From Flectonema sp. DT1601 (Eukaryota; Euglenozoa; Diplonemea; Diplonemida; Diplonemidae): 64,000 bases of DNA. Below are positions 1 through 64,000 of the stretch, in pieces (position 1 is the first letter of the stretch; the number at the start of each line of letters is the position of its first letter). Location of the stretch: the NCBI GenBank assembly GCA_964019425.1, contig OZ025805.1, positions 344,501-408,500 of the forward strand, given 5' to 3'. The notes beneath the pieces are model-generated. The model saw only the letters and a list, made by a program, of their open reading frames with translations. It ran no database searches and had not been told where the DNA came from. A program made the translations under genes and the position numbers.

Positions 1-330
1 TCGATTTTTCCCTTTTTTAGACTCTGCTCCCACTCCTCTTCCTCCAACTACTACTTTAAAACATAACCCCTTACGGAAGTAATCTGCACCCCTTCATAGT
101 GTAGATATTTCTTTTGTTGGATACAATTCTGGTGTTTGTCTTTGCCTTCAATCTTAACATATACTTCTTTCTCAGGTGCATATAAGTGATGGAAAGTGAA
201 TTACTCATTTCCTCCTCATTTCAGGACACAGACAACATGCAGACTTGCTAAGTTAGAATCTGCAAATTAACTTCCCGACCCCCGTAATCCCAATGGTCTT
301 GTTCTGTGATTGTATGTTTTAATTTGTTTT
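1..330 (+). repeat. LRR-gene intergenic segment, left-edge copy
   Basis: This stretch closely matches 7006-7320 and in part 26970-27150, where the same sequence lies downstream of LRR-family genes. It is probably the 3' intergenic tail of an LRR gene that lies outside the window. Bases 331-530 are AT-rich; the part from about 431 reappears at about 20275-20370, upstream of gene E. I see no gene in 1-1100. Confidence 0.75.
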
Positions 331-1099
331 CTTTCTTTTAGTTTTAATTTTTTCAGATATGCACAACTCACAATTAAATTATGCATCACTATCAAAAGTA
401 TCACTATCAGAAAAAAGAATGGGAAAAAAGAAAAAAAAAAAGAGAGAACTAAATAGTCAGTCACTCACCATCTTTTCTTTTCAACACACGCGAGAGTTAA
501 TATTTGAAAAAGTAAAAGTCAAAAAAATGCTCCACAAGGCCGTGACCGTGGTATACGTTTCTCCAAACTTTTGGTTGGAATTGTAAGTTTTCCCTTAATA
601 AAAAGTTCATTGTGACGATAACAACCCCATTTTTATTTTCCTTTTTAATACTTTCTTAATATTTTATTGCATGCATTTACTCCAGATCGAAGTTATTATT
701 ATTTTTAAAACAGCGACGCGGATGTAAATTATTTGAGACAGAGGCTATCTGGAGTTCTACATTTTATATTTTACTCTAACTTCTGACTTCTTAAGGAAAA
801 TAAATACATGAAGTAGAAATGTAAGGAAGTACAGTATTGATGTATGTGTTTGAACTGTTCAATAATCAGAAAGACTCACAAGCAGCGATTCGTACTCCTG
901 TTTTTCGTTTGAAATCAATGAATAATGTAAACCTTGTGCTGAATGAGTCACATCCTTGTAGTGTTCACTTTTATTCATTCAGGTCACTGAAATAGATGAA
1001 TCCTTTAGTAAAACAGTATTCATACCCCTTTGAGGGAATGTAATTACATGTCGCATCCTCGTAGTATTCGATACCCAGATGTCACTTGTACAAGTTCTT

Positions 1100-1126
1100 T
1101 CTAACAGAACCTTTCCCACCTCACAG
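1100..1126 (+). promoter_or_regulatory. Probable spliced-leader acceptor of LRR genes
   Basis: A pyrimidine-rich stretch (TTCTTTCTAACAG, then CTTTCCCACCTCACAG) ends in AG at 1126, 20 nt before the ATG of gene A. The same sequence precedes genes B (AG at 3156), C (5186), E (20971), F, G and H (about 39665). Position and composition fit a trans-splice acceptor, with a short A/T-rich 5' UTR following. It could also be the 3' end of a cis-intron with an upstream leader exon. RNA evidence is lacking. Confidence 0.6.
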
Positions 1127-1146
1127 CAAATTATTTAAAAAAGACA

Positions 1147-2301
1147 ATGCAAGTTTTCGTGACGTGTCCTGATTGGGGACTCCCCGCAGTGACAGTGACG
1201 GCTGGTGCTGATTCGGTTGTGAGCGACGTGTTGACGGCGGCGGCTGAGGAATGGGATGTGGATCCGGATGAAGTTGAACTCTCGTTTGCTGGTGATACCC
1301 TTTGCGAAACTGATCGGCTGGCAGATCATGGAGTGGTTGCAGACAGCGAGTTGGAAATGTGGAAGAAGCAGTTTAGGATATTCGGTAAAAGCTGGTTTGT
1401 TGATGCAAAACGGGAGAAGCTGCTTCTTTGGATGAGAGACCACATTACGGAGTATTTATGTCTGGACACTGCCACATTCACAGAAGATGGTTGCCTCACT
1501 GTTGACGGTAAGCTGCTTCCTTCAGATGCCGGACAGATTGTTTTCCGCAATTCAAATTCCAACAGCACAGCCATGTCATCAGTTACCACTATCGGAGATA
1601 AGTTCTTGTCTTCCTGTTCAGAAATCAATTCTCTTGACCTTTCAGGTCTAAGTAGTGTCACCGCTATTGGAGATAAATTCTTATATTTCTGTTCAGAAAT
1701 CACTTCTGTAAACCTTCCAGATCTCAGTAGTGTCACCACTATTGGAGATAAATTCTTATTTTATTGTTCAGCGATCACTTCTGCTGACCTTTCGGGTCTA
1801 AGTAGTGTTACTGTTGTTGGAGATTTGTTCTTGTGTTCCTGTTCACAAATCACTATTCTAGACCTTTCTAGTCTTCATAGTGTCACCACTATTGGTCGTG
1901 GTTTCTTGTTTTCCTGTAAATTTACTTCTCTTGACCTTTCGGGTCTTACAAGTGTTACCACAATTGGAAATTCTTTTTTGTGGGACTGTCAACAAATTAC
2001 TTCTCTTGACCTTTCAGGTCTTTCTAATGTCACCGATATTGGAGGTCAATTCTTATATCATTGTTCAAGGATCACTTCTGTTGACCTTTCGAGTTTAAGT
2101 AGTGTTACTGTTATTGGAGATTATTTCTTGTTTTCCTGTAAACAAATTGCTGCTCTTGACCTTTCAGGTCTTAGTAGTGTCACCACTATTGGTTATGACT
2201 TTCTCAGTGAATGCGACTCTCTTGAATCTGTGCAGCTTCCTGAAAGTAATAGCGCTCTCTTTGAGGAGTCTGTGAAAGCAGCGATTGATCATTCAGGATA
2301 A
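1147..2301 (+). CDS. Ubiquitin-like/LRR protein A
   Basis: This intact 384-aa protein has two parts. Residues 1-75 look like a ubiquitin-like beta-grasp domain: it starts MQVFV, has FAGDTLCETDRLADHG where ubiquitin has FAGKQLEDGRTLSDYN, and ends in a beta-strand-like SELEMW. A linker with WFVDAKREKLLLWMRDHI follows, then nine 25-residue LRR units of the BspA-like type (VTTIGDKFL..CSEITSLDLSGLSS). A conserved tail ends in AAIDHSG. There is no diglycine after the ubiquitin-like domain, no signal peptide and no membrane segment, so a cytosolic interaction or adaptor role is possible but unproven. The ATG at 1147 is the first after the splice acceptor at 1126. The protein is identical to B. Confidence 0.85.
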   Translation: MQVFVTCPDWGLPAVTVTAGADSVVSDVLTAAAEEWDVDPDEVELSFAGDTLCETDRLADHGVVADSELEMWKKQFRIFGKSWFVDAKREKLLLWMRDHITEYLCLDTATFTEDGCLTVDGKLLPSDAGQIVFRNSNSNSTAMSSVTTIGDKFLSSCSEINSLDLSGLSSVTAIGDKFLYFCSEITSVNLPDLSSVTTIGDKFLFYCSAITSADLSGLSSVTVVGDLFLCSCSQITILDLSSLHSVTTIGRGFLFSCKFTSLDLSGLTSVTTIGNSFLWDCQQITSLDLSGLSNVTDIGGQFLYHCSRITSVDLSSLSSVTVIGDYFLFSCKQIAALDLSGLSSVTTIGYDFLSECDSLESVQLPESNSALFEESVKAAIDHSG

Positions 2302-3176
2302 AGTGGTGAGTTGATTCTTAAAGTTTTGTTTTTTGTTATTTTTGTTTTATTAATTACTTGACCTTCGTGTACATTCTGACTAAAATATGAAAACTTCTTA
2401 TCAAAGATTACGGAATAAGAACAATCATCGATTTGAGAACTACTTTAAAAGGTATTACGGTCACATAAAAGAAGGGAAAGAAAGGTAAGAATAGAAAATA
2501 ATAATTAAAATATGAATCTGTCAGAATATTTGAAAAAGTAAATAAGTCAAAAAAAATGCTCCACAAGGCCGTGACCGTGGTATACGTTTCTCCAAACTTT
2601 TGGTTGGAAATGTAAGTTTTCCCTTAATAAAAAGTTCATTGTGACGATAACAACCCCATTTTTATTTTCCTTTTTAATACTTTCTTAATATTTTATTGCA
2701 TGGCATTTACTCCAGATCGAAGTTATTATTATTTTTAAAACAGCGACGCGGATGTAAATTATTTGAGACAGAGGCTATCTGGAGTTCTACATTTTATATT
2801 TTACTCTAACTTCTGACTTCTTAAGGAAAATAAATACATGAAGTAGAAATGTAAGGAAGTACAGTATTGATGTATGTGTTTGAACTGTTCAATAATCAGA
2901 AAGACTCACAAGCAGCGATTCGTACTCCTGTTTTTCGTTTGAAATCAATGAATAATGTAAACCTTGTGCTGAATGAGTCACATCCTTGTAGTGTTCACTT
3001 TTATTCATTCAGGTCACTGAAATAGATGAATCCTTTAGTAAAACAGTATTCATACCCCTTTGAGGGAATGTAATTACATGTCGCATCCTCGTAGTATTCG
3101 ATACCCAGATGTCACTTGTACAAGTTCTTTCTAACAGAACCTTTCCCACCTCACAGCAAATTATTTAAAAAAGACA

Positions 3177-4331
3177 ATGCAAGTTTTCGTGACGTGTCCT
3201 GATTGGGGACTCCCCGCAGTGACAGTGACGGCTGGTGCTGATTCGGTTGTGAGCGACGTGTTGACGGCGGCGGCTGAGGAATGGGATGTGGATCCGGATG
3301 AAGTTGAACTCTCGTTTGCTGGTGATACCCTTTGCGAAACTGATCGGCTGGCAGATCATGGAGTGGTTGCAGACAGCGAGTTGGAAATGTGGAAGAAGCA
3401 GTTTAGGATATTCGGTAAAAGCTGGTTTGTTGATGCAAAACGGGAGAAGCTGCTTCTTTGGATGAGAGACCACATTACGGAGTATTTATGTCTGGACACT
3501 GCCACATTCACAGAAGATGGTTGCCTCACTGTTGACGGTAAGCTGCTTCCTTCAGATGCCGGACAGATTGTTTTCCGCAATTCAAATTCCAACAGCACAG
3601 CCATGTCATCAGTTACCACTATCGGAGATAAGTTCTTGTCTTCCTGTTCAGAAATCAATTCTCTTGACCTTTCAGGTCTAAGTAGTGTCACCGCTATTGG
3701 AGATAAATTCTTATATTTCTGTTCAGAAATCACTTCTGTAAACCTTCCAGATCTCAGTAGTGTCACCACTATTGGAGATAAATTCTTATTTTATTGTTCA
3801 GCGATCACTTCTGCTGACCTTTCGGGTCTAAGTAGTGTTACTGTTGTTGGAGATTTGTTCTTGTGTTCCTGTTCACAAATCACTATTCTAGACCTTTCTA
3901 GTCTTCATAGTGTCACCACTATTGGTCGTGGTTTCTTGTTTTCCTGTAAATTTACTTCTCTTGACCTTTCGGGTCTTACAAGTGTTACCACAATTGGAAA
4001 TTCTTTTTTGTGGGACTGTCAACAAATTACTTCTCTTGACCTTTCAGGTCTTTCTAATGTCACCGATATTGGAGGTCAATTCTTATATCATTGTTCAAGG
4101 ATCACTTCTGTTGACCTTTCGAGTTTAAGTAGTGTTACTGTTATTGGAGATTATTTCTTGTTTTCCTGTAAACAAATTGCTGCTCTTGACCTTTCAGGTC
4201 TTAGTAGTGTCACCACTATTGGTTATGACTTTCTCAGTGAATGCGACTCTCTTGAATCTGTGCAGCTTCCTGAAAGTAATAGCGCTCTCTTTGAGGAGTC
4301 TGTGAAAGCAGCGATTGATCATTCAGGATAA
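3177..4331 (+). CDS. Ubiquitin-like/LRR protein B, identical to A
   Basis: This is the second tandem copy and encodes the same 384 residues as gene A: ubiquitin-like domain (residues 1-75), linker, nine LRR units and the conserved AAIDHSG tail. Leader, probable splice acceptor (AG at 3156) and 3' flank are duplicated along with the gene, so both copies should be expressed alike. Their identity suggests the duplication is younger than the split of A/B from C, whose LRR units differ widely. Confidence 0.85.
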   Translation: MQVFVTCPDWGLPAVTVTAGADSVVSDVLTAAAEEWDVDPDEVELSFAGDTLCETDRLADHGVVADSELEMWKKQFRIFGKSWFVDAKREKLLLWMRDHITEYLCLDTATFTEDGCLTVDGKLLPSDAGQIVFRNSNSNSTAMSSVTTIGDKFLSSCSEINSLDLSGLSSVTAIGDKFLYFCSEITSVNLPDLSSVTTIGDKFLFYCSAITSADLSGLSSVTVVGDLFLCSCSQITILDLSSLHSVTTIGRGFLFSCKFTSLDLSGLTSVTTIGNSFLWDCQQITSLDLSGLSNVTDIGGQFLYHCSRITSVDLSSLSSVTVIGDYFLFSCKQIAALDLSGLSSVTTIGYDFLSECDSLESVQLPESNSALFEESVKAAIDHSG

Positions 4332-4896
4332 AGTGGTGAGTTGATTCTTAAAGTTTTGTTTTTTGTTATTTTTGTTTTATTAATTACTTGACCTTCGTGT
4401 ACATTCTGACTAAAATATGAAAACTTCTTATCAAAGATTACGGAATAAGAACAATCATCGATTTGAGAACTACTTTAAAAGGTATTACGGTCACATAAAA
4501 GAAGGGAAAGAAAGGTAAGAATAGAAAATAATAATTAAAATATGAATCTGTCAGAATATTTGAAAAAGTAAATAAGTCAAAAAAAATGCTCCACAAGGCC
4601 GTGACCGTGGTATACGTTTCTCCAAACTTTTGGTTGGAAATGTAAGTTTTCCCTTAATAAAAAGTTCATTGTGACGATAACAACCCCATTTTTATTTTCC
4701 TTTTTAATACTTTCTTAATATTTTATTGCATGGCATTTACTCCAGATCGAAGTTATTATTATTTTTAAAACAGCGACGCGGATGTAAATTATTTGAGACA
4801 GAGGCTATCTGGAGTTCTACATTTTATATTTTACTCTAACTTCTGACTTCTTAAGGAAAATAAATACATGAAGTAGAAATGTAAGGAAGTACAGTA

Positions 4897-5103
4897 TTGA
4901 TGTATGTGTTTGAACTGTTCAATAATCAGAAAGACTCACAAGCAGCGATTCGTACTCCTGTTTTTCGTTTGAAATCAATGAATAATGTAAACCTTGTGCT
5001 GAATGAGTCACATCCTTGTAGTGTTCACTTTTATTCATTCAGGTCACTGAAACAGATGAATCCTTTAGTAAAACAGTATTCATACCCCTTTGAGGGAATG
5101 TAA
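4897..5103 (+). other. 68-codon upstream ORF in LRR-gene leaders
   Basis: The ORF begins MMYVFELFNNQKDSQAAIRT and lies upstream of the probable splice acceptor of gene C. It recurs at 20682-20888 (gene E) and 24605-24811 (gene F). In the A and B leaders a TAG replaces a CAG near its end (about 1000 and 3030). Because the whole leader is conserved between copies, openness alone is weak evidence of coding. It matches nothing I recognise and may be only the byproduct of recent duplication. Confidence 0.3.
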
Positions 5104-5206
5104 TTACATGTCGCATCCTCGTAGTATTCGATACCCAGATGTCACTTGTACGAGTTCTTTCTAACAGAACCTTTCCCACCTCACAGCAAATTATTTAAAA
5201 AAGACA

Positions 5207-6364
5207 ATGCAAGTTTTTGTGACGTGTCCTGATTGGGGACTCCCCGCAGTGACAGTGACGGCTGGTGCTGATTCGGTTGTGAGCGACGTGTTGACAGAGG
5301 CTGCTGAGGAGTGGGATGTGGATCCGGATGAAGTTGAACTCTCGTTTGCTGGTGATACCCTTTGCGAAACTGATCGGCTGGCAGATCATGGAGTGGTTGC
5401 AGACAGCGAGTTTGAAATGTGGACGAAGCAGTTTAGGATATTCGGTAAAAGCTGGTTTGTTGATGATGCAAAACGGGAAAAGCTGCTTCTTTGGATGAGT
5501 GACCACATTACGGAGTATTTATGTCTGGACACTCCGACATTCACAGAAGATGGTTGCCTCACTTTTGACGGTTACCTGCTTCCTTTAGATGCCAAACAGG
5601 TTGCTTTCCGCAATTCAAATTCCAACAACACAGACATCTCACTGGTTACTACTATCGGAGATAATTTCTTCTTTCATTGTTCACAAATCACTTCTCTTGA
5701 CCTTTCAGGTCTTCATAGTGTCACCACAATAGGAATTCAATTCTTGTCCTGTTTACTAATCACTTCTCTTGACCTTTCAGGCCTTAGTAGTGTCACTACT
5801 ATTGGTGATTATTTCTTGTCTAACTGTTCACAAATCACTTCTGTAAACTTTTCAGGTCTTAGTAGTGTCACCACTATTGGTGATCATTTCTTGTCTAGCT
5901 GTTTACAAATTACTATTCTTGACCTTTCAAGTATCAGTAGTGTCACTACTATTGGTGATTATTTCTTGTCTAACTGTGAACAAATTACTTCTCTTGACCT
6001 TCCAGATCTAAGTAGTGTCACTTTTATTGGGAATGATTTCTTATATTCTTGTGAGCAAATCACGTCTCTTGACCTTGCAGGTCTTAGTGGTGTCACCACT
6101 ATTGGTGATCGTTTCTTATATTTCTGTGAACAAATAACTTCTCTTGACCTTTCAGGTCTTAGTCGTGTCACTACTATTGGTGATAATTTCTTGTCTTGCT
6201 GTGAACAAATCACTTCTCTTGACCTTTCAGGTCTTAGTAGTGTCACCACTATTGGTGATCACTTTCTCGATGAATGTGACTCTCTTGAATCTGTCCAGCT
6301 GCCTGAAAGTAATAGCGCTCTCTTTGAGAAGTCTGTGAAAGCAGCGATTGATCATTCAGGATAA
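5207..6364 (+). CDS. Ubiquitin-like/LRR protein C
   Basis: This intact 385-aa member of the tandem family has the same architecture as A: ubiquitin-like residues 1-75 (MQVFV start, FAGDTL motif), linker WFVDDAKREKLLLWMSDHI, nine 25-residue LRR units and the AAIDHSG tail. Its LRR units differ from A/B at many positions while the N-terminal 130 residues are nearly the same. That suggests repeat shuffling or conversion inside the LRR part. The ATG lies 20 nt after the acceptor AG at 5186. It is the third unit of the 2.03-kb spaced series; the 3' flank diverges from A/B after about 6400. Confidence 0.85.
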   Translation: MQVFVTCPDWGLPAVTVTAGADSVVSDVLTEAAEEWDVDPDEVELSFAGDTLCETDRLADHGVVADSEFEMWTKQFRIFGKSWFVDDAKREKLLLWMSDHITEYLCLDTPTFTEDGCLTFDGYLLPLDAKQVAFRNSNSNNTDISLVTTIGDNFFFHCSQITSLDLSGLHSVTTIGIQFLSCLLITSLDLSGLSSVTTIGDYFLSNCSQITSVNFSGLSSVTTIGDHFLSSCLQITILDLSSISSVTTIGDYFLSNCEQITSLDLPDLSSVTFIGNDFLYSCEQITSLDLAGLSGVTTIGDRFLYFCEQITSLDLSGLSRVTTIGDNFLSCCEQITSLDLSGLSSVTTIGDHFLDECDSLESVQLPESNSALFEKSVKAAIDHSG

Positions 6365-6429
6365 AGTGGTGAATTGATTCTTAAATTTTTGCTTTTTATT
6401 ATTTTTGTTTTATTAATTATTTGACCCTA

Positions 6430-6858
6430 AAAATCTTTCTGTGGCAAGGATTTTATTACTTGTGGAAGAACTCGCGAGTTTGAAAGAAAATCTCCAAATC
6501 CGCGAGAATATTATAAAAAAGAAAAATATATTTCAGATAACACCTCAAGAAGGCTATTAACAATCTTAATAGTCATCTTATTGAGTTATCTGACAATCTG
6601 TTATTGTTCAAGTTTCCGCTTCGGGGTGTTTTTGTGAGGAAGAAATTAGTCGCGCAGATCGAAAGGAAGACAAGTTTCTCACTTCTGCGCTCTGATGTGA
6701 AGAACCATGTTATGGAAGTTATTGATATTTCATATAAAACTACCGACTTAAATATTGTTATAGACGACCTTTCTATAGTAGATGCACTGATCAATCCTGA
6801 CTGGTCAGAATCAAAGCTTTCTAAATTTCTATCTCGGTTAAGTCTCCTCCTGCGGTGA
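6430..6858 (+). pseudogene. Coding-like remnant of an unknown gene
   Basis: Two overlapping + strand frames read as protein-like sequence. One contains LLLVEELASLKENLQIREN, helical and coiled-coil-like. The other is open from 6541 to the stop at 6856-6858 and contains FKFPLRGVFVRKKLVAQIE and LNIVIDDLSIVDALINPDW. The frame changes near 6545-6555 and neither part has a clear ATG, so this looks like a frameshifted fragment carried into the 3' flank of gene C. I do not recognise the family. Downstream, 6860-7000 resembles the 3' flank of gene F. Confidence 0.35.
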
Positions 6859-7005
6859 AATCCCCTTTTGGTAGATGAAGAACGTTTCTTTCCTTTAGTA
6901 TAATTGTCTTATTTTATTTTATTTTATTTTATTAGTATCATTTCTCTTTCTTATCATTACTTTATTTTTTATTTTCTGATCTAATGTGGCGTGTTCTCCC
7001 TCTAT

Positions 7006-7320
7006 CGATTTTTCCCTTTTTCAGACTCTGCTCCCACTCCTCTTCCTCGAACTACTACTTTAAAACATAACCCCTCACGCAGAAGTAATCTGCACCCCTT
7101 CATAGTGTAAATACTTGTTTAGTTGGATACAATTCTGGTGTTTGTCTTTGCCTTCAATCTTAACATATACTTCTTTCTCAGGTGCATATAAGTGATGGAA
7201 AGCGCAAATTACTCATTTCCTCCTCATTTCAGCGACACAGACAACATGCAGACTTGCTAAGTTAGAATCTTCAAATTAACTTCCCGACCTCCGTAATCCC
7301 AATGGTCTTGTTCTGTGATT
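7006..7320 (+). repeat. LRR-gene intergenic segment, second copy
   Basis: Near-duplicate of bases 1-330 (shared landmarks: GACTCTGCTCCCACTCCTCT, AAAACATAACCCC, GGATACAATTCTGGTG). A third, more diverged copy lies at about 26970-27150. It belongs to the 3' intergenic part of the LRR gene units and holds no gene. Confidence 0.8.
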
Positions 7321-7530
7321 GTATGTTTACCAAAGATATGCCAGGACAATATACCGACCCTGTACATATCGCCGATGGTGAAGATACCGCCATTACCAGT
7401 ACTTCTATCACCAGTGTTACCAAGACCATCAATAATTCCAATGACAATACCAATAACGATACCGAAGATAATAAAAATGGAACCTTCGGTAATGCAAAAA
7501 ATTATATCGCTACCATCAAATAGTTTTCAG

Positions 7531-7810
7531 AAGACGCAAGTCATTGCAAATGATGCACTTACGGTAGCCCCACCGGCAATCCCGACATTGATGCCAGCAA
7601 CGATTTCAAAGGAAGCACAATCGACACCATCAACAGTACTTCAAAAGAAGACGCAAGTCATTGCAAATGATGCACTTACAATGGCCCCACCGGCAATCCC
7701 GACATTGATGCCAGCAACGATTTCAAATGTTTCACAATTGGCACCGCCGACTGTACTTCAAAAGAAGACACAAGTCATTGCTAATGATGCACTTACAAAG
7801 GCCCCGCCAA
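7531..7810 (+). repeat. 117-bp tandem repeat, about 2.4 copies
   Basis: Units start at 7531, 7648 and 7765. The period is 117 bp, a multiple of three, so the same 39-residue motif (TQVIANDALT then APPAIPTLMPATIS) recurs in one + strand frame that is open from about 7315 to 7818. That frame lacks an ATG near its start. A second overlapping ORF, 7302-7523, begins with ATG and encodes 73 residues rich in N, T and D. On the opposite strand the unit reads as a Gly/Ala-rich hydrophobic stretch but is interrupted by stops. No family is recognised. Confidence 0.6.
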
Positions 7811-7820
7811 TGAAATAGTT

Positions 7821-8405
7821 GTCAAAACATTGGTTCGACGTGCTGAGAATGTTCTTCTGAGTCACGTGTCACCATCACCAACTACACCCTCGTGTAAATC
7901 AGGAAACCGGAGCCTCACTCAGAATATCACCGAATGGTGGATGTCTGAGGCATCAGAACCAGACGAGTCATGCAAAGAACGCTGGATAATAAGAGACGGG
8001 GAAATAATTAAAGTCTTTAGGAGGTATCCGGAATTCGGAAAAAACTTTGTGCGGAATTAGGGGTTTTCCCTTTTATTTCTTGTTGTTTTTACAAAACTTT
8101 TTTGGGTGGTGTACAACAGAGAAAATTAAAGTTCCGGGGACCCAACGGAGAATTATAAATTATCGCGAAGGACAGTATTTGGGTTGACTTTCTTTCGAAG
8201 CTCACACTCTTGAATGTACCGCGTCATTTATGATATGCAGTACGAGAGAGGACACTTTAGTTATATTGGTAAGCCCCAGGCATGATTCAATGTAAGGATC
8301 GTATTTATATAATTGTTGCCGCCTGGCGTTTGGAACACAACATCCACACATTCTTTACACAGCAGCCATATATTAACAGCCCCTTACTCAAAAAAGAAGG
8401 CAACA
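7821..8405. other. Intergenic stretch before gene D
   Basis: No gene is recognised here. A 76-codon frame (7830-8060) lacks an ATG at its start and resembles nothing known. The leader of gene D differs from that of the other LRR genes: the usual 600-bp leader is absent, and the closest acceptor-like site is TATTAACAG ending at about 8380, 26 nt before the ATG at 8406. Confidence 0.4.
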
Positions 8406-8892
8406 ATGCAAGTTTTTGTGACGTGTCCTGGTTGGAGACTCCCTGCAGTGACAGTGACGGCTGGTGCTGATTCAGTTGTGAACGACGTGTTGACGGCGGC
8501 GGCTGGGGAGTGGGATGTGGATCCGGATGAAGTTGAACTCTCGTTTGCTTGTGATACCCTTTGCGAAACTGATCGGCTGGCAGATCATAGAGTGGTTGCA
8601 GACAGCGAGTTGGAAATGTGGAAGAAGCAGTTTAGGATATTCGATAAAAGCTGGTTTGTTGATGATGCAAAACGGGAGAAGCTGCTTCTTTGGATGAGAG
8701 ACCACATTACGGAGTACTTATATCTGGACACCCCGACATTCACAGAAGATGGTTGCCTCACTGTTGACGGTGAGCTGCTTCCTTCAGATGCCGAACAGAT
8801 TGCTTTCCGCAATTTAAATTCCAACAACACAAACATCTCACTGGTTACTACTATCGGAGATAAATTCTTGTTTCGTTGTTCACAAATTACTA

Positions 8893-8960
8893 GGGATCAC
8901 GACACCTGCCTCCTCGCGGCGGTCCCGGACGACTTCGATAGGGGTCGACAAGACGGTGTC
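8893..8960 (+). ncRNA. HDV-like self-cleaving ribozyme (LINE copy 1)
   Basis: The first 68 nt of the element can form the nested double pseudoknot of hepatitis delta-like ribozymes. P1 is GGGATC (8893-8898) with GGTCCC (8921-8926). P2 is GACACC (8901-8906) with GGTGTC (8955-8960). P3 is GCC/GGC capped by TCCTCGC, which is the L3 sequence of the HDV genomic ribozyme. P4 is CGAC (8930-8933) with GTCG (8944-8947). The joining strand after P4 has a C (8949) followed by AA, as expected for the catalytic cytosine. Cleavage would free the exact 5' end of the element, as known for R2 and L1Tc. Confidence 0.85.
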
Positions 8961-11825
8961 AAACACAAGAGATGCCAACACCATCAACACCAACCACCAC
9001 ATCCAGAGCATCCACACACTGGATGTTTCCTATCAAAGAAAGAAAGAAACAAACTGGCCCATGCCTTGAATGGCAATGGTGGAACAAGGAAGGACAGCAG
9101 AGACCGACGCCCGCGGGACGACACTCGCGACAGGGACGAGGACCGCACGGACAAGGAAGAACGCCGGCTGGCGAAACTCGAGAAGGAAAAACTCGAGTCG
9201 CTAGACGAAATCGAGGAAGAGAAGCAGCGGCTGGGGCAACAGAGAATGGCCATGGAACAGCACCACCACCAGAAGGAAACCAACCTTCAAGGACAAGAAA
9301 AACAGTTGGAACAGCAACGCCAACACCAACAACAAGAACTGCAAAGTCAGTACCACCAACAACAGCAGCAACTGCAAAGCCACCATCAGCTGAAGGAAAC
9401 GGAAAGTCTCCAGAAGGAGCAAAACCTACAGGCTCAACTCAAAGAGCAACATCAGCACCAACAGAAGGAATTGGAGAAGCAATACCGCCAACGACAACAG
9501 CAACTGGAAAGCCAGCAGCAGAAGAAGGACGCCGAGTCTGAACAGCAAACGCATCTGACTCGGTCACAACTACAGAAGGAAAAGGAATCCTTCCAGACGG
9601 AGAAGGAACGGCTCCACCTCCAGCTGGATCAGCAGCTAAAGAACGAGAAGGAGCACCTCCACCGAAAGCTCAAGGAGCAGATTGGACAGGAAAAAGTCCA
9701 ACAACAACAAAAGCTCCAACAGAAGGAAGAAGAAATTCAACGGCGTGAGGAAGAGGTGAACCGAGGACAGCACCAACTACACCAACAGCAGCAACAACTA
9801 GAGCAGCAGCAACAGCAATCGCAACATCAGCAACTGGAACTACAACAACAACGGCAACAACAACAACAACAGCATCAACAACTGGAACTGGAACAACAAC
9901 AACTACAACAGCAACTGCAACTGCAACAACATCGACAACCGCAACAACAACCGCAACAGCAACCCGTACACTACATGCAACATCAACCGTATGCAACGTA
10001 CGACACCTACGCCCAGCAGCAGCAGTCTTCCCACTACGAAGGACTACAACAGGAACTGAAGCGCGAGAGAGAGGAGAAAAGCGAACTACGCGAGATGCTC
10101 CGAACTCTCCAACAACAACTGGACGGATTGAGAGAAGAACTCAAGGCCCAACATGCTGAGGCGAAGAGGCAGCAGGAAACGGCGGGACGGGAAGCGAGAG
10201 AGATGCAAGAACGTTTCTTGCTAGAACTCGAAGCGGAACGGGTCCAGATCAGAGGACTCAACTCGCTGAGAGAAGAGGAAGAGGAACCTCAGATGGACAC
10301 CACCCCTGATCAGGAAGTAAACACGGAAGTGAAGCAAACGCCACCGGTGAAGCTGCCCCAAGACGGTATGAGGGAGCTGGACGCCTCACGCAAGAAGCTG
10401 ATGAAAGAAATCAATGAAGGGCAGGTAGCCGGACGATCGGCCATCCAAGAGCAGATGGTCCGAGAGGCCGGGAGACTGGCGCAGACTCAGAAGAGCTGGG
10501 AGAACGCAGCACGCAAGGAGCGATCCAGGGTGGATAACCTCTCGCTGGCACCGGAATACTGGCCAGAGGGAATGGCGATCACGAAGGAGCAGTACGACGC
10601 CGGTGCAAAGGGAGTACACCTCACCACCAGAGAGGAGGCAAGGAAGAGGATGTCGGGAACACCTCCGGGAGCCTGGGAAACGTTATCCCTAGTAACCCTG
10701 GAACCACCATCAGACACGGCGCAGAAAGTACAGGTAGTACTTAAGGAGACGACGAGCGACGGCGAGAAGAGAATTCTCAAGCAGCTCTGGATGACAACAC
10801 TGGGAAGGGTGGTTGTACCATCCGGAACAGACGTCGTGCGGACGGAAAGCACGAGGGAGATGGTTGTCCGGGTGGACAAAAAATGGTCCGGAGAGAAGAG
10901 ATGGTCGGAAGTGAAGCGCTCCCCGTTCAGAGCAACGGAGGAATTGAAGAAGATGCCGGGGTATGTCGATACGTACAACCCGCGGATCGGAGACCAGAGC
11001 GTCACGGTGATGCTCAGGGTGAAGGTAGCCGAAGTGAAGAACTTCCTCCGAGAATCGGGGAAGGACGGCGTCTTCACCAAGGAAAAGGATCCGAGAGAGG
11101 AACGAGCAGTGAAGGCAGCGGTCATTTGGCTACCGAAGGACGAGACGCTCGGAATCGCTCGGGACAAGGCTGTAGAAGTCGATGGAGGGCTGGGACTCGT
11201 GGTAAACGAACACGGACTTGGGCTTCGAGTGACCAGCTGGCAGGAAACGGCGGCGAGGGAGAAACTGCACCTGCCGGCTAAGCTACCGGAAACAAAGATC
11301 ACGGGGATCCCGATCGGCACAACCACCGACGAAGCGATCAAGTGGCTGATCACGAAGGAAGGCTGGGAAGTGAGGAAGACGAAGGAAGGCGTACGGAACG
11401 GCATGCGATGGATGGTCGTCCGCGGTCCGGTGAGAACGCAGGAAACCATCACGGTGGATGGCGTCCTGTGCATGGTGGAGGCTGGGAAACAGAAGGTGGA
11501 AGTCGACCCGAAACGGAAGGAGACCAAACGCCCGAATGCGACACCGACAAAACCGGAGAAAAGGCGTGACCCGACGGAGGGAACGGGAGGAAAGTGGTAC
11601 ACTCGATTGGAGTTCATCGAGTTTCATGGGAAGAAGAAGGGACAACGCCTATGGTTAGAAGCCAGCAACCCAACACCAACTACGACGGCACCTACGAAGG
11701 CAGCGACCGCAACGACAACAGCGAGAAAGGAGCCCAAGTCGACAAAAAAGAAGGAGAACAGCTCAGTGGACGAGAGATTGGACCGACTGGAACGTCTACT
11801 GATGGCGTTCATGGAACGGAATTGA
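8893..11825 (+). CDS. LINE ORF1, coiled-coil protein (copy 1)
   Basis: The frame is open from the host ATG at 8406, across the insertion junction (SQIT then RDHDTC), to the UGA at 11823-11825, 1139 codons from 8406. The element part has a charged N-terminus (KDSRDRRPRDDTRDRDED), a long Gln-rich coiled coil with many QQQ runs, and a globular C-terminal region of about 400 residues containing PEYWPEGMAITKEQYDAG and VAEVKNFLRESGKDGVFTKE, which may hold RRM-like folds. That layout resembles other LINE ORF1 RNA-binding proteins. No ATG in this frame occurs within roughly the first 110 element codons, so start from the host ATG, or non-AUG or internal start, must be considered. Confidence 0.8.
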
Positions 11826-11909
11826 CCGGCGGAGGACGGAAGGAACTGGGCGGAGACACGGAGACGTCTCCTGCTACAAGCTGGCGACGTTGAGAGGAAC
11901 CCCGGACCG
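11823..11909 (+). promoter_or_regulatory. In-frame UGA followed by 2A peptide (copy 1)
   Basis: ORF1 stops at UGA (11823-11825, next base C). The same frame is then open for 14 codons and continues as LLLQAGDVERNPGP (11868-11909), which satisfies the 2A consensus DxExNPGP. ORF2 follows without a break. 2A peptides cause ribosomes to release the upstream chain between G and P; they are known at the N-terminus of trypanosome L1Tc/ingi proteins. UGA followed by C is a leaky stop context in many eukaryotes. No AUG precedes ORF2 in frame, which suggests UGA readthrough, then 2A separation. Confidence 0.8.
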
Positions 11910-14900
11910 AGACCACGAATCGATGGGCTCACCGTGGGAACAATCAATGTCACCACACTGGAAGGAAAAATAGATGCCATCACAGATCTGAACCTAGATC
12001 TGATAGCTCTACAGGAAACTTCTCTGACGGGCCCACAGCAACGCCAGATGAAAAAACAGCTCGGTGAGAGAGGATGGGAAGCGACGTTCGGATTAGAGTG
12101 CAAATTACTAACCGATGGGCAAAAGACGTGGACGGCGGCGGGAGGCGTGGCCATCTTGACGCGCACTGGTACACCGGTGAGAAGGATAAAACATGAACGG
12201 CTCGACAACACGGGACGATTCGTACACGCGGGAGTGTCGTACGGAAATGGCAAGGTACTGCACGTATTCTCGTTCTACGGAGACGTACGTTCGGCGGTCC
12301 ACACGGAAGAGTTGATTGCGGAGATGCTCGTGGAAGCAGCAGCTCTGGGTGATGTTCCCGTATTGATAGCGGGGGACTTCAACGTCGAAACAACGGAATC
12401 GCCGGCGCTTCTGTCGGCTTTCGCACACGGACTCTGGATAGATGCCGCCGTCTCGATGGGAAACATGACACCGACAAGCGAAGCGGGAAAAGGACTTCGT
12501 AGAATCGATGCTATTCTGATGAACCGCGGGGCGGCGACAGCAATCTCGAATGACACAACGATCCATGTGCATAAGAGTGAGCTGATCCCGACACACAAGC
12601 CGGTCATCATTAGAAAGCTCAACATCTCACGCTACAACGAGAAGGCTCCTAGGCTGATAGTACCGAAACAGTTGGATACCTCCGAGACAACGGACCCGCG
12701 TGAGGGGAAGGCCGAAAGGCAACTCCACTGGACGCGAGCAGTAGCGACGGAGGATCCTGACAAGATGCTGGAGGCGCTTGGAGAGATCATCGAAAGATAC
12801 CTTCTGACGGGAAAGCTGGAGGTAAGTAACCCAGCCAAGTACACGGGACGCGGGAAGAAGCGTGAGCCTGTGATGTGGACGAATGCGGCGAAACAAGACG
12901 GGAGGGGAGCGACGTGCAGGGAAACGCGGAGAAGACTGCAGAAGATCCGCGTCCTGGAGGAAGTGACGAAAATCACAAAGCAATACGATGGTCCGACGGT
13001 GCCGTCCCACGAAGTGATGAATCTCTGGAAAAAATTACGGAAACTCGATCCGACGACGGGATCCGAAATACCACAGACGGAGGAGCTTCGGATACTACTT
13101 CAACAAGCGAGACAGGAGCAAGCGATAGAAAGCAAGAAGCTCCGAACCGAACGCATCCGCATGTGGAAACGGAATGTTGTCGATAATTGGAACGACGACC
13201 GCACGAAGGTTTTCCAGTGGATCAGGAACGTCGAGCAATCGAAGACTGTTCTGATGGAGAAGGCAGATGGAAGCTGGACGGCCAACTGCTCCGAGATGGA
13301 TGAGGCCATGCACGCGGCATGGGACCCCATACTCAAAAAGTACTTGTCAGACCCAGAACCAGACTGGATGAAGTTCGAAGAACGATACAGCAACTACATC
13401 GAGGAACACCCGATGCGATGCGAAGATATCACCGGGGGGGACGTTGCAAAAGCCCTCAGAAGGACTAGCTCGCGCAAAGCAGCTGGGGTAGACGGCTTCA
13501 GGATATCGGAGCTCAAGTTGCTACCGGAGGACATGATTCAGATGATAGCGGAATTCTACAACATGGTGGAGAGAACACACTGGCCGGAAGCACTTCTCAC
13601 AGCACTGGTGTCGGCCATACCCAAAGGGGCAGGGACGAAACCACTGGAGCAGAGACCCATTACGGTGACATCCGCACTTTACAGGCTTTGGGGCTGTATA
13701 CGTATGGAAAAGGATGTAATGGAGTGGCAAGAGAAGTGGGCTCACGACGGGCAATACGGCTACCGGAAGGGGAGATCTACGCTCGACCTCAGCTGGAAGA
13801 TAGCACTAGACGTGGAACACGCAACTCTCTACGGAGAAGAGGTTGCAGGAGTGACCACGGACTTCAGGAAGTGTTTCGACCTGATCCCGCACGACATCCT
13901 CCTGAAATTAGTGAAGGAATTGGGCCTAAGTGATAAGATCCTGAGAACTGTGACGGATGTCTACCGGCGACTCAGAAGGAGATTCAAGTTCCCGAGCGGC
14001 GTCGGAGAAGAATTTGCCACCACCAACGGAATACTGCAAGGATGCCCGCTCAGCGTGGTGCTCTTCAATGCGCTGAGCTCGATACTCAGCAAAGCAATCG
14101 AGAGGGAAGCCGATGTGACGCCCGGATCATATGCGGACGACCTGACATTGTTTGGATCACGAACGAAGCTACAAGAAGGCGTAGAAGTCGTTGCGGAGTT
14201 CTGCACCCTGACCGGACAAGAACTCGCACCTCAGAAGTGCAAGTGGTTCTCGAACAGAGACCAGGGCCAGACCAACATCACAATGGGGGACACAACACTA
14301 GACTTCGATGACAGTGTCGATATCGTGGGATGCCACCTCAGTATGAAAGGAACCACCAAGCAGATGGGGAGGATCACAGAAGAAGTGCTCGATAGAGCGA
14401 GGCGAATCCGGTTACTTCCGCTCAGATATCAAGCGAAGGAACAGATAGCTGCAGCTAGTGTCATGCCCAAGGCGCTCTTCGGAACGGCACTGTACGATCC
14501 CGATACGACGCGACTCGGACTGCTGAGAAGAGCAATGGCAACGGGGATTTTCCGCAAACTTGGAGGGAAAAGAACTAAGATGTCGCACACCATGGGCCTA
14601 ACGCTACTCTGCAAGGGACATTGTGTGGATCCCGCGACGTACATTAGGTACAATAGACTCCTTGCACTCACCAGAATGCTACCGAAGCTAACTGAGAGGA
14701 TACGCAGGGTATGGGAACACCTGCAGGAGCACACTGAAGCGACGAGGGGACCAGTCGGCCTCGCCCTGAGTACTCTGAAGGAACTTGGATGGGAATGGTC
14801 AACTTTCTCGGTCTTCGAAGGTCCGGGAGGGACGACCGAACACGGACGGCTGGATGCGGGGCGCTGGCGGCACGATGTCAGAGAGGCGTGCAGGCGTTTC

Positions 14901-16562
14901 ACCTGGAACAAAACAATTGCGGAAACGAGACGGGTAAACCTGAGAGGTATTGAAGCGGGCATCGACCGGAAAGAGACCCTGAAGGTCCTGAAGGAAGGAA
15001 AGGGCGACCCCTACCTGCGCGGAGTAGTGAAGCACTGCCTCCTGGACAACGTGTACACTGGCTCGATGAAGGCGGGAAACAAGAACTGCGCGCACTGCGA
15101 GGAGGTTGACGACGTAGAGAGGACGGAGACCCTCGAGCACGTGAACTGGGATTGCAGAGCTTATGACACAATCCGACAGGAATATCCGCAAGTGATGCTA
15201 CAAGTTCGATGCGATTGGCCCAATTGCCTGAGGCTACTCGGCATCAAGCCCGACAATGTGGAACTGCCGGCGGGGCTCACTGGAGACCTACAACGAATGT
15301 TCGCACGGATCAGGCTCCGCAGGGACGACTATCAACAACTGGAGGAGAGACGGCTGATGGTTGTGGAATACGCTGGGAACAAGGAACCGGAAGTAGTTAT
15401 GCGATACAACAACAAACTGGAAAAGTACATGCCAGTATACACCCAATGGCCCGAAGCCCTTGGATTGACCTTGTACTTGGCGCTTGCGAGCTACCTGAGG
15501 GAACTGAAGTGGCCTCGACAGCCAGACGGAGTCGGAGTCACCTTCCTGGAATTAGCGATCGACTTCGAAGCGTATGCGGGGGTTGACATACCGACCACAG
15601 TCCACGAAGGCCACGTAGCGAAGTGCACCAAAGACAGAGCCGCCGGGAAGAAAGCTGACGTCATGTGTGGACTGATGCTAAGATTGAACTTGGTTCACAA
15701 GCATTTAGAAGGCGAGGAACAAAGAACCTTTCCCGACTACTGCGTAGGAAGCAACAAAGCCTTACGTCCACTAGGAGCCCCAGTACTGAAAGGTTTGAAG
15801 AAACGACCAGCTTTTCTGATGGGAGACGAAACAGTAGACACAATTCGGAGGACGGTCCAGGAGGCGAACGACGGAAAAGCTGACAAAATCAGATTCGGCT
15901 TCGAGACTGAGTGCAGGCACTCGAACGAGAGGGAAGGGAGAGCGGAGGAATGGATAACCGCGGCACGACTTTTCCCATCAAAGGAAAAAGACGTACAGCT
16001 GAGGAGGGAGCTCTGCGAGCGAGGACCGACACGCCCGCCACCCGAGGTCGTCAAGAGACCGGGCATCGCGGAGGGACAAGGAACGATGAACTCGACGTGC
16101 TACGGACACTTCAAGAAGAAATGCAATAGTTGTCGACGGGCCGGAAACACCATCTACCAGTGCTGCCACAACCATCACACTCTGGGGGATGAAGATGGAC
16201 AAATACCGATATGGGACTTTTGCAGCAAGCACAAGCTTACTCCATGTGCAGTCTGCATAGTGATCGGCAGAGGGTCTGAGCAATGTTGCAGAAACAGCCA
16301 CCACCGATGCTGTCACCACGAGATGGCTCCCTGCAACGACTGCAAGCGGAATCCGGATCCGGAACAACGGACTGCCACGAAATGCTGCAACAAAAAGCAT
16401 CACGGGCCAATTATAAGGACGTTGACGAGGAGGGCGAAGCAGCCGACGAAGCATGATATGCAAACCAGCACATCGCTTCTAAAAGTAGGTTTCACCAAAC
16501 AAATGAAACCGAAAGCAGAGGAAACCCCGGAAAGGGAACCACAGGACAGGGGGTTAACTTAG
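11826..16562 (+). CDS. LINE ORF2, APE endonuclease and reverse transcriptase (copy 1)
   Basis: The frame continues ORF1 after its UGA; mature protein would start at the 2A proline codon 11907 (1551 aa). The apurinic-type endonuclease shows LIALQET, GDFNV (about 12375), RIDAIL and THKPV. The reverse transcriptase follows with SAIPKGAG, VTTDFRKCFDLIPHD (motif A), NGILQGCPLS (motif B) and SYADDLTLFG (motif C, about 14130). After it comes a CCHC-like cluster, CAHCEEVDDVERTETLEHVN then DC, and a Cys/His-rich tail with CYGHFKKKCNSC, QCCHNHH, CCRNSHHRC and CCNKKHHG. All key motifs are present. No start ATG exists near its beginning. It differs from copy 2 at 23 residues by my count over 1542 compared. 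Confidence 0.93.
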   Translation, partial: PAEDGRNWAETRRRLLLQAGDVERNPGPRPRIDGLTVGTINVTTLEGKIDAITDLNLDLIALQETSLTGPQQRQMKKQLGERGWEATFGLECKLLTDGQKTWTAAGGVAILTRTGTPVRRIKHERLDNTGRFVHAGVSYGNGKVLHVFSFYGDVRSAVHTEELIAEMLVEAAALGDVPVLIAGDFNVETTESPALLSAFAHGLWIDAAVSMGNMTPTSEAGKGLRRIDAILMNRGAATAISNDTTIHVHKSELIPTHKPVIIRKLNISRYNEKAPRLIVPKQLDTSETTDPREGKAERQLHWTRAVATEDPDKMLEALGEIIERYLLTGKLEVSNPAKYTGRGKKREPVMWTNAAKQDGRGATCRETRRRLQKIRVLEEVTKITKQYDGPTVPSHEVMNLWKKLRKLDPTTGSEIPQTEELRILLQQARQEQAIESKKLRTERIRMWKRNVVDNWNDDRTKVFQWIRNVEQSKTVLMEKADGSWTANCSEMDEAMHAAWDPILKKYLSDPEPDWMKFEERYSNYIEEHPMRCEDITGGDVAKALRRTSSRKAAGVDGFRISELKLLPEDMIQMIAEFYNMVERTHWPEALLTALVSAIPKGAGTKPLEQRPITVTSALYRLWGCIRMEKDVMEWQEKWAHDGQYGYRKGRSTLDLSWKIALDVEHATLYGEEVAGVTTDFRKCFDLIPHDILLKLVKELGLSDKILRTVTDVYRRLRRRFKFPSGVGEEFATTNGILQGCPLSVVLFNALSSILSKAIEREADVTPGSYADDLTLFGSRTKLQEGVEVVAEFCTLTGQELAPQKCKWFSNRDQGQTNITMGDTTLDFDDSVDIVGCHLSMKGTTKQMGRITEEVLDRARRIRLLPLRYQAKEQIAAASVMPKALFGTALYDPDTTRLGLLRRAMATGIFRKLGGKRTKMSHTMGLTLLCKGHCVDPATYIRYNRLLALTRMLPKLTERIRRVWEHLQEHTEATRGPVGLALSTLKELGWEWSTFSVFEGPGGTTEHGRLDAGRWRHDVREACRRFTWNKTIAETRRVNLRGIEAGIDRKETLKVLKEGKGDPYLRGVVKHCLLDNVYTGSMKAGNKNCAHCEEVDDVERTETLEHVNWDCRAYDTIRQEYPQVMLQVRCDWPNCLRLLGIKPDNVELPAGLTGDLQRMFARIRLRRDDYQQLEERRLMVVEYAGNKEPEVVMRYNNKLEKYMPVYTQWPEALGLTLYLALASYLRELKWPRQPDGVGVTFLELAIDFEAYAGVDIPTTVHEGHVAKCTKDRAAGKKADVMCGLMLRLNLVHKHLEGEEQRTFPDYCVGSNKALRPLGAPVLKGLKKRPAFLMGDETVDTIRRTVQEANDGKADKIRFGFETECRHSNEREGRAEEWITAARLFPSKEKDVQLRRELCERGPTRPPPEVVKRPGIAEGQGTMNSTCYGHFKKKCNSCRRAGNTIYQCCHNHHTLGDEDGQIPIWDFCSKHKLTPCAVCIVIGRGSEQCCRNSHHRCCHHEMAPCNDCKRNPDPEQRTATKCCNKKHHGPIIRTLTRRAKQPTKHDMQTSTSLLKVGFTKQMKPKAEETPEREPQDRGLT

Positions 16563-16953
16563 GTTGGCCGAACCAGTGCCTCGTCATCTCACCGTGCTAG
16601 CAAGCCTGAATGACAGCACTCAAAATGGTACATATATTCCTGTTCACAAATCACTTCTCTTGACCTTTCAGGTCTTCATAGTGTCACCACAATAGGAATT
16701 CAATTCTTGTCCTGTTTACTAATAACTTCTCTTGACCTTTCAGGCCTTAGTAGTGTCACTACTATTGGAAGTGCATTCTTGTCTTACTGTTCACAAATCA
16801 CTTCTGTAAACTTTTCAGGTCTTAGTAGTGTCACCACTATTGGTGATTATTTCTTGTCTTTCTGTTCACAAATCACTTCTCTTGACTTATCATATCTTTG
16901 TAGTGTCACTACAATTAGTTATTGTTTCTTGAATTCCTGTTCACAAATTACTT

Positions 16954-17026
16954 GGGGAACGAAACTCGGACAGCGCGCCTCCTCGTGGTGTTGCCTGGAT
17001 GCACCTTGTGTGTAACTAGAGTGCTG
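16954..17026 (+). ncRNA. HDV-like ribozyme of element S1
   Basis: The first 73 nt fold like the LINE ribozyme: P1 GGGGAAC with GTTGCCT (one mismatch in this copy), a longer J1/2, P2 CAGCGC with GTGCTG, P3 GCC with GGT capped by TCCTCGT, a short P4 (GCAC with GTGT), and a joining strand AACTAGA containing a candidate catalytic C. The P1 mismatch may make this copy weak. Confidence 0.65.
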
Positions 17027-17651
17027 ACGTATTGTTGTTGTTGCTGTGTATTCTTTTACCCCCGTTTTATTTTCCGGTAGCCTAACCTTTAAAAAAAAAA
17101 AAGGACAACATAGCAGAAGGTCAGGTGATCCGGCCCGGGATACTCAGGCACCCAGAGCTCACAGGGGCCACCGGGTTTTTATTTTTTCCTTAGTGGCATG
17201 ATTTCCCTTTACCCCCATTTCCTTCAAACTTCCCCCGTTTAGTCTTTTCACGCATGGGGGGATTATAAGTTCAGGTCGCCTGAAATGTATTAACAGTATC
17301 AGCCCCGCGAGTTACTCGGGGAGCTCCCATGCAATGTGTGGAGAAAGAGGCCATCCCTCCCCCTACCTCTCTGCTTTACTACGTCGTTTTTTGTGTGTGG
17401 CATTTCTTTTCTTATATTCTTTTCTTTTCAATCTTGTTCCTTCACACGCGGTTGTTCGAGCGGTTGTGAACCACCTTGGGTCTCTTACGGTCTCCAAGCT
17501 ACTGTTGTGCGAAGAAACAAATCTGTTGGTGCGGTGGCCTTCCGACGCCACCTGGACCGCAACTCGTTCACAGTGCCCTACCCGGTTCTCCACCGGACCG
17601 CCTGAGCGACGGGATCCATGGGATTCAAACCCCTAAACACTGGTTAATTTT
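16954..17651 (+). mobile_element. Short non-autonomous element S1
   Basis: This 698-bp insertion in gene D is flanked by a perfect 20-bp target duplication TTCCTGTTCACAAATTACTT (16934-16953 and 17652-17671). It has an HDV-like ribozyme at its 5' end and a 3' end of ACTGGTTAATTTT, with no poly-A tail. It shares no long sequence with the LINE, and I see no enzyme domain; a 100-codon ORF (17334-17636) is not kept in all copies. It uses the same target point and duplication length as the LINE and probably borrows its machinery, as NARTc or RIME do with L1Tc or ingi. Confidence 0.88.
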
Positions 17652-17820
17652 TTCCTGTTCACAAATTACTTCTCTTGACCTTTCAGGTCCTAGTAGTATC
17701 ACCACTATTGGTGATTGCTTTCTCGATGAATGTGACTCTCTTGAATCTGTCCAGCTTCCTGAAAGTAATAGCGCTCTCTTTGAGGAGTCTGTGAAAGCAG
17801 CGATTGATCATTCTGGATAA

Positions 17821-18130
17821 AGTGGTGAATTGATTCTTAATTTTTTTTTGTTATTTTTATTTTTATCCACTGGGAAGTGAAACGAAGAAAATATTAAACT
17901 TTTGTGAACTTGCGAAACTGAAATCAATTTCTGTAGCTGATTAGAAATATTTTTTCGAAAAAGGAAAACTCGCACATCCTTCCCGAGTGAAAATCCTGTC
18001 AAAATGATCAAAAGGTAATCGGTGATCTGTTTTTCCCTTTTGAGTGTAATATATCGTTTCTTTCCTTTAGTGTAATTGTCTCATTTTATTTTATTGGTAT
18101 CATTTCTCTTTCTTATCATTACTTTATTTA
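17821..18130 (+). repeat. 3' flank of gene D, shared with gene E
   Basis: The sequence downstream of the stop closely matches 22525-22840 after gene E (shared CCACTGGGAAGTGAAACGAA and TTCCCGAGTGAAAATCCTGT). In D the match breaks at about 18130 and resumes at about 19081, so some 950 bp (two small inverted-repeat elements and another repeat) have entered the D flank. Confidence 0.75.
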
Positions 18131-18554
18131 TTTAATGCCATAAACGAATTATTTCTGTGCACATTTCATCACTCGCGGAGTAGAAAGTTTCCGATAATTA
18201 CATTCCGCACACAAGGCCGATGGCTGGCAAATCGAAATTATCACAAAAGTGTGAAGTTAAGACCAAATCTAATACAGCAGTAAAATTATAATTTTCTGTT
18301 TTTAGTTTGAAATGGCTGTGGCGATGTAGTTATTGACCTGTAATAATCCGGGTGATTTTGACATAATGGCAATCATGTTGGGGGTGATTTTAAGTGTTCC
18401 GGGAGGATAATTTAATGGATGTGGATAATGGGCATCAGTAAGAGTGTGATTATGACCTCAGTGCCATTATGAGGGCAATAGTGAAATGGAAGAAATCAGC
18501 AGCGGTTCTCGTGATGAAATGTGCACAGTCCTAATTCTAATTTATGGCATTAAA
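18131..18554. mobile_element. Candidate MITE with TA target duplication
   Basis: A 424-bp segment begins TTTAATGCCATAAA and ends with the complement (TTTATGGCATTAAA). The inverted repeats extend with mismatches through TGTGCACATTTCATCAC, about 45 bp. It is flanked by TA on both sides (18129-18130 and 18555-18556), as for Tc1/mariner-like elements. There is no ORF. It lies inside DNA that is absent from the otherwise matching gene E flank. Confidence 0.65.
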
Positions 18555-18560
18555 TATAAA

Positions 18561-18719
18561 ATTGGGCGGTAAGTTGACATAATGTCTAACTCTCAACACA
18601 TAATTATCTTCTCGTGGTGATGCTGACCCCTCGCGCTTTTCGCGCTCGGCGCCGGAATCCCCACTCGACGATAATTAAACTGTTTCGAGTTGAATTATGT
18701 CAACTTCAGCATCCCCAAT
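18561..18719. mobile_element. Second small inverted-repeat element
   Basis: The ends are inverted repeats: ATTGGG...AAGTTGACATAAT on the left and the complement ATTATGTCAACTT...CCCCAAT on the right, with looser pairing further in. The centre is GC-rich (CGCGCTTTTCGCGCTCGGCG). It directly follows the first MITE. A target duplication is not clear. It could also be one long hairpin of another element. Confidence 0.45.
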
Positions 18720-18859
18720 TAATAGAAGAGTGCTCCACTAGTAGTGCGCTACGAACTAGTAACAACAAGAAGAATGTTTTTTTTTATATATAAACATTAT
18801 AACAAAGTAACTACATCCTAGTCTTGCTAACTAAGATGCTTCAGTCACAACAGATGATT

Positions 18860-19070
18860 GACTTACTTCTACACCATACTGATGATGAGAGAATAGAGGT
18901 AAGAGGTATATGGATTACTCTCGAAACCTAATAGTTACTTTAAAAGGCTAAGTTAAGCATCACACCTAGTCACTGTATCTCAGAACTAATGTTGAATTAT
19001 CGTTATGTTGTTTATGATACAATACATTTGTATTTTATGTACAAAATCAAACAGTTAACCCCCCCAATTA
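18860..19070. repeat. Intergenic repeat, copy a
   Basis: It shares GACTTACTTCTACACCATAC, GATGATGAGA, TTACTCTCGAAACCTAA, TTACTTTAAAAGG and TTAAGCATCA with 52634-52802 and, in part, 50988-51079, which lie between host genes. A C-box-like ATGATGA is kept in all three, but no matching D box was found. It may be an unclassified dispersed element or a processing signal. Confidence 0.6.
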
Positions 19071-19080
19071 ATACACATAT

Positions 19081-20270
19081 TTTCTGATCGAATGTGGCTC
19101 CGATGGACATTAAGAAATCAGTTCTTTTGAAATAGACCAATTGATGGATCCGATTTATTAATTAACTGGAATGAAGTCCCTTAGAACTTACTGATGAAGG
19201 CCTAAGAGGGACAAGTAGTATGAGATTAAGGCTCCTGAAAACTACGTATTCCACAAGTGTATTATGGAACAGCAGAACAATTGTGTTTTTATAATTTTTC
19301 TCTTTTTTTTTCATCGAAGACATGTTTTACGAGCGAAAGAGAGTTGTGGCAGCGTAACGTTAACACCCTTACTTTATAGGCTTGTTTCCGGTTGCGCACA
19401 AACAAAAACAAAGTGTGAGAATTACTTAGTGAGGTGCCGATTCTTTTTTATACTTTAATTTTTATGCACTTTTTTATAAGAAACTCATATTTTAACTATT
19501 GATTTTAATGAAAAATCAGAGCCTGATTTTGCATCTAAAACACCGTCATTTTATTTTACGATGGGAGGCTTCGAAGGGAAAATTTACACCCCGGCGGTCT
19601 ACGGGCTCTTCTGCTCCACAGGCAAGGGTCGCTCTAATTTCTTGCCCCGATAATGAGTCCCTGGTAAAGAATTGTTTGCCCACATTCAACTGATATTGGT
19701 TATGGTAGTCCTGTGGACCAGGGGAGGTAAGATCTTGACGGTATTACAAGACGGTGTACAAACATTTGCGTTGCTGTATGAGCAACTCAAGTAGGTTAAT
19801 AAGTACTCCACCTTCGGGGGCCGCCTTCCTGGTCTCCTTCAGACGTGTGGTAGTTGCAAAAACGTCTTCGCTCTTGTGAGAAATCTGTGTCCTTTCAAAA
19901 AAATGAAAGAAAAACCCTGTCGGAAATCTCTCAAAAAAAAAAAAAAAAAGTGCTCTGAACATCAACCCGGGGATTTGATTTCTGGCGGATGCAATTTTTG
20001 GGATTCAAGTGGAAAACTTTGGGGGGAAAAAAAAAGCATCTCCAAAAAAGAAAAATGCCTGAGCGTGAAGTCAAAAATGAGTCTCCTGCCAGGCATGATA
20101 ATGTTACATTATTTCACACTCGCAACGTAACCAAAATAAGTGTAAAATTCGTTAAAAAAAACTTCACACTCAGCCCGGAGTGAAATACTGTACTTTCCGA
20201 TTTTCACTGCAAGTGTAAATTTTCCCTAAGAAGCTAGATAGAGCAAAATAAAAAAAATAATAAAGAATGC
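19081..20270. other. Intergenic stretch between genes D and E
   Basis: Bases 19081-19280 repeat at 22838-23035 (downstream of gene E), with landmarks TTTTCTGATCGAATGTGGCT and GATTAAGGCTCCTGAAAACT. The rest (19300-20270) is AT-rich with A/T runs. No gene is supported: the frames at 19499-19693 and 19876-20130 have no recognisable content. Confidence 0.5.
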
Positions 20271-20274
20271 GGAA

Positions 20275-20971
20275 AAAAAAAAAAGAGAGAACTAAATAGT
20301 CAGTCACTCACCATCTTTTCTTTTCAACACACGCGAGAGTTAATATTTGAAAAAGTAAAAGTCAAAAAAATGCTCCACAAGGCCGTGACCGTGGTATACG
20401 TTTCTCCAAACTTTTGGTTGGAATTGTAAGTTTTCCCTTAATAAAAAGTTCATTGTGACGATAACAACCCCATTTTTATTCTCCTTTTTTAATACTTTCT
20501 TAATATTTTATTGCATGGCATTCACTCCAGATCGAAGTTATTATTATTTTTAAAACAGCGACGCGGATGTAAATTATTTGAGACAGAGGCTATCTGGAGT
20601 TCTACATTTTATATTTTACTCTAACTTCTGACTTCTTAAGGAAAATAAATACATGAAGTAGAAATGTAAGGAAGTACAGTATTGATGTATGTGTTTGAAC
20701 TGTTCAATAATCAGAAAGACTCACAAGCAGCGATTCGTACTTCTGTTTTTCCTTTGAAATCAATGAATAATGTAAACCTTGTGCTGAATGAGTCACATCC
20801 TTGTAGTGTTCACTTTCATTCATTCAGGTCACTGAAACAGATGAATCCTTTAGTAAAACAGTATTCATACCCCTTTGAGGGAATGTAATTACATGTCGCA
20901 TCCTCGTAGTATTCGATACCCAGATGTCACTTGTACGAGTTCTTTCTAACAGAACCTTTCCCACCTCACAG
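20275..20971 (+). repeat. Conserved LRR-gene leader (gene E copy)
   Basis: This matches 431-1126 and the corresponding leaders of B, C and, from about 24420, F. It includes CTCCACAAGGCCGTGACCGT, GCATTCACTCCAGATCGAAG, the 68-codon upstream ORF (20682-20888) and the acceptor AG at 20971. Long conservation of non-coding leader suggests recent duplication or shared expression signals. Confidence 0.75.
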
Positions 20972-20985
20972 CAAATTATTTAAAA

Positions 20986-22524
20986 ATGACAATGCAAGTT
21001 TTCGTGACGTGTCCTGATTGGGGACTCCCCGCAGTGACAGTGACGGCTGGTGCTGATTCGGTTGTGAGCGACGTGTTGACGGCGGCGGCTGAGGAGTGGG
21101 ATGTGGATCCGGATGAAGTTGAACTCTCGTTTGCTGGTGATACCCTTTGCGAAACTGATCGGCTGGCAGATCATGGAGTGGTTGCAGACAGCGAGTTTGA
21201 AATGTGGACGAAGCAGTTTAGGATATTCGGTAAAAGCTGGTTTGTTGATGATGCAAAACGGGAGAAGCTGCTTCTTTGGATGAGAGACCACATTACGGAG
21301 TATTTATATCTGGACACTGCGACATTCACAGAAGATGGTTGCCTCACTGTTGACGGTGACCTGCTTCCTTCAGATGCCAAACAGGTTGCTTTCCGCAATT
21401 CAAATTCCAACAGCACAGCCATGTCATCAGTTACCACTATCGGAGATGAGTTCTTGTATGAGTGTTCAATCACTTCTCTTGACCTTTCAGGTCTTAGTAG
21501 TGTCACTACTATTGGAGATAAGTTCTTGTATTTCTGTTCAGAAATCACTTCTGTTAACCTTTCAACTCTTAGTTGTGTTACCATTATTGGTAATAATTTC
21601 TTTTATTACTGCAATCATATAACTTCTCTTGACCTTTCAGGTCTTAGTAGTGTCACCGCTATTGGTTATAATTTCTTGTCTTCCTGTTCCCAAATCACTT
21701 CTCTTGACCTTTCAGGTCTTGGTAGTGTCACCACCATTGGTGAAGGTTTCTTTTCTTTCTGTGAACAAATCACTTCTCTTGACTTTTCATGTCTTAGTAG
21801 TGTCACCACTATTGGTGATGAATTCTTGTCTTCCTGTGAACAAATCACTTCTCTTGACCTTTCAGGTCTTAGTAGTGTCACCACTATTGAGAATGATTTC
21901 TTGTCTTGCTGTAAACAAATCACTTCTCTTGACCTTTCAGGTCTTGGTAGTGTCACCGCTATTGGGAATTATTTCCTGTATTACTGTGATGAAATCACTT
22001 CTCTTGACCTTTCAGGTCTTAGTAGTGTCACCACTATTGGGAATTATTTCCTGTATAACTGTGAACAAATCACTTCTCTTGACTTTTCATGTCTTAGTAG
22101 TGTAACCACTATTGGTGATGAATTCTTGTCTTCCTGTGAACAAATCACTTCTCTTGACCTTTCAGGTCTTAGTAGTGTCACCACTATTGGAGATAGATTC
22201 TTGTCTTTCTGTAAAGAAATCACTTCTGTAAACTTTTCAGGTCTTAGTAGTGTCACCACTATTGGTGATTATTTCTTGTCTTTCTGTGAACAAATCACTT
22301 CTCTTGACCTTTCAGGTCTTAGTAGTGTCACCACTATTGGTGATTATTTCTTGTCTTCCCGTTCACAAATTACTTCTCTTGACCTTTCAGGTATTAGTAG
22401 TGTCACAACTATTGGTTATCGCTTTCTCGATGAATGTGACTCTCTTGAATCTGTGCAGCTTCCTGAAAGTAATAGCGCTCTATTTGAGGAGTCTGTGAAA
22501 GCAGCGATTGATCATTCAGGATAA
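20986..22524 (+). CDS. Ubiquitin-like/LRR protein E, 14 LRR units
   Basis: This is the longest intact family member, 512 aa. The first ATG after the acceptor (20971) is at 20986, giving MTMQVF; the family start MQVF is two codons later. It has a ubiquitin-like domain, the WFVDDAKREKLLLWMRDHI linker, 14 LRR units of 25 residues (A and C have nine), and the AAIDHSG tail. Some neighbouring units are near-identical at DNA level (for example the DFSCLSSVTTIGDEFLSSC units at about 21790 and 22090), which shows internal repeat amplification. Function is unknown; a protein-interaction role is inferred from the fold only. Confidence 0.87.
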   Translation: MTMQVFVTCPDWGLPAVTVTAGADSVVSDVLTAAAEEWDVDPDEVELSFAGDTLCETDRLADHGVVADSEFEMWTKQFRIFGKSWFVDDAKREKLLLWMRDHITEYLYLDTATFTEDGCLTVDGDLLPSDAKQVAFRNSNSNSTAMSSVTTIGDEFLYECSITSLDLSGLSSVTTIGDKFLYFCSEITSVNLSTLSCVTIIGNNFFYYCNHITSLDLSGLSSVTAIGYNFLSSCSQITSLDLSGLGSVTTIGEGFFSFCEQITSLDFSCLSSVTTIGDEFLSSCEQITSLDLSGLSSVTTIENDFLSCCKQITSLDLSGLGSVTAIGNYFLYYCDEITSLDLSGLSSVTTIGNYFLYNCEQITSLDFSCLSSVTTIGDEFLSSCEQITSLDLSGLSSVTTIGDRFLSFCKEITSVNFSGLSSVTTIGDYFLSFCEQITSLDLSGLSSVTTIGDYFLSSRSQITSLDLSGISSVTTIGYRFLDECDSLESVQLPESNSALFEESVKAAIDHSG

Positions 22525-22837
22525 AGTGGTGAATTGATTCTTAAAATTTTATTGTTATTTTTATTTCTATCCACTGGGAAGTGAAACGAAGAAAATATTA
22601 AACTTTTGTGAACTTGCGAAACTGAATTCAATTTCTGTAGCTGATTAGAAATATTTTTTCGAAAAAGGAAAACTCGCACATCCTTCCCGAGTGAAAATCC
22701 TGTCAAAATGATCAAAAGATAATTGTTGATCTGTTTTTCCCTTTGACTGTAATATATCGTTTCATTCCTTTAGTGTAATTGTCTTGTTTTATTTTATTAG
22801 AATCATTTCTCTTTTCTTACCATTACTTTATTTCTTA

Positions 22838-23035
22838 TTTTCTGATCGAATGTGGCTCCGATGGACTTTATGAAATCAGTTCTTTTGAAATAGACCAATT
22901 GATGGATCCGATTTATTAATTAACTGGAATGAAGTCCCTTAGAACTTACTGATGAAGGCCTAAGAGGGACAAGCAGTATGAGATTAAGGCTCCTGAAAAC
23001 TACGTATTCCACAAGTGTATTATGGAACAGCGGAA
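22838..23035 (+). repeat. 3' intergenic repeat shared with gene D flank
   Basis: Near-identical to 19081-19280. It is part of the duplicated 3' flank of D and E and holds no gene. Confidence 0.75.
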
Positions 23036-23244
23036 CAATCGTGTTCTTATAATTTTTCTTTTTTTTTTTTTTTATATGAGGTCAAAAGTCTGGTACCGTT
23101 TTGGTCAACGGTAAACTGCGGGCATGTACAACTCAATCGAGACCCAACACCGTCTGAAACATGCCCCAAAGAATTCAATTCCGGGTGTGAGATCTCACTT
23201 TATTCGTAATACTTGTAAAAAAAAAAAGAAATCCTGCATTTTTT

Positions 23245-23894
23245 GCTTGTGGCTTACAGAGAACTGGCTTGTGGCTACAGAGAACTGGCTTGTGGCTTAC
23301 AGAGAACTGGCTTGTGGCTTACAGAGAACTGGCTTGTGGCTTACAGAGAACTGGCTTGTGGCTTACAGAGAACTGGCTTGTGGCTTACAGAGAACTGGCT
23401 TGTGGCTACAGAGAACTGGCTTGTGGCTTACAGAGAACTGGCTTGTGGCTACAGAGAACTGGCTTGTGGCTTACAGAGAACTGGCTTGTGGCTTACAGAG
23501 AACTGGCTTGTGGCTTACAGAGAACTGGCTTGTGGCTACAGAGAACTGGCTTGTGGCTACAGAGAACTGGCTTGTGGCTTACAGAGAACTGGCTTGTGGC
23601 TACAGAGAACTGGCTTGTGGCTTACAGAGAACTGGCTTGTGGCTTACAGAGAACTGGCTTGTGGCTTACAGAGAACTGGCTTGTGGCTTACAGAGAACTG
23701 GCTTGTGGCTTACAGAGAACTGGCTTGTGGCTTACAGAGAACTGGCTTGTGGCTTACAGAGAACTGGCTTGTGGCTTACAGAGAACTGGCTTGTGGCTTA
23801 CAGAGAACTGGCTTGTGGCTACAGAGAACTGGCTTGTGGCTTACAGAGAACTGGCTTGTGGCTTACAGAGAACTGGCTTGTGGCTTACAGAGAA
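23245..23894. repeat. Minisatellite, 21/22-bp unit, about 29 copies
   Basis: A near-perfect tandem array of CTTGTGGCTTACAGAGAAC plus TGG, 22 bp, with interspersed 21-bp versions lacking one T. I count 29 copies of the GAACTGG core. Because 22 is not a multiple of three and the unit has no stop, all three + frames stay open and cycle through the same three peptides; these are not genes. The array is bordered by a poly-A run on the left. Confidence 0.95.
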
Positions 23895-24234
23895 ACCCAA
23901 ATATTACATATGCAGCAAGTATCATCCCCCAAATCTATATTCTAATATTTCATTATAAAAATAAATGGAATTATCGGTAAAAATAATACTTTTAACGTGA
24001 TAATTATTATTAGTATCACGTTCTACACTTTTTGCGCTTCCAAAGGACGTAGTCACATTCTGATCGCAAGAGCCCTGAGTAGAACTCGGGAGAGTTACCA
24101 TCAGTTTTGAGTTGATTTGTATGCGTCAAAAAAAAGTCAATTGCTGTCAAGTCCCATTGTGCAACTTGAAATGCATAGTTATACCCAAACTGTACTTCTT
24201 CTGCTGATAATAATGTGATGATGACTCTTGTGGT

Positions 24235-24288
24235 AAGGAGTCTTCTCCTTAGGTACCTGTGGCAAGGTACTGAAGGAGAAGACTCCTT
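24235..24288. repeat. Perfect 16-bp inverted repeat (hairpin)
   Basis: AAGGAGTCTTCTCCTT (24235-24250) and its complement AAGGAGAAGACTCCTT (24273-24288) are separated by 22 bp that begin AGGTACC and end GGTACTG, which can add partial inner pairing. It lies in non-coding DNA at the left edge of gene F's leader. The role is unknown. Confidence 0.8.
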
Positions 24289-25476
24289 ATAATCAAGTTT
24301 TATAATTAAATCATCTCCGTATCAGAAGTGTTTTCTGAATAGACTGAAATGAATAAAAAATACCCTGTGATGATAACAACTCCATTTTTTATTCTCCTTT
24401 TTTTATTTTCACTAAAATCTTTCTAATATTTTATTGCATGGCATTCACTCCAGATCGAAGTTATTATTATTTTTAAAACAGCGACGCGGATGTAAATTAT
24501 TTGAGACAGAGGCTATCTGGAGTTCTACATTTTATATTTTACTCTAACTTCTGACTTCTTAAGGAAAATAAATACATGAAGTAGAAATGTAAGGAAGTAC
24601 AGTATTGATGTATGTGTTTGAACTGTTCAATAATCAGAAAGACTCACAAGCAGCGATTCGTACTTCTGTTTTTCCTTTGAAATCAATGAATAATGTAAAC
24701 CTTGTGCTGAATGAGTCACATCCTTGTAGTGTTCACTTTCATTCATTCAGGTCACTGAAACAGATGAATCCTTTAGTAAAACAGTATTCATACCCCTTTG
24801 AGGGAATGTAATTACATGTCGCATCCTCGTAGTATTCGATACCCAGATGTCATTTGTACGAGTTCTTTCTAACAGAACCTTTCCCACCTCACAGCAAATT
24901 ATTTAAAAATGACAATGCAAGTTTTTGTGACGTGTCCTGATTGGGGACTCCCCGCAGTGACAGTGACGGCTGGTGCTGATTCAGTTGTGAACGACGTGTT
25001 GACGGCGGCTGCTGAGGAATGGGATGTGGATCCGGAGGAAGTTGAACTCTCGTTTGCTGGTGATACCCTTTGCGAGACTGATCGGCTGGCAGATCATGGA
25101 GTGGTTGCAGACAGCGAGTTGGAAATGTGGAAGAAGCAGTTTAGGATATTCGGTAAATGCTGGTTTGTTGATGATGCAAAACGGGAGAAGCTGCTTCTTT
25201 GGATGAGAGACCACATTACGGAGTATTTATATCTGGACACTGCCACATTCACAGAAGATGGTTGCCTCACTGTTGACGAGGGGTTGCTTCCTTCAGATGC
25301 CAAACGGATTTCCTTCCGCTATTTAAATTGCAATAGCACGGTAATCTCACAGGTTACTGCTATTGGAGATAACTTCTTGTGTAACTGTTCAGAAATCACT
25401 TCTCTTGACCTTTCAGGTCTTAGTAGTGTCACCAGTATTGGAGATGATTTTTTGTTTAATTGTTCACAAATCACTT

Positions 25477-25549
25477 GGGTAACGAAACTCGGATAGCGCG
25501 CCTCCTCGTGGTGTTACCTGGATGCACCTTGTGTGTAACTAGAGTGCTG
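25477..25549 (+). ncRNA. HDV-like ribozyme of element S2
   Basis: P1 is GGGTAAC with GTTACCT, fully paired. P2 is TAGCGC with GTGCTG, with a T-G wobble where S1 has C-G. P3 is GCC/GGT capped by TCCTCGT, with the same J4/2 AACTAGA. Compared with S1 and S3 the changes mostly keep pairing, which supports the fold. Confidence 0.72.
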
Positions 25550-26171
25550 ACGTATTGTTGTTGTTGCTGTGTATTCTTTTACCCCCGTTTTATTTTCCGG
25601 TAGCCTAACCTTTAAAAAAAAAGGACAACATAGCAGAAGGTCAGGTGATCCGGCCCGGGATACTCAGGCACCCAGAGCTCACAGGGGCCACCGGGTTTTT
25701 ATTTTTTCCTTAGTGGCATGATTTCCCTTTACCCCCATTTCCTTCAAACTTCCCCCGTTTAGTCTTTTCACGCATGGGGGGATTATAAGTTCAGGTCGCC
25801 TGAAATGTATTAACAGTATCAGCCCCGCGAGTTACTCGGGGAGCTCCCATGCAATGTGTGGAGAAAGAGGCCATCCCTCCCCCTACCTCTCTGCTTTACT
25901 ACGTCGTTTTTTGTGTGTGGCATTTCTTTTCTTATATTCTTTTCTTTTCAATCTTGTTCCTTCACACGCGGTTGTTCGAGCGGTTGTGAACCACCTTGGG
26001 TCTCTTACGGTCTCCAAGCTACTGTTGTGCGAAGAAACAAATCTGTTGGTGCGGTGGCCTTCCGACGCCACCTGGACCGCAACTCGTTCACAGTGCCCTA
26101 CCCGGTTCTCCACCGGACCGCCTGAGCGACGGGATCCATGGGATTCAAACCCCTAAACACTGGTTAATTTT
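25477..26171 (+). mobile_element. Short non-autonomous element S2
   Basis: This 695-bp copy is nearly identical to S1, with the same 5' ribozyme and ACTGGTTAATTTT 3' end. It is flanked by the perfect 20-bp duplication TAATTGTTCACAAATCACTT (25457-25476 and 26172-26191). The insertion point in the LRR repeat is the same as for S1 and both LINEs. Confidence 0.88.
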
Positions 26172-26762
26172 TAATTGTTCACAAATCACTTCTCTTGACC
26201 TTTCGGGTCTTACTAGTGTCACCAGTATTGGAGATTGTTTTTTGTATTATTATTGTTCAGAAATCACTTCTCTTGACTTTTCCGGTCTTAGTAGTGTCAC
26301 CAGTATTGGAAATTATTTCTTGTATGAGTGTTCAAAAATTACTTCTCTTGACCTTTCAGGTCTTAGTAGTGCCACCACTATTGGTGATTATTTCTTGTAT
26401 GAGTGTTCAGAAATCACTTCTCTTGATCTTTCTGTTCTTAGTGATGTGAATAAAATTGGTGAGTGCTTCCTCGATAATTGCAGCGCCCTGAAAAGTGTTC
26501 AGCTGCCTCAAAATAATAGAGCTCTCTTTGAACTGTCTGTTAAATGTAAAGTGTTAAGTTGATTCTTGGTTGTCATTTATTTTTTGTATTTTTGTCGGGT
26601 TGAGTCTCCTCCTGCGGTGAAATCCCCTTGGGGTAGATAAAGAACGTTTCTTTCCTTTAGTGTAATGGTCTTATTTTATTTTAGTATCATTTCTCTCTCT
26701 TATCATTACTTTATTTATTATTTTCTGATCTAATGTGGCGTTATCAGCTCAAACAATTTTGC

Positions 26763-26791
26763 TAACTAAACTAAACTAAACTAAACTAAAC
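26763..26791. repeat. (CTAAA)n microsatellite
   Basis: About five CTAAA units follow TTTTGCTAA. A shorter version with the same lead-in (TTTTGCTAACTAAACTAAAC) is at about 44508-44530. Confidence 0.85.
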
Positions 26792-27379
26792 ACTGTCTGC
26801 TCACGTGGGCGGTAGGTTTAGGTTGTCATTTGTTTCAGGTTATTCTACGTCTGTGAGAGTCTCACGGTTGCTGGATCCTACTTGCTAATCGCCCGTTCTT
26901 TTGCTGATTATTTTCATATAAAATCTTGTAATCCGGGTGTGATTTTTTTTTGCGAAATCAATTATTCCCTTTATCAGACTCTACTCCCACTTCTCTTCCC
27001 CTAAGTACTACTACATCTGCACCCTTTCATAGTGTAGATATTTCTTTTGTTGGATACAATTCTGGTGTTTGTCTTGACCTTCAATCTTAACATATACTTC
27101 TTTCTCAGGTGGCAATATAAGTGATGGAAGGCGCAAATTACTCATTTCCTCTTCATTTCAGCAAACCCAACATATACAGTTCTGGTGTTTGTCTTACCTT
27201 TTTAGCTGCTGATTTAATTCATATGCTGGTATGGTTGTTGTTAATAAGACAAAAAAGAAAATTATATTTTGCATTTAACAAGTATCGTAAGAACAAAAAA
27301 GAATGTTGGGGGCAGCACACGTACCCTTTATCAGTTTAAGTGGGTTCACGGTTTCGTGCACAAACAAAAAACTCACAAA

Positions 27380-27457
27380 ATGTCGAAAGTAGATATCCCA
27401 CAAGATTTCGACTGGTCAACTGTCGAGGTGCCTGAGATAGTCACCAGGATGGATTAG
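27380..27457 (+). other. 25-codon ORF, possible gene remnant
   Basis: It begins with ATG after an A-rich leader (AAACTCACAAAATG) and encodes MSKVDIPQDFDWSTVEVPEI followed by VTRMD. Composition is protein-like, but it is short and unrecognised. It may be the 5' end of a decayed gene continuing near 27553. Confidence 0.25.
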
Positions 27458-27552
27458 ATGTATCTTCTCAATACACCTGACATGTAACTCCAATGTGAGA
27501 ATCTATTTCAATAATTCCTCTCATTGTTGTTCGCTTCTCAGCTTCGGACTTT

Positions 27553-27750
27553 ATGAGCGCCAAGGAAGGAAGTTACGATGATGTTGAAGGTCCCAGAGAT
27601 CCACCCATTACGTCTGTTAACATCACAGATACATGTGGCGAATACTAAAGATGCCGGGCAGGCAAGCTTCTTTCAGAGATTGTTGCCTATGAGATGGTAG
27701 TTGCACACATTCATACAGCGCAGAAACTGCTGAAACTCAACCCCAGGTAG
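27553..27750 (+). pseudogene. Coding-like remnant with in-frame stop
   Basis: A frame starting ATG at 27553 reads MSAKEGSYDDVEGPRDPPIT, stops at TAA (27646-27648) and continues open as KLLSEIVAYEMVVAHIHTAQ to a TAG at 27748-27750. The second half looks like an amphipathic helix. I do not recognise the family; a decayed host gene is the simplest reading. Confidence 0.3.
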
Positions 27751-28735
27751 AGAACAGTACTGTGTGTATGAGATAGTGTCTTTTAGAGGGGAGTTATTAT
27801 TAACTAGGTCATCATGTTTTCAACAGTAACAGTAATCGCCTCTCTCCTTTTTCTTGATACATGGAGGAGTTTTATACTATGGTACCACTCGAGGTTACTA
27901 GTTCATCTTGAACCTGATTTTTCATGTCAGGTGTTACAACTGACAGGCAACCACTGACTTCCACCTTCTTGTCCCTGTTCTTCCACAATTCCTTTCCTAC
28001 TTCTATCCCAGTCTTATTCACTTCTGCTATCCCCAGCCACTGGAACATAGAGTTTGTAGCAGTGTCCTCAAGCAGCTATAGATTCCAGATAAATTCCAGT
28101 AATCCTGAGGGTGTACTTATTGTGAGTAGCATGCTCACATTGCTCAACCCATCACTGCCAGCAAGGGTGACTCAGAATCACCACCCGATATCGTACTCTG
28201 CAGTTCTCACGGGATCTATGATTCTCCTGTCTCATCACTTCTCCTGTTCCTATCATTCCGGTCTTCATAGGAATCCAGGGTGTAAACAAATTTCTGCAAT
28301 GTAGCTGCTAAGCTGGTTTTTGAGTATTTTGAGGGCAACCAACAGAGATACAAGGCAAAAGTACCAGAAACAGTCAAAAAATATGGAATTTTGAAACTGG
28401 TGAGCAGTTAGAGGATGCCCCAGTACCGGATTTGAGTTTTTTGGATAGTATTTTCGTGGGGTGGTGAGCTCGGATTGGGTGTTAGGTGCCCACAGAATAG
28501 CCTGGTAAAAATTGGGGGGGGGGGGGTTTCTGCACCGCCTCATATTTTATTGCATGGCATTTGCTCCAGATCGAAGTTATTATTATTTTTAAAACAGCTA
28601 CCCGGATGTACATTATTTTAGACAGAGGCTATCCGAAATTTTCAACTTTTTCATTATAGTTTTTTATAAACAATGTTTTTTTTTAATCTAAACTTCCATC
28701 ACAGGATACTTTTTCTCACCACAAGAACTCTTGCG
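27751..28735. other. Stretch without recognisable gene
   Basis: A 126-codon frame (27924-28304) is Ser/Pro-rich and unrecognised. A run of G lies at about 28516-28527. From about 28540 the sequence becomes the LRR-gene leader (CATTTGCTCCAGATCGAAG), more diverged than in other copies and matching 38890-39060. Confidence 0.4.
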
Positions 28736-28890
28736 ATGCAGGTTTCTGTAGTGTTTCCCGACTCAGGATTTGGAGATGCAGTTTTGACATCAACATCAGA
28801 GTCTGTCGTACGTGATGTTATAGAAACAGTTAACTGAGGAATGGGATGTTGACTCAGAATTTATTGAGATGATGGTATTGCGGTGATGTT
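28736..28890 (+). pseudogene. Ubiquitin-like/LRR N-terminal fragment
   Basis: ATG at 28736 opens MQVSVVFPDSGFGDAVLTST, clearly related to the MQVFVTCPDWGLPAVTVT start of the family. After the ETVN codons a TGA closes the frame; one base shift away the frame reads TEEWDVDSEFIEMM, matching the family EEWDVDPDEVE. It is therefore a frameshifted fragment of an older, diverged paralogue. A near-identical copy lies at 39065-39215, each upstream of a family gene (G and H). Confidence 0.75.
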
Positions 28891-29869
28891 TTTTAGAAAG
28901 GAATGGTTTTACTGATTTGAATAAGATAAATAAATTGCTAACACCGAGTAATGACATTTATTTTGAACAATAAAATTAGATTAGACTTGTGAGACATTTA
29001 GCCCTGATCAGTAGCATAGGATCAGAGTTTATATTCGGTTGGGAATATTTGAAAAAAATAAGCAGGGAAGTTCTCCATTGATATCGGAAATGAGTACCTA
29101 GGCATGGGTCACATCCTTGTAGTGTTCACTTTTATTCATTCAGGTCACTGAAACAGATGAATCCTTTAGTAAAACAGTATTCATACCCCTTTGAGGGAAT
29201 GTAATTACATGTCGCATCCTCGTAGTATTCGATACCCAGATGTCACTTGTACGAGTTCTTTCTAACAGAACCTTTCCCACCTCACAGCAAATTATTTAAA
29301 AAAGACAATGCAAGTTTTTGTGACGTGTCCTGATTGGGGACTCCCCGCAGTGACAGTGACGGCTGGTGCTGATTCAGTTGTGAACGACGTGTTGACAGAG
29401 GCTGCTGAGGAATGGGATGTGGATCCGGAGGAAGTTGAACTCTCGTTTGCTGGTGATACCCTTTGCGAAATTGATCGGCTGGCAGATCATGGAGTGGTTG
29501 CAAACAGCGAGTTGGAAATGTGGAAGAAGCAGTTTAGGATATTCGGTAAAAGCTGGTTTGTTGATGATGCAAAACGGGAGCAGCTGCTTCTTTGGATGAG
29601 AGATCACATTGCGGAGTATTTATGTCTGGACACTGCCACATTCGCAGAAGATGGTTGCCTAACTGTTGACGGTGACCTTCTTCCTTCAGATGCCGAACAG
29701 GTAGCTTTCCGCAATTCAAATTCCAACAGCACAGCCATGTCATCAGTTACCACTATCGGAGATGAGTTCTTGTCTTCCTGTTCACAAATTACTTCTCTTG
29801 ACCTTTCAAGTCTTAGTAGTGTCACCACTATAGGAAACTTATTCTTGTCTTCCTGTTCACAAATCACTT

Positions 29870-29937
29870 GGGATCACGACACCTGCCTCCTCGCGGCGGT
29901 CCCGGACGACTTCGATAGGGGTCGACAAAACAGTGTC
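29870..29937 (+). ncRNA. HDV-like ribozyme (LINE copy 2)
   Basis: It has the same 68-nt fold as copy 1: P1 GGGATC/GGTCCC, P3 GCC/GGC with loop TCCTCGC, and P4 CGAC/GTCG. P2 here is GACAC with GTGTC, one pair shorter than in copy 1 because the 3' strand reads AGTGTC. The joining strand is ACAAAAC with the candidate catalytic C followed by AA. Confidence 0.82.
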
Positions 29938-32841
29938 AAACACAAGAGATGCCAACAACATCAAAACCATCAAAACCAGCTACAACATCCAGAGCATACA
30001 AACCCTGGCTTGTCAAATAAAGAACGGAATAAACTAGCCCATGCCTTGAATGGCAATGGTGGACCAGGAAAGGACAGCAGAGACCGACGCCCGCGAGACG
30101 ATACTCGCGACAGGGACGAAAACCGTCCAAACAAGGAGGAACGTCGCATAGCGAAGCTCGAGAAAGAGAAACTCGACTCGCTAGACGAGATAGAGGAAGA
30201 GAAGCAACGACTGGGGCAGCAGAGAATGGCCATGGAACAGCACCACCACCAGAAGGAAACCAACCTTCAAGGACAAGAAAAACAGTTGGAACAGCAACGC
30301 CAACACCAACAACAAGAACTGCAAAGTCAGTACCACCAACAACAGCAGCAACTGCAAAGCCATCATCAGCTGAAGGAAACGGAAAGTCTCCAGAAGGAGC
30401 AAAACCTACAGGCTCAACTCAAGGAGCGACACCAGCACCAACAGAAGGAATTGGAGAAGCAATACCGCCAACAACAACAGCAACTGGAAAGCCAACAGCA
30501 GAAGAAGGACGCCGAGTCTGAACAGCAAACACATCTGACTCGGTCACAACTACAGAAGGAAAAGGAATCCTTCCAGACAGAGAAGGAACGGCTCCACCTC
30601 CAGCTGGATCAGCAGTTGAAGAACGAGAAGGAGCACCTCCACCAACAACTCCAACAGAAGGAAGACGAGGTTCGTAAAGAAAAGTTAGCAGAGAGAATAG
30701 AACTCCAACAACTGCGAGATGAACTAACTCAACAAGAACAGAACATCCAACGACGTGAGGAAGAGGTGAACCGAGGACAGCACCAACTACACCAACAACA
30801 ACAACAACTAGAGCAGCAGCAACAGCAATCGCAACATCAGCAACTGGAACTACAACAACAACGGCAACAACAGCAACAGCAACAACAGCATCAACAACTG
30901 GAACTGGAACAACAACAACTACAACAGCAACAGCAACTGCAACAACATCGACAACCGCAACAACAACCGCAACAGCAACCCGTACACTACATGCAACATC
31001 AACCGTATGCAACGTACGACACCTACGCCCAGCAGCAGCAGTCTTCCCACTACGAAGGGCTACAACAGGAACTGAAGCGGGAAAGAGAGGAGAAGAGCGA
31101 ACTACGCGAGATGCTCCGAACTCTCCAACAACAACTGGACGGATTGAGAGAAGAACTCAAGGCCCAACATGCTGAGGCGAAGAGGCAGCAGGAAACGGCG
31201 GGACGAGAAGCGAGAGAGATGCAAGAACGTTTCTTGCTAGAACTCGAAGCGGAACGGGTCCAGATCAGAGGGCTCAACTCACTGAGAGAAGAGGAAGAGG
31301 AACTTCAGATGGACACCACCCCTGATCAGGAAGCAAACACGGAAGTGAAGCAAACGCCACCAGTGAAGCTGCCCCAAGACGGTATGAGGGAGCTGGACGC
31401 CTCACGCAAGAAGCTGATGAAAGAAATCAATGAAGGGCAGGTAGCCGGACGATCGGCCATCCAAGAGCAGATGGTCCGAGAGGCCGGGAGACTGGCGCAG
31501 ACTCAGAAGAGCTGGGAGAACGCAGCACGCAAGGAGCGATCCAGGGTGGATAACCTCTCGCTGGCACCGGAATACTGGCCAGAGGGAATGGCGATCACGA
31601 AGGAGCAGTACGACGCCGGTGCAAAGGGAGTACACCTCACCACCAGAGAGGAGGCAAGGAAGAGGATGTCGGGAACACCTCCGGGAGCCTGGGAAACGTT
31701 ATCCCTGGTAACCCTGGAACCACCATCAGACACGGCGCAGAAAGTACAGGTAGTACTAAAGGAGACGACGAGCGACGGCGAGAAGAGAATTCTCAAGCAG
31801 CTCTGGATGACAACACTGGGAAGAGTGGTTGTACCATCCGGAACAGACGTCGTGCGGACGGAAAGCACGAGGGAGATGGTTGTCCGGGTGGACAAAAAAT
31901 GGTCCGGAGAGAAGAGATGGTCGGAAGTGAAGCGCTCCCCGTTCAGGGCAACGGAGGAATTGAAGAAGATGCCGGGGTATGTCGATACGTACAACCCGCG
32001 GATCGGAGACCAGAGCGTGACCGTGATGCTCAGGGTGAAGGTAGCCGAAGTGAAGAACTTCCTCCGAGAATCGGGGAAGGACGGCGTCTTCACCAAGGAA
32101 AAGGATCCGAGAGAGGAACGAGCAGTGAAGGCGGCGGTCATTTGGCTACCGAAGGACGAGACGCTCGGAATCGCTCGGGACAAGGCTGTAGAAGTCGATG
32201 GAGGGCTGGGACTCGTGGTAAACGAACACGGACTCGGGCTTCGAGTGACCAGCTGGCAGGAAACGGCGGCGAGGGAGAAACTGCACCTGCCGGCTAAGCT
32301 ACCGGAAACAAAGATCACGGGTATCCCGATCGGCACAACCACCGACGAAGCGATCAAGTGGCTGATCACGAAGGAAGGCTGGGAAGTGAGGAAGACGAAG
32401 GAAGGCGTACGGAACGGCATGCGATGGATGGTCGTCCGCGGTCCGGTGAGAACGCAGGAAACCATCACAGTGGATGGCGTCCTGTGCATGGTGGAGGCTG
32501 GGAAACAGAAGGAGGAAGTCGACCCGAAACGGAAGGAGACCAAACGCCCGAATGCGACACCGACGAAACCAGAGAAAAGGCGTGACCCGACGGAGGGAAC
32601 GGGAGGAAAGTGGTACACTCGATTGGAGTTCATCGAGTTTCATGGGAAGAAGAAGGGACAACGCCTATGGTTAGAAGCCAGCAACCCAACACCAACTACG
32701 ACGGCACCTACGAAGACAGCGACCGCAACGACAACAGCGAGAAAGGAGCCCAAGTCGACAAAAAAGAAGGAGAACAGCTCAGTGGACGAGAGATTGGACC
32801 GACTGGAACGTCTACTGATGGCGTTCATGGAACGGAATTGA
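29870..32841 (+). CDS. LINE ORF1, coiled-coil protein (copy 2)
   Basis: The frame runs from the host ATG (29308) across the junction (SQIT then WDHDTC) to the UGA at 32839-32841. It contains the charged N-terminus, Gln-rich coiled coil and conserved C-terminal region of copy 1. Compared with copy 1 it has a substituted, longer block in the coiled coil (EVRKEKLAERIELQQLRDEL), an in-frame change that suggests variation among source elements. No early in-frame ATG belongs to the element itself. Confidence 0.8.
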
Positions 32842-32925
32842 CCGGCGGAGGACGGAAGGAACTGGGCGGAGACACGGAGACGTCTCCTGCTACAAGCTGG
32901 CGACGTTGAGAGGAACCCCGGACCG
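32839..32925 (+). promoter_or_regulatory. In-frame UGA followed by 2A peptide (copy 2)
   Basis: The arrangement is identical to copy 1: UGA then C, 14 sense codons, then LLLQAGDVERNPGP (32884-32925) in the same frame as ORF1 and ORF2. Its conservation in both young copies argues against a chance nonsense change in one of them, though a shared defective source cannot be excluded. Confidence 0.8.
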
Positions 32926-35900
32926 AGACCACGAATCGATGGGCTCACCGTGGGAACAATCAATGTCACCACACTAGAAGGAAAAATAGATGCCATCACA
33001 GATCTGAACCTAGATCTGATAGCTCTACAGGAAACTTCTCTGACGGGCCCACAGCAACGCCAGATGAAAAAACAGCTCGGTGAGAGAGGATGGGAGGCGA
33101 CGTTCGGGTTAGAGTGCAAATTACTAACCGATGGGCAAAAGACGTGGACGGCGGCGGGAGGCGTGGCCATCTTGACGCGCACTGGTACACCGGTGAGAAG
33201 GATAAAACACGATCGGCTCGACAACACAGGACGATTCGTACACGCGGGAGTGTCGTACGGAAATGGCAAGGTACTGCACGTTTTCTCGTTCTACGGAGAC
33301 GTACGTTCGGCGGTCTACACGGAAGAGTTGATTGCGGAGATGCTCGTGGAAGCAGCAGCTCTGGGTGATGTTCCCGTATTTATAGCGGGGGACTTCAACG
33401 TCGAAACAACGGAATCGCCGGCGCTTCTGTCGGCTTTCGCACACGGACTCTGGATAGATGCCGCCGTCTCGATGGGAAACATGACACCGACAAGCGAAGC
33501 GGGAAAAGGACTTCGTAGAATCGATGCTATTCTGATGAACCGCGGGGCGGCGACAGCAATCTCGAATGACACAACGATCCATGTGCATAAGAGTGAGCTG
33601 ATCCCGACACACAAGCCGGTCATCATTAGAAAGCTCAACATCTCACGCTACAACGAGAAGGCTCCTAGGCTGATAGTACCGAAACAGTTGGATACCTCCG
33701 AGACAACGGACCCGCGTGAGGGGAAGGCCGAAAGGCAACTCCACTGGACGCGAGCTGTAGCGACGGAAGATCCTGACAAGATGCTGGAGGCGCTTGGAGA
33801 GATCATCGAAAGATACCTTCTGACGGGAAAGCTGGAGATAAGTAACCCAGCCAAGTACAAGGGACGCGGGAAGAAGCGTGAGCCTGTGATGTGGACGAAC
33901 GCGGCGAAACAAGACGGGAGAGGAGCGACGTGCAGGGAAACGCGGAGAAGACTGCAGAAGATACGTGTTCTGGAGGAAGTGATGAAAATCACAAAGCAAC
34001 GCGATGGTCCGACGGTGCCGTCCCACGAAGTAATGAAACTCTGGAAAAAATTACGAAAACTCGATCCGACGACGGGATCCGAAATACCACAGACGGAGGA
34101 GCTTCGGATACTACTACAACAAGCGAGACAGGAGCAAGCGATAGAAAGCAAGAAGCTCCGAACTGAACGCATCCGCATGTGGAAACGGAATGTTGTCGAC
34201 AATTGGAATGACGACCGCACGAAGGTTTTCCAGTGGATCAGGAACGTCGAGCAATCGAAGACTGTTCTGATGGAAAAGGCAGATGGAAGCTGGACGGCCA
34301 ACTGCTCCGAGATGGATGAGGCCATGCACGCGGCATGGGACCCCATACTCAAAAAGTACTTGTCAGACCCGGAACCAGACTGGATGAAGTTCGAAGAACG
34401 GTACAGCAACTACATCGAGGAACACCCGATGCGATGCGAAGATATCACCGGGGAGGACGTTGCAAAAGCCCTCAGAAGGACTAGCTCGCGCAAAGCAGCT
34501 GGGGTAGACGGCTTCAGGATATCGGAGCTCAAGTTGCTACCGGAGGACATGATCCAGATGATAGCGGAATTCTACAACATAGTGGAGAGAACACACTGGC
34601 CGGAAGCACTTCTCACGGCACTGGTGTCGGCCATACCCAAAGGGGCAGGGACGAAACCACTGGAGCAGAGACCCATTACGGTGACATCCGCACTTTACAG
34701 GCTATGGGGCTGTATACGTATGGAAAAGGATGTAATGGAGTGGCAAGAAAAGTGGGCTCACGACGGGCAGTACGGCTACCGGAAGGGGAGATCTACGCTC
34801 GACCTCAGCTGGAAGATAGCACTAGACGTGGAACACGCAACTCTCTACGGAGAAGAGATTGCTGGAGTGACCACGGACTTCAGGAAGTGTTTTGACCTGA
34901 TCCCGCACGACATCCTCCTGAAATTAGTGAAGGAATTGGGCCTCGGTAATAAGATCCTGAGAACTGTGACGGATGTCTACCGGCGACTCAGAAGGAGATT
35001 CAAGTTCCCGAGCGGCGTCGGAGAAGAATTTGCCACCACCAACGGAATACTGCAAGGATGCCCGCTCAGCGTGGTGCTCTTCAATGCGCTGAGCTCGATA
35101 CTCAGCAAAGCAATCGAGAGGGAAGCCGATGTGACGCCCGGATCGTATGCGGACGACCTGACATTGTTTGGATCACGAACGAAGCTACAAGAAGGCGTGG
35201 AAGTCGTTGCGGAGTTCTGCACCCTGACCGGACAAGAACTCGCGCCTCAGAAATGCAAGTGGTTCTCGAACAGAGACCAGAGCCAGACCAACATCACAAT
35301 GGGGGACACAACACTGGACTTCGATGACAGTGTCGATATCGTGGGATGCCACCTCAGTATGAAAGGAACCACCAAGCAGATGGGGAGGATCACAGAAGAA
35401 GTGCTCGATAGAGCGAGGCGAATCCGGTTACTTCCGCTCAGATATCAAGCGAAGGAACAGATAGCTGCAGCTAGTGTCATGCCCAAGGCGCTCTTCGGAA
35501 CGGCACTGTACGATCCCGATGCGACGCGACTCGGACTGCTGAGAAGAGCAATGGCAACGGGGATTTTCCGCAAACTTGGAGGGAAAAGAACTAAGATGTC
35601 GCACACCATGGGCCTAACGCTACTCTGCAAGGGACATTGTGTGGATCCCGCGACGTACATTAGGTACAACAGACTCCTTGCACTCACCAGAATGCTACCG
35701 AAGCTAACTGAGAGGATACGCAGGGTATGGGAACACCTGCAAGAGCACACTGAAGCGACGAGAGGACCAGTCGGCCTCGCCCTGAGTACTCTGAAGGAAC
35801 TTGGATGGGAATGGTCAACTTTCTCGGTCTTCGAAGGTCCGGGAGGGACGACCGAACACGGACGGCTGGATGCGGGGCGCTGGCGGCACGATGTCAGAGA

Positions 35901-37578
35901 GGCGTGCAGGCGTTTCACCTGGAACAAAACAATTGCGGAAACGAGACGGGTAAACCTGAGAGGTATTGAAGCGGGCATCGACCGGAAAGAGACCCTGAAG
36001 GTCCTGAAGGAAGGAAAGGGCGACCCCTACCTGCGCGGAGTAGTGAAGCACTGCCTCCTGGACAACGTGTACACTGGTTCGATGAAGGCGGGAAACAAGA
36101 ACTGCGCGCACTGCGAGGAGGTTGACGACGTAGAGAGGACGGAGACCCTCGAGCACGTGAACTGGGATTGCAGAGCTTATGACACGATCCGACAGGAATA
36201 CCCGCAAGTGATGCTACAAGTTCGAAGCGATTGGCCCAATTGCCTGAGGCTACTCGGCATCAAGCCCGACAATGTGGAACTGCCGGCGGGGCTCACCGGA
36301 GACCTACAACGAATGTTCGCACGGATCAGGCTCCGCAGGGACGAGTACCAACAACTGGAGGAGAGACGGCTGACGGTTGTGGAATACGCTGGGAACAAAG
36401 AACCGGAAGTAGTTATGCGATACAACAACAAACTGGAAAAGTACATGCCAGTATACACCCAATGGCCCGAAGCCCTTGGATTGACCTTGTACTTAGCGCT
36501 TGCGAGCTACCTGAGGGAACTGAAGTGGCCTCGACAGCCAGACGGGGTCGGAGTCACCTTCCTGGAATTAGCGATCGACTTCGAAGCGTATGCGGGGGTT
36601 GACATACCGACCACAGTCCACGAAGGCCACGTAGCGAAGTGCACCAAAGACAGAGCCGCCGGGAAGAAAGCTGACGTCATGTGTGGACTGATGCTAAGAT
36701 TGAACTTGGTTCACAAGCATTTAGAAGGCGAGGAACAAAGAACCTTTCCCGACTACTGCGTAGGAAGCAACAAAGCCTTACGTCCACTAGGAGCCCCGGT
36801 ACTGAAAGGTTTGAAGAAACGACCAGCTTTTCTGATGGGAGACGAAACAGTAGACACAATTCGGAGGACGGTCCAAGAGGCGAACGACGGAAAAGCTGAC
36901 AAAATCAGATTCGGCTTCGAGACTGAGTGCAGGCACTCGAGCGAGAGGGAAGGGAGAGCGGAGAAATGGATAACCGCGGCACGACTTTTCCCATCAAAGG
37001 AAAAAGACGTACAGCTGAGGAGGGAGCTCTGCGAGCGAGGACCGACACGCCCGCCACCCGAGGTCGTCAAGAGACCGGGCATCGCGGAGGGACAAGGAAC
37101 GATGAACTCGACGTGCTACGGACACTTCAAGAAGAAATGCAATAGTTGTCGACGGGCCGGAAACACCATCTACCAGTGCTGCCACAACCATCACACTCTG
37201 GGGGATGAAGATGGACAAATACCGATATGGGACTTTTGCAGCAAGCACAAGCTTACTCCATGTGCAGTCTGCATAGTGATCGGCAGAGGATCTGAGCAAT
37301 GTTGCAGAAACAGCCACCACCGATGCCGTCACCACGAGATGGCTCCCTGCAACGACTGCAAGCGGAATCCGGATCCGGAACAACGGACTGCCACGAAATG
37401 CTGCAACAAAAAGCATCACGGGCCAATTATAAGGACGTTGACGAGGAGGGCGAAGCAGCCGACGAAGCATGATATGCAAACCAGCACATCGCTTCTAAAA
37501 TTAGGTTTCACCAAACAAATGAAACCAAAAGCAGAGGAAACCCCTGAAAGGGAACCCCAGGACAAGGGGTTAACTTAG
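32842..37578 (+). CDS. LINE ORF2, APE endonuclease and reverse transcriptase (copy 2)
   Basis: Like copy 1, this is open from the codon after the UGA; the mature protein would begin at the 2A proline (32923) and have 1551 aa. Endonuclease (LIALQET, GDFNV, RIDAIL, THKPV), reverse transcriptase (DFRKCFD, QGCPLS, SYADD at about 35146), the CAHCEE...HVN..DC cluster and the C-terminal Cys/His tail are all present. Differences from copy 1 are scattered single residues away from catalytic motifs; one affects the tail (CRHHE versus CCHHE). It could serve as the enzyme source for the short elements. Confidence 0.93.
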   Translation, partial: PAEDGRNWAETRRRLLLQAGDVERNPGPRPRIDGLTVGTINVTTLEGKIDAITDLNLDLIALQETSLTGPQQRQMKKQLGERGWEATFGLECKLLTDGQKTWTAAGGVAILTRTGTPVRRIKHDRLDNTGRFVHAGVSYGNGKVLHVFSFYGDVRSAVYTEELIAEMLVEAAALGDVPVFIAGDFNVETTESPALLSAFAHGLWIDAAVSMGNMTPTSEAGKGLRRIDAILMNRGAATAISNDTTIHVHKSELIPTHKPVIIRKLNISRYNEKAPRLIVPKQLDTSETTDPREGKAERQLHWTRAVATEDPDKMLEALGEIIERYLLTGKLEISNPAKYKGRGKKREPVMWTNAAKQDGRGATCRETRRRLQKIRVLEEVMKITKQRDGPTVPSHEVMKLWKKLRKLDPTTGSEIPQTEELRILLQQARQEQAIESKKLRTERIRMWKRNVVDNWNDDRTKVFQWIRNVEQSKTVLMEKADGSWTANCSEMDEAMHAAWDPILKKYLSDPEPDWMKFEERYSNYIEEHPMRCEDITGEDVAKALRRTSSRKAAGVDGFRISELKLLPEDMIQMIAEFYNIVERTHWPEALLTALVSAIPKGAGTKPLEQRPITVTSALYRLWGCIRMEKDVMEWQEKWAHDGQYGYRKGRSTLDLSWKIALDVEHATLYGEEIAGVTTDFRKCFDLIPHDILLKLVKELGLGNKILRTVTDVYRRLRRRFKFPSGVGEEFATTNGILQGCPLSVVLFNALSSILSKAIEREADVTPGSYADDLTLFGSRTKLQEGVEVVAEFCTLTGQELAPQKCKWFSNRDQSQTNITMGDTTLDFDDSVDIVGCHLSMKGTTKQMGRITEEVLDRARRIRLLPLRYQAKEQIAAASVMPKALFGTALYDPDATRLGLLRRAMATGIFRKLGGKRTKMSHTMGLTLLCKGHCVDPATYIRYNRLLALTRMLPKLTERIRRVWEHLQEHTEATRGPVGLALSTLKELGWEWSTFSVFEGPGGTTEHGRLDAGRWRHDVREACRRFTWNKTIAETRRVNLRGIEAGIDRKETLKVLKEGKGDPYLRGVVKHCLLDNVYTGSMKAGNKNCAHCEEVDDVERTETLEHVNWDCRAYDTIRQEYPQVMLQVRSDWPNCLRLLGIKPDNVELPAGLTGDLQRMFARIRLRRDEYQQLEERRLTVVEYAGNKEPEVVMRYNNKLEKYMPVYTQWPEALGLTLYLALASYLRELKWPRQPDGVGVTFLELAIDFEAYAGVDIPTTVHEGHVAKCTKDRAAGKKADVMCGLMLRLNLVHKHLEGEEQRTFPDYCVGSNKALRPLGAPVLKGLKKRPAFLMGDETVDTIRRTVQEANDGKADKIRFGFETECRHSSEREGRAEKWITAARLFPSKEKDVQLRRELCERGPTRPPPEVVKRPGIAEGQGTMNSTCYGHFKKKCNSCRRAGNTIYQCCHNHHTLGDEDGQIPIWDFCSKHKLTPCAVCIVIGRGSEQCCRNSHHRCRHHEMAPCNDCKRNPDPEQRTATKCCNKKHHGPIIRTLTRRAKQPTKHDMQTSTSLLKLGFTKQMKPKAEETPEREPQDKGLT

Positions 37579-37652
37579 GTTGGCCGAACCAGTGCCTCGT
37601 CATCTCACCGTGCTAGCAAGCCTGAATGACAGCACTCAAAATGGTACATATA

Positions 37653-37952
37653 TTCCTGTTCACAAATCACTTCTGTAAACCTTTCAGGTCTTAGTAGTGT
37701 CACCATAGTAGGAGGTGGATTCCTGTTTTCCTGTTCACGAGTCGTTTCTCTTGATCTTTCTTGTCTTAGTAGTGTCACCACTATAGGAAACTTATTCTTG
37801 TCTTCCTGTTCACAAATCACTTCTGTAAACCTTTCAGGTCTTAGTAGTGTCACCATAGTAGGAGGTGGATTCCTGTTTTCCTGTTCACGAGTCGTTTCTC
37901 TTGATCTTTCTTGTCTTAGTAGTGTCACTACTATTGGTGATAATTTCTTGTC
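37653..37952 (+). repeat. 150-bp tandem duplication of two LRR units
   Basis: Bases 37653-37802 and 37803-37952 are near-identical; 150 bp equals two 75-bp LRR units. The second copy restarts with the same TTCCTGTTCACAAATCACTT that forms the LINE target duplication, so the LRR target was expanded by repeat-unit slippage or unequal exchange next to the insertion. Confidence 0.85.
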
Positions 37953-38496
37953 TTACTGTTCACAAATCACTTTTCTCGACCTTTCAGGTCTCAATAGTGT
38001 CACCTCTATTGGTGATGATTTCTTGTATTCTTGTAAACGGATAGCAACAGTTGACCTTTCAGGTCTTAGTAGTGTCACCACTATTGGGAATAATTTCTTG
38101 TTTTCCTGTGAACAAATCACTTCTCTTGACCTTTCAGGTCTTTGCTGTGTTACTTCTATTGGAGATAGTTTCCTTTCTTTCTGTACACAAATCACTTCTG
38201 TGAACCTTTCGGGTCTTGATAGTGTAACCGCTATAGCAAATGACTTCTTGCGTTGTTGTGTATGTATTATTTCTCTTGATCTTTCAAGTCTTATTAGTGT
38301 CACCACAATAGGAAGTAATTTCTTGCGTAGTTGTTCAGAAATCACTTCTCTTGACCTTTCAAGTCTTGGTAGTGTCACCACTATTGGTGATGACTTTCTC
38401 AGTGAATGCGACGCTCTTGAATCTGTGCAGCTGCCTGAAAGTAATAGCGTTCTCTTTGAGGAGTCTGTGAAAGCAGCGATTGATCACTCAGGTTAA

Positions 38497-39064
38497 AGTG
38501 GTGAGTTGATTCTTAAAGTTTTGTTATTTTTGTTATTTTTGTTTTATTAATTAGTTGACCTTCGTGTACATTCTGACTAAAATATGAAAACTTCTTATCA
38601 AAGATTACGGAATAAGAACAATCATCGATTTGAGAACTACTTTAAAAGGTATTCCGGTCACATAAAAGAAAGGAAAGAAGAGTAAGAAAAGAAAATAATA
38701 ATTAAGAATATTTAAGAAAATAATATTTAAAAAAAGTAAATAAGTAAAAAAAAATGCTCCACAAGGCCGTGACCGTGGTATACGTTTCTCCAAACTTTTG
38801 GTTGGAATTGTAAGTTTTCCCTTAATAAAAAGTTCATTGTGACGATAACAACCCCATTTTTATTCTCCTTTTTAAAACTTTCTTAATATTTTATTGCATG
38901 GCATTCACTCCAGATCGAAGTTAATATTATTTTTCTTAAAACAGCGACACGGATGTAAATTATTAGAGACAGAGGCTATCCGGAATTTTACATTTTTATT
39001 AAAAATGCTTTTTTTTAATCTAAACTTCCATCACAGGATAATTTTTCTCACAAGAACTCTTGCG
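38497..39064 (+). repeat. 3' flank of G and diverged leader
   Basis: The flank after gene G (38497-38660) matches the flanks of A and B (ATCAAAGATTACGGAATAAG). From 38755 the usual LRR-gene leader begins (CTCCACAAGGCCGTGACCGT), and after 38940 it changes to the variant seen before 28736. Confidence 0.7.
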
Positions 39065-39215
39065 ATGCAGGTTTCTGTAGTGTTTCCCGACTCAGGATTT
39101 GGAGATGCAGTTTTGACATCAACATCAGAGTCTGTCGTACGTGATGTTATAGAAACAGTTAACTGAGGAATGGGATGTTGTCAGAATTTATTGAGATGAT
39201 CGTATTGCGGTGATG
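39065..39215 (+). pseudogene. Ubiquitin-like/LRR N-terminal fragment, second copy
   Basis: This near-duplicate of 28736-28890 has the same MQVSVVFPDSGFGDAVLTST start and the same stop after ETVN; it also lacks a few bases later (TGTTGTCAGA versus TGTTGACTCAGA). Because both copies share the first lesion, the fragment was already broken before the segment was duplicated upstream of G and H. Confidence 0.75.
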
Positions 39216-39681
39216 TTTTTTAGAAAGGAATGGTTTTACTGATTTGAATAAGATAAATAAACTGCTAACACCGAGTAATGACATTTATTTTGAACAATAA
39301 AATTAGATTCGACTTGTGAGACATTTACTGTTGAAGATGTATTGATTTGATATCGAGTTGGGTAATTGTTTCCTATCTAACCTTCATTTGGTAATCTGAT
39401 CAGAGTTTACATTTGGTTGGGAATATTTGAAAAAAATAAGCAGGGAAGTTCTCCATTGATATCGGAAATGAGTACCTAGGCATGGGTCACATCCTTGTAG
39501 TGTTCACTTTCATTCATTCAGGTCACTGAAACAGATGAATCCTTTAGTAAAACAGTATTCATACCCCTTTGAGGGAATGTAATTACATGTCGCATCCTCG
39601 TAGTACTCGATACCCAGATGTCACTTGTACGAGTTCTTTCTAACAGAACCTTTCCCACCTCACAGCAAATTATTTAAAAAA

Positions 39682-41555
39682 GGGTTATGGCCCAAAATAC
39701 CCCAAAGTGGCCCAAAATACCCCGAAGTGGCCCAAAATACCCCAAAGTGGCCCAAAATACCCCGAAGTGGCCCAAAATACCCCGAAGTGGCCCAAAATAC
39801 CCCAAAGTGGCCCAAAACCCGGTCTGGCTGTGCACCCTGGGGTCCCAACCACATAGCTGGGTATGAGGATGGGTCACAGTCACCAGGTATTACTCATACA
39901 ACCATCAGGGTTTAGAGCATCACAAGCACCAGACAGGTCACCTAAATTTACTCGAAAGTTTGGGCAATTCGAACGTCAGCATTCACATTAGCAAGCAACC
40001 AGTCCTGAGTACTTAAAGAACCCAACCATTACGTGTATCAGCCACAGTCACACTTAGTATAGCGTTAGTACAGAGGACACGGATCTGCTATGCAGGGAAG
40101 TGACTTGAACTCGTTCAACTAATTAATGTGTGCAGATATAAGCGCCGCGAATTGACGGGTCTGAAGTTATGCTTTCCGAAGAGAGTAACCACCCACGCGA
40201 GTGTTATTTTGACGCCATAACCTGTAGCTTTCAACACATAACAACCAGGGATAATTCTCAGTAAGGCCGCCGTCACCGTGAAGCTGCTACGAATATAACC
40301 CAACAAACTAGCAATTCCTCCAACTTTGTTCATATGTGCAGACACATAGTCAGCTACACACTTGGAGACTTTCTTAATCTCTTTAAGCTACTTTGCTTTA
40401 GCAGTGGATCTTGCTTATACTATTTTTTTGGCTGAGTTTCAGTGGCAGCAGGTTGAGTTTCAACTATGTTTCGGGCATCTTAGAGATTGAGAATAAAAGT
40501 TCGTAGTAAAAGAGTAAAAGCCTAGAGAGAATGAAAACATTTGTGATTAGGAACCTGAACACTTTACTGAACGAAGCATCGTAGGCAACCAGTTTCCTTC
40601 GAGAATCTGCAGGTGGTGCAGGGCTAAATCGAGATGAGGAAGATAACACCCGTACACCTTAAGCGCACACGGATGTTGAGATAACGTTTGTATGATGTTC
40701 ACTTGACGAGATTATCAAAGACAAATACTCACGGATAGGTTGGGTTGCTCTTCAGGTCCTGATAGTATTCTCAGCCTCTGGAAGTTTTACTGAGTGCATG
40801 CAAAGAACGGTATGTGTGCAGGGCTGGGTCACCTTACAGAGAACTGCTGTCCTCTTACACGTCATTCCAACCGAATTTCAAAGTCAAGACACCTGCGAGT
40901 TACAGACAGCCTGGTCGCAAGCGACACTCCTGTTTCTGACCGGGTTATCAGGGTATCTAACTCATGCAGGCATGAGAGCTTTTTTAAGGCTACTTTGAAT
41001 TATCAAGAGCGCAGTACTGCCCGAAGGGTTCCCGCGTGTCAAGATGCATTTGCATGTACTGAGCAGAAGTTCCAGAAAGAAGATTACTTTTATCATTTCC
41101 CAAGTCATCACATCCTTAACCGTTTGTGTTATTAGCTTTCAATCAATCCATTACCATAAATCCACAGATGAGTGTGCTGAATAGAAAGTAAAACGGGACG
41201 GCAAAAAGCTTTTGTCCAAGTGACACAGAAATACTGGCCAGGCAGGTTCCAAAAAGAAGTTTCAAGAAAAAAAAACAAGAAAAAAAAAAAAAAAATTGGC
41301 AGTGGAAAAAGTTACAACTTGTAGTGAACAGCGAAAAAAAAAACATCACTTCCAGTTTCTGTACACACATTATCCTGATTTACAAGTTCCCAAAGCCGGG
41401 TTCGGTATATTTTGGACCACTTCGGGGTATTTTGGGCCACTTTGGGGTATTTTGGGCCACTTTGGGGTATTTTGGGCCACTTCGGGGTATTTTGGGCCAC
41501 TTTGGGGTATTTTGGGCCATTTGCAAAAAAAGTGGGGTATTTTGGGCCATTGCCC
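39682..41555. mobile_element. Foldback DNA transposon in gene H leader
   Basis: This 1874-bp insertion is flanked by a 9-bp duplication TTTAAAAAA (39673-39681 and 41556-41564). Its ends are inverted arrays of a 20-bp unit, GGCCCAAAATACCCCAAAGT, six or seven copies on the left and about six on the right in opposite orientation. The outermost bases are GGGTTATGGCCC and the complement of GGGCAATGGCCC. Nine-bp duplications and long inverted ends fit Mutator-like or foldback elements. The interior has no recognised transposase, so it is non-autonomous. It separates the splice acceptor (about 39665) from the gene H ATG (41564). Confidence 0.82.
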
Positions 41556-42201
41556 TTTAAAAAATGACAATGCAAGTTTTTGTGACGTGTCCTGATTGGG
41601 GACTCCCCGCAGTGACAGTGACGGCTGCTGCTGATTCAGTTGTGAACGACGTGTTGACGGCGGCGGCTGGGGAGTGGGATGTGGATCCGGATGAAGTTGA
41701 ACTCTCGTTTGCTGGTGATACCCTTTGTGAAACTGATCGGCTGGCAGATCATGGAGTGGTTGCAGACAGCGAGTTGGAAATGTGGAAGAAGCAGTTTAGG
41801 ATATTCGGTAAAAGCTGGTTTGTTGATGATGCAAAACGGGAAAAGCTGCTTCTTTGGATGAGAGATCACATTGCGGAGTATTTATGTCTGGACACTGCCA
41901 CATTCACAGAAGATGGTTGCCTCACTGTTGACGGTGACCTGCTTCCTTCAGATGCCGAACAGGTTGCTTTCCGCAATTCAAATTCCAACAGCACAGCCAT
42001 GTCATCAGTTAACACTATTGGAGATGGATTCTTGTCTTCCTGTTCACAAATTACTTCTCTTGACTTATCATGTCTTTGTAGTGTCACTACTATTGGACAT
42101 AGATTCTTATATTTCTGTTCAGAAATCACTTCTGTAAACCTTTCAGGTCTTAGTAGTGTCACTACTATTGGAGATAAATTCTTATATTATTGTTCAAGGA
42201 T

Positions 42202-42561
42202 CGAAGTTATTATTATTTTTAAAACAGCGACGCGGATGTAAATTATTTGAGACAGAGGCTATCTGGAGTTCTACATTTTATATTTTACTCTAACTTCTGA
42301 CTTCTTGAGGAAAATAAATACATGAAGTAGAAATGTAAGGAAGTACAGTATTGATGTATGTGTTTGAACTGTTCAATAATCAGAAAGACTCACAAGCAGC
42401 GATTCGTACTTCTGTTTTTCGTTTGAAATCAATGAATAATGTAATGGCCTTCCGACGCCACCTGGACCGCAACTCGTTCACAGTGCCCTACCCGGTTCTC
42501 CACCGGACCGTCTGAGCGACGGGATCCATGGGATTCAAACCCCTAAACACTGGTTAATCTA
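42202..42561 (+). mobile_element. Chimeric retrocopy: LRR leader plus short-element tail
   Basis: Bases 42202-42443 are a piece of the LRR-gene leader (from CGAAGTTATTATTATTTTTA to AATAATGTAA). Bases 42444-42561 are the last roughly 120 bp of the short element (TGGCCTTCCGACGCCACCTG to CTGGTTAATC). The insertion is bounded by the repeat ATTGTTCAAGGAT (42189-42201 and 42562-42574). The left junction shares GATC between target (AAGGATC) and leader (CAGATCG). A target-primed reverse transcription that started on short-element RNA and switched to leader RNA explains this best. Confidence 0.75.
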
Positions 42562-42654
42562 ATTGTTCAAGGATTACTTCTCTTGACCTTTCAGGTCTTA
42601 GTAGTGTCACTGTTATTGGAGATTGCTTCTTGTGTTGCTGTAAACAAATCACTA

Positions 42655-42727
42655 GGGTAACGAAACTCGGACAGCGCGCCTCCTCGTGGTGTTGCCTGGA
42701 TGCACCTTGTGTGTAACTAGAGTGCTG
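42655..42727 (+). ncRNA. HDV-like ribozyme of element S3
   Basis: P1 is GGGTAAC with GTTGCCT (one T-G wobble), P2 CAGCGC with GTGCTG, P3 GCC/GGT with loop TCCTCGT, and the J4/2 strand AACTAGA. All helices are intact in this copy. Confidence 0.72.
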
Positions 42728-43334
42728 ACGTATTGTTGTTGTTGCTGTGTATTCTTTTACCCCCGTTTTATTTTCCGGTAGCCTAACCTTTAAAAAAAAA
42801 GGACAACATAGCAGAAGGTCAGGTGATCCGGCCCGGGATACTCAGGCACCCAGAGCTCACAGGGGCCACCGGGTTTTTATTTTTTCCTTAGTGGCATGAT
42901 TTCCCTTTACCCCCATTTCCTTCAAACTTCCCCCGTTTAGTCTTTTCACGCATGGGGGGATTATAAGTTCAGGTCGCCTGAAATGTATTAACAGTATCAG
43001 CCCCGCGAGTTACTCGGGAAGCTCCCATGCAATGTGTGGAGAAAGAGGCCATCCCTCCCCCTACCTCTCTGCTTTACTACGTCGTTTTTTGTGTGTGGCA
43101 TTTCTTTTCTTTTCAATCCTGTTCTTTCACACGCGGTTGTTCGAGCGGTTGTGAACCACCTTGGGTCTCTTACGGTCTCCAAGCTACTGTTGTGCGAAGA
43201 AACAAATCTGTTGGTGCGGTGGCCTTCCGACGCCACCTGGACCGAAACTCGTTCACAGTGCCCTACCCGGTTCTCCACCGGACCGCCTGAGCGACGGGAT
43301 CCATGGGATTCAAACCCCTAAACACTGGTTAATT
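42655..43334 (+). mobile_element. Short non-autonomous element S3
   Basis: This 680-bp copy is flanked by a perfect 20-bp duplication TTGCTGTAAACAAATCACTA (42635-42654 and 43335-43354). It carries the same 5' ribozyme and 3' end as S1 and S2, but lacks a short run near 43110 present in S1 (TTATATTCTTTTC), which shifts the 100-codon ORF. That argues against the ORF being functional. Confidence 0.88.
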
Positions 43335-43578
43335 TTGCTGTAAACAAATCACTATTCTAGACCTTTCTAGTCTCCATAGTGTCACCACAATTGGTCATGG
43401 TTTCTTGTATTCCTGTTCACAAATTACTTTTCTTGACCTTTCAGGTCTTACTAGTGTCACCGCTATTGGTGATCGCTTTATCAGTAAATGCGACTCTCTT
43501 GAATCTGTCCAGCTTCCTGAAAGTAATAGCGCTCTCTTTGAGGAGTCTGTGAAAGCAGCGATTGATCATTCAGGATAA

Positions 43579-45270
43579 AGTGTGAATTGATTCTTAAAAT
43601 TTTGTTTTTTTTAGTGATTTTTGTTTTATGGGAAAATAGTTTGCGAAATCGCCAACTCCCTACAAAAAAAAGTTGTCCACCAGGACTCGAACTTGACCCA
43701 AAATTTTGGCTTGCGGCGGGTTTTTTGTTTTTTAGCCTACCAAGCTGGGAAGAGTGCAAGGGGGGGCTTGCGTTATAGGTGGGAGGTTTACCAACAATGA
43801 AATACCACTACTCTTATCGTTGCTTATCCAATGATGGGGGAGCGGCAGCTGCCTCTTCGGAGGTTAGGGTCCTTTCGGACTCGTGGCTTTGACGATAAAA
43901 AACCCATTTTTATTCTCCTTTTTTTTCTTGTTTGAAAAATAAAACAACGAAATGTAATTTTTTTAATGCATACGAAATTTAGTCGCATGTATTTTAAGTC
44001 AGAGTTCGAACCTGGACATGTTTTAACAGGTCCGGCGCAGTTATGACCCTTAAACTGACTGTCATCTTGCCTGATCCCTTTGGTTTTCATTTCTTGCTGA
44101 GTGATATGGCTATGTGCTGCCCAAATCTTTTGTGGTACATTCCTAAAGCTTTTCGGTAAGCCCACAGTACAATTATAATGCTTTGGACAACTGGGGGTGA
44201 ACGATCCTCGGTACTGTTCCGGGGTTTTCTATCGTCTTTCGTGGAGTGTGGGCATATGGCACATGTGGTCGTATTATAAAGAAAGATGTATATGAAAGAA
44301 AGAAGTTTTTTTATTTTTTTCACCTTCCCCCCACTCCCGGATCATTTCTCTTTTATTTTCTTTAGTTGTTTACAACCTGTTAGCCTCTGGGCAAGGTGGA
44401 AGCTGGAAGTCGATCACTTCCAGCCAATACTATGAAACTACAATCTTCGCGATTGGGTCCTTACTGATGCGGGCTGCCCACCCCTCGTAGTCATCAGTTT
44501 GTATTTTGCTAACTAAACTAAACTAACTACAAGAGACCTGTTGTTAAGACATTCTCCCTCAAGCATCCACAGCACATGTTCAGAATTTGTCATCGCGAAG
44601 CGCTGACAAACATTATGAAGCGTTCTGGAAGCTAGCCATCTGTAAATATTGTAAAGGAGACGGAAAAAGATTTAAAAAAAAAAATATTATGAACTCGTAA
44701 ACCGGAACTAAAAATAAAAATAAAATAATATGTCACCACAAACACACTTGAACCATCTAAACAACGGGAACAGAACAAAACAAACCAAATCACATAATTA
44801 ACAAAAAAAAATGATAAAAAGTGCAAAAAAAAAAAAATGAAAAGAAAGTAATCAGCTTCAAACTAGTGCTAAAATTCCCAGCAACTTGCGTTGGGCGCCT
44901 CCACACCTTCGCTCATGTTGATACTATAAAGGTGTGTGTGCTGATGGCCTCAGTCTTCAAAAAAGATAAAATATGTTAGATCACCACATTGATTAAAAAA
45001 AAAATACTCAAAACTAACTGAGTCAAGACGTAGGGAGTGAGACACTAAGAAGTTCCTTCCTCAATGTTAGATTATTAAACAGAGCAAAGCAAACTAATAT
45101 CGAAAGCACAATCACATGACCTACAACAATAACGTTGTGTTCTTTTTTTTGATACGATTCAATAATTTATACTTCTCTTTCGAAATAGCATGATCGACAT
45201 GGGACGGATCTTTTTTTGCGTAATCAATAAAAGAATAACAATATAAGGGAAGTTGAACTGACAGTAATCT
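43579..45270. other. Non-coding stretch between gene H and SPAG16
   Basis: No gene is recognised. It contains a tRNA-like B-box fragment on the minus strand near 43685, a perfect 9-bp-stem hairpin at 44402-44424, CTAAA repeats near 44515 and A/T runs that become more frequent from 44660. The 113-codon minus-strand frame (43824-44165) has no recognisable content. Confidence 0.5.
44402..44424. repeat. Short perfect hairpin
   Basis: GCTGGAAGT, a 5-nt loop CGATC, and ACTTCCAGC form a perfect 9-bp stem in non-coding DNA. There is no T run after it, so there is no reason to call it a terminator. Confidence 0.7.
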
Positions 45271-45316
45271 TTTTTGTGTGATACTGCTTTTTTGTATCAT
45301 TGTTATCTTCCATTAT

Positions 45317-45354
<38 letters not shown>

Positions 45355-45375
45355 GAACAAAAAGTAATAACAATA

Positions 45376-47211
45376 ATGGAAGTAGCCACTGCTGCAGTAC
45401 AGTTACCGATACCCACAGGTGAAGGTGATGAGGGTAGTGGGTTAGATGAAATGTTCGACTTAGAAGACGACGATCCCGACGTGGAGGATGACGAATCGCT
45501 CAACCAAGCCTTAAAACTTCTCAAACATCAACAAGAACAAAACGCTCCTCCAGAAGTCCGACCGACAATCACAAGACAACCCGAAGTCGTTGATGATTTT
45601 ATAAGAAATTTTTTAATAAATTTTGGGTTGAAAGAAACTCTTGAAGTTTTTGAATCTGAATGGTTTGAGCATCGTGCAAAACAGCAACAAGAAGACTCTG
45701 GTGATGTGAATGACAACAATACACTTGATATAATAGTACCTGATGTTTACGTTCACAATTCACAACTCACTGAAACTGTTCAACAACTTTCTAGCGAGTT
45801 ACAGGATAGTAAAGATGTACTAAAAACTGTTACCCAACAATACGAATCTCTCCGAAAGCAACGAGACTATCACAAACTTAGACACAGCAGGGTAATCCAA
45901 GAAAAATCACAATTGCAAAAAGATTTAAAAAAACTGCTATCCCACAATAAAACGATGGAACCAATGTTGGCTGAATTGCGTACCAAACACGAAGCAATAA
46001 TGAAAGAACGCGTTTTAATTAGACTAGACAGAGATAAATTACATTTGAAAGTAAAATCAATGGAAGATACAATTAGCAAACTCGAAGGAACTCCGAAAGG
46101 AATAGCTGCGGCTCCTGCAACTTCTGAAAAGAAGAAAAAGAAAATTGGAGCGACATGGCCGAATGAGGATTCCTTTAAGGGAGGAAAACGAAATGCCCTA
46201 ACAAACAGCGTAGTAGGAATGGGTTGTAGAACAACGTTTAAGGGACACACAATGGCAGTGACTGGTATATCATGTCATCCAAAGAAAAGTGTCATCGCAA
46301 CCTCTTCTGATGATGGCTCATGGAAGGTCTGGGCTGTACCGACAGGTGATCAAATCATGTCTGGTGATGGTCACCGAGATTGGGTTTCTGACATCTCATT
46401 CAGTCCCAAATGCACTCATCTAGCAACATCATCTGGTGACACTACTGTAAAGTTATGGGATATTCTTAAAGCTGGATGCGTGCATACTTTTACTGATCAT
46501 ACGATGGGTGTTTGGTCAGTCGCTTGGCATGATCAAGGTGAGTTCTTAGGATCTTGTTCGTTGGATCACACAGTCAGGATATGGGACACGACGGTGGGTA
46601 AATCACGTCAGACATTAAGAGGACACGTCGATTCAGTAAATTCATTACAATTTCAGCCTAGTTCAAATAATCTCGTGACTGGTTCTGGTGACAAAACAGT
46701 CTCAATTTGGGATCCTCGTTCAGGATTCTGCGTCCACACATTCTATGGACATTCTAATGCTGTAAATCACGTCTGTTATTCACCTAAAGGAGACACGATA
46801 GCTTCTGTTGATGCTGATGGCATGGTGGTATGTGCACTGGTTTTGTTATGTAAGATGTCAAAAAAAAAAAAAAATGACTATGTTTCTGTGATGCATAGCA
46901 GCAGACAAAAGTTTTCCAAAAAAAAAAAAAAAAAAAAAAAACAGATTCTCTGGGATATGCGAAACGCTAAGGAACGTTGTAAAGAAAGTTGTGGTCCACA
47001 CCCAGCAAACAGTTGTGCATTTGAGGGAAGTGGGAAGAGTGTTGCGGTTGGATCAGATGACAGTTTAATTTACGTATTGAATGTCGATGAGACCTCGAAA
47101 ATATCCACACTACGAGGTCACGAAGATGCTGTCCAATCTGTTTCATTTGGAGCAGATAACGGATTTTTAATATCCGCCTCGTCCGATGGCACTTCTCGAT
47201 ACTGGTCATAG
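45376..47211 (+). CDS. SPAG16: SPAG16/PF20 axonemal central-pair WD40 protein
   Basis: The protein (572 aa once the intron is removed) matches the PF20/SPAG16 family, which builds the central pair bridge of motile 9+2 axonemes. It has an acidic N-terminus, a helical segment around NFLINFGLKETLEVFESEWF, a coiled coil (about residues 130-240, LRKQRDYHKLRHSRVIQEKS) and seven WD40 repeats at the C-terminus (TVKLWD, TVRIWD, TVSIWD, final RYWS). A T run ends in ACACAG at 45355, then 20 nt of A-rich leader, then ATG 45376; the longer frame upstream lies within the T run and is rejected. A 117-bp GT-AG intron (46828-46944) splits the sixth to seventh repeat; joining 46827 to 46945 gives DADGMV then ILWDMRN. 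Usual family length is about 600 aa. Confidence 0.93.
   Translation: MEVATAAVQLPIPTGEGDEGSGLDEMFDLEDDDPDVEDDESLNQALKLLKHQQEQNAPPEVRPTITRQPEVVDDFIRNFLINFGLKETLEVFESEWFEHRAKQQQEDSGDVNDNNTLDIIVPDVYVHNSQLTETVQQLSSELQDSKDVLKTVTQQYESLRKQRDYHKLRHSRVIQEKSQLQKDLKKLLSHNKTMEPMLAELRTKHEAIMKERVLIRLDRDKLHLKVKSMEDTISKLEGTPKGIAAAPATSEKKKKKIGATWPNEDSFKGGKRNALTNSVVGMGCRTTFKGHTMAVTGISCHPKKSVIATSSDDGSWKVWAVPTGDQIMSGDGHRDWVSDISFSPKCTHLATSSGDTTVKLWDILKAGCVHTFTDHTMGVWSVAWHDQGEFLGSCSLDHTVRIWDTTVGKSRQTLRGHVDSVNSLQFQPSSNNLVTGSGDKTVSIWDPRSGFCVHTFYGHSNAVNHVCYSPKGDTIASVDADGMVVCALVLLCKMSKKKKNDYVSVMHSSRQKFSKKKKKKKKQILWDMRNAKERCKESCGPHPANSCAFEGSGKSVAVGSDDSLIYVLNVDETSKISTLRGHEDAVQSVSFGADNGFLISASSDGTSRYWS
46828..46944 (+). 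other. Short cis-intron in SPAG16
   Basis: It starts GTATGTGC and ends AAAAACAG, with two long A runs inside. Its length is a multiple of three and it has no in-frame stop, so the unspliced mRNA would insert 39 mostly Lys-rich residues into a WD40 repeat. The WD40 match is restored exactly by removal. Confidence 0.85.
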
Positions 47212-47579
47212 AATTGTGTTCTATGACCAGGTTCTGGTTTTGACACTTTGTCGTCGTCTTCCGACAGCTGACAAGAATGTCAAAAAAAAAAAAAAAAAAA
47301 AAAAACGACAACAACAACAACAACAACAACAACAAACACCCTGTATATAGTATAAAAAGGTTTCTGATTTCTGTTATGTTTACATACAAAAAAAAAAAAA
47401 GAAAGTGACGCAAAAAAAAATATTAATTTTGTTTTCTTTTTAAATTAACAGGAGGTACACTTCACAATGACAACAACTGCTCTGCTGCAGTAGGCAGAGT
47501 GATATTTATATAATTGACGAAACGTAACATAGAATTAATTTTTAGTTTTTTATTTTCACTCTTAAAACAGGATCACTTC

Positions 47580-48963
47580 ATGGCGACCTCTCCTAGTTCC
47601 CCAAAAGGAGGGGGACAACAGGGAGATGGCCTTGATGGTTTAATCAGCCCTATGCTAGCCTCATCGGAGCCTCCAACTACTGCGGTCCAAGAAAGCAAAA
47701 AACCGACTACGAAGAAAGAAAATTTCGAATGGCAGAAGGTGTTGGGATACGGAAGTTATAGCAGGGTGGTCCTCGCGGTTCACAAGAAAACTCAAAAACG
47801 GTTCGCCGTGAAGGTCGTCAGCAAGATTCAAGTTGTAAATGAAAAAGCCCTACTAAACTGTGTAAAGAATGAAAGAGACATCCTAAAGCAATGTAACCAT
47901 CCCAACATAATAAAACTGATAGAAACCTTTCAATCACCAGTAGAGCTGTACTACGTTATGGAATACGCTGGCGGGGGTGAATTACTTCAATATATAAGAA
48001 ATGTTGGTCGCTTTGATGTGACAATATTAAGAATGGTCGCGGCAGAGTTGATCAACGGGTTAGAATACCTGCACAACAAGGGAATCGTTCACAGAGATTT
48101 AAAACCAGAAAATCTTTTATTGGATTCAAAAAATCACATCAAATTAGTTGATTTTGGAACAGCGTTTATGCAAACTGATAATAATCCAAAACCCCCTGTT
48201 CAGCAACCACAAAGAGAGTCAGCATCGGCTAAGGGTTCGATTTCACTTGCATCAGAAAGTGAAATACGAGGTCAGACTTTCTGCGGAACTTTTCAATACA
48301 TCTCACCAGAACTGTTGGATCAAGGCGTGACTACTATGGCATCAGACTTATGGGCATTTGGATGTATTCTGTATCAGATGGCTTCTGGTAGAAGACCCTT
48401 CGATGACGGAAGTGTGATGCAAATATTTGAAAAAATAAGATCACCTGAAAAAACATTAACCTACACTCCAGATTTTCCAATTGATGTAAAAGACTTAATT
48501 AAGGGTCTGTTGGTGTTGGACCCTCAACAGAGATTGGGAACGACCTCTATGGGTGGATATCAAGGTCTTAAGAACCATGTTCTCTTTCAAGGAATAGATT
48601 TTGTCGCCTTACCGACACAAGAACTAAGTTATCAGTGGAAACATTCAGCACCTCCTTGGGTGAGTGATAAGAAAGTAGCAAATTGCGGTAATTGCCAGGC
48701 TACATTCACATTCACTAACAGACGTCATCACTGTCGTAAGTGTGGATATATATTTTGCAATTCATGCAGCAGTAAGCAGTCAGCGATCCCTGGTTTATAT
48801 GAGGGGGTGAAGGTGTGTTTTTTTTTTGCTGGTTTTTGATTTTGACAAATATACAAATATACAAATGAAAAAAAAAAAAAAAAAAAAAAAAACACAGGTT
48901 CGGGTATGCAGAGTCTGCTTCAGCACATTAAAAAAAGCCCAATCACCTACAACTCAGGTGTGA
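47580..48963 (+). CDS. PDK1-type AGC kinase with C-terminal FYVE domain
   Basis: Residues about 45-355 are a complete Ser/Thr kinase of the PDK1 type: glycine loop GYGSYSRV, FAVKVV lysine, HRDLKPEN, DFG, and CGTFQYISPELL with SDLWAFGCILYQ; GGYQGLKNHVLF matches the PDK1 C-lobe. PDK1 phosphorylates the activation loop of AGC kinases. Where animal PDK1 has a PH domain, this protein has a FYVE zinc finger (WVSDKKVANCGNCQ, RRHHCRKCG, FCNSCSSKQ, CRVC), which would bind PI3P on endosomes. The last Cys pair is encoded after an 85-bp GT-AG intron (48813-48897); exon 2 is 48898-48963, total 432 aa. ATG 47580 follows an acceptor (AAAACAG, 47570) by 9 nt. Confidence 0.9.
48813..48897 (+). other. Short cis-intron in the PDK1-FYVE gene
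   Basis: It begins GTGTGTTTTT and ends AACACAG, with a long A run just before the acceptor. Splicing yields GVKVRVCRVCFSTL, completing the eight Cys of the FYVE finger; reading through gives a stop 25 nt in. The stop in exon 2 sits in CAG-GTGTGA, which itself resembles a donor, so a further 3' exon cannot be excluded. Confidence 0.83.
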
Positions 48964-49993
48964 GAAGTGAACTGATGACGATCTAGTCCTCATCTCATCT
49001 TTTTTTTTTTTTTTAATGAAATATTCTCAAATGCAAAACTACCCTGAGTAGGTGGATGTTATCTTTTGTTTTGGTCTGTCGAATCACACCTGATGTTGTA
49101 GCCTCATACTTGTATTTTAGTGTGTTATCTTTGTAGTTGGTTTTTTTTTTTTTTTTTTTTTTTTGTTGAAGCGCTTTCAAAAAAAAAAGACGTACGTCTC
49201 TTGTGATATTTAACACAGTCTGATTTATATATTGGTACACTTCAGCAAATTGCAAGTGGTTAGGGTTTGATTTTTTTTTTTTTTTTTTAAATTTTCAAAA
49301 CATTTTTCAAAGGAGGTATACGACCGAGAGTATCAGGGCGGGGGGGGCATATCATGTCGTCGGGTGAATGTTTTGTGGAATGCGCGCGTGGGTTCGCCAT
49401 CGAAGGCTCCCTCCCTTCCCCCATTTAAATTTTTTTTTTAAAAATATTTTTTCATATTAGTTCTTCTTCATTACTATGTGTCCCTTACTGCTTACTAACT
49501 GAAAACAATAATAATGTGGATGCATACCCATTCCACCTGTGCTGCCAAAAAAAATGTGTTTTTTTGTTTTATTGTTTTTTTTTTCCTTCAATTATAACGC
49601 CCTACGGTCACTTCTGGAAGCTTAATTAAGTTTTTTGATCCAATTTGTCTTTAAGGCTGCTGTCCCCAGACTGCTTTATTATTTTTTTTTTTTTTTATTT
49701 TTTGAAGAAAAAAAAAAAAAAAAAAAAAAGTAGCTGTAAAATCTACTTTTAGGTTGGATGTGAAGAGTGCTTTGACGAAGGAAAAACAAAACAAGAACAC
49801 AAAAAAAAATTGTTTCGTTAAACGCAGACAGAATCCTGTCGCACAGGGGGGAGGAGGGGGGTGATAATTCATAAACTTTATGACCATACTGTGGTCTTTA
49901 AGTGAATTGCGTGTTTTGTCCGCGTTACGTCGGTACAACGAAAAAAAAAAAAAAAAAAAAATGAGAGATTTTTTTTTTTTTTTTTTTTTTTTT
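48964..49993. other. Homopolymer-rich intergenic stretch
   Basis: It holds many A or T runs of 15-27 bases and G runs near 49340 and 49850. No gene is supported; the minus-strand frame at 49651-50031 is mostly poly-Lys/poly-Phe. Confidence 0.6.
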
Positions 49994-50340
49994 CCCCCTT
50001 TCTTCCTCAAAATAGTTTTCTTTTCTGACAAGTAGTTTTTATGGTAAGTGACACGTTTCAGTTATCTTTTTGAGGTACTATCAAAAAAACATTTAATATT
50101 TTCTTTATTGCAGAGACTTCGAAAAAGCAAAAAATGTTTTGTGTGTGTTCGTAAAGTTTCCGACTAACAGCGCCAATCCCTATTGCAAGTGATTCTTTAA
50201 CCCTCATTTATACTTCACCCCCCTCAGGATCAAAAGGCTCAATTATATTTTTTCCCCTTTCTTCCTCAAAATGGTTTTCTTTTCTGACAAGTACTTTTTA
50301 TGGTAAGTGACACGTTTCAGTTATCTTTTTGAGGTACTAT
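49994..50340 (+). repeat. Duplicated 88-bp segment with a splice-donor-like site
   Basis: Bases 49994-50081 and 50254-50340 are near-identical: CCCCTTTCTTCCTCAAAAT, TTTTCTTTTCTGACAAGTA, then TTTTTATG followed by GTAAGTGACACG and ATCTTTTTGAGG. Each copy has a perfect donor consensus (ATG-GTAAGT at 50044 and 50303) and an acceptor-like CAG about 70-80 nt later (50114ish and 50382). The second CAG is the acceptor just before the ATG of the next gene. Each could be a leader exon with an intron. Confidence 0.6.
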
Positions 50341-50396
50341 TAAAAAAAAAAAAAAAGCACTTCATACTTTCGTTATATGCAGAACAATAACACATA

Positions 50397-50942
50397 ATGA
50401 CATTCACTGGTGTGACCAGGGATATCATCGCTGAGGCTGGTGATGGTACCGAACCGTCAGAGGCATCAGCTGCGGCAATCTGTAGAGAAGTTAACAGATC
50501 TGAATTAGAGCTAAAACTACAACGTGAATGTGAGACTGCTTGTCGACACTTTATAAGAGCGTTGTCAATGCAGGGAAATGTTGAAAGAGGACGGGGTCTC
50601 GTTGAGGAACTCGGTAGTGTTATACTCAGTGTTCCAGACGTCAAGAGGAGAAAATATTATGAAGAGGCCGGGAGCGATGATCTAATAACACTTATTAGGG
50701 AGAGAGAGATCTCTTCGAAAAGGAATTCAAGACAGAAAACTAAACAAGACTCTTCCTCTTCTGGTATTAAATCTCTCAAAGAGTTGACGGAAATAGCTGG
50801 ACAAGTAGCAACTCTAAATAATGAAATAACAATTCTCACGTCGGCGATGAATAGTTCGACTGAAAAACTTCCCGTAAAGCTTAGCGTTGATAAGAGAAAA
50901 ACTGCCCTAACAACAATAATCAACAACTTGAGAGAGAAATAA
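50397..50942 (+). CDS. Unknown 181-aa Ser-rich helical protein
   Basis: The acceptor TTATATGCAG ends at 50382, 14 nt before the first ATG (50397). The protein has a helical N-terminal half (AAICREVNRSELELKLQREC, ETACRHFIRALSMQG), a basic Ser-rich middle (SSKRNSRQKTKQDSSSSG) and a C-terminal predicted coiled coil (LTEIAGQVATLNNEITILTS). There is no membrane segment and no family I recognise. Position within the one-strand host cluster, spacing and codon-like composition support a real gene. It ends with TAA at 50940-50942. Confidence 0.7.
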   Translation: MTFTGVTRDIIAEAGDGTEPSEASAAAICREVNRSELELKLQRECETACRHFIRALSMQGNVERGRGLVEELGSVILSVPDVKRRKYYEEAGSDDLITLIREREISSKRNSRQKTKQDSSSSGIKSLKELTEIAGQVATLNNEITILTSAMNSSTEKLPVKLSVDKRKTALTTIINNLREK

Positions 50943-50987
50943 CCATCTGTGATTTTGAGAATCCTTTTTATTTGGTGTCATCACTCC

Positions 50988-51079
50988 AGACTTCTACCAT
51001 ACTAAATGATGAAATACAGGTAGATTACTTTAAAAGGATAAATTAAGCATCAGATGTTGGTTCATTGTATCCTTAACAG
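50988..51079 (+). repeat. Intergenic repeat, copy c (partial)
   Basis: It matches parts of 18860-19070 and 52634-52802: GACTTCTACCATACTAAATG, ATTACTTTAAAAGG, TTAAGCATCA and TATCCTTAACAG. It lies between two host genes. Confidence 0.55.
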
Positions 51080-51355
51080 TTTTTTTTTTTTAAATGTTAA
51101 AACAAAAGTCAAAACGATTATTCTCTCCCCTCAGCAAGCTGAATGCGTAATAAAGAGATGTGTATGCAGCTAAGTTGAAGCCCTCTACCAGTCATATGCG
51201 GGTGATACCTATACAAACATTACCTTCGGTTAAGTGTATCATAACTAAGATTATTATTATTATTATTATTATTTTTTTTTTTTCCATAAGTGTTTTGAGA
51301 ATATTTCATCCCCGCAAAAGAAGGGGGAAGAAAAAAAAAAAAAAAAAAAAACAAT

Positions 51356-52138
51356 ATGCCTGTTGGAGCCATCGCTGCAGTCGCTGCGAGCAGACGGAGA
51401 AATAAAAAGAGATCAGCTCCCAATGTGGTAGTTAGAGATGTTGAGTCCAAGGCTCAGACTGAATGGTTTTCATTACCTCAAAAGACACGTGTCGAGACTG
51501 CAGAGAAATATAAAACTATATGGCACACTTTGTCATGGGAACTCAAGTTGGAAGCAACAAAAAGAGATTGTACTGCTGTGTGTGAACCTTCGTTAACTAT
51601 GGATGGGGAAAGCCTTGATAACGATGCGACTGAAATAGAATTGAATCACCCTTCGCATGCAGCTGTGGAGATTTCAGTTCATCCTTTAGCAGTTGATAGG
51701 TCGACTATATCGAAATCATTTAGTAATGTTCTTGTTAGTCTTGCTGTGATAGATACAATGGCTTGCATAGGTTCATTTTTATTTATTGTATTGTCTAATT
51801 GCAATTCAAAATCAAAGACTCTGATGGGAATATATTTAGGATTCTGTATCCTTGTCACGGCTGGTACTTTCTATTTTCAAAAAAAATATAAAAATCACGG
51901 AAGCAATTATTTCTTTAAGGAGTTAGTAATTTGTTATTTGTTCCTTTCCGTAATGGGAGTTATTTTCATGTTGTTCTCAGAAAGATGTTTTATTTCTGTT
52001 TGTGTAGCGGTGATCGCTTACCCTTTGATTGGATGCCTTATTATATTAATTTCCTGGTGGTTTAAAGAACAGAAAGTAAAATCTCATTCCAAGCAGCAAC
52101 ATGTCTCTGCTGATATGGAAGACATCGTTGATTCTTGA
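51356..52138 (+). CDS. Unknown four-helix membrane protein
   Basis: This 260-aa protein has a soluble N-terminal half (basic RRRNKKR near residue 13, then acidic) and four hydrophobic helices in the C-terminal half: about 127-147 (LAVIDTMACIGSFLFIVL), 160-177 (GIYLGFCILVTAGTFYF), 190-209 (LVICYLFLSVMGVIFMLF) and 214-236 (SVCVAVIAYPLIGCLIILIS). A short polar tail ends DMEDIVDS. The ATG follows an A run directly; the nearest acceptor is CCATAAG at about 51290. I do not recognise the family. It ends with TGA. Confidence 0.75.
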   Translation: MPVGAIAAVAASRRRNKKRSAPNVVVRDVESKAQTEWFSLPQKTRVETAEKYKTIWHTLSWELKLEATKRDCTAVCEPSLTMDGESLDNDATEIELNHPSHAAVEISVHPLAVDRSTISKSFSNVLVSLAVIDTMACIGSFLFIVLSNCNSKSKTLMGIYLGFCILVTAGTFYFQKKYKNHGSNYFFKELVICYLFLSVMGVIFMLFSERCFISVCVAVIAYPLIGCLIILISWWFKEQKVKSHSKQQHVSADMEDIVDS

Positions 52139-52361
52139 AAAACTTGATGAGTCCTTCAGTATTATCATTATTATTTTTTTACTACACATTCTAGCTATCT
52201 GAGTGGTAATACCCCCCTTTACCTTTTCTTCGAATAAGAAGAGGACTGGGGTTATGGTCCAAAAAAAACCAAAACCATTATTTTGTTTGTCCTCACGATT
52301 ATATTATTATTATTATTTTTTTTTTTTGTTGTGATTAAACCCTAATATAGACATACAAAGA

Positions 52362-52402
<41 letters not shown>

Positions 52403-52876
52403 TGTTTCGATTCCAACGAGAGGTACTGAAGTTATTAATTAAAAATAGAAAAAAAAAAAAAAAAAACGAGCTTCTGCTCGTTAACTATTAAAAATATAAA
52501 ATCCTAAAGATAGGCTGACTTACCCTCTTTCGGTTTACTTTTTTTTGTTTTATTGTGTGGTTGTTTTTTTTGCTACAACAAAAAATGAATTTCTTTGTTG
52601 TTTTTCCCCTACAGTTTTGCAAACAAAATGACCGACTTACTTCTACACCATACTGATGATGAGACGTTATATGGATTACTCTCGAAACCTAAATAGTATA
52701 AAGCATCACCATAGTTCACTGTGTTCCTTAACAGATTGTTAAATTATCATTTTATGTTAATATGATTCGATACAAACATTCATTCATTCAACTCCCCCAA
52801 CAGTTTTCACGAAATAAAAAAAAACCTTACACAAATTTTTTAAACAACCCAAAAAAAAAAAAAAAAAAACTTAACA
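52139..52876. other. Intergenic stretch with A/T runs and repeat copy b
   Basis: It holds T runs up to about 40 bases (52360-52400), the intergenic repeat at 52634-52802 and an acceptor-like AACTCCCCCAACAG ending at about 52803. A 22-codon ORF (52628) starts MTDLLLHHTDDETLYGLLSK; it is part of the repeat. Confidence 0.6.
52634..52802 (+). repeat. Intergenic repeat, copy b
   Basis: It shares GACTTACTTCTACACCATAC, GATGATGAGA and TTACTCTCGAAACCTAA with 18860-19070. Its right end coincides with the probable splice acceptor of the CCCH gene. Confidence 0.65.
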
Positions 52877-54274
52877 ATGCACACTGGTGACAACTGGACA
52901 GCTCCAGGTCAATTTCACCACTACAGCCACCCGATGCATAACTACGGTGGTAGAATGGCTGATGGAATGCACAGTCATCATCATCACAATGGAATGGCTG
53001 CCCATCATCACAATCACAATACTATCGAGCAAACATCACCGATGGTTCTAAAAGGAGCTGATGGATCAACTGTACAAATCCCATGGAGGATTAAAGTAAA
53101 AGACCCAGCCGTTAGAGGAAACATCTTATACGATACTCCGTCTTCAAAGATTGAACCGACATATGGGCTTTGGGAGTTCTTAGATTCCCAACAACGTGGT
53201 GGAGCTCACAAGCTTCAGTGTCACAGAGCTACTCTTTGTAAACTGTACCTCGAAGATAGGTGTGGTCAGGGATCAAAATGTAAATCATTTCATGTTGAGA
53301 AACAGTTTGTTCAAGAATCTAGATCGTCAATGAACGTTGAGTTTGACAACTCATTTTTAACTGAAGTAGCAGTTCTGACACCTGGTGGAATCATTGCTTC
53401 GATAAGGTACAAAGCAATCGGACGAACAAAAGGTCTTGACAACTACAAAGCAATGCTCCCTGGAATGAAAATTGTCCCACCAGCTACTCTATGTCCTCTC
53501 TACTGCAGAGGATTTGTTTGTGAAGCTGAAAGAAACTGTGAACATATTCACATTAAGCAATGTGATGTTAAAGAGTCGATCAGAAGAACTCCTTGTTGTT
53601 ATAAACACGGAGACTCGACGATGCAGAATAGAATTTCGACTGACGGTCAAGTTGAGGTTAGGAGCAAAACAGGAACAGGATGGTCTCTTCCATTGCAACG
53701 CATTGCATTAACGACTGGATGGGTTAGGAGGACTCCAAATATAATAGCCACAACAGATATTTGTGCCATGCATGTTAAAAGCCGCTGTAAATTCGGACGT
53801 GGATGCGATCGAATTCACGTCTGCAGACAATGGGCTACTGAATCAGGAATCCTTCCTTGTCTGTCAAACAGAGTCGCTCCAAACAGAACGTCAAACAATT
53901 TTGATAGTCCTCATCCGGCAGTACTCATCCCTTCAGGTAATCAGGTAAGCCCAACACATTCATACCCTCCATCACCATCGGGATATAGCTTGTTGAGTGT
54001 TTCTTCAGAGATTGATACTCCGCAGAGTTATCCTCTTCCTTTGTATGCGGCTTCAGCTAGAACGCCTCCTGTGGGAACTCCTTCTGAGGACTCAGAATCT
54101 CAACCTGCGCCGTCGACCTTGTGTTCAACCGTTTCAAACAACAGTAGAAGGTTGTCAGCTTTTCCTGTTTTCGACTACGATGATTTGGAAGCGTCGTTTG
54201 CATCGGCTCCTTGTCCAGAAGAAGAAGACATTATTTTTAATGCTGTTCAGCTTATTACTGAAGATGATGAATGA
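52877..54274 (+). CDS. CCCH zinc-finger protein, three fingers
   Basis: This 465-aa protein is probably an RNA-binding regulator. After a His-rich N-terminus (HSHHHHNGMAAHHHNHN) it has three CCCH fingers: CKLYLEDRCGQGSKCKSFH (C-x7-C-x5-C-x3-H), CPLYCRGFVCEAERNCEHIH (C-x8-C-x5-C-x3-H) and CAMHVKSRCKFGRGCDRIH (C-x7-C-x5-C-x3-H). The C-terminal third is Ser/Pro-rich and ends acidic (EEEDIIFNAVQLITEDDE). CCCH proteins of this sort are frequent mRNA regulators in Euglenozoa, where control is mainly post-transcriptional. ATG 52877 follows an A run and an acceptor at about 52803. It ends with TGA. No orthologue name can be given safely. Confidence 0.88.
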   Translation: MHTGDNWTAPGQFHHYSHPMHNYGGRMADGMHSHHHHNGMAAHHHNHNTIEQTSPMVLKGADGSTVQIPWRIKVKDPAVRGNILYDTPSSKIEPTYGLWEFLDSQQRGGAHKLQCHRATLCKLYLEDRCGQGSKCKSFHVEKQFVQESRSSMNVEFDNSFLTEVAVLTPGGIIASIRYKAIGRTKGLDNYKAMLPGMKIVPPATLCPLYCRGFVCEAERNCEHIHIKQCDVKESIRRTPCCYKHGDSTMQNRISTDGQVEVRSKTGTGWSLPLQRIALTTGWVRRTPNIIATTDICAMHVKSRCKFGRGCDRIHVCRQWATESGILPCLSNRVAPNRTSNNFDSPHPAVLIPSGNQVSPTHSYPPSPSGYSLLSVSSEIDTPQSYPLPLYAASARTPPVGTPSEDSESQPAPSTLCSTVSNNSRRLSAFPVFDYDDLEASFASAPCPEEEDIIFNAVQLITEDDE

Positions 54275-54373
54275 TTTTTTTTAAAAAACAAAAAAAAAAA
54301 AAAAGAAACAACCTCTTTGAAAAGGGTCCCGTGTGTCTATTCTGCCTTTGTTCCGAAATAATATCCATCCATT

Positions 54374-54404
<31 letters not shown>

Positions 54405-55048
54405 CCACGCAAGATTCTTGATTAACATCGACACAATGTTGTTGCTCAGGATCTGCCCTTCTCACCTACTCACGACTTGTTTTTTTTTTTATTATTACCT
54501 TTGTCCCTCACCCCACTCATACCGAATATTATGCACTATTCTCTGATGCTTTTTTATTTTATTTTTTATATTGTTCAAACAAGATTTTCAGACGTGTAAA
54601 AGTCTGTTAGAAAAATTATTTTTTTTTGATCCCTTTTTTTTTCCTACCCTAGTATCTTTCATTAGAATTTTTTTGATGTTTTTTTTTTTTTTTTTTGATG
54701 TCTTATTTCATACGTGGATGATAGAACAGCAGACTTTGGGACGAAGGGGGAAAAAAAAAAAAAAAAAAAAAAATGAGAGAAAACGCACAATGCATTTTCT
54801 ATTTTTTGATGTGCGTATTGGCACTCTGAATATAACTTGTCATTGTGTCGTATTTTTTTTTTTTTTTTTTTTTTCCAACTTGGTTTGAAAAAAATTATCT
54901 CGCAGATATTAGCCGCTTGAGTTCGCTACTACCTAGCCTTTTTTTGTCAGGGAAAGAAAAAAAAAGAAATATGTTTTTTTTTTTTAAAGAAAACAAAAAA
55001 AAAAAAAAAAAAAAAATGAATCATCACGCACGCTCTTTATTTTTTTTA

Positions 55049-55079
<31 letters not shown>

Positions 55080-56177
55080 GTTATTTGTAGGAAACACTTA
55101 TATCGGATGTTCGTCCTTTTTTTTTTTTTTTTTTTTTTTGAATTTTATCCCTCCGTCTCAAAAGCTACAGAACAGAAACGAAACGAAAAGAAAAAAAGAA
55201 AGACAAAAGAAATTATTAACAACGGTTGGTACAGAAAAACCTTCAACTTAGTATTGGGGCAGTGGTTCTTTAGAACACTTATTGTACTGATACTGCGTGG
55301 TCGGTTCATTTGCCAGCTAGCTATTTATTTTTTATTAGTCTCGTTTGAGACGTCATTCTGATTGAAAAAAAAAAAAAAAAAAAAAAAAAATTGCACTCCG
55401 AAAGTCTTTGTTATAAAAAAAAAAAAAAAAAAAAAAGAAAACTTTTTTTTTCTTTATTTATGCTCTTCCTTTCGTACTTTGACAGTGAATCCGCGTTTTT
55501 GGTTGTCAGCCTCTACTTGCGGTCCTTTACACGTACAAAAAAAAAAAAAAAAATAACACTACTTTTTTGTTTTTCTTTCAATTTTTTATAGCCCCTATTT
55601 CCCTATTCTCATGTCTCACTTGTCCCCTTACCTCCGTTTGACGCTTGATGTTGGTTTGCCTTGTTGGAATAATTTTAAAAAAACAAGGGAGAAAAAAAAA
55701 AATGGAAAAAAAAGCAAACAAACAAATCGGACAGACCTTTGCTTGCTGTTGATGATGTGTTTTTTTGTTTTTGTTGTTGTTTTTTTTTTAAATTCCCTTC
55801 CCTTTTCTTCTCTTTTCTTCCATTGTCATTGGGGTTAAATGTAAACACAATGAGACCAGACGAGAGAGAAAAACGAAAAAAAAAAAAAAAAAAAAAAAAA
55901 CATTCCTATTTACCCGTTATCCTCCCAGGAGTGCGCACGTACATACGTAACAGCTAGAAATCCATGCGCCTGAAAACTGCGCGGTCTCTTTAGTAGGCGG
56001 CGTAGTATACCTTCGTTTATTGAGATTGGGTGATTTATATAGCAAAATCTGAAAAAAAAAAAAAAAAAAATAAAAAAAAAAGTAAGAACCTTAAAAAAAA
56101 TAAAATCTCGTACGCAACATTGTTATTGAAGGTGACACAACGGACATGACCCTTTCTACGTCGAAAAAAAAAAAAAA
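54275..56177. other. Homopolymer-rich gene-free stretch
   Basis: More than a dozen A or T runs of 15-28 bases occur here. Open frames are poly-Phe/poly-Lys artefacts. I see no gene, tRNA or other RNA gene. Confidence 0.65.
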
Positions 56178-56700
56178 TTAACCCTTACACCACCGTAAGA
56201 ACCCCCAAAACAACGGGTCCAAAATTTTACTGTTTTTTCAAAAAGAGAAAAGGTACCCCCCCAGAAAACCTATGTACCAAACCGGACACAACTACTCCTA
56301 CGGGTCAATAGCACCTGTCACCCACACACCTAACGGTGCGTACCTTGGTGCGTTGTTGCACATTCAGCAGAACTAACAAAGTCGGCAGTGTCGCAATAAC
56401 GTACTCAACGGTTTCCATTCATAGCAGCTGCATGTTATTCCCTTCCCGTATTTTGAAAGGGATGATGTTTCTGCGCAACATCATGTCAGAGGGAGCCCAA
56501 GTAAAGAGAATGCCAAATCACGGCCGATATTAAATCGAAAAATCAGATTTTTTCCCTGTTTTTTGAGCTTGTAAAAGCCCTCTGTGGTCGCGGAAAATAC
56601 ACAAACAACCCGCATCATGGCACAGCAGGTTCAGACACACAGGAGGATTACCGCATCGGGGTTGATAAGCTCGAAAAATACAAATAACATCGATCCCAGA

Positions 56701-57105
56701 TCATGGAACTTCATTAGTAACAGTGCAGCTACTTAGATCAGACCGTGTTGGGCTGGATCTATAAACTTCCACCTCTTTACCCCACCAGCCTGGCATACTG
56801 GATTTTTGGGAAGTTGGCGGTTTAGGAACATCACAAGGAATTTTGTAGTTTTGGAGAATGTGATACCTTTTGAAATATGGGTAAGCACAAAGCGCTTGGT
56901 TGCATCGCTCACAGTAATCTAGTGATTGTGCGCGCTTTGCGCGAACTGCACACTGACGAGCCTTTTCCATCTTTCCGGGGTAGTGTCCCAAAGCTGGCTT
57001 GAGGCGATCAGGGATTGATACTGATTGTGGAGAAGGCGGTACTGATGGTGTTATTAATAGTGTTGGTGCCGCTCTGGTACGTTTAAATGTACCTAAGCTG
57101 CCCAA
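56701..57105 (-). pseudogene. piggyBac transposase C-terminal fragment
   Basis: The frame contains CAVRAKRAQSLDYCERCNQA followed by LCAYPYFKRYH. This fits the Cys-rich C-terminal finger of piggyBac transposases, which binds the transposon ends. It is fused to unrelated-looking sequence upstream and lacks the catalytic domain. Confidence 0.75.
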
Positions 57106-57558
57106 AACAAAGCCAATTTGAAGGATAAGAATCTCTTGCTTCTCCAGCCAGATTCACTACTATCCGTCCAAATTCCACCATGCCCACGTCGCATCAGGAT
57201 AAAGGAATTCAAAATACACGTCTCCACTTCGGATCCTCATGCTCGGGAGCAGGTAATATCGCAGAGAAGTGTAAGTTCCTCAGTATTTCGGCAAAGCGAT
57301 TACGTGAAAACACTTGCGGAAAGAACAACAGGGGGGGTCAACAGCATGTCATTCAAACCCCAGGAATCCCCTAGGTTAGATTTTATTGGGAGGCGCGTCA
57401 GTAGTGTTGTGCCAACAAAGGCCCTTCGCTCCTGCGTACTGGTTTTAAATTTCCTTCCCCTCTGTGAGGCATAGACCTCAGAGTTTTTCTTCATCAGCTG
57501 GAAAACTGACTATCCGAAGAAAAACTCAAAAACCTGCAGCTCCGACTTGCGTGCAACT

Positions 57559-57753
57559 CTAATCTTTAACGTTTCTTGGAAACGCGTTTTTATTCTTGGT
57601 AACCCTTGTTACCTCCCCTCCCCATTTGGAGTCAGATACTTCGTCAAGTGACGAATCGGAGCACACCGACGATGGATTAACAAATACTGTTGCATCCTCA
57701 TCAGAACTGTGGACCGACATATTTCCCAAGTTGATTTTGGCCAGCTTTAGCAA
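57559..57753 (-). pseudogene. piggyBac transposase N-terminal fragment
   Basis: An ATG-started frame with SSDEDATVFVNPSSVCSDSS lies near the right end of the element. Acidic Ser-rich N-termini are usual in piggyBac transposases, but the assignment rests mainly on position. Confidence 0.4.
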
Positions 57754-58202
57754 ATGGAAAATTTACCATTTAATAAAAACTATTGCGGCGCAACACGTAA
57801 GGAACATAAAAGACATCTCAATAATACCTCTCCCGTGAAATCGTTGTACTCAGAAATGCAAAATTTTCACTTAGCAAAAAAAAAATTTTTTTTCAGACTG
57901 ATATATCAGCTCCGGTGGTGTAAGGGTTAAAAAAAAAAAAAAAAAAAAGAAACAAAGAGTTGTAATAATACGAAACTTACCTTTTAAAAAAAAAAAAAAA
58001 AAAAAATTCCCCCCTTTTATTTGTCGAACCCCCCGTTTTCGCATTGTCCATGCACACACCAAATGGATGGTAAGCTGTGTGTGAGATATGGCAGTCGAAT
58101 TTATTATTTTTTTTATTTATTTGTTACATTTAGTTTTACCTGTGTTCCTTCGCATAAACCAGTTTAAGCTATTTACTTACAGGTTTGCCACGCGATAGAA
58201 GG

Positions 58203-58236
<34 letters not shown>

Positions 58237-58853
58237 AACAACCTTAATAGGAGAATAAAAAAATCACCTGATTTTTTTTTTTTTTTTACCTGATTATCGT
58301 GTTTCAAACTGTGAATATATATTATTTCATATTTTTTTTCTCTTTACTTGTTTTTTCCTCTCCCCTTTACTTTTTTTTTTTTTTTTTTGATGTTAAGGAC
58401 TATATTGAAAACGAAAAAAAAAAAATCCTTAAAAGAATAAGGCATCCGTGTCTTAGGTCTTTTTGTTCTGCTACACATTTCGCCTTTGATCCCACGCATT
58501 TATTTTTGCTTGTGGTGGGCAAAAAAAGAAAAAAAAAAAATACAAAAAAATACAAAAAACATTCTTATTGACTTTTTATATTTCTGAGTTCGCTGCGTTC
58601 AAAAGGTAATACAACAAGGCTTTTCAATTTGAGTTGTTTTATTCTCTCCGACTCACGTCAATACAAAAAAAAAAAAACAAAAAAAAAAACAAACAAAACA
58701 AACGTTTTCAATGAATATTTAATTCAACCACACTTACTCAGTCGATGGTATTTATTTTTGTGCTGCGAAACGGGAGAGAAACTTGGCTCATATTTATTAT
58801 GAGGATGATGAAAAAAATTTATTGCTATTTACGATGCGATAATAAATAGGAAG

Positions 58854-58884
<31 letters not shown>

Positions 58885-59190
58885 ATGTAGTTAATGATTT
58901 GCGCACGAAATTTAAAAAAAAAAAAAAAAAAAATTCAACTTTCCTTTTCCCTATTGTTCCAGTAGCAGTTACCTCCCTCTTTCTCTTTCTCTCTCTCTCT
59001 CTCCCCTGCTCCCTGAGTCCGCAAAACGAAAATAAAAACAAATAGGGTTGTTGAGTTGCTCATCTTGAGCACCGCTTCCTAGTTTGAATAACATGGTATG
59101 ATGGTGTGCGGATATGCAGATAGTGTTGTGGTCTGATTTCTTTCTGCAATTCACACTCAGTTCTCGTTTTCACCATCCCGCACTACCAAG

Positions 59191-59221
<31 letters not shown>

Positions 59222-59980
59222 CTTATCGCGAAATTGATGATTCCGTTCCGTTTTGTTTATTAAAATGTTTTTTATTATTATAAAAATAACTTGTTTCACT
59301 TTTTTTTTTTTTTTTTTTTTTTGAAAAAGCCCCTTAATGATTTACCCTTCATCTTATCTTACCCTAATATGTAAGAGGCTTAAGAAAAATACGATGTATC
59401 AAAGGAAAAAAAAAAAAAAAAAATTTAACCAAACCAAACAACTTTTTGTTCATAACGAAATTCACGGGTACCTTTTTCTGAATGATTCTACCCAAAACCT
59501 TTTTTTTTTTCTTTTTTTTTCTTTTCCAGAAAGTCCTTCGCTGTGGCTAATTTTTTTCCTAAAGCAGTCACACAAAAAGAAGAAGAAGAAAAAAAAAAAA
59601 AAAAAAATTACGATTTTCTATACTTTGTGCTTTTTTCTTTTTTTTTTGTCAGGTCCCTTCTTCCTCAATGGCTTATTATTTTAATTAACATGCTGCGTAA
59701 GAAGACGTTCGTTTACCGTCTCGTACTAACAAAGAAAACCTGTTTGTACCCTCCGCGAATAGAAAAAAACTAGAAGAAGAGAAAACAGAATTAAACTAAT
59801 AATAAATTCTCGGTTTGTTTTATGCAACAGAGGAAAAAGGGGTAAACCAAAAATTGGAGGGTGGGTGAAGGGGAGGGAAAAAAAAAAAAAAAAAAAAATT
59901 AACTAGCAACTAGCTCGTGTTTTTTTTTTTTTTTTTTTTTTTTGTGAAATAATATTTTATTTTAATTTTCTTTTTTTTGC

Positions 59981-60114
59981 GTAGCTGCAGCGGCAATAAT
60001 GAGAAATAAAGCCCCTTTACTTTATCCCTAAAAAAAGGGGTACAAGTATGGTAGCTGCAGCGGCAAATATTATTACCTGGTTTCAAGTTCGTTCTGCAGC
60101 AGCGCTATAGCGCT
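59981..60114. repeat. Direct repeat, hairpin and palindrome cluster
   Basis: GTAGCTGCAGCGGCAA occurs at 59981 and 60051. Between them CCCCTTT...AAAGGGG can pair. After them lies the perfect 14-bp palindrome AGCGCTATAGCGCT (60101-60114). It is the only GC-rich island in the region; the function is unknown. Confidence 0.6.
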
Positions 60115-60770
60115 TGTTATTTTTATTTATTTATTCTTTTTTCCTTTTTTTTTTTTTTCTCGTTCTTTTGGCGACATTACACGAGGGAGTGTACGGTCGC
60201 AAGTATGAAGAAAGAATATAACGAGCCCCCTAACGATCTCTACCTCCCAACCCCCCTTGAGTGGAAGTGATGCATGATACAAAAAAAAAAAAAAGAAAAA
60301 AAAAAAAAAAAAATTTCCAAAGCAGAAAAAAAAAATTTCTTGTAAGTCTAAAAAAAACCACCAGTATTTACTTATTATTTAGTCATTTTTTTTTTTTTTT
60401 TTTTTTAAATATGCAAAGACCTTTTTAGCCATTTCCATTTTCCGGATTGAAGCCAAGTATGACAGGCTGGCTGTTACTGTGTTTCCTCTCCTCTCGAGTT
60501 AGTTTTGTATTGAGAATACTGGCTGTCCGCGGTCGTGTTTCTCTTGTCTATTATTGATTACGGGAAAGAAGCGATGGATTTCTTCCTCAGTATACTTTTT
60601 TCTTTTTTTTTCTTCTTTTTTTTCCTCTTGTGATTTTTTTTGTTCATATTATATTCCCCTGACATACGTGATTGCAACGAAGTAATGTTAGTTGTTCCCT
60701 TTTCACTGTTTTAAGTTTTTCAGATTGAAAAGAATTAAAAAAAAAAAAATATAAAAAAAAAAAGGAACTA

Positions 60771-60961
60771 CTTTCCGCCATATCATTGGCGGCAAGGTAA
60801 AGTGGCAATATTGGCGAGTCAATGAAAATTTTCGGCGCACTCCGATATTCGGTACTCTCTCATGACGTATTTCTCGAGCAAAAAATTTCTCAGTTTTTGA
60901 CCTACGAAAATCCAGTAAAGTCACTTTTTTTTACCTTTGGGCCGCCAATGATATCCGTTTC
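60771..60961. repeat. Short inverted-repeat element, MITE-like
   Basis: ATATCATTGGCGGC (60780-60793) is perfectly inverted at 60941-60954, and the similarity extends inward (AAGGTAAA) and outward with mismatches. The total span is about 190 bp with no ORF. A target duplication is not clear. Confidence 0.55.
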
Positions 60962-61203
60962 TTATTGTTGTGCCTATTTTTTGCTTTAAAAAAATTTTTT
61001 TTGGTTAAAGGGAAAAAAAAAAAGAAGAAAAAAAAAAAAAAAAAAAAAAAGAGATCTCTGTGTGTATTAACAACGTACGTACGTAGGTTTGTTTCAGTTG
61101 AATTTGTTTTTTCCTGTGCTGAGGGAATCATGTCAGCGCGATCTTAAAAACATGGAAGAAAGAACAATGGAGACTGAAAAAACCTTGACTTGTAAAGTCG
61201 GAA

Positions 61204-61237
<34 letters not shown>

Positions 61238-61891
61238 TTCCCCTTCAGTTTTCTTCAAAATGCAAATATCCGACGGACGGTTTTTTTCATTCTCCCTCTG
61301 TGTCATCATTTCGGAATTGGGAAAAAGAAAAAAAAAGAAATGTTTGTCACACACAACACCTTTTTGTATCATACAGCCTCGACGTGGACGAATGCCTTTC
61401 CGTGATTCTTTCTATTTCCTTGCTTTTGCTTCTGACTTATTTTTTTTTTTTCCCCCAACATCTTTTTTGTTTGTCTCATGCAGAAGAAGTAGGGAAAAAA
61501 AAAAAAAAAAAAAAAAAGAGAAAGAAAGAAATATTTTTTTATTGGAACAGTATTTACAAGTAATATTCTTTTGTAAAAGTTCAACCTCTTCCCCTGCTAC
61601 CTCATTCCTCGTTCACAACAGACAATACAAGGCGATACCATTATATCGCTAATAACACTGACATGATTACCTCCGCTCCAGTTTTACGTTGGTTTCTGAT
61701 CTGTTAGAAAATATTGCACCCCACCACTCTACTGAATTTTTGGTATTTTCCTTTTTTTTTTTTTTTTTCTTCTTTAAAAGATTCGTCTCAGGTTTTAAAA
61801 AAAAAAAAAAAAAAATCAATCGTATCCGTAAATATTTATTTAATGTCAATAAAAAAATGATGCACCTGCGTGAGGAAAAAATCCCACGTGG

Positions 61892-61923
<32 letters not shown>

Positions 61924-62647
61924 TGAACACAACTAAGCTCAGTTGACGGCTTAATTGGTTGTTCTTCGGCAGACTTTATTCCTCTTTCAAATTCAAAAAA
62001 AGTACTTATTTTATGTTTTTTAAAAAAAATGCAATCGATAATACCCAGAAAATTGTTTCTAAATTCCGTAAGTAAAATCGCTTTCCGTCTTCTTCTTATA
62101 TGCAAACCGCCGCTGTGTTTTTTTTTTTTTTTTTTTTTTTGTCCTCTCTTTTCTTTCTTTTTCTCCAAAAGTTTTTTTTTCCTGCGAAAGGTATTTTCTA
62201 CTTTGTTTTGTTGTTTTTTTTTTTTTTTTTTTTTAACCCTCTAATAAGAGGCAAAAAACCCTGTTTTTGAGAAAAATCGAAAAATTTGACAAAGGAGAAA
62301 AGGGGTGTGGGGAAAAATACAAAAAAAATACAGGGTGAAAGACACCCCCCCGCGCATTGAAAAAAAACTGAGGTCAGCCCGCAAGGGGGCCAAAATAACT
62401 TGAGAAAATGCAACAACAGCCTAAAAAAACACTGTTGCTTAGGACCCCTGGGTTCGCTTTGATTTTGGCAATGTTGTAGGAGTAGAGTGCTTCCGTTTCA
62501 TGTTTTTCGGTGGGATATGATTGTGTGTAGCAAAGGTATGGTTGTTGCAAACAGGGGCTGAATACTTGTCAATATTTTCGTGATATTGTTCGAAGCAGGG
62601 ATCCATGCATAAGAAAACCTCGCTTTTTGAACAACAAATCGATGACC

Positions 62648-62986
62648 TTACTTTTTTTGAGAACAAATCCGTGAACTGCAGTCCCCAAAAATACCGAATT
62701 TTCGTAGGTAGTGACATTTTGTGTGAGTTTGGTGTGTTCCGTGAACAATAAGTTGAGAACATAGCCTCTTTTTGAACTGAGCATATGTCCCGACGTCTTT
62801 TTCAGACTTCTTTTGGAGGGTGAAAACATTGAAGATAGAAATCTCTAACAAGTAGTGAAAGACTTTCAGGGTCCAGCGTTTTGTCATCAGAGTTCTTCTT
62901 GCCTTCCCCCTGATACCGTCTACGAGGTCAACACCACCCATCAGTTTGTTGTACTGATGGATCTGTACCAGTAAGTCGATGGTCAC
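62648..62986 (-). pseudogene. piggyBac transposase core fragment
   Basis: The frame contains YNKLMGGVDLVDGIRGKART-like sequence: YNKLMGGVDLVDG, then TLMTKRWTLKVFHYLLEISI and FNVFTL. The MGGVD aspartate is the last catalytic Asp of the piggyBac DDD domain (DDE_Tnp_1_7). The rest of the catalytic domain is missing or decayed. Confidence 0.85.
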
Positions 62987-63465
62987 TTTTTGATAGATTT
63001 CCTTATTTTAGTCCATCACGTGGCTGTCTCATAATTCTCCTCGAGAGGCAATGTGCTGAAGACATGTACTTCTTTTGGATTGTCCCTGAATTTATGTGAT
63101 GCACATTGTGCTAGGACTGAAAGTACGAGGCAGAGAACTTCTCCACCCGTCCCTGCGCCTCCGCCTTATTAATCTCTGACCATTTGGGAACTATTGTTTC
63201 CCAAAAGCTGCGGATTTTGTAGAGCTTGTCAGTAGGTACGGGGTTGGTGACAGTGTAAAACTTTAGATTGGTTCGAATTTAGAGGAACCGATCTCAGGAA
63301 GCAAAGTGGGGTGTGTACGCCGGGTCTGATGTACCGTTCCTGTAATCTTAGGGTAATCTGAGATATTTGGCTTATCACAGAGACCCACGAGGATATTGAG
63401 TCCTAAAGAGAGTTTGAGTTCAGCTACGTTAAGATTGAGTGCCTAGTTGTTGCTGCAGTGCGAAA

Positions 63466-63756
63466 TCATCTCATCACCTTTGGGGTGAACACAAGTTCAA
63501 ATTTCTGCAGTTCCTTCATCAATTTCAGGTCTGACATGTCCTGCAAGGACCGCCGAAACGTGTGTCGTCTTACCTTGGTGATTTTCTTGCTCCATTTCAG
63601 AGGGGAAATGCTTGGCTCTATTGTACTCTTTTCATCGCTCGAAGAAGACTCAGGAGCACCCGAATCTGGGATAGGTGACCCTACTGAATCATTTTCGATG
63701 GAAATAGCTTTAGGGATTTTAATTTTTGGCTGAAAACATGGGATAGTCATGGGCAA
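63466..63756 (-). pseudogene. piggyBac transposase N-terminal fragment
   Basis: An acidic Ser-rich start (PDSGAPESSSSDEKSTIEPS) is followed by LKWSKKITKVRRHTF and ELQKFELVFTPKVMR, which resembles the start of the piggyBac domain (W..., then ELFFT-evl). It lies at the right place and strand to be the N-terminus of the element. Confidence 0.6.
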
Positions 63757-64000
63757 CCTGGCTAAGACTGTTCCCAGTGCAGAAAAAAAAAAATGAACTT
63801 TTTCTCAGAAAAAGCTGGTGATTTTTGCAGCACGATCCCACATAAAATTTGTCGTTTTTTGGCAGCTCTGGCTCCACCCTTGTACTCACAAGGTACATTT
63901 TTCCCCTTTGTCAAAAAAAAAAAAACGCGAAAGGCCACTATAGTGGCCTTCAGGGCTTAAAGGGTTAAAAAGATAAAAAAAATTAAAAAAAAAAAAAAAA

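Follow-up and report, generated by a model that had tools for sequence, protein, structure and literature searches.

The window, a stretch of 64,000 nucleotides, carries two LINE copies of one family (family A), inserted at the same site of genes with leucine-rich repeats (LRRs) and made up of the following features.

8893-16636, + strand: LINE copy 1, family A, 7744 bp, in an LRR_5 (BspA-type) gene; 5' and 3' ends common to four other copies
8406-8892, + strand: 5' part of the host LRR gene, in the ORF1 frame; the AUG at 8406 is the first of the open frame, and LRR_5 is matched in sister genes
8895-11822, + strand: copy 1 ORF1 inside the LINE, 976 codons; N-terminal half Gln-rich, 0 Pfam matches
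11823-11825, + strand: UGA closing copy 1 ORF1, with AAT before and C after (UGA-CCGG)
11826-11885, + strand: copy 1 spacer PAEDGRNWAETRRRLLLQAG, 20 codons, of which the last 17 were compared; amino-acid constrained in families A-D
11886-11909, + strand: copy 1 2A core DVERNPGP (exact motif match)
11910-16562, + strand: copy 1 ORF2 past the 2A, with a Cys/His-rich C-terminus and a TAG stop (PF03372, PF00078)
29870-37652, + strand: LINE copy 2, family A, 7783 bp, at the same LRR site as copy 1 (shared ends)
29872-32838, + strand: copy 2 ORF1, 989 codons, in a frame shared with the upstream LRR gene
32839-32841, + strand: copy 2 UGA (frame reading)
32902-32925, + strand: copy 2 2A core (exact motif match)
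32842-37578, + strand: copy 2 ORF2 frame, 1578 codons, TAG stop (frame reading)
29850-29869, + strand: copy 2 5' target-site duplication TTCCTGTTCACAAATCACTT, part of an LRR repeat (flank comparison)
37653-37672, + strand: copy 2 3' target-site duplication, followed by the rest of the LRR gene (LRR_5 in 37630-38496)

The flanks of copy 1 show only an imperfect target-site duplication match. The open frame containing ORF1 of copy 1 extends from 8313 to 11825, ends in the TGA at 11823-11825, and reopens directly behind it for 1578 codons (11826-16562) up to a TAG; 117 codons of ORF1 precede the first AUG inside the LINE. Pfam places the endonuclease of copy 1 ORF2 (PF03372) at about 11973-12542 and the reverse transcriptase (PF00078) at about 13641-14267. 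The enzyme ORFs combine an APE-type endonuclease with a reverse transcriptase (EN-RT), those of families B and F additionally matching PF14529, and motif searches of the window and the assembly found D(V/I)ExNPGP near the enzyme ORF start. Exact matches to DVERNPGP numbered two in the window and zero in 100 shuffles. A sequence-only reading of the locus had described ORF1 and ORF2 as lying in one frame, separated by a single UGA followed by C and then by DVERNPGP, with no ORF2 AUG ahead of the endonuclease motifs. Both observations are correct for the two window LINEs, as the first AUG of the family A ORF2 frame is codon 75, past the LQET stretch and within the Pfam endonuclease match. The 14 codons given for the gap between the UGA and the 2A hold as far as LLLQAG; however, 20 codons separate the TGA from the D of DVERNPGP.

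The assembly searched (89.5 Mb, 92 contigs) contained 137 matches to the 2A pattern and none to the reversed pattern. Junctions were read at 136 of these (98 fetched, the 2 window copies and 36 more), the 137th being H-type by elimination, and family names were assigned from the letters of the 2A; because copies were located by this motif, the survey was blind to the stop codon. An in-frame TGA followed by C was present at the family-specific distance in 129/136 junctions (A 15/15, B 8/8, C 22/23, D 16/18, F 38/38, G 24/27, H 6/6, E 0/1) and, with the exceptions included, at the homologous place in 134/136. Among the exceptions, L140 and L156 keep TGA-C and have gained a second stop, L018, L048 and L080 keep it with indels, L133 is truncated, and L017 is a decayed copy with TGG in place of TGA and a frameshift behind it. 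Spacers are 17, 18, 20, 28 or 48 codons long, and the ORF1 frame is preserved at every length. Counted from the first AUG, ORF1 stays open over 474-1369 codons in 14 of 22 copies (A, B, C, F, G), the other eight being interrupted; most D copies and all six H copies have at least 160 open codons. The ORF1 stop is TGA in all seven families; in comparison, the intact ORF2 stops (16 of 22 read) are TAG in nine (A, D, G), TAA in seven (B, C, F) and TGA in none. The sequence-only reading had rested on retention of the UGA in two young copies, and both do keep it, but the layout is far wider, spanning seven families, two ORF1 types and two distant EN-RT clades. Since copies within a family are young and the families are themselves related by descent, the effective sample is a handful of lineages rather than 136; ORF2 of B and C, for example, is 96% identical.

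The codon 5' of the UGA was AAN in 129/129 copies (AAC 68, AAG 30, AAA 16, AAT 15), and the letters 3' of it were CTTG in 45, CTAG in 44, CGGC in 16, CCGG in 15, CATG in 8 and CTCG in 1. By family, F and H read AAC UGA CUAG, C and G UGA-CUUG (CUCG in one G copy), D UGA-CGG, A UGA-CCGG and B UGA-CAUG; in the 38 copies of family F the 6 nt upstream and the 8 nt downstream of the TGA are invariant, while neighbouring columns vary. An excerpt of PMC4132726 reports efficient readthrough at UGA-CUAG in four mammalian genes and about 1.5% for UGA-CUA alone, a section of PMC4207609 describes UGA-CU(A) readthrough as working in fungi and human cells, and type II readthrough is defined in an extract of PMC3542737 by UGA followed by CGG or CUA. 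This type II context is present in D, F and H; C and G have CUU, A has CCG and B has CAU, and neither UGA-CCGG nor UGA-CAUG matched the weak-stop motifs compared from the published excerpts. With one representative per family, no consistent RNA fold was detected past the UGA, nor a consistent counterpart of the type II stem-loop about 8 nt downstream. Structure z-scores were -3.7 over 40 nt in B, weakening over longer stretches, -3.1 to -3.6 over 80-100 nt in D, -1.4 to +0.9 in A, C, G and H, and +0.6 to +2.1 in F; with z strong in B and D only, RNA structure gives no consistent support as a readthrough stimulator.

Over the 17 spacer codons, pairs among families A-D (one sequence per family) differ by 8-13.5 silent versus 0-2.5 amino-acid changes (pS 0.52-0.94, pN 0.00-0.07). 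The A-D spacer thus accepts silent changes and hardly any amino-acid changes, and is therefore likely translated; such a constraint is what readthrough predicts. Constraint was weak between F1 and F2 (pS 0.19, pN 0.13), and F versus G over 15 codons gave pS 0.76 and pN 0.38. Together with the junction survey, the A-D constraint lends support to the reading proposed from the window, in which the UGA would be read through and the 2A would then act. The survey of other copies for the UGA and the spacer, in-frame TGA-C in 129/136 and amino-acid constraint in A-D, points the same way: the majority of copies have neither a sense codon in place of the UGA nor an ORF2 start by AUG or frameshift, with TGG in 1/136 and an AUG in 9/129.

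The main rival to readthrough is an independent start of ORF2, in which ribosomes would terminate at the UGA and then reinitiate, or enter internally, at a non-AUG spacer codon. Reinitiation links the ORFs of other LINEs, by stop-start in SART1 and by proposal in mammalian L1 (excerpt of PMC5972666); in P0013, a EukProt protein of a related species, an AUG lies 24 codons ahead of the 2A, suggesting that AUG initiation or stop-start may operate elsewhere; and some near-cognate codons (AGG, ACG) do occur in A-D spacers. However, an in-frame AUG between the stop and the 2A is absent in 120/129 copies, which does not fit a SART1-type stop-start AUG at or just after the stop. Of the nine copies with such an AUG (B 4, G 4, D 1), those placed have it 3 codons ahead of the 2A core in B and D, and around codon 22 of the 48 in the G spacer. 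No near-cognate start was found at one shared place before the 2A in all of A-D: A and D have AGG at -15, B and C have ACG at -10 and AGG at -8 with none upstream of the WAE residues, and the sole one in H is ATC at -4. Reinitiation, moreover, needs no ORF1 frame, yet 7/7 families preserve it, and an independent start leaves UGA-C as the ORF1 stop in every family unexplained; we consider it unlikely.

The nearest LINE proteins come from Diplonema papillatum, EukProt transcriptomes and an ENA source, and the assembly carries the euglenozoan spliced leader CCAACGATTCTAAAGCTACAGTTTCTGTACTTTATTG, which resembles the diplonemid leader, with head-to-tail match runs on C16 and C20. Both point to a euglenozoan, probably a diplonemid, and leave an assignment to trypanosomes unsupported. 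A spliced-leader search at LINEs covered the window and 20 long loci. From its 5' end, L014 reads the whole spliced leader, 12 nt, the ORF1 AUG, 1091 codons, TGA and 1287 codons, and the 5' ends of L010 and L020 (family F) and L015 (family G) are the last 15-16 nt of the leader in the same reading order. In all four, the first AUG opens ORF1, the first stop is TGA and ORF2 follows, 1287-1326 codons long. These LINEs have the appearance of reverse-transcribed bicistronic mRNAs that were trans-spliced and still contained the UGA, and because four full-length copies start with the leader, one mRNA would carry both ORFs and the UGA.

This origin bears on whether the stop might be lost from the RNA itself. 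Excision of the UGA within a small non-canonical intron, or its editing into a sense codon, would yield a continuous ORF, and an excerpt of PMC12621601 describes non-canonical introns as predominant in hemistasiid diplonemids. LINE copies are RNA-derived, yet 134/136 junctions hold TGA-C (the one TGG being in the decayed L017), as do the four full-length copies bearing the spliced leader; a reverse-transcribed, trans-spliced mRNA that kept its TGA argues against removal by splicing or editing, and this explanation appears very improbable. The spliced-leader arrays in the genome would also allow ORF2 to be expressed from its own trans-spliced mRNA with a downstream AUG, the spacer and 2A being relics. 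Against such an mRNA, codon 75, the first ORF2 AUG in family A, lies inside the endonuclease, the A-D spacer is constrained as protein, and the spliced-leader sequences at LINE 5' ends stand ahead of ORF1, so that we give this alternative very little weight.

Spliced-leader sequence was also observed in other settings. Full leaders stand directly before B/C/D-type LINE starts, outside arrays, at 8666-8702 (-) of L014 and 8961-8997 (+) of L016, and full non-array leaders precede other sequence at 7829 (+) of L015 and 5575 (+) of L017, perhaps as retrocopies of trans-spliced mRNAs. At the family F 5' ends of L010 and L028, short tandem runs of TTCTGTAC lie ahead of the partial leader, as if reverse transcriptase had slipped near the 5' end.

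Alternatively, the UGA might regularly encode an amino acid, Trp or another, in the nuclear code of this organism, or it might stand for selenocysteine; reassignment is described for some trypanosomatids in an excerpt of PMC12153298. Each window copy, however, has 1 TGA in 2719 or 2757 codons versus 48-49 TGG, and of the 16 long ORFs in the window, not all of them established genes, 4 have TGA as their stop, in no case with C after it. In-frame UGA throughout genes, as in a UGA-reassigned nuclear code, was not seen in the window copies or the 16 long ORFs, and Rfam returned no SECIS family in the window at E up to 1. A sense UGA of either kind is hardly credible here.

Altogether, UGA readthrough followed by 2A separation is quite probably how the ORF2 protein is made. 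Most ribosomes would stop at the UGA and release the ORF1 protein, while a few would read through in frame and translate the spacer and the 2A, which would free the ORF2 protein from the ORF1 part; the UGA would thereby set a low ORF2:ORF1 ratio, and the 2A would remove ORF1 from the enzyme. The layout, its recurrence, the AAN UGA C context, the spacer constraint and the spliced-leader copies are read directly in the assembly; the occurrence of readthrough, its rate and the activity of the 2A are inferred.

Each component of this arrangement has parallels. L1Tc is a single ORF with the 2A behind its own start; here, in contrast, a large ORF1 comes first and is closed by an in-frame UGA-C. No HDV-like ribozyme, a trait of L1Tc/ingi Pr77, was found for the window in Rfam at E up to 1, a search that a divergent one could escape. 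The LINEs described here resemble 2A-bearing non-LTR retrotransposons (T. cruzi L1Tc, sea urchin and other APE-type elements) in the 2A near the EN-RT N-terminus, a position that an excerpt of PMC4981915 gives for T. cruzi and sea urchin retrotransposons. With known UGA-readthrough systems (type II UGA-CGG/CUA viruses; OPRL1, OPRK1, AQP4, MAPK10) they share a UGA followed by C with the same frame downstream, UGA-CUAG in F and H, UGA-CU in C and G, UGA-CGG in D and the post-stop coding constraint of A-D; unlike in those systems, the UGA here lies in a LINE and in series with a 2A, reads UGA-CCGG in A and has no consistent downstream structure. Like SART1 and L1, these are two-ORF LINEs in which the second ORF of a single mRNA encodes the enzyme, but 120/129 have no AUG between the stop and the 2A, the frame is kept and a 2A is present. 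D. papillatum P0007 and P0008 and EukProt P0004 are among the closest EN-RT relatives of A; P0004 and P0007 have a 2A, which, unlike that of family A, lies within one continuous ORF behind another N-terminal part, with no stop. P0004 has the RNWAE..LLLQA 2A module with a different N-terminal domain, to which Pfam gave no match; we take this domain in P0004 and P0005, standing where ORF1 would be, to be Josephin-like. P0005, a EukProt relative of the A enzyme, reads NPGL, which may be a 2A relic. An NPGP-type motif was found in 15 of the 127 database relatives (P0003-P0129). Among the matches listed in a literature search, covering titles and the starts of abstracts, none described an in-frame stop and a 2A between LINE ORFs, and an earlier description is possible.

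The joint between the ORFs also appears to be a place of exchange. Family A ORF1 is homologous to that of B and C (48-58%), and D ORF1 was grouped with A-C by its similar 5' start and 3' end; by contrast, the A EN-RT groups with P0004-P0008 in an RT tree that contains no trypanosomatid rows, and its RT shares only 24-28% identity with those of D, F and G. In family H, of which only pieces were compared, the end of ORF1 is F/G-like (39-41% over about 100 residues) and the start of EN-RT is D-like (72% over 194). Family A would thus be a chimera of an ORF1 of type I and an EN-RT from a distant clade, and H would join the end of a type II ORF1 to an EN-RT start resembling that of D. No homology between ORF1 types I and II was detectable (hhalign probability 0.45%), Pfam gave no match to the ORF1s of A, B, F and G, and predicted models of the two types had mean pLDDT of 39.7 and 35.7. 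Both chimeric families preserve the UGA-C and the frame. A and C are identical at 27/32 residues around the 2A, and since identity fades beyond, the exchange is placed approximately, near the UGA-2A joint.

Family A differs from its relatives at the 5' end. All five A copies compared start with GGGATCACGACACC and enter the 75-bp LRR repeat at one and the same position, whereas B-D starts read GGGACCACAC(A/G)AAATG and so include an AUG that A is without. Between copies 1 and 2, the 117 codons from the junction to the first AUG gave dS 0.50 and dN 0.10 (27.3 silent, 26.7 replacement changes); the five copies form two subtypes, and copy 1 versus L011 of the same subtype, with 4 silent and 8 replacement changes (ratio 0.54), is weaker evidence. 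By eye, the first 57 nt are identical between the two subtypes, and a start of family A's own may lie inside them. The ORF1 frame was open for at least 96 codons upstream at 13 of 22 5' junctions (9 reaching the edge of the fetched stretch; flanks judged by eye), at six the flank was LRR-like and an in-frame stop closed it within some 41 codons, and three (L115, L121, L124) lay outside LRR sequence; as the insertion site is fixed, the in-frame relation to the LRR gene counts as one event and not 13. The predicted public protein P0133 is an LRR-ORF1 fusion that ends in MERN. A constrained 117-codon N-terminus with no AUG before it, in frame inside LRR genes, suggests that family A probably borrows its start from the host LRR gene: the start-less LINE would insert at one phase of the 75-bp repeat, and the host AUG would drive an LRR-ORF1 fusion. 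The full three-step relay, with a host-AUG LRR-ORF1 fusion, AAN-UGA-C readthrough and a 2A that frees EN-RT, along with a UGA-2A joint serving as a socket for module trading, is a proposal that we hold to be evenly balanced between right and wrong.

The means by which LINEs with two ORFs obtain a small amount of enzyme and a large amount of ORF1 protein from a single mRNA are understood only in part. The seven families would represent one serial recoding design in natural contexts from UGA-CUAG to UGA-CCGG, with two exchanges near the joint, and their junctions make readthrough directly testable in a little-studied eukaryotic group. The UGA-C and 2A layout also provides a rule for spotting unannotated ORF1-ORF2 pairs. 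Capture of a host-gene start, if true, would be a further LINE strategy, one not described for LINEs to our knowledge.

Several minor observations concern insertion sites and their surroundings. Tens of base pairs upstream of the B/C/D 5' ends of L163, L165 and L166, tRNA-like letters were seen by eye; tRNA targeting of B/C/D was rejected, as ARAGORN found 0 tRNAs in four short upstream pieces. Family A LINEs (window 8406-8895 and 29308-29872; L012, L013, L110-L126) occupy mostly one LRR_5 site, often in the host frame, and the five copies compared have no AUG among their first 117 codons. From 16950 of the window onward, a different sequence, beginning GGGGAACGAAACTCGGACAGCGCGCC, adjoins the LRR repeat, likewise at the ATTACTT target, and is perhaps a short element sharing the family A target. 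Repeated genes with a common MQVFVTCPDW N-terminus, some with LRR_5 repeats, lie at 1105-6364, 20950-22524, 24873-25496 and 41561-42241 of the window and are a BspA-type LRR gene family, partly in tandem.
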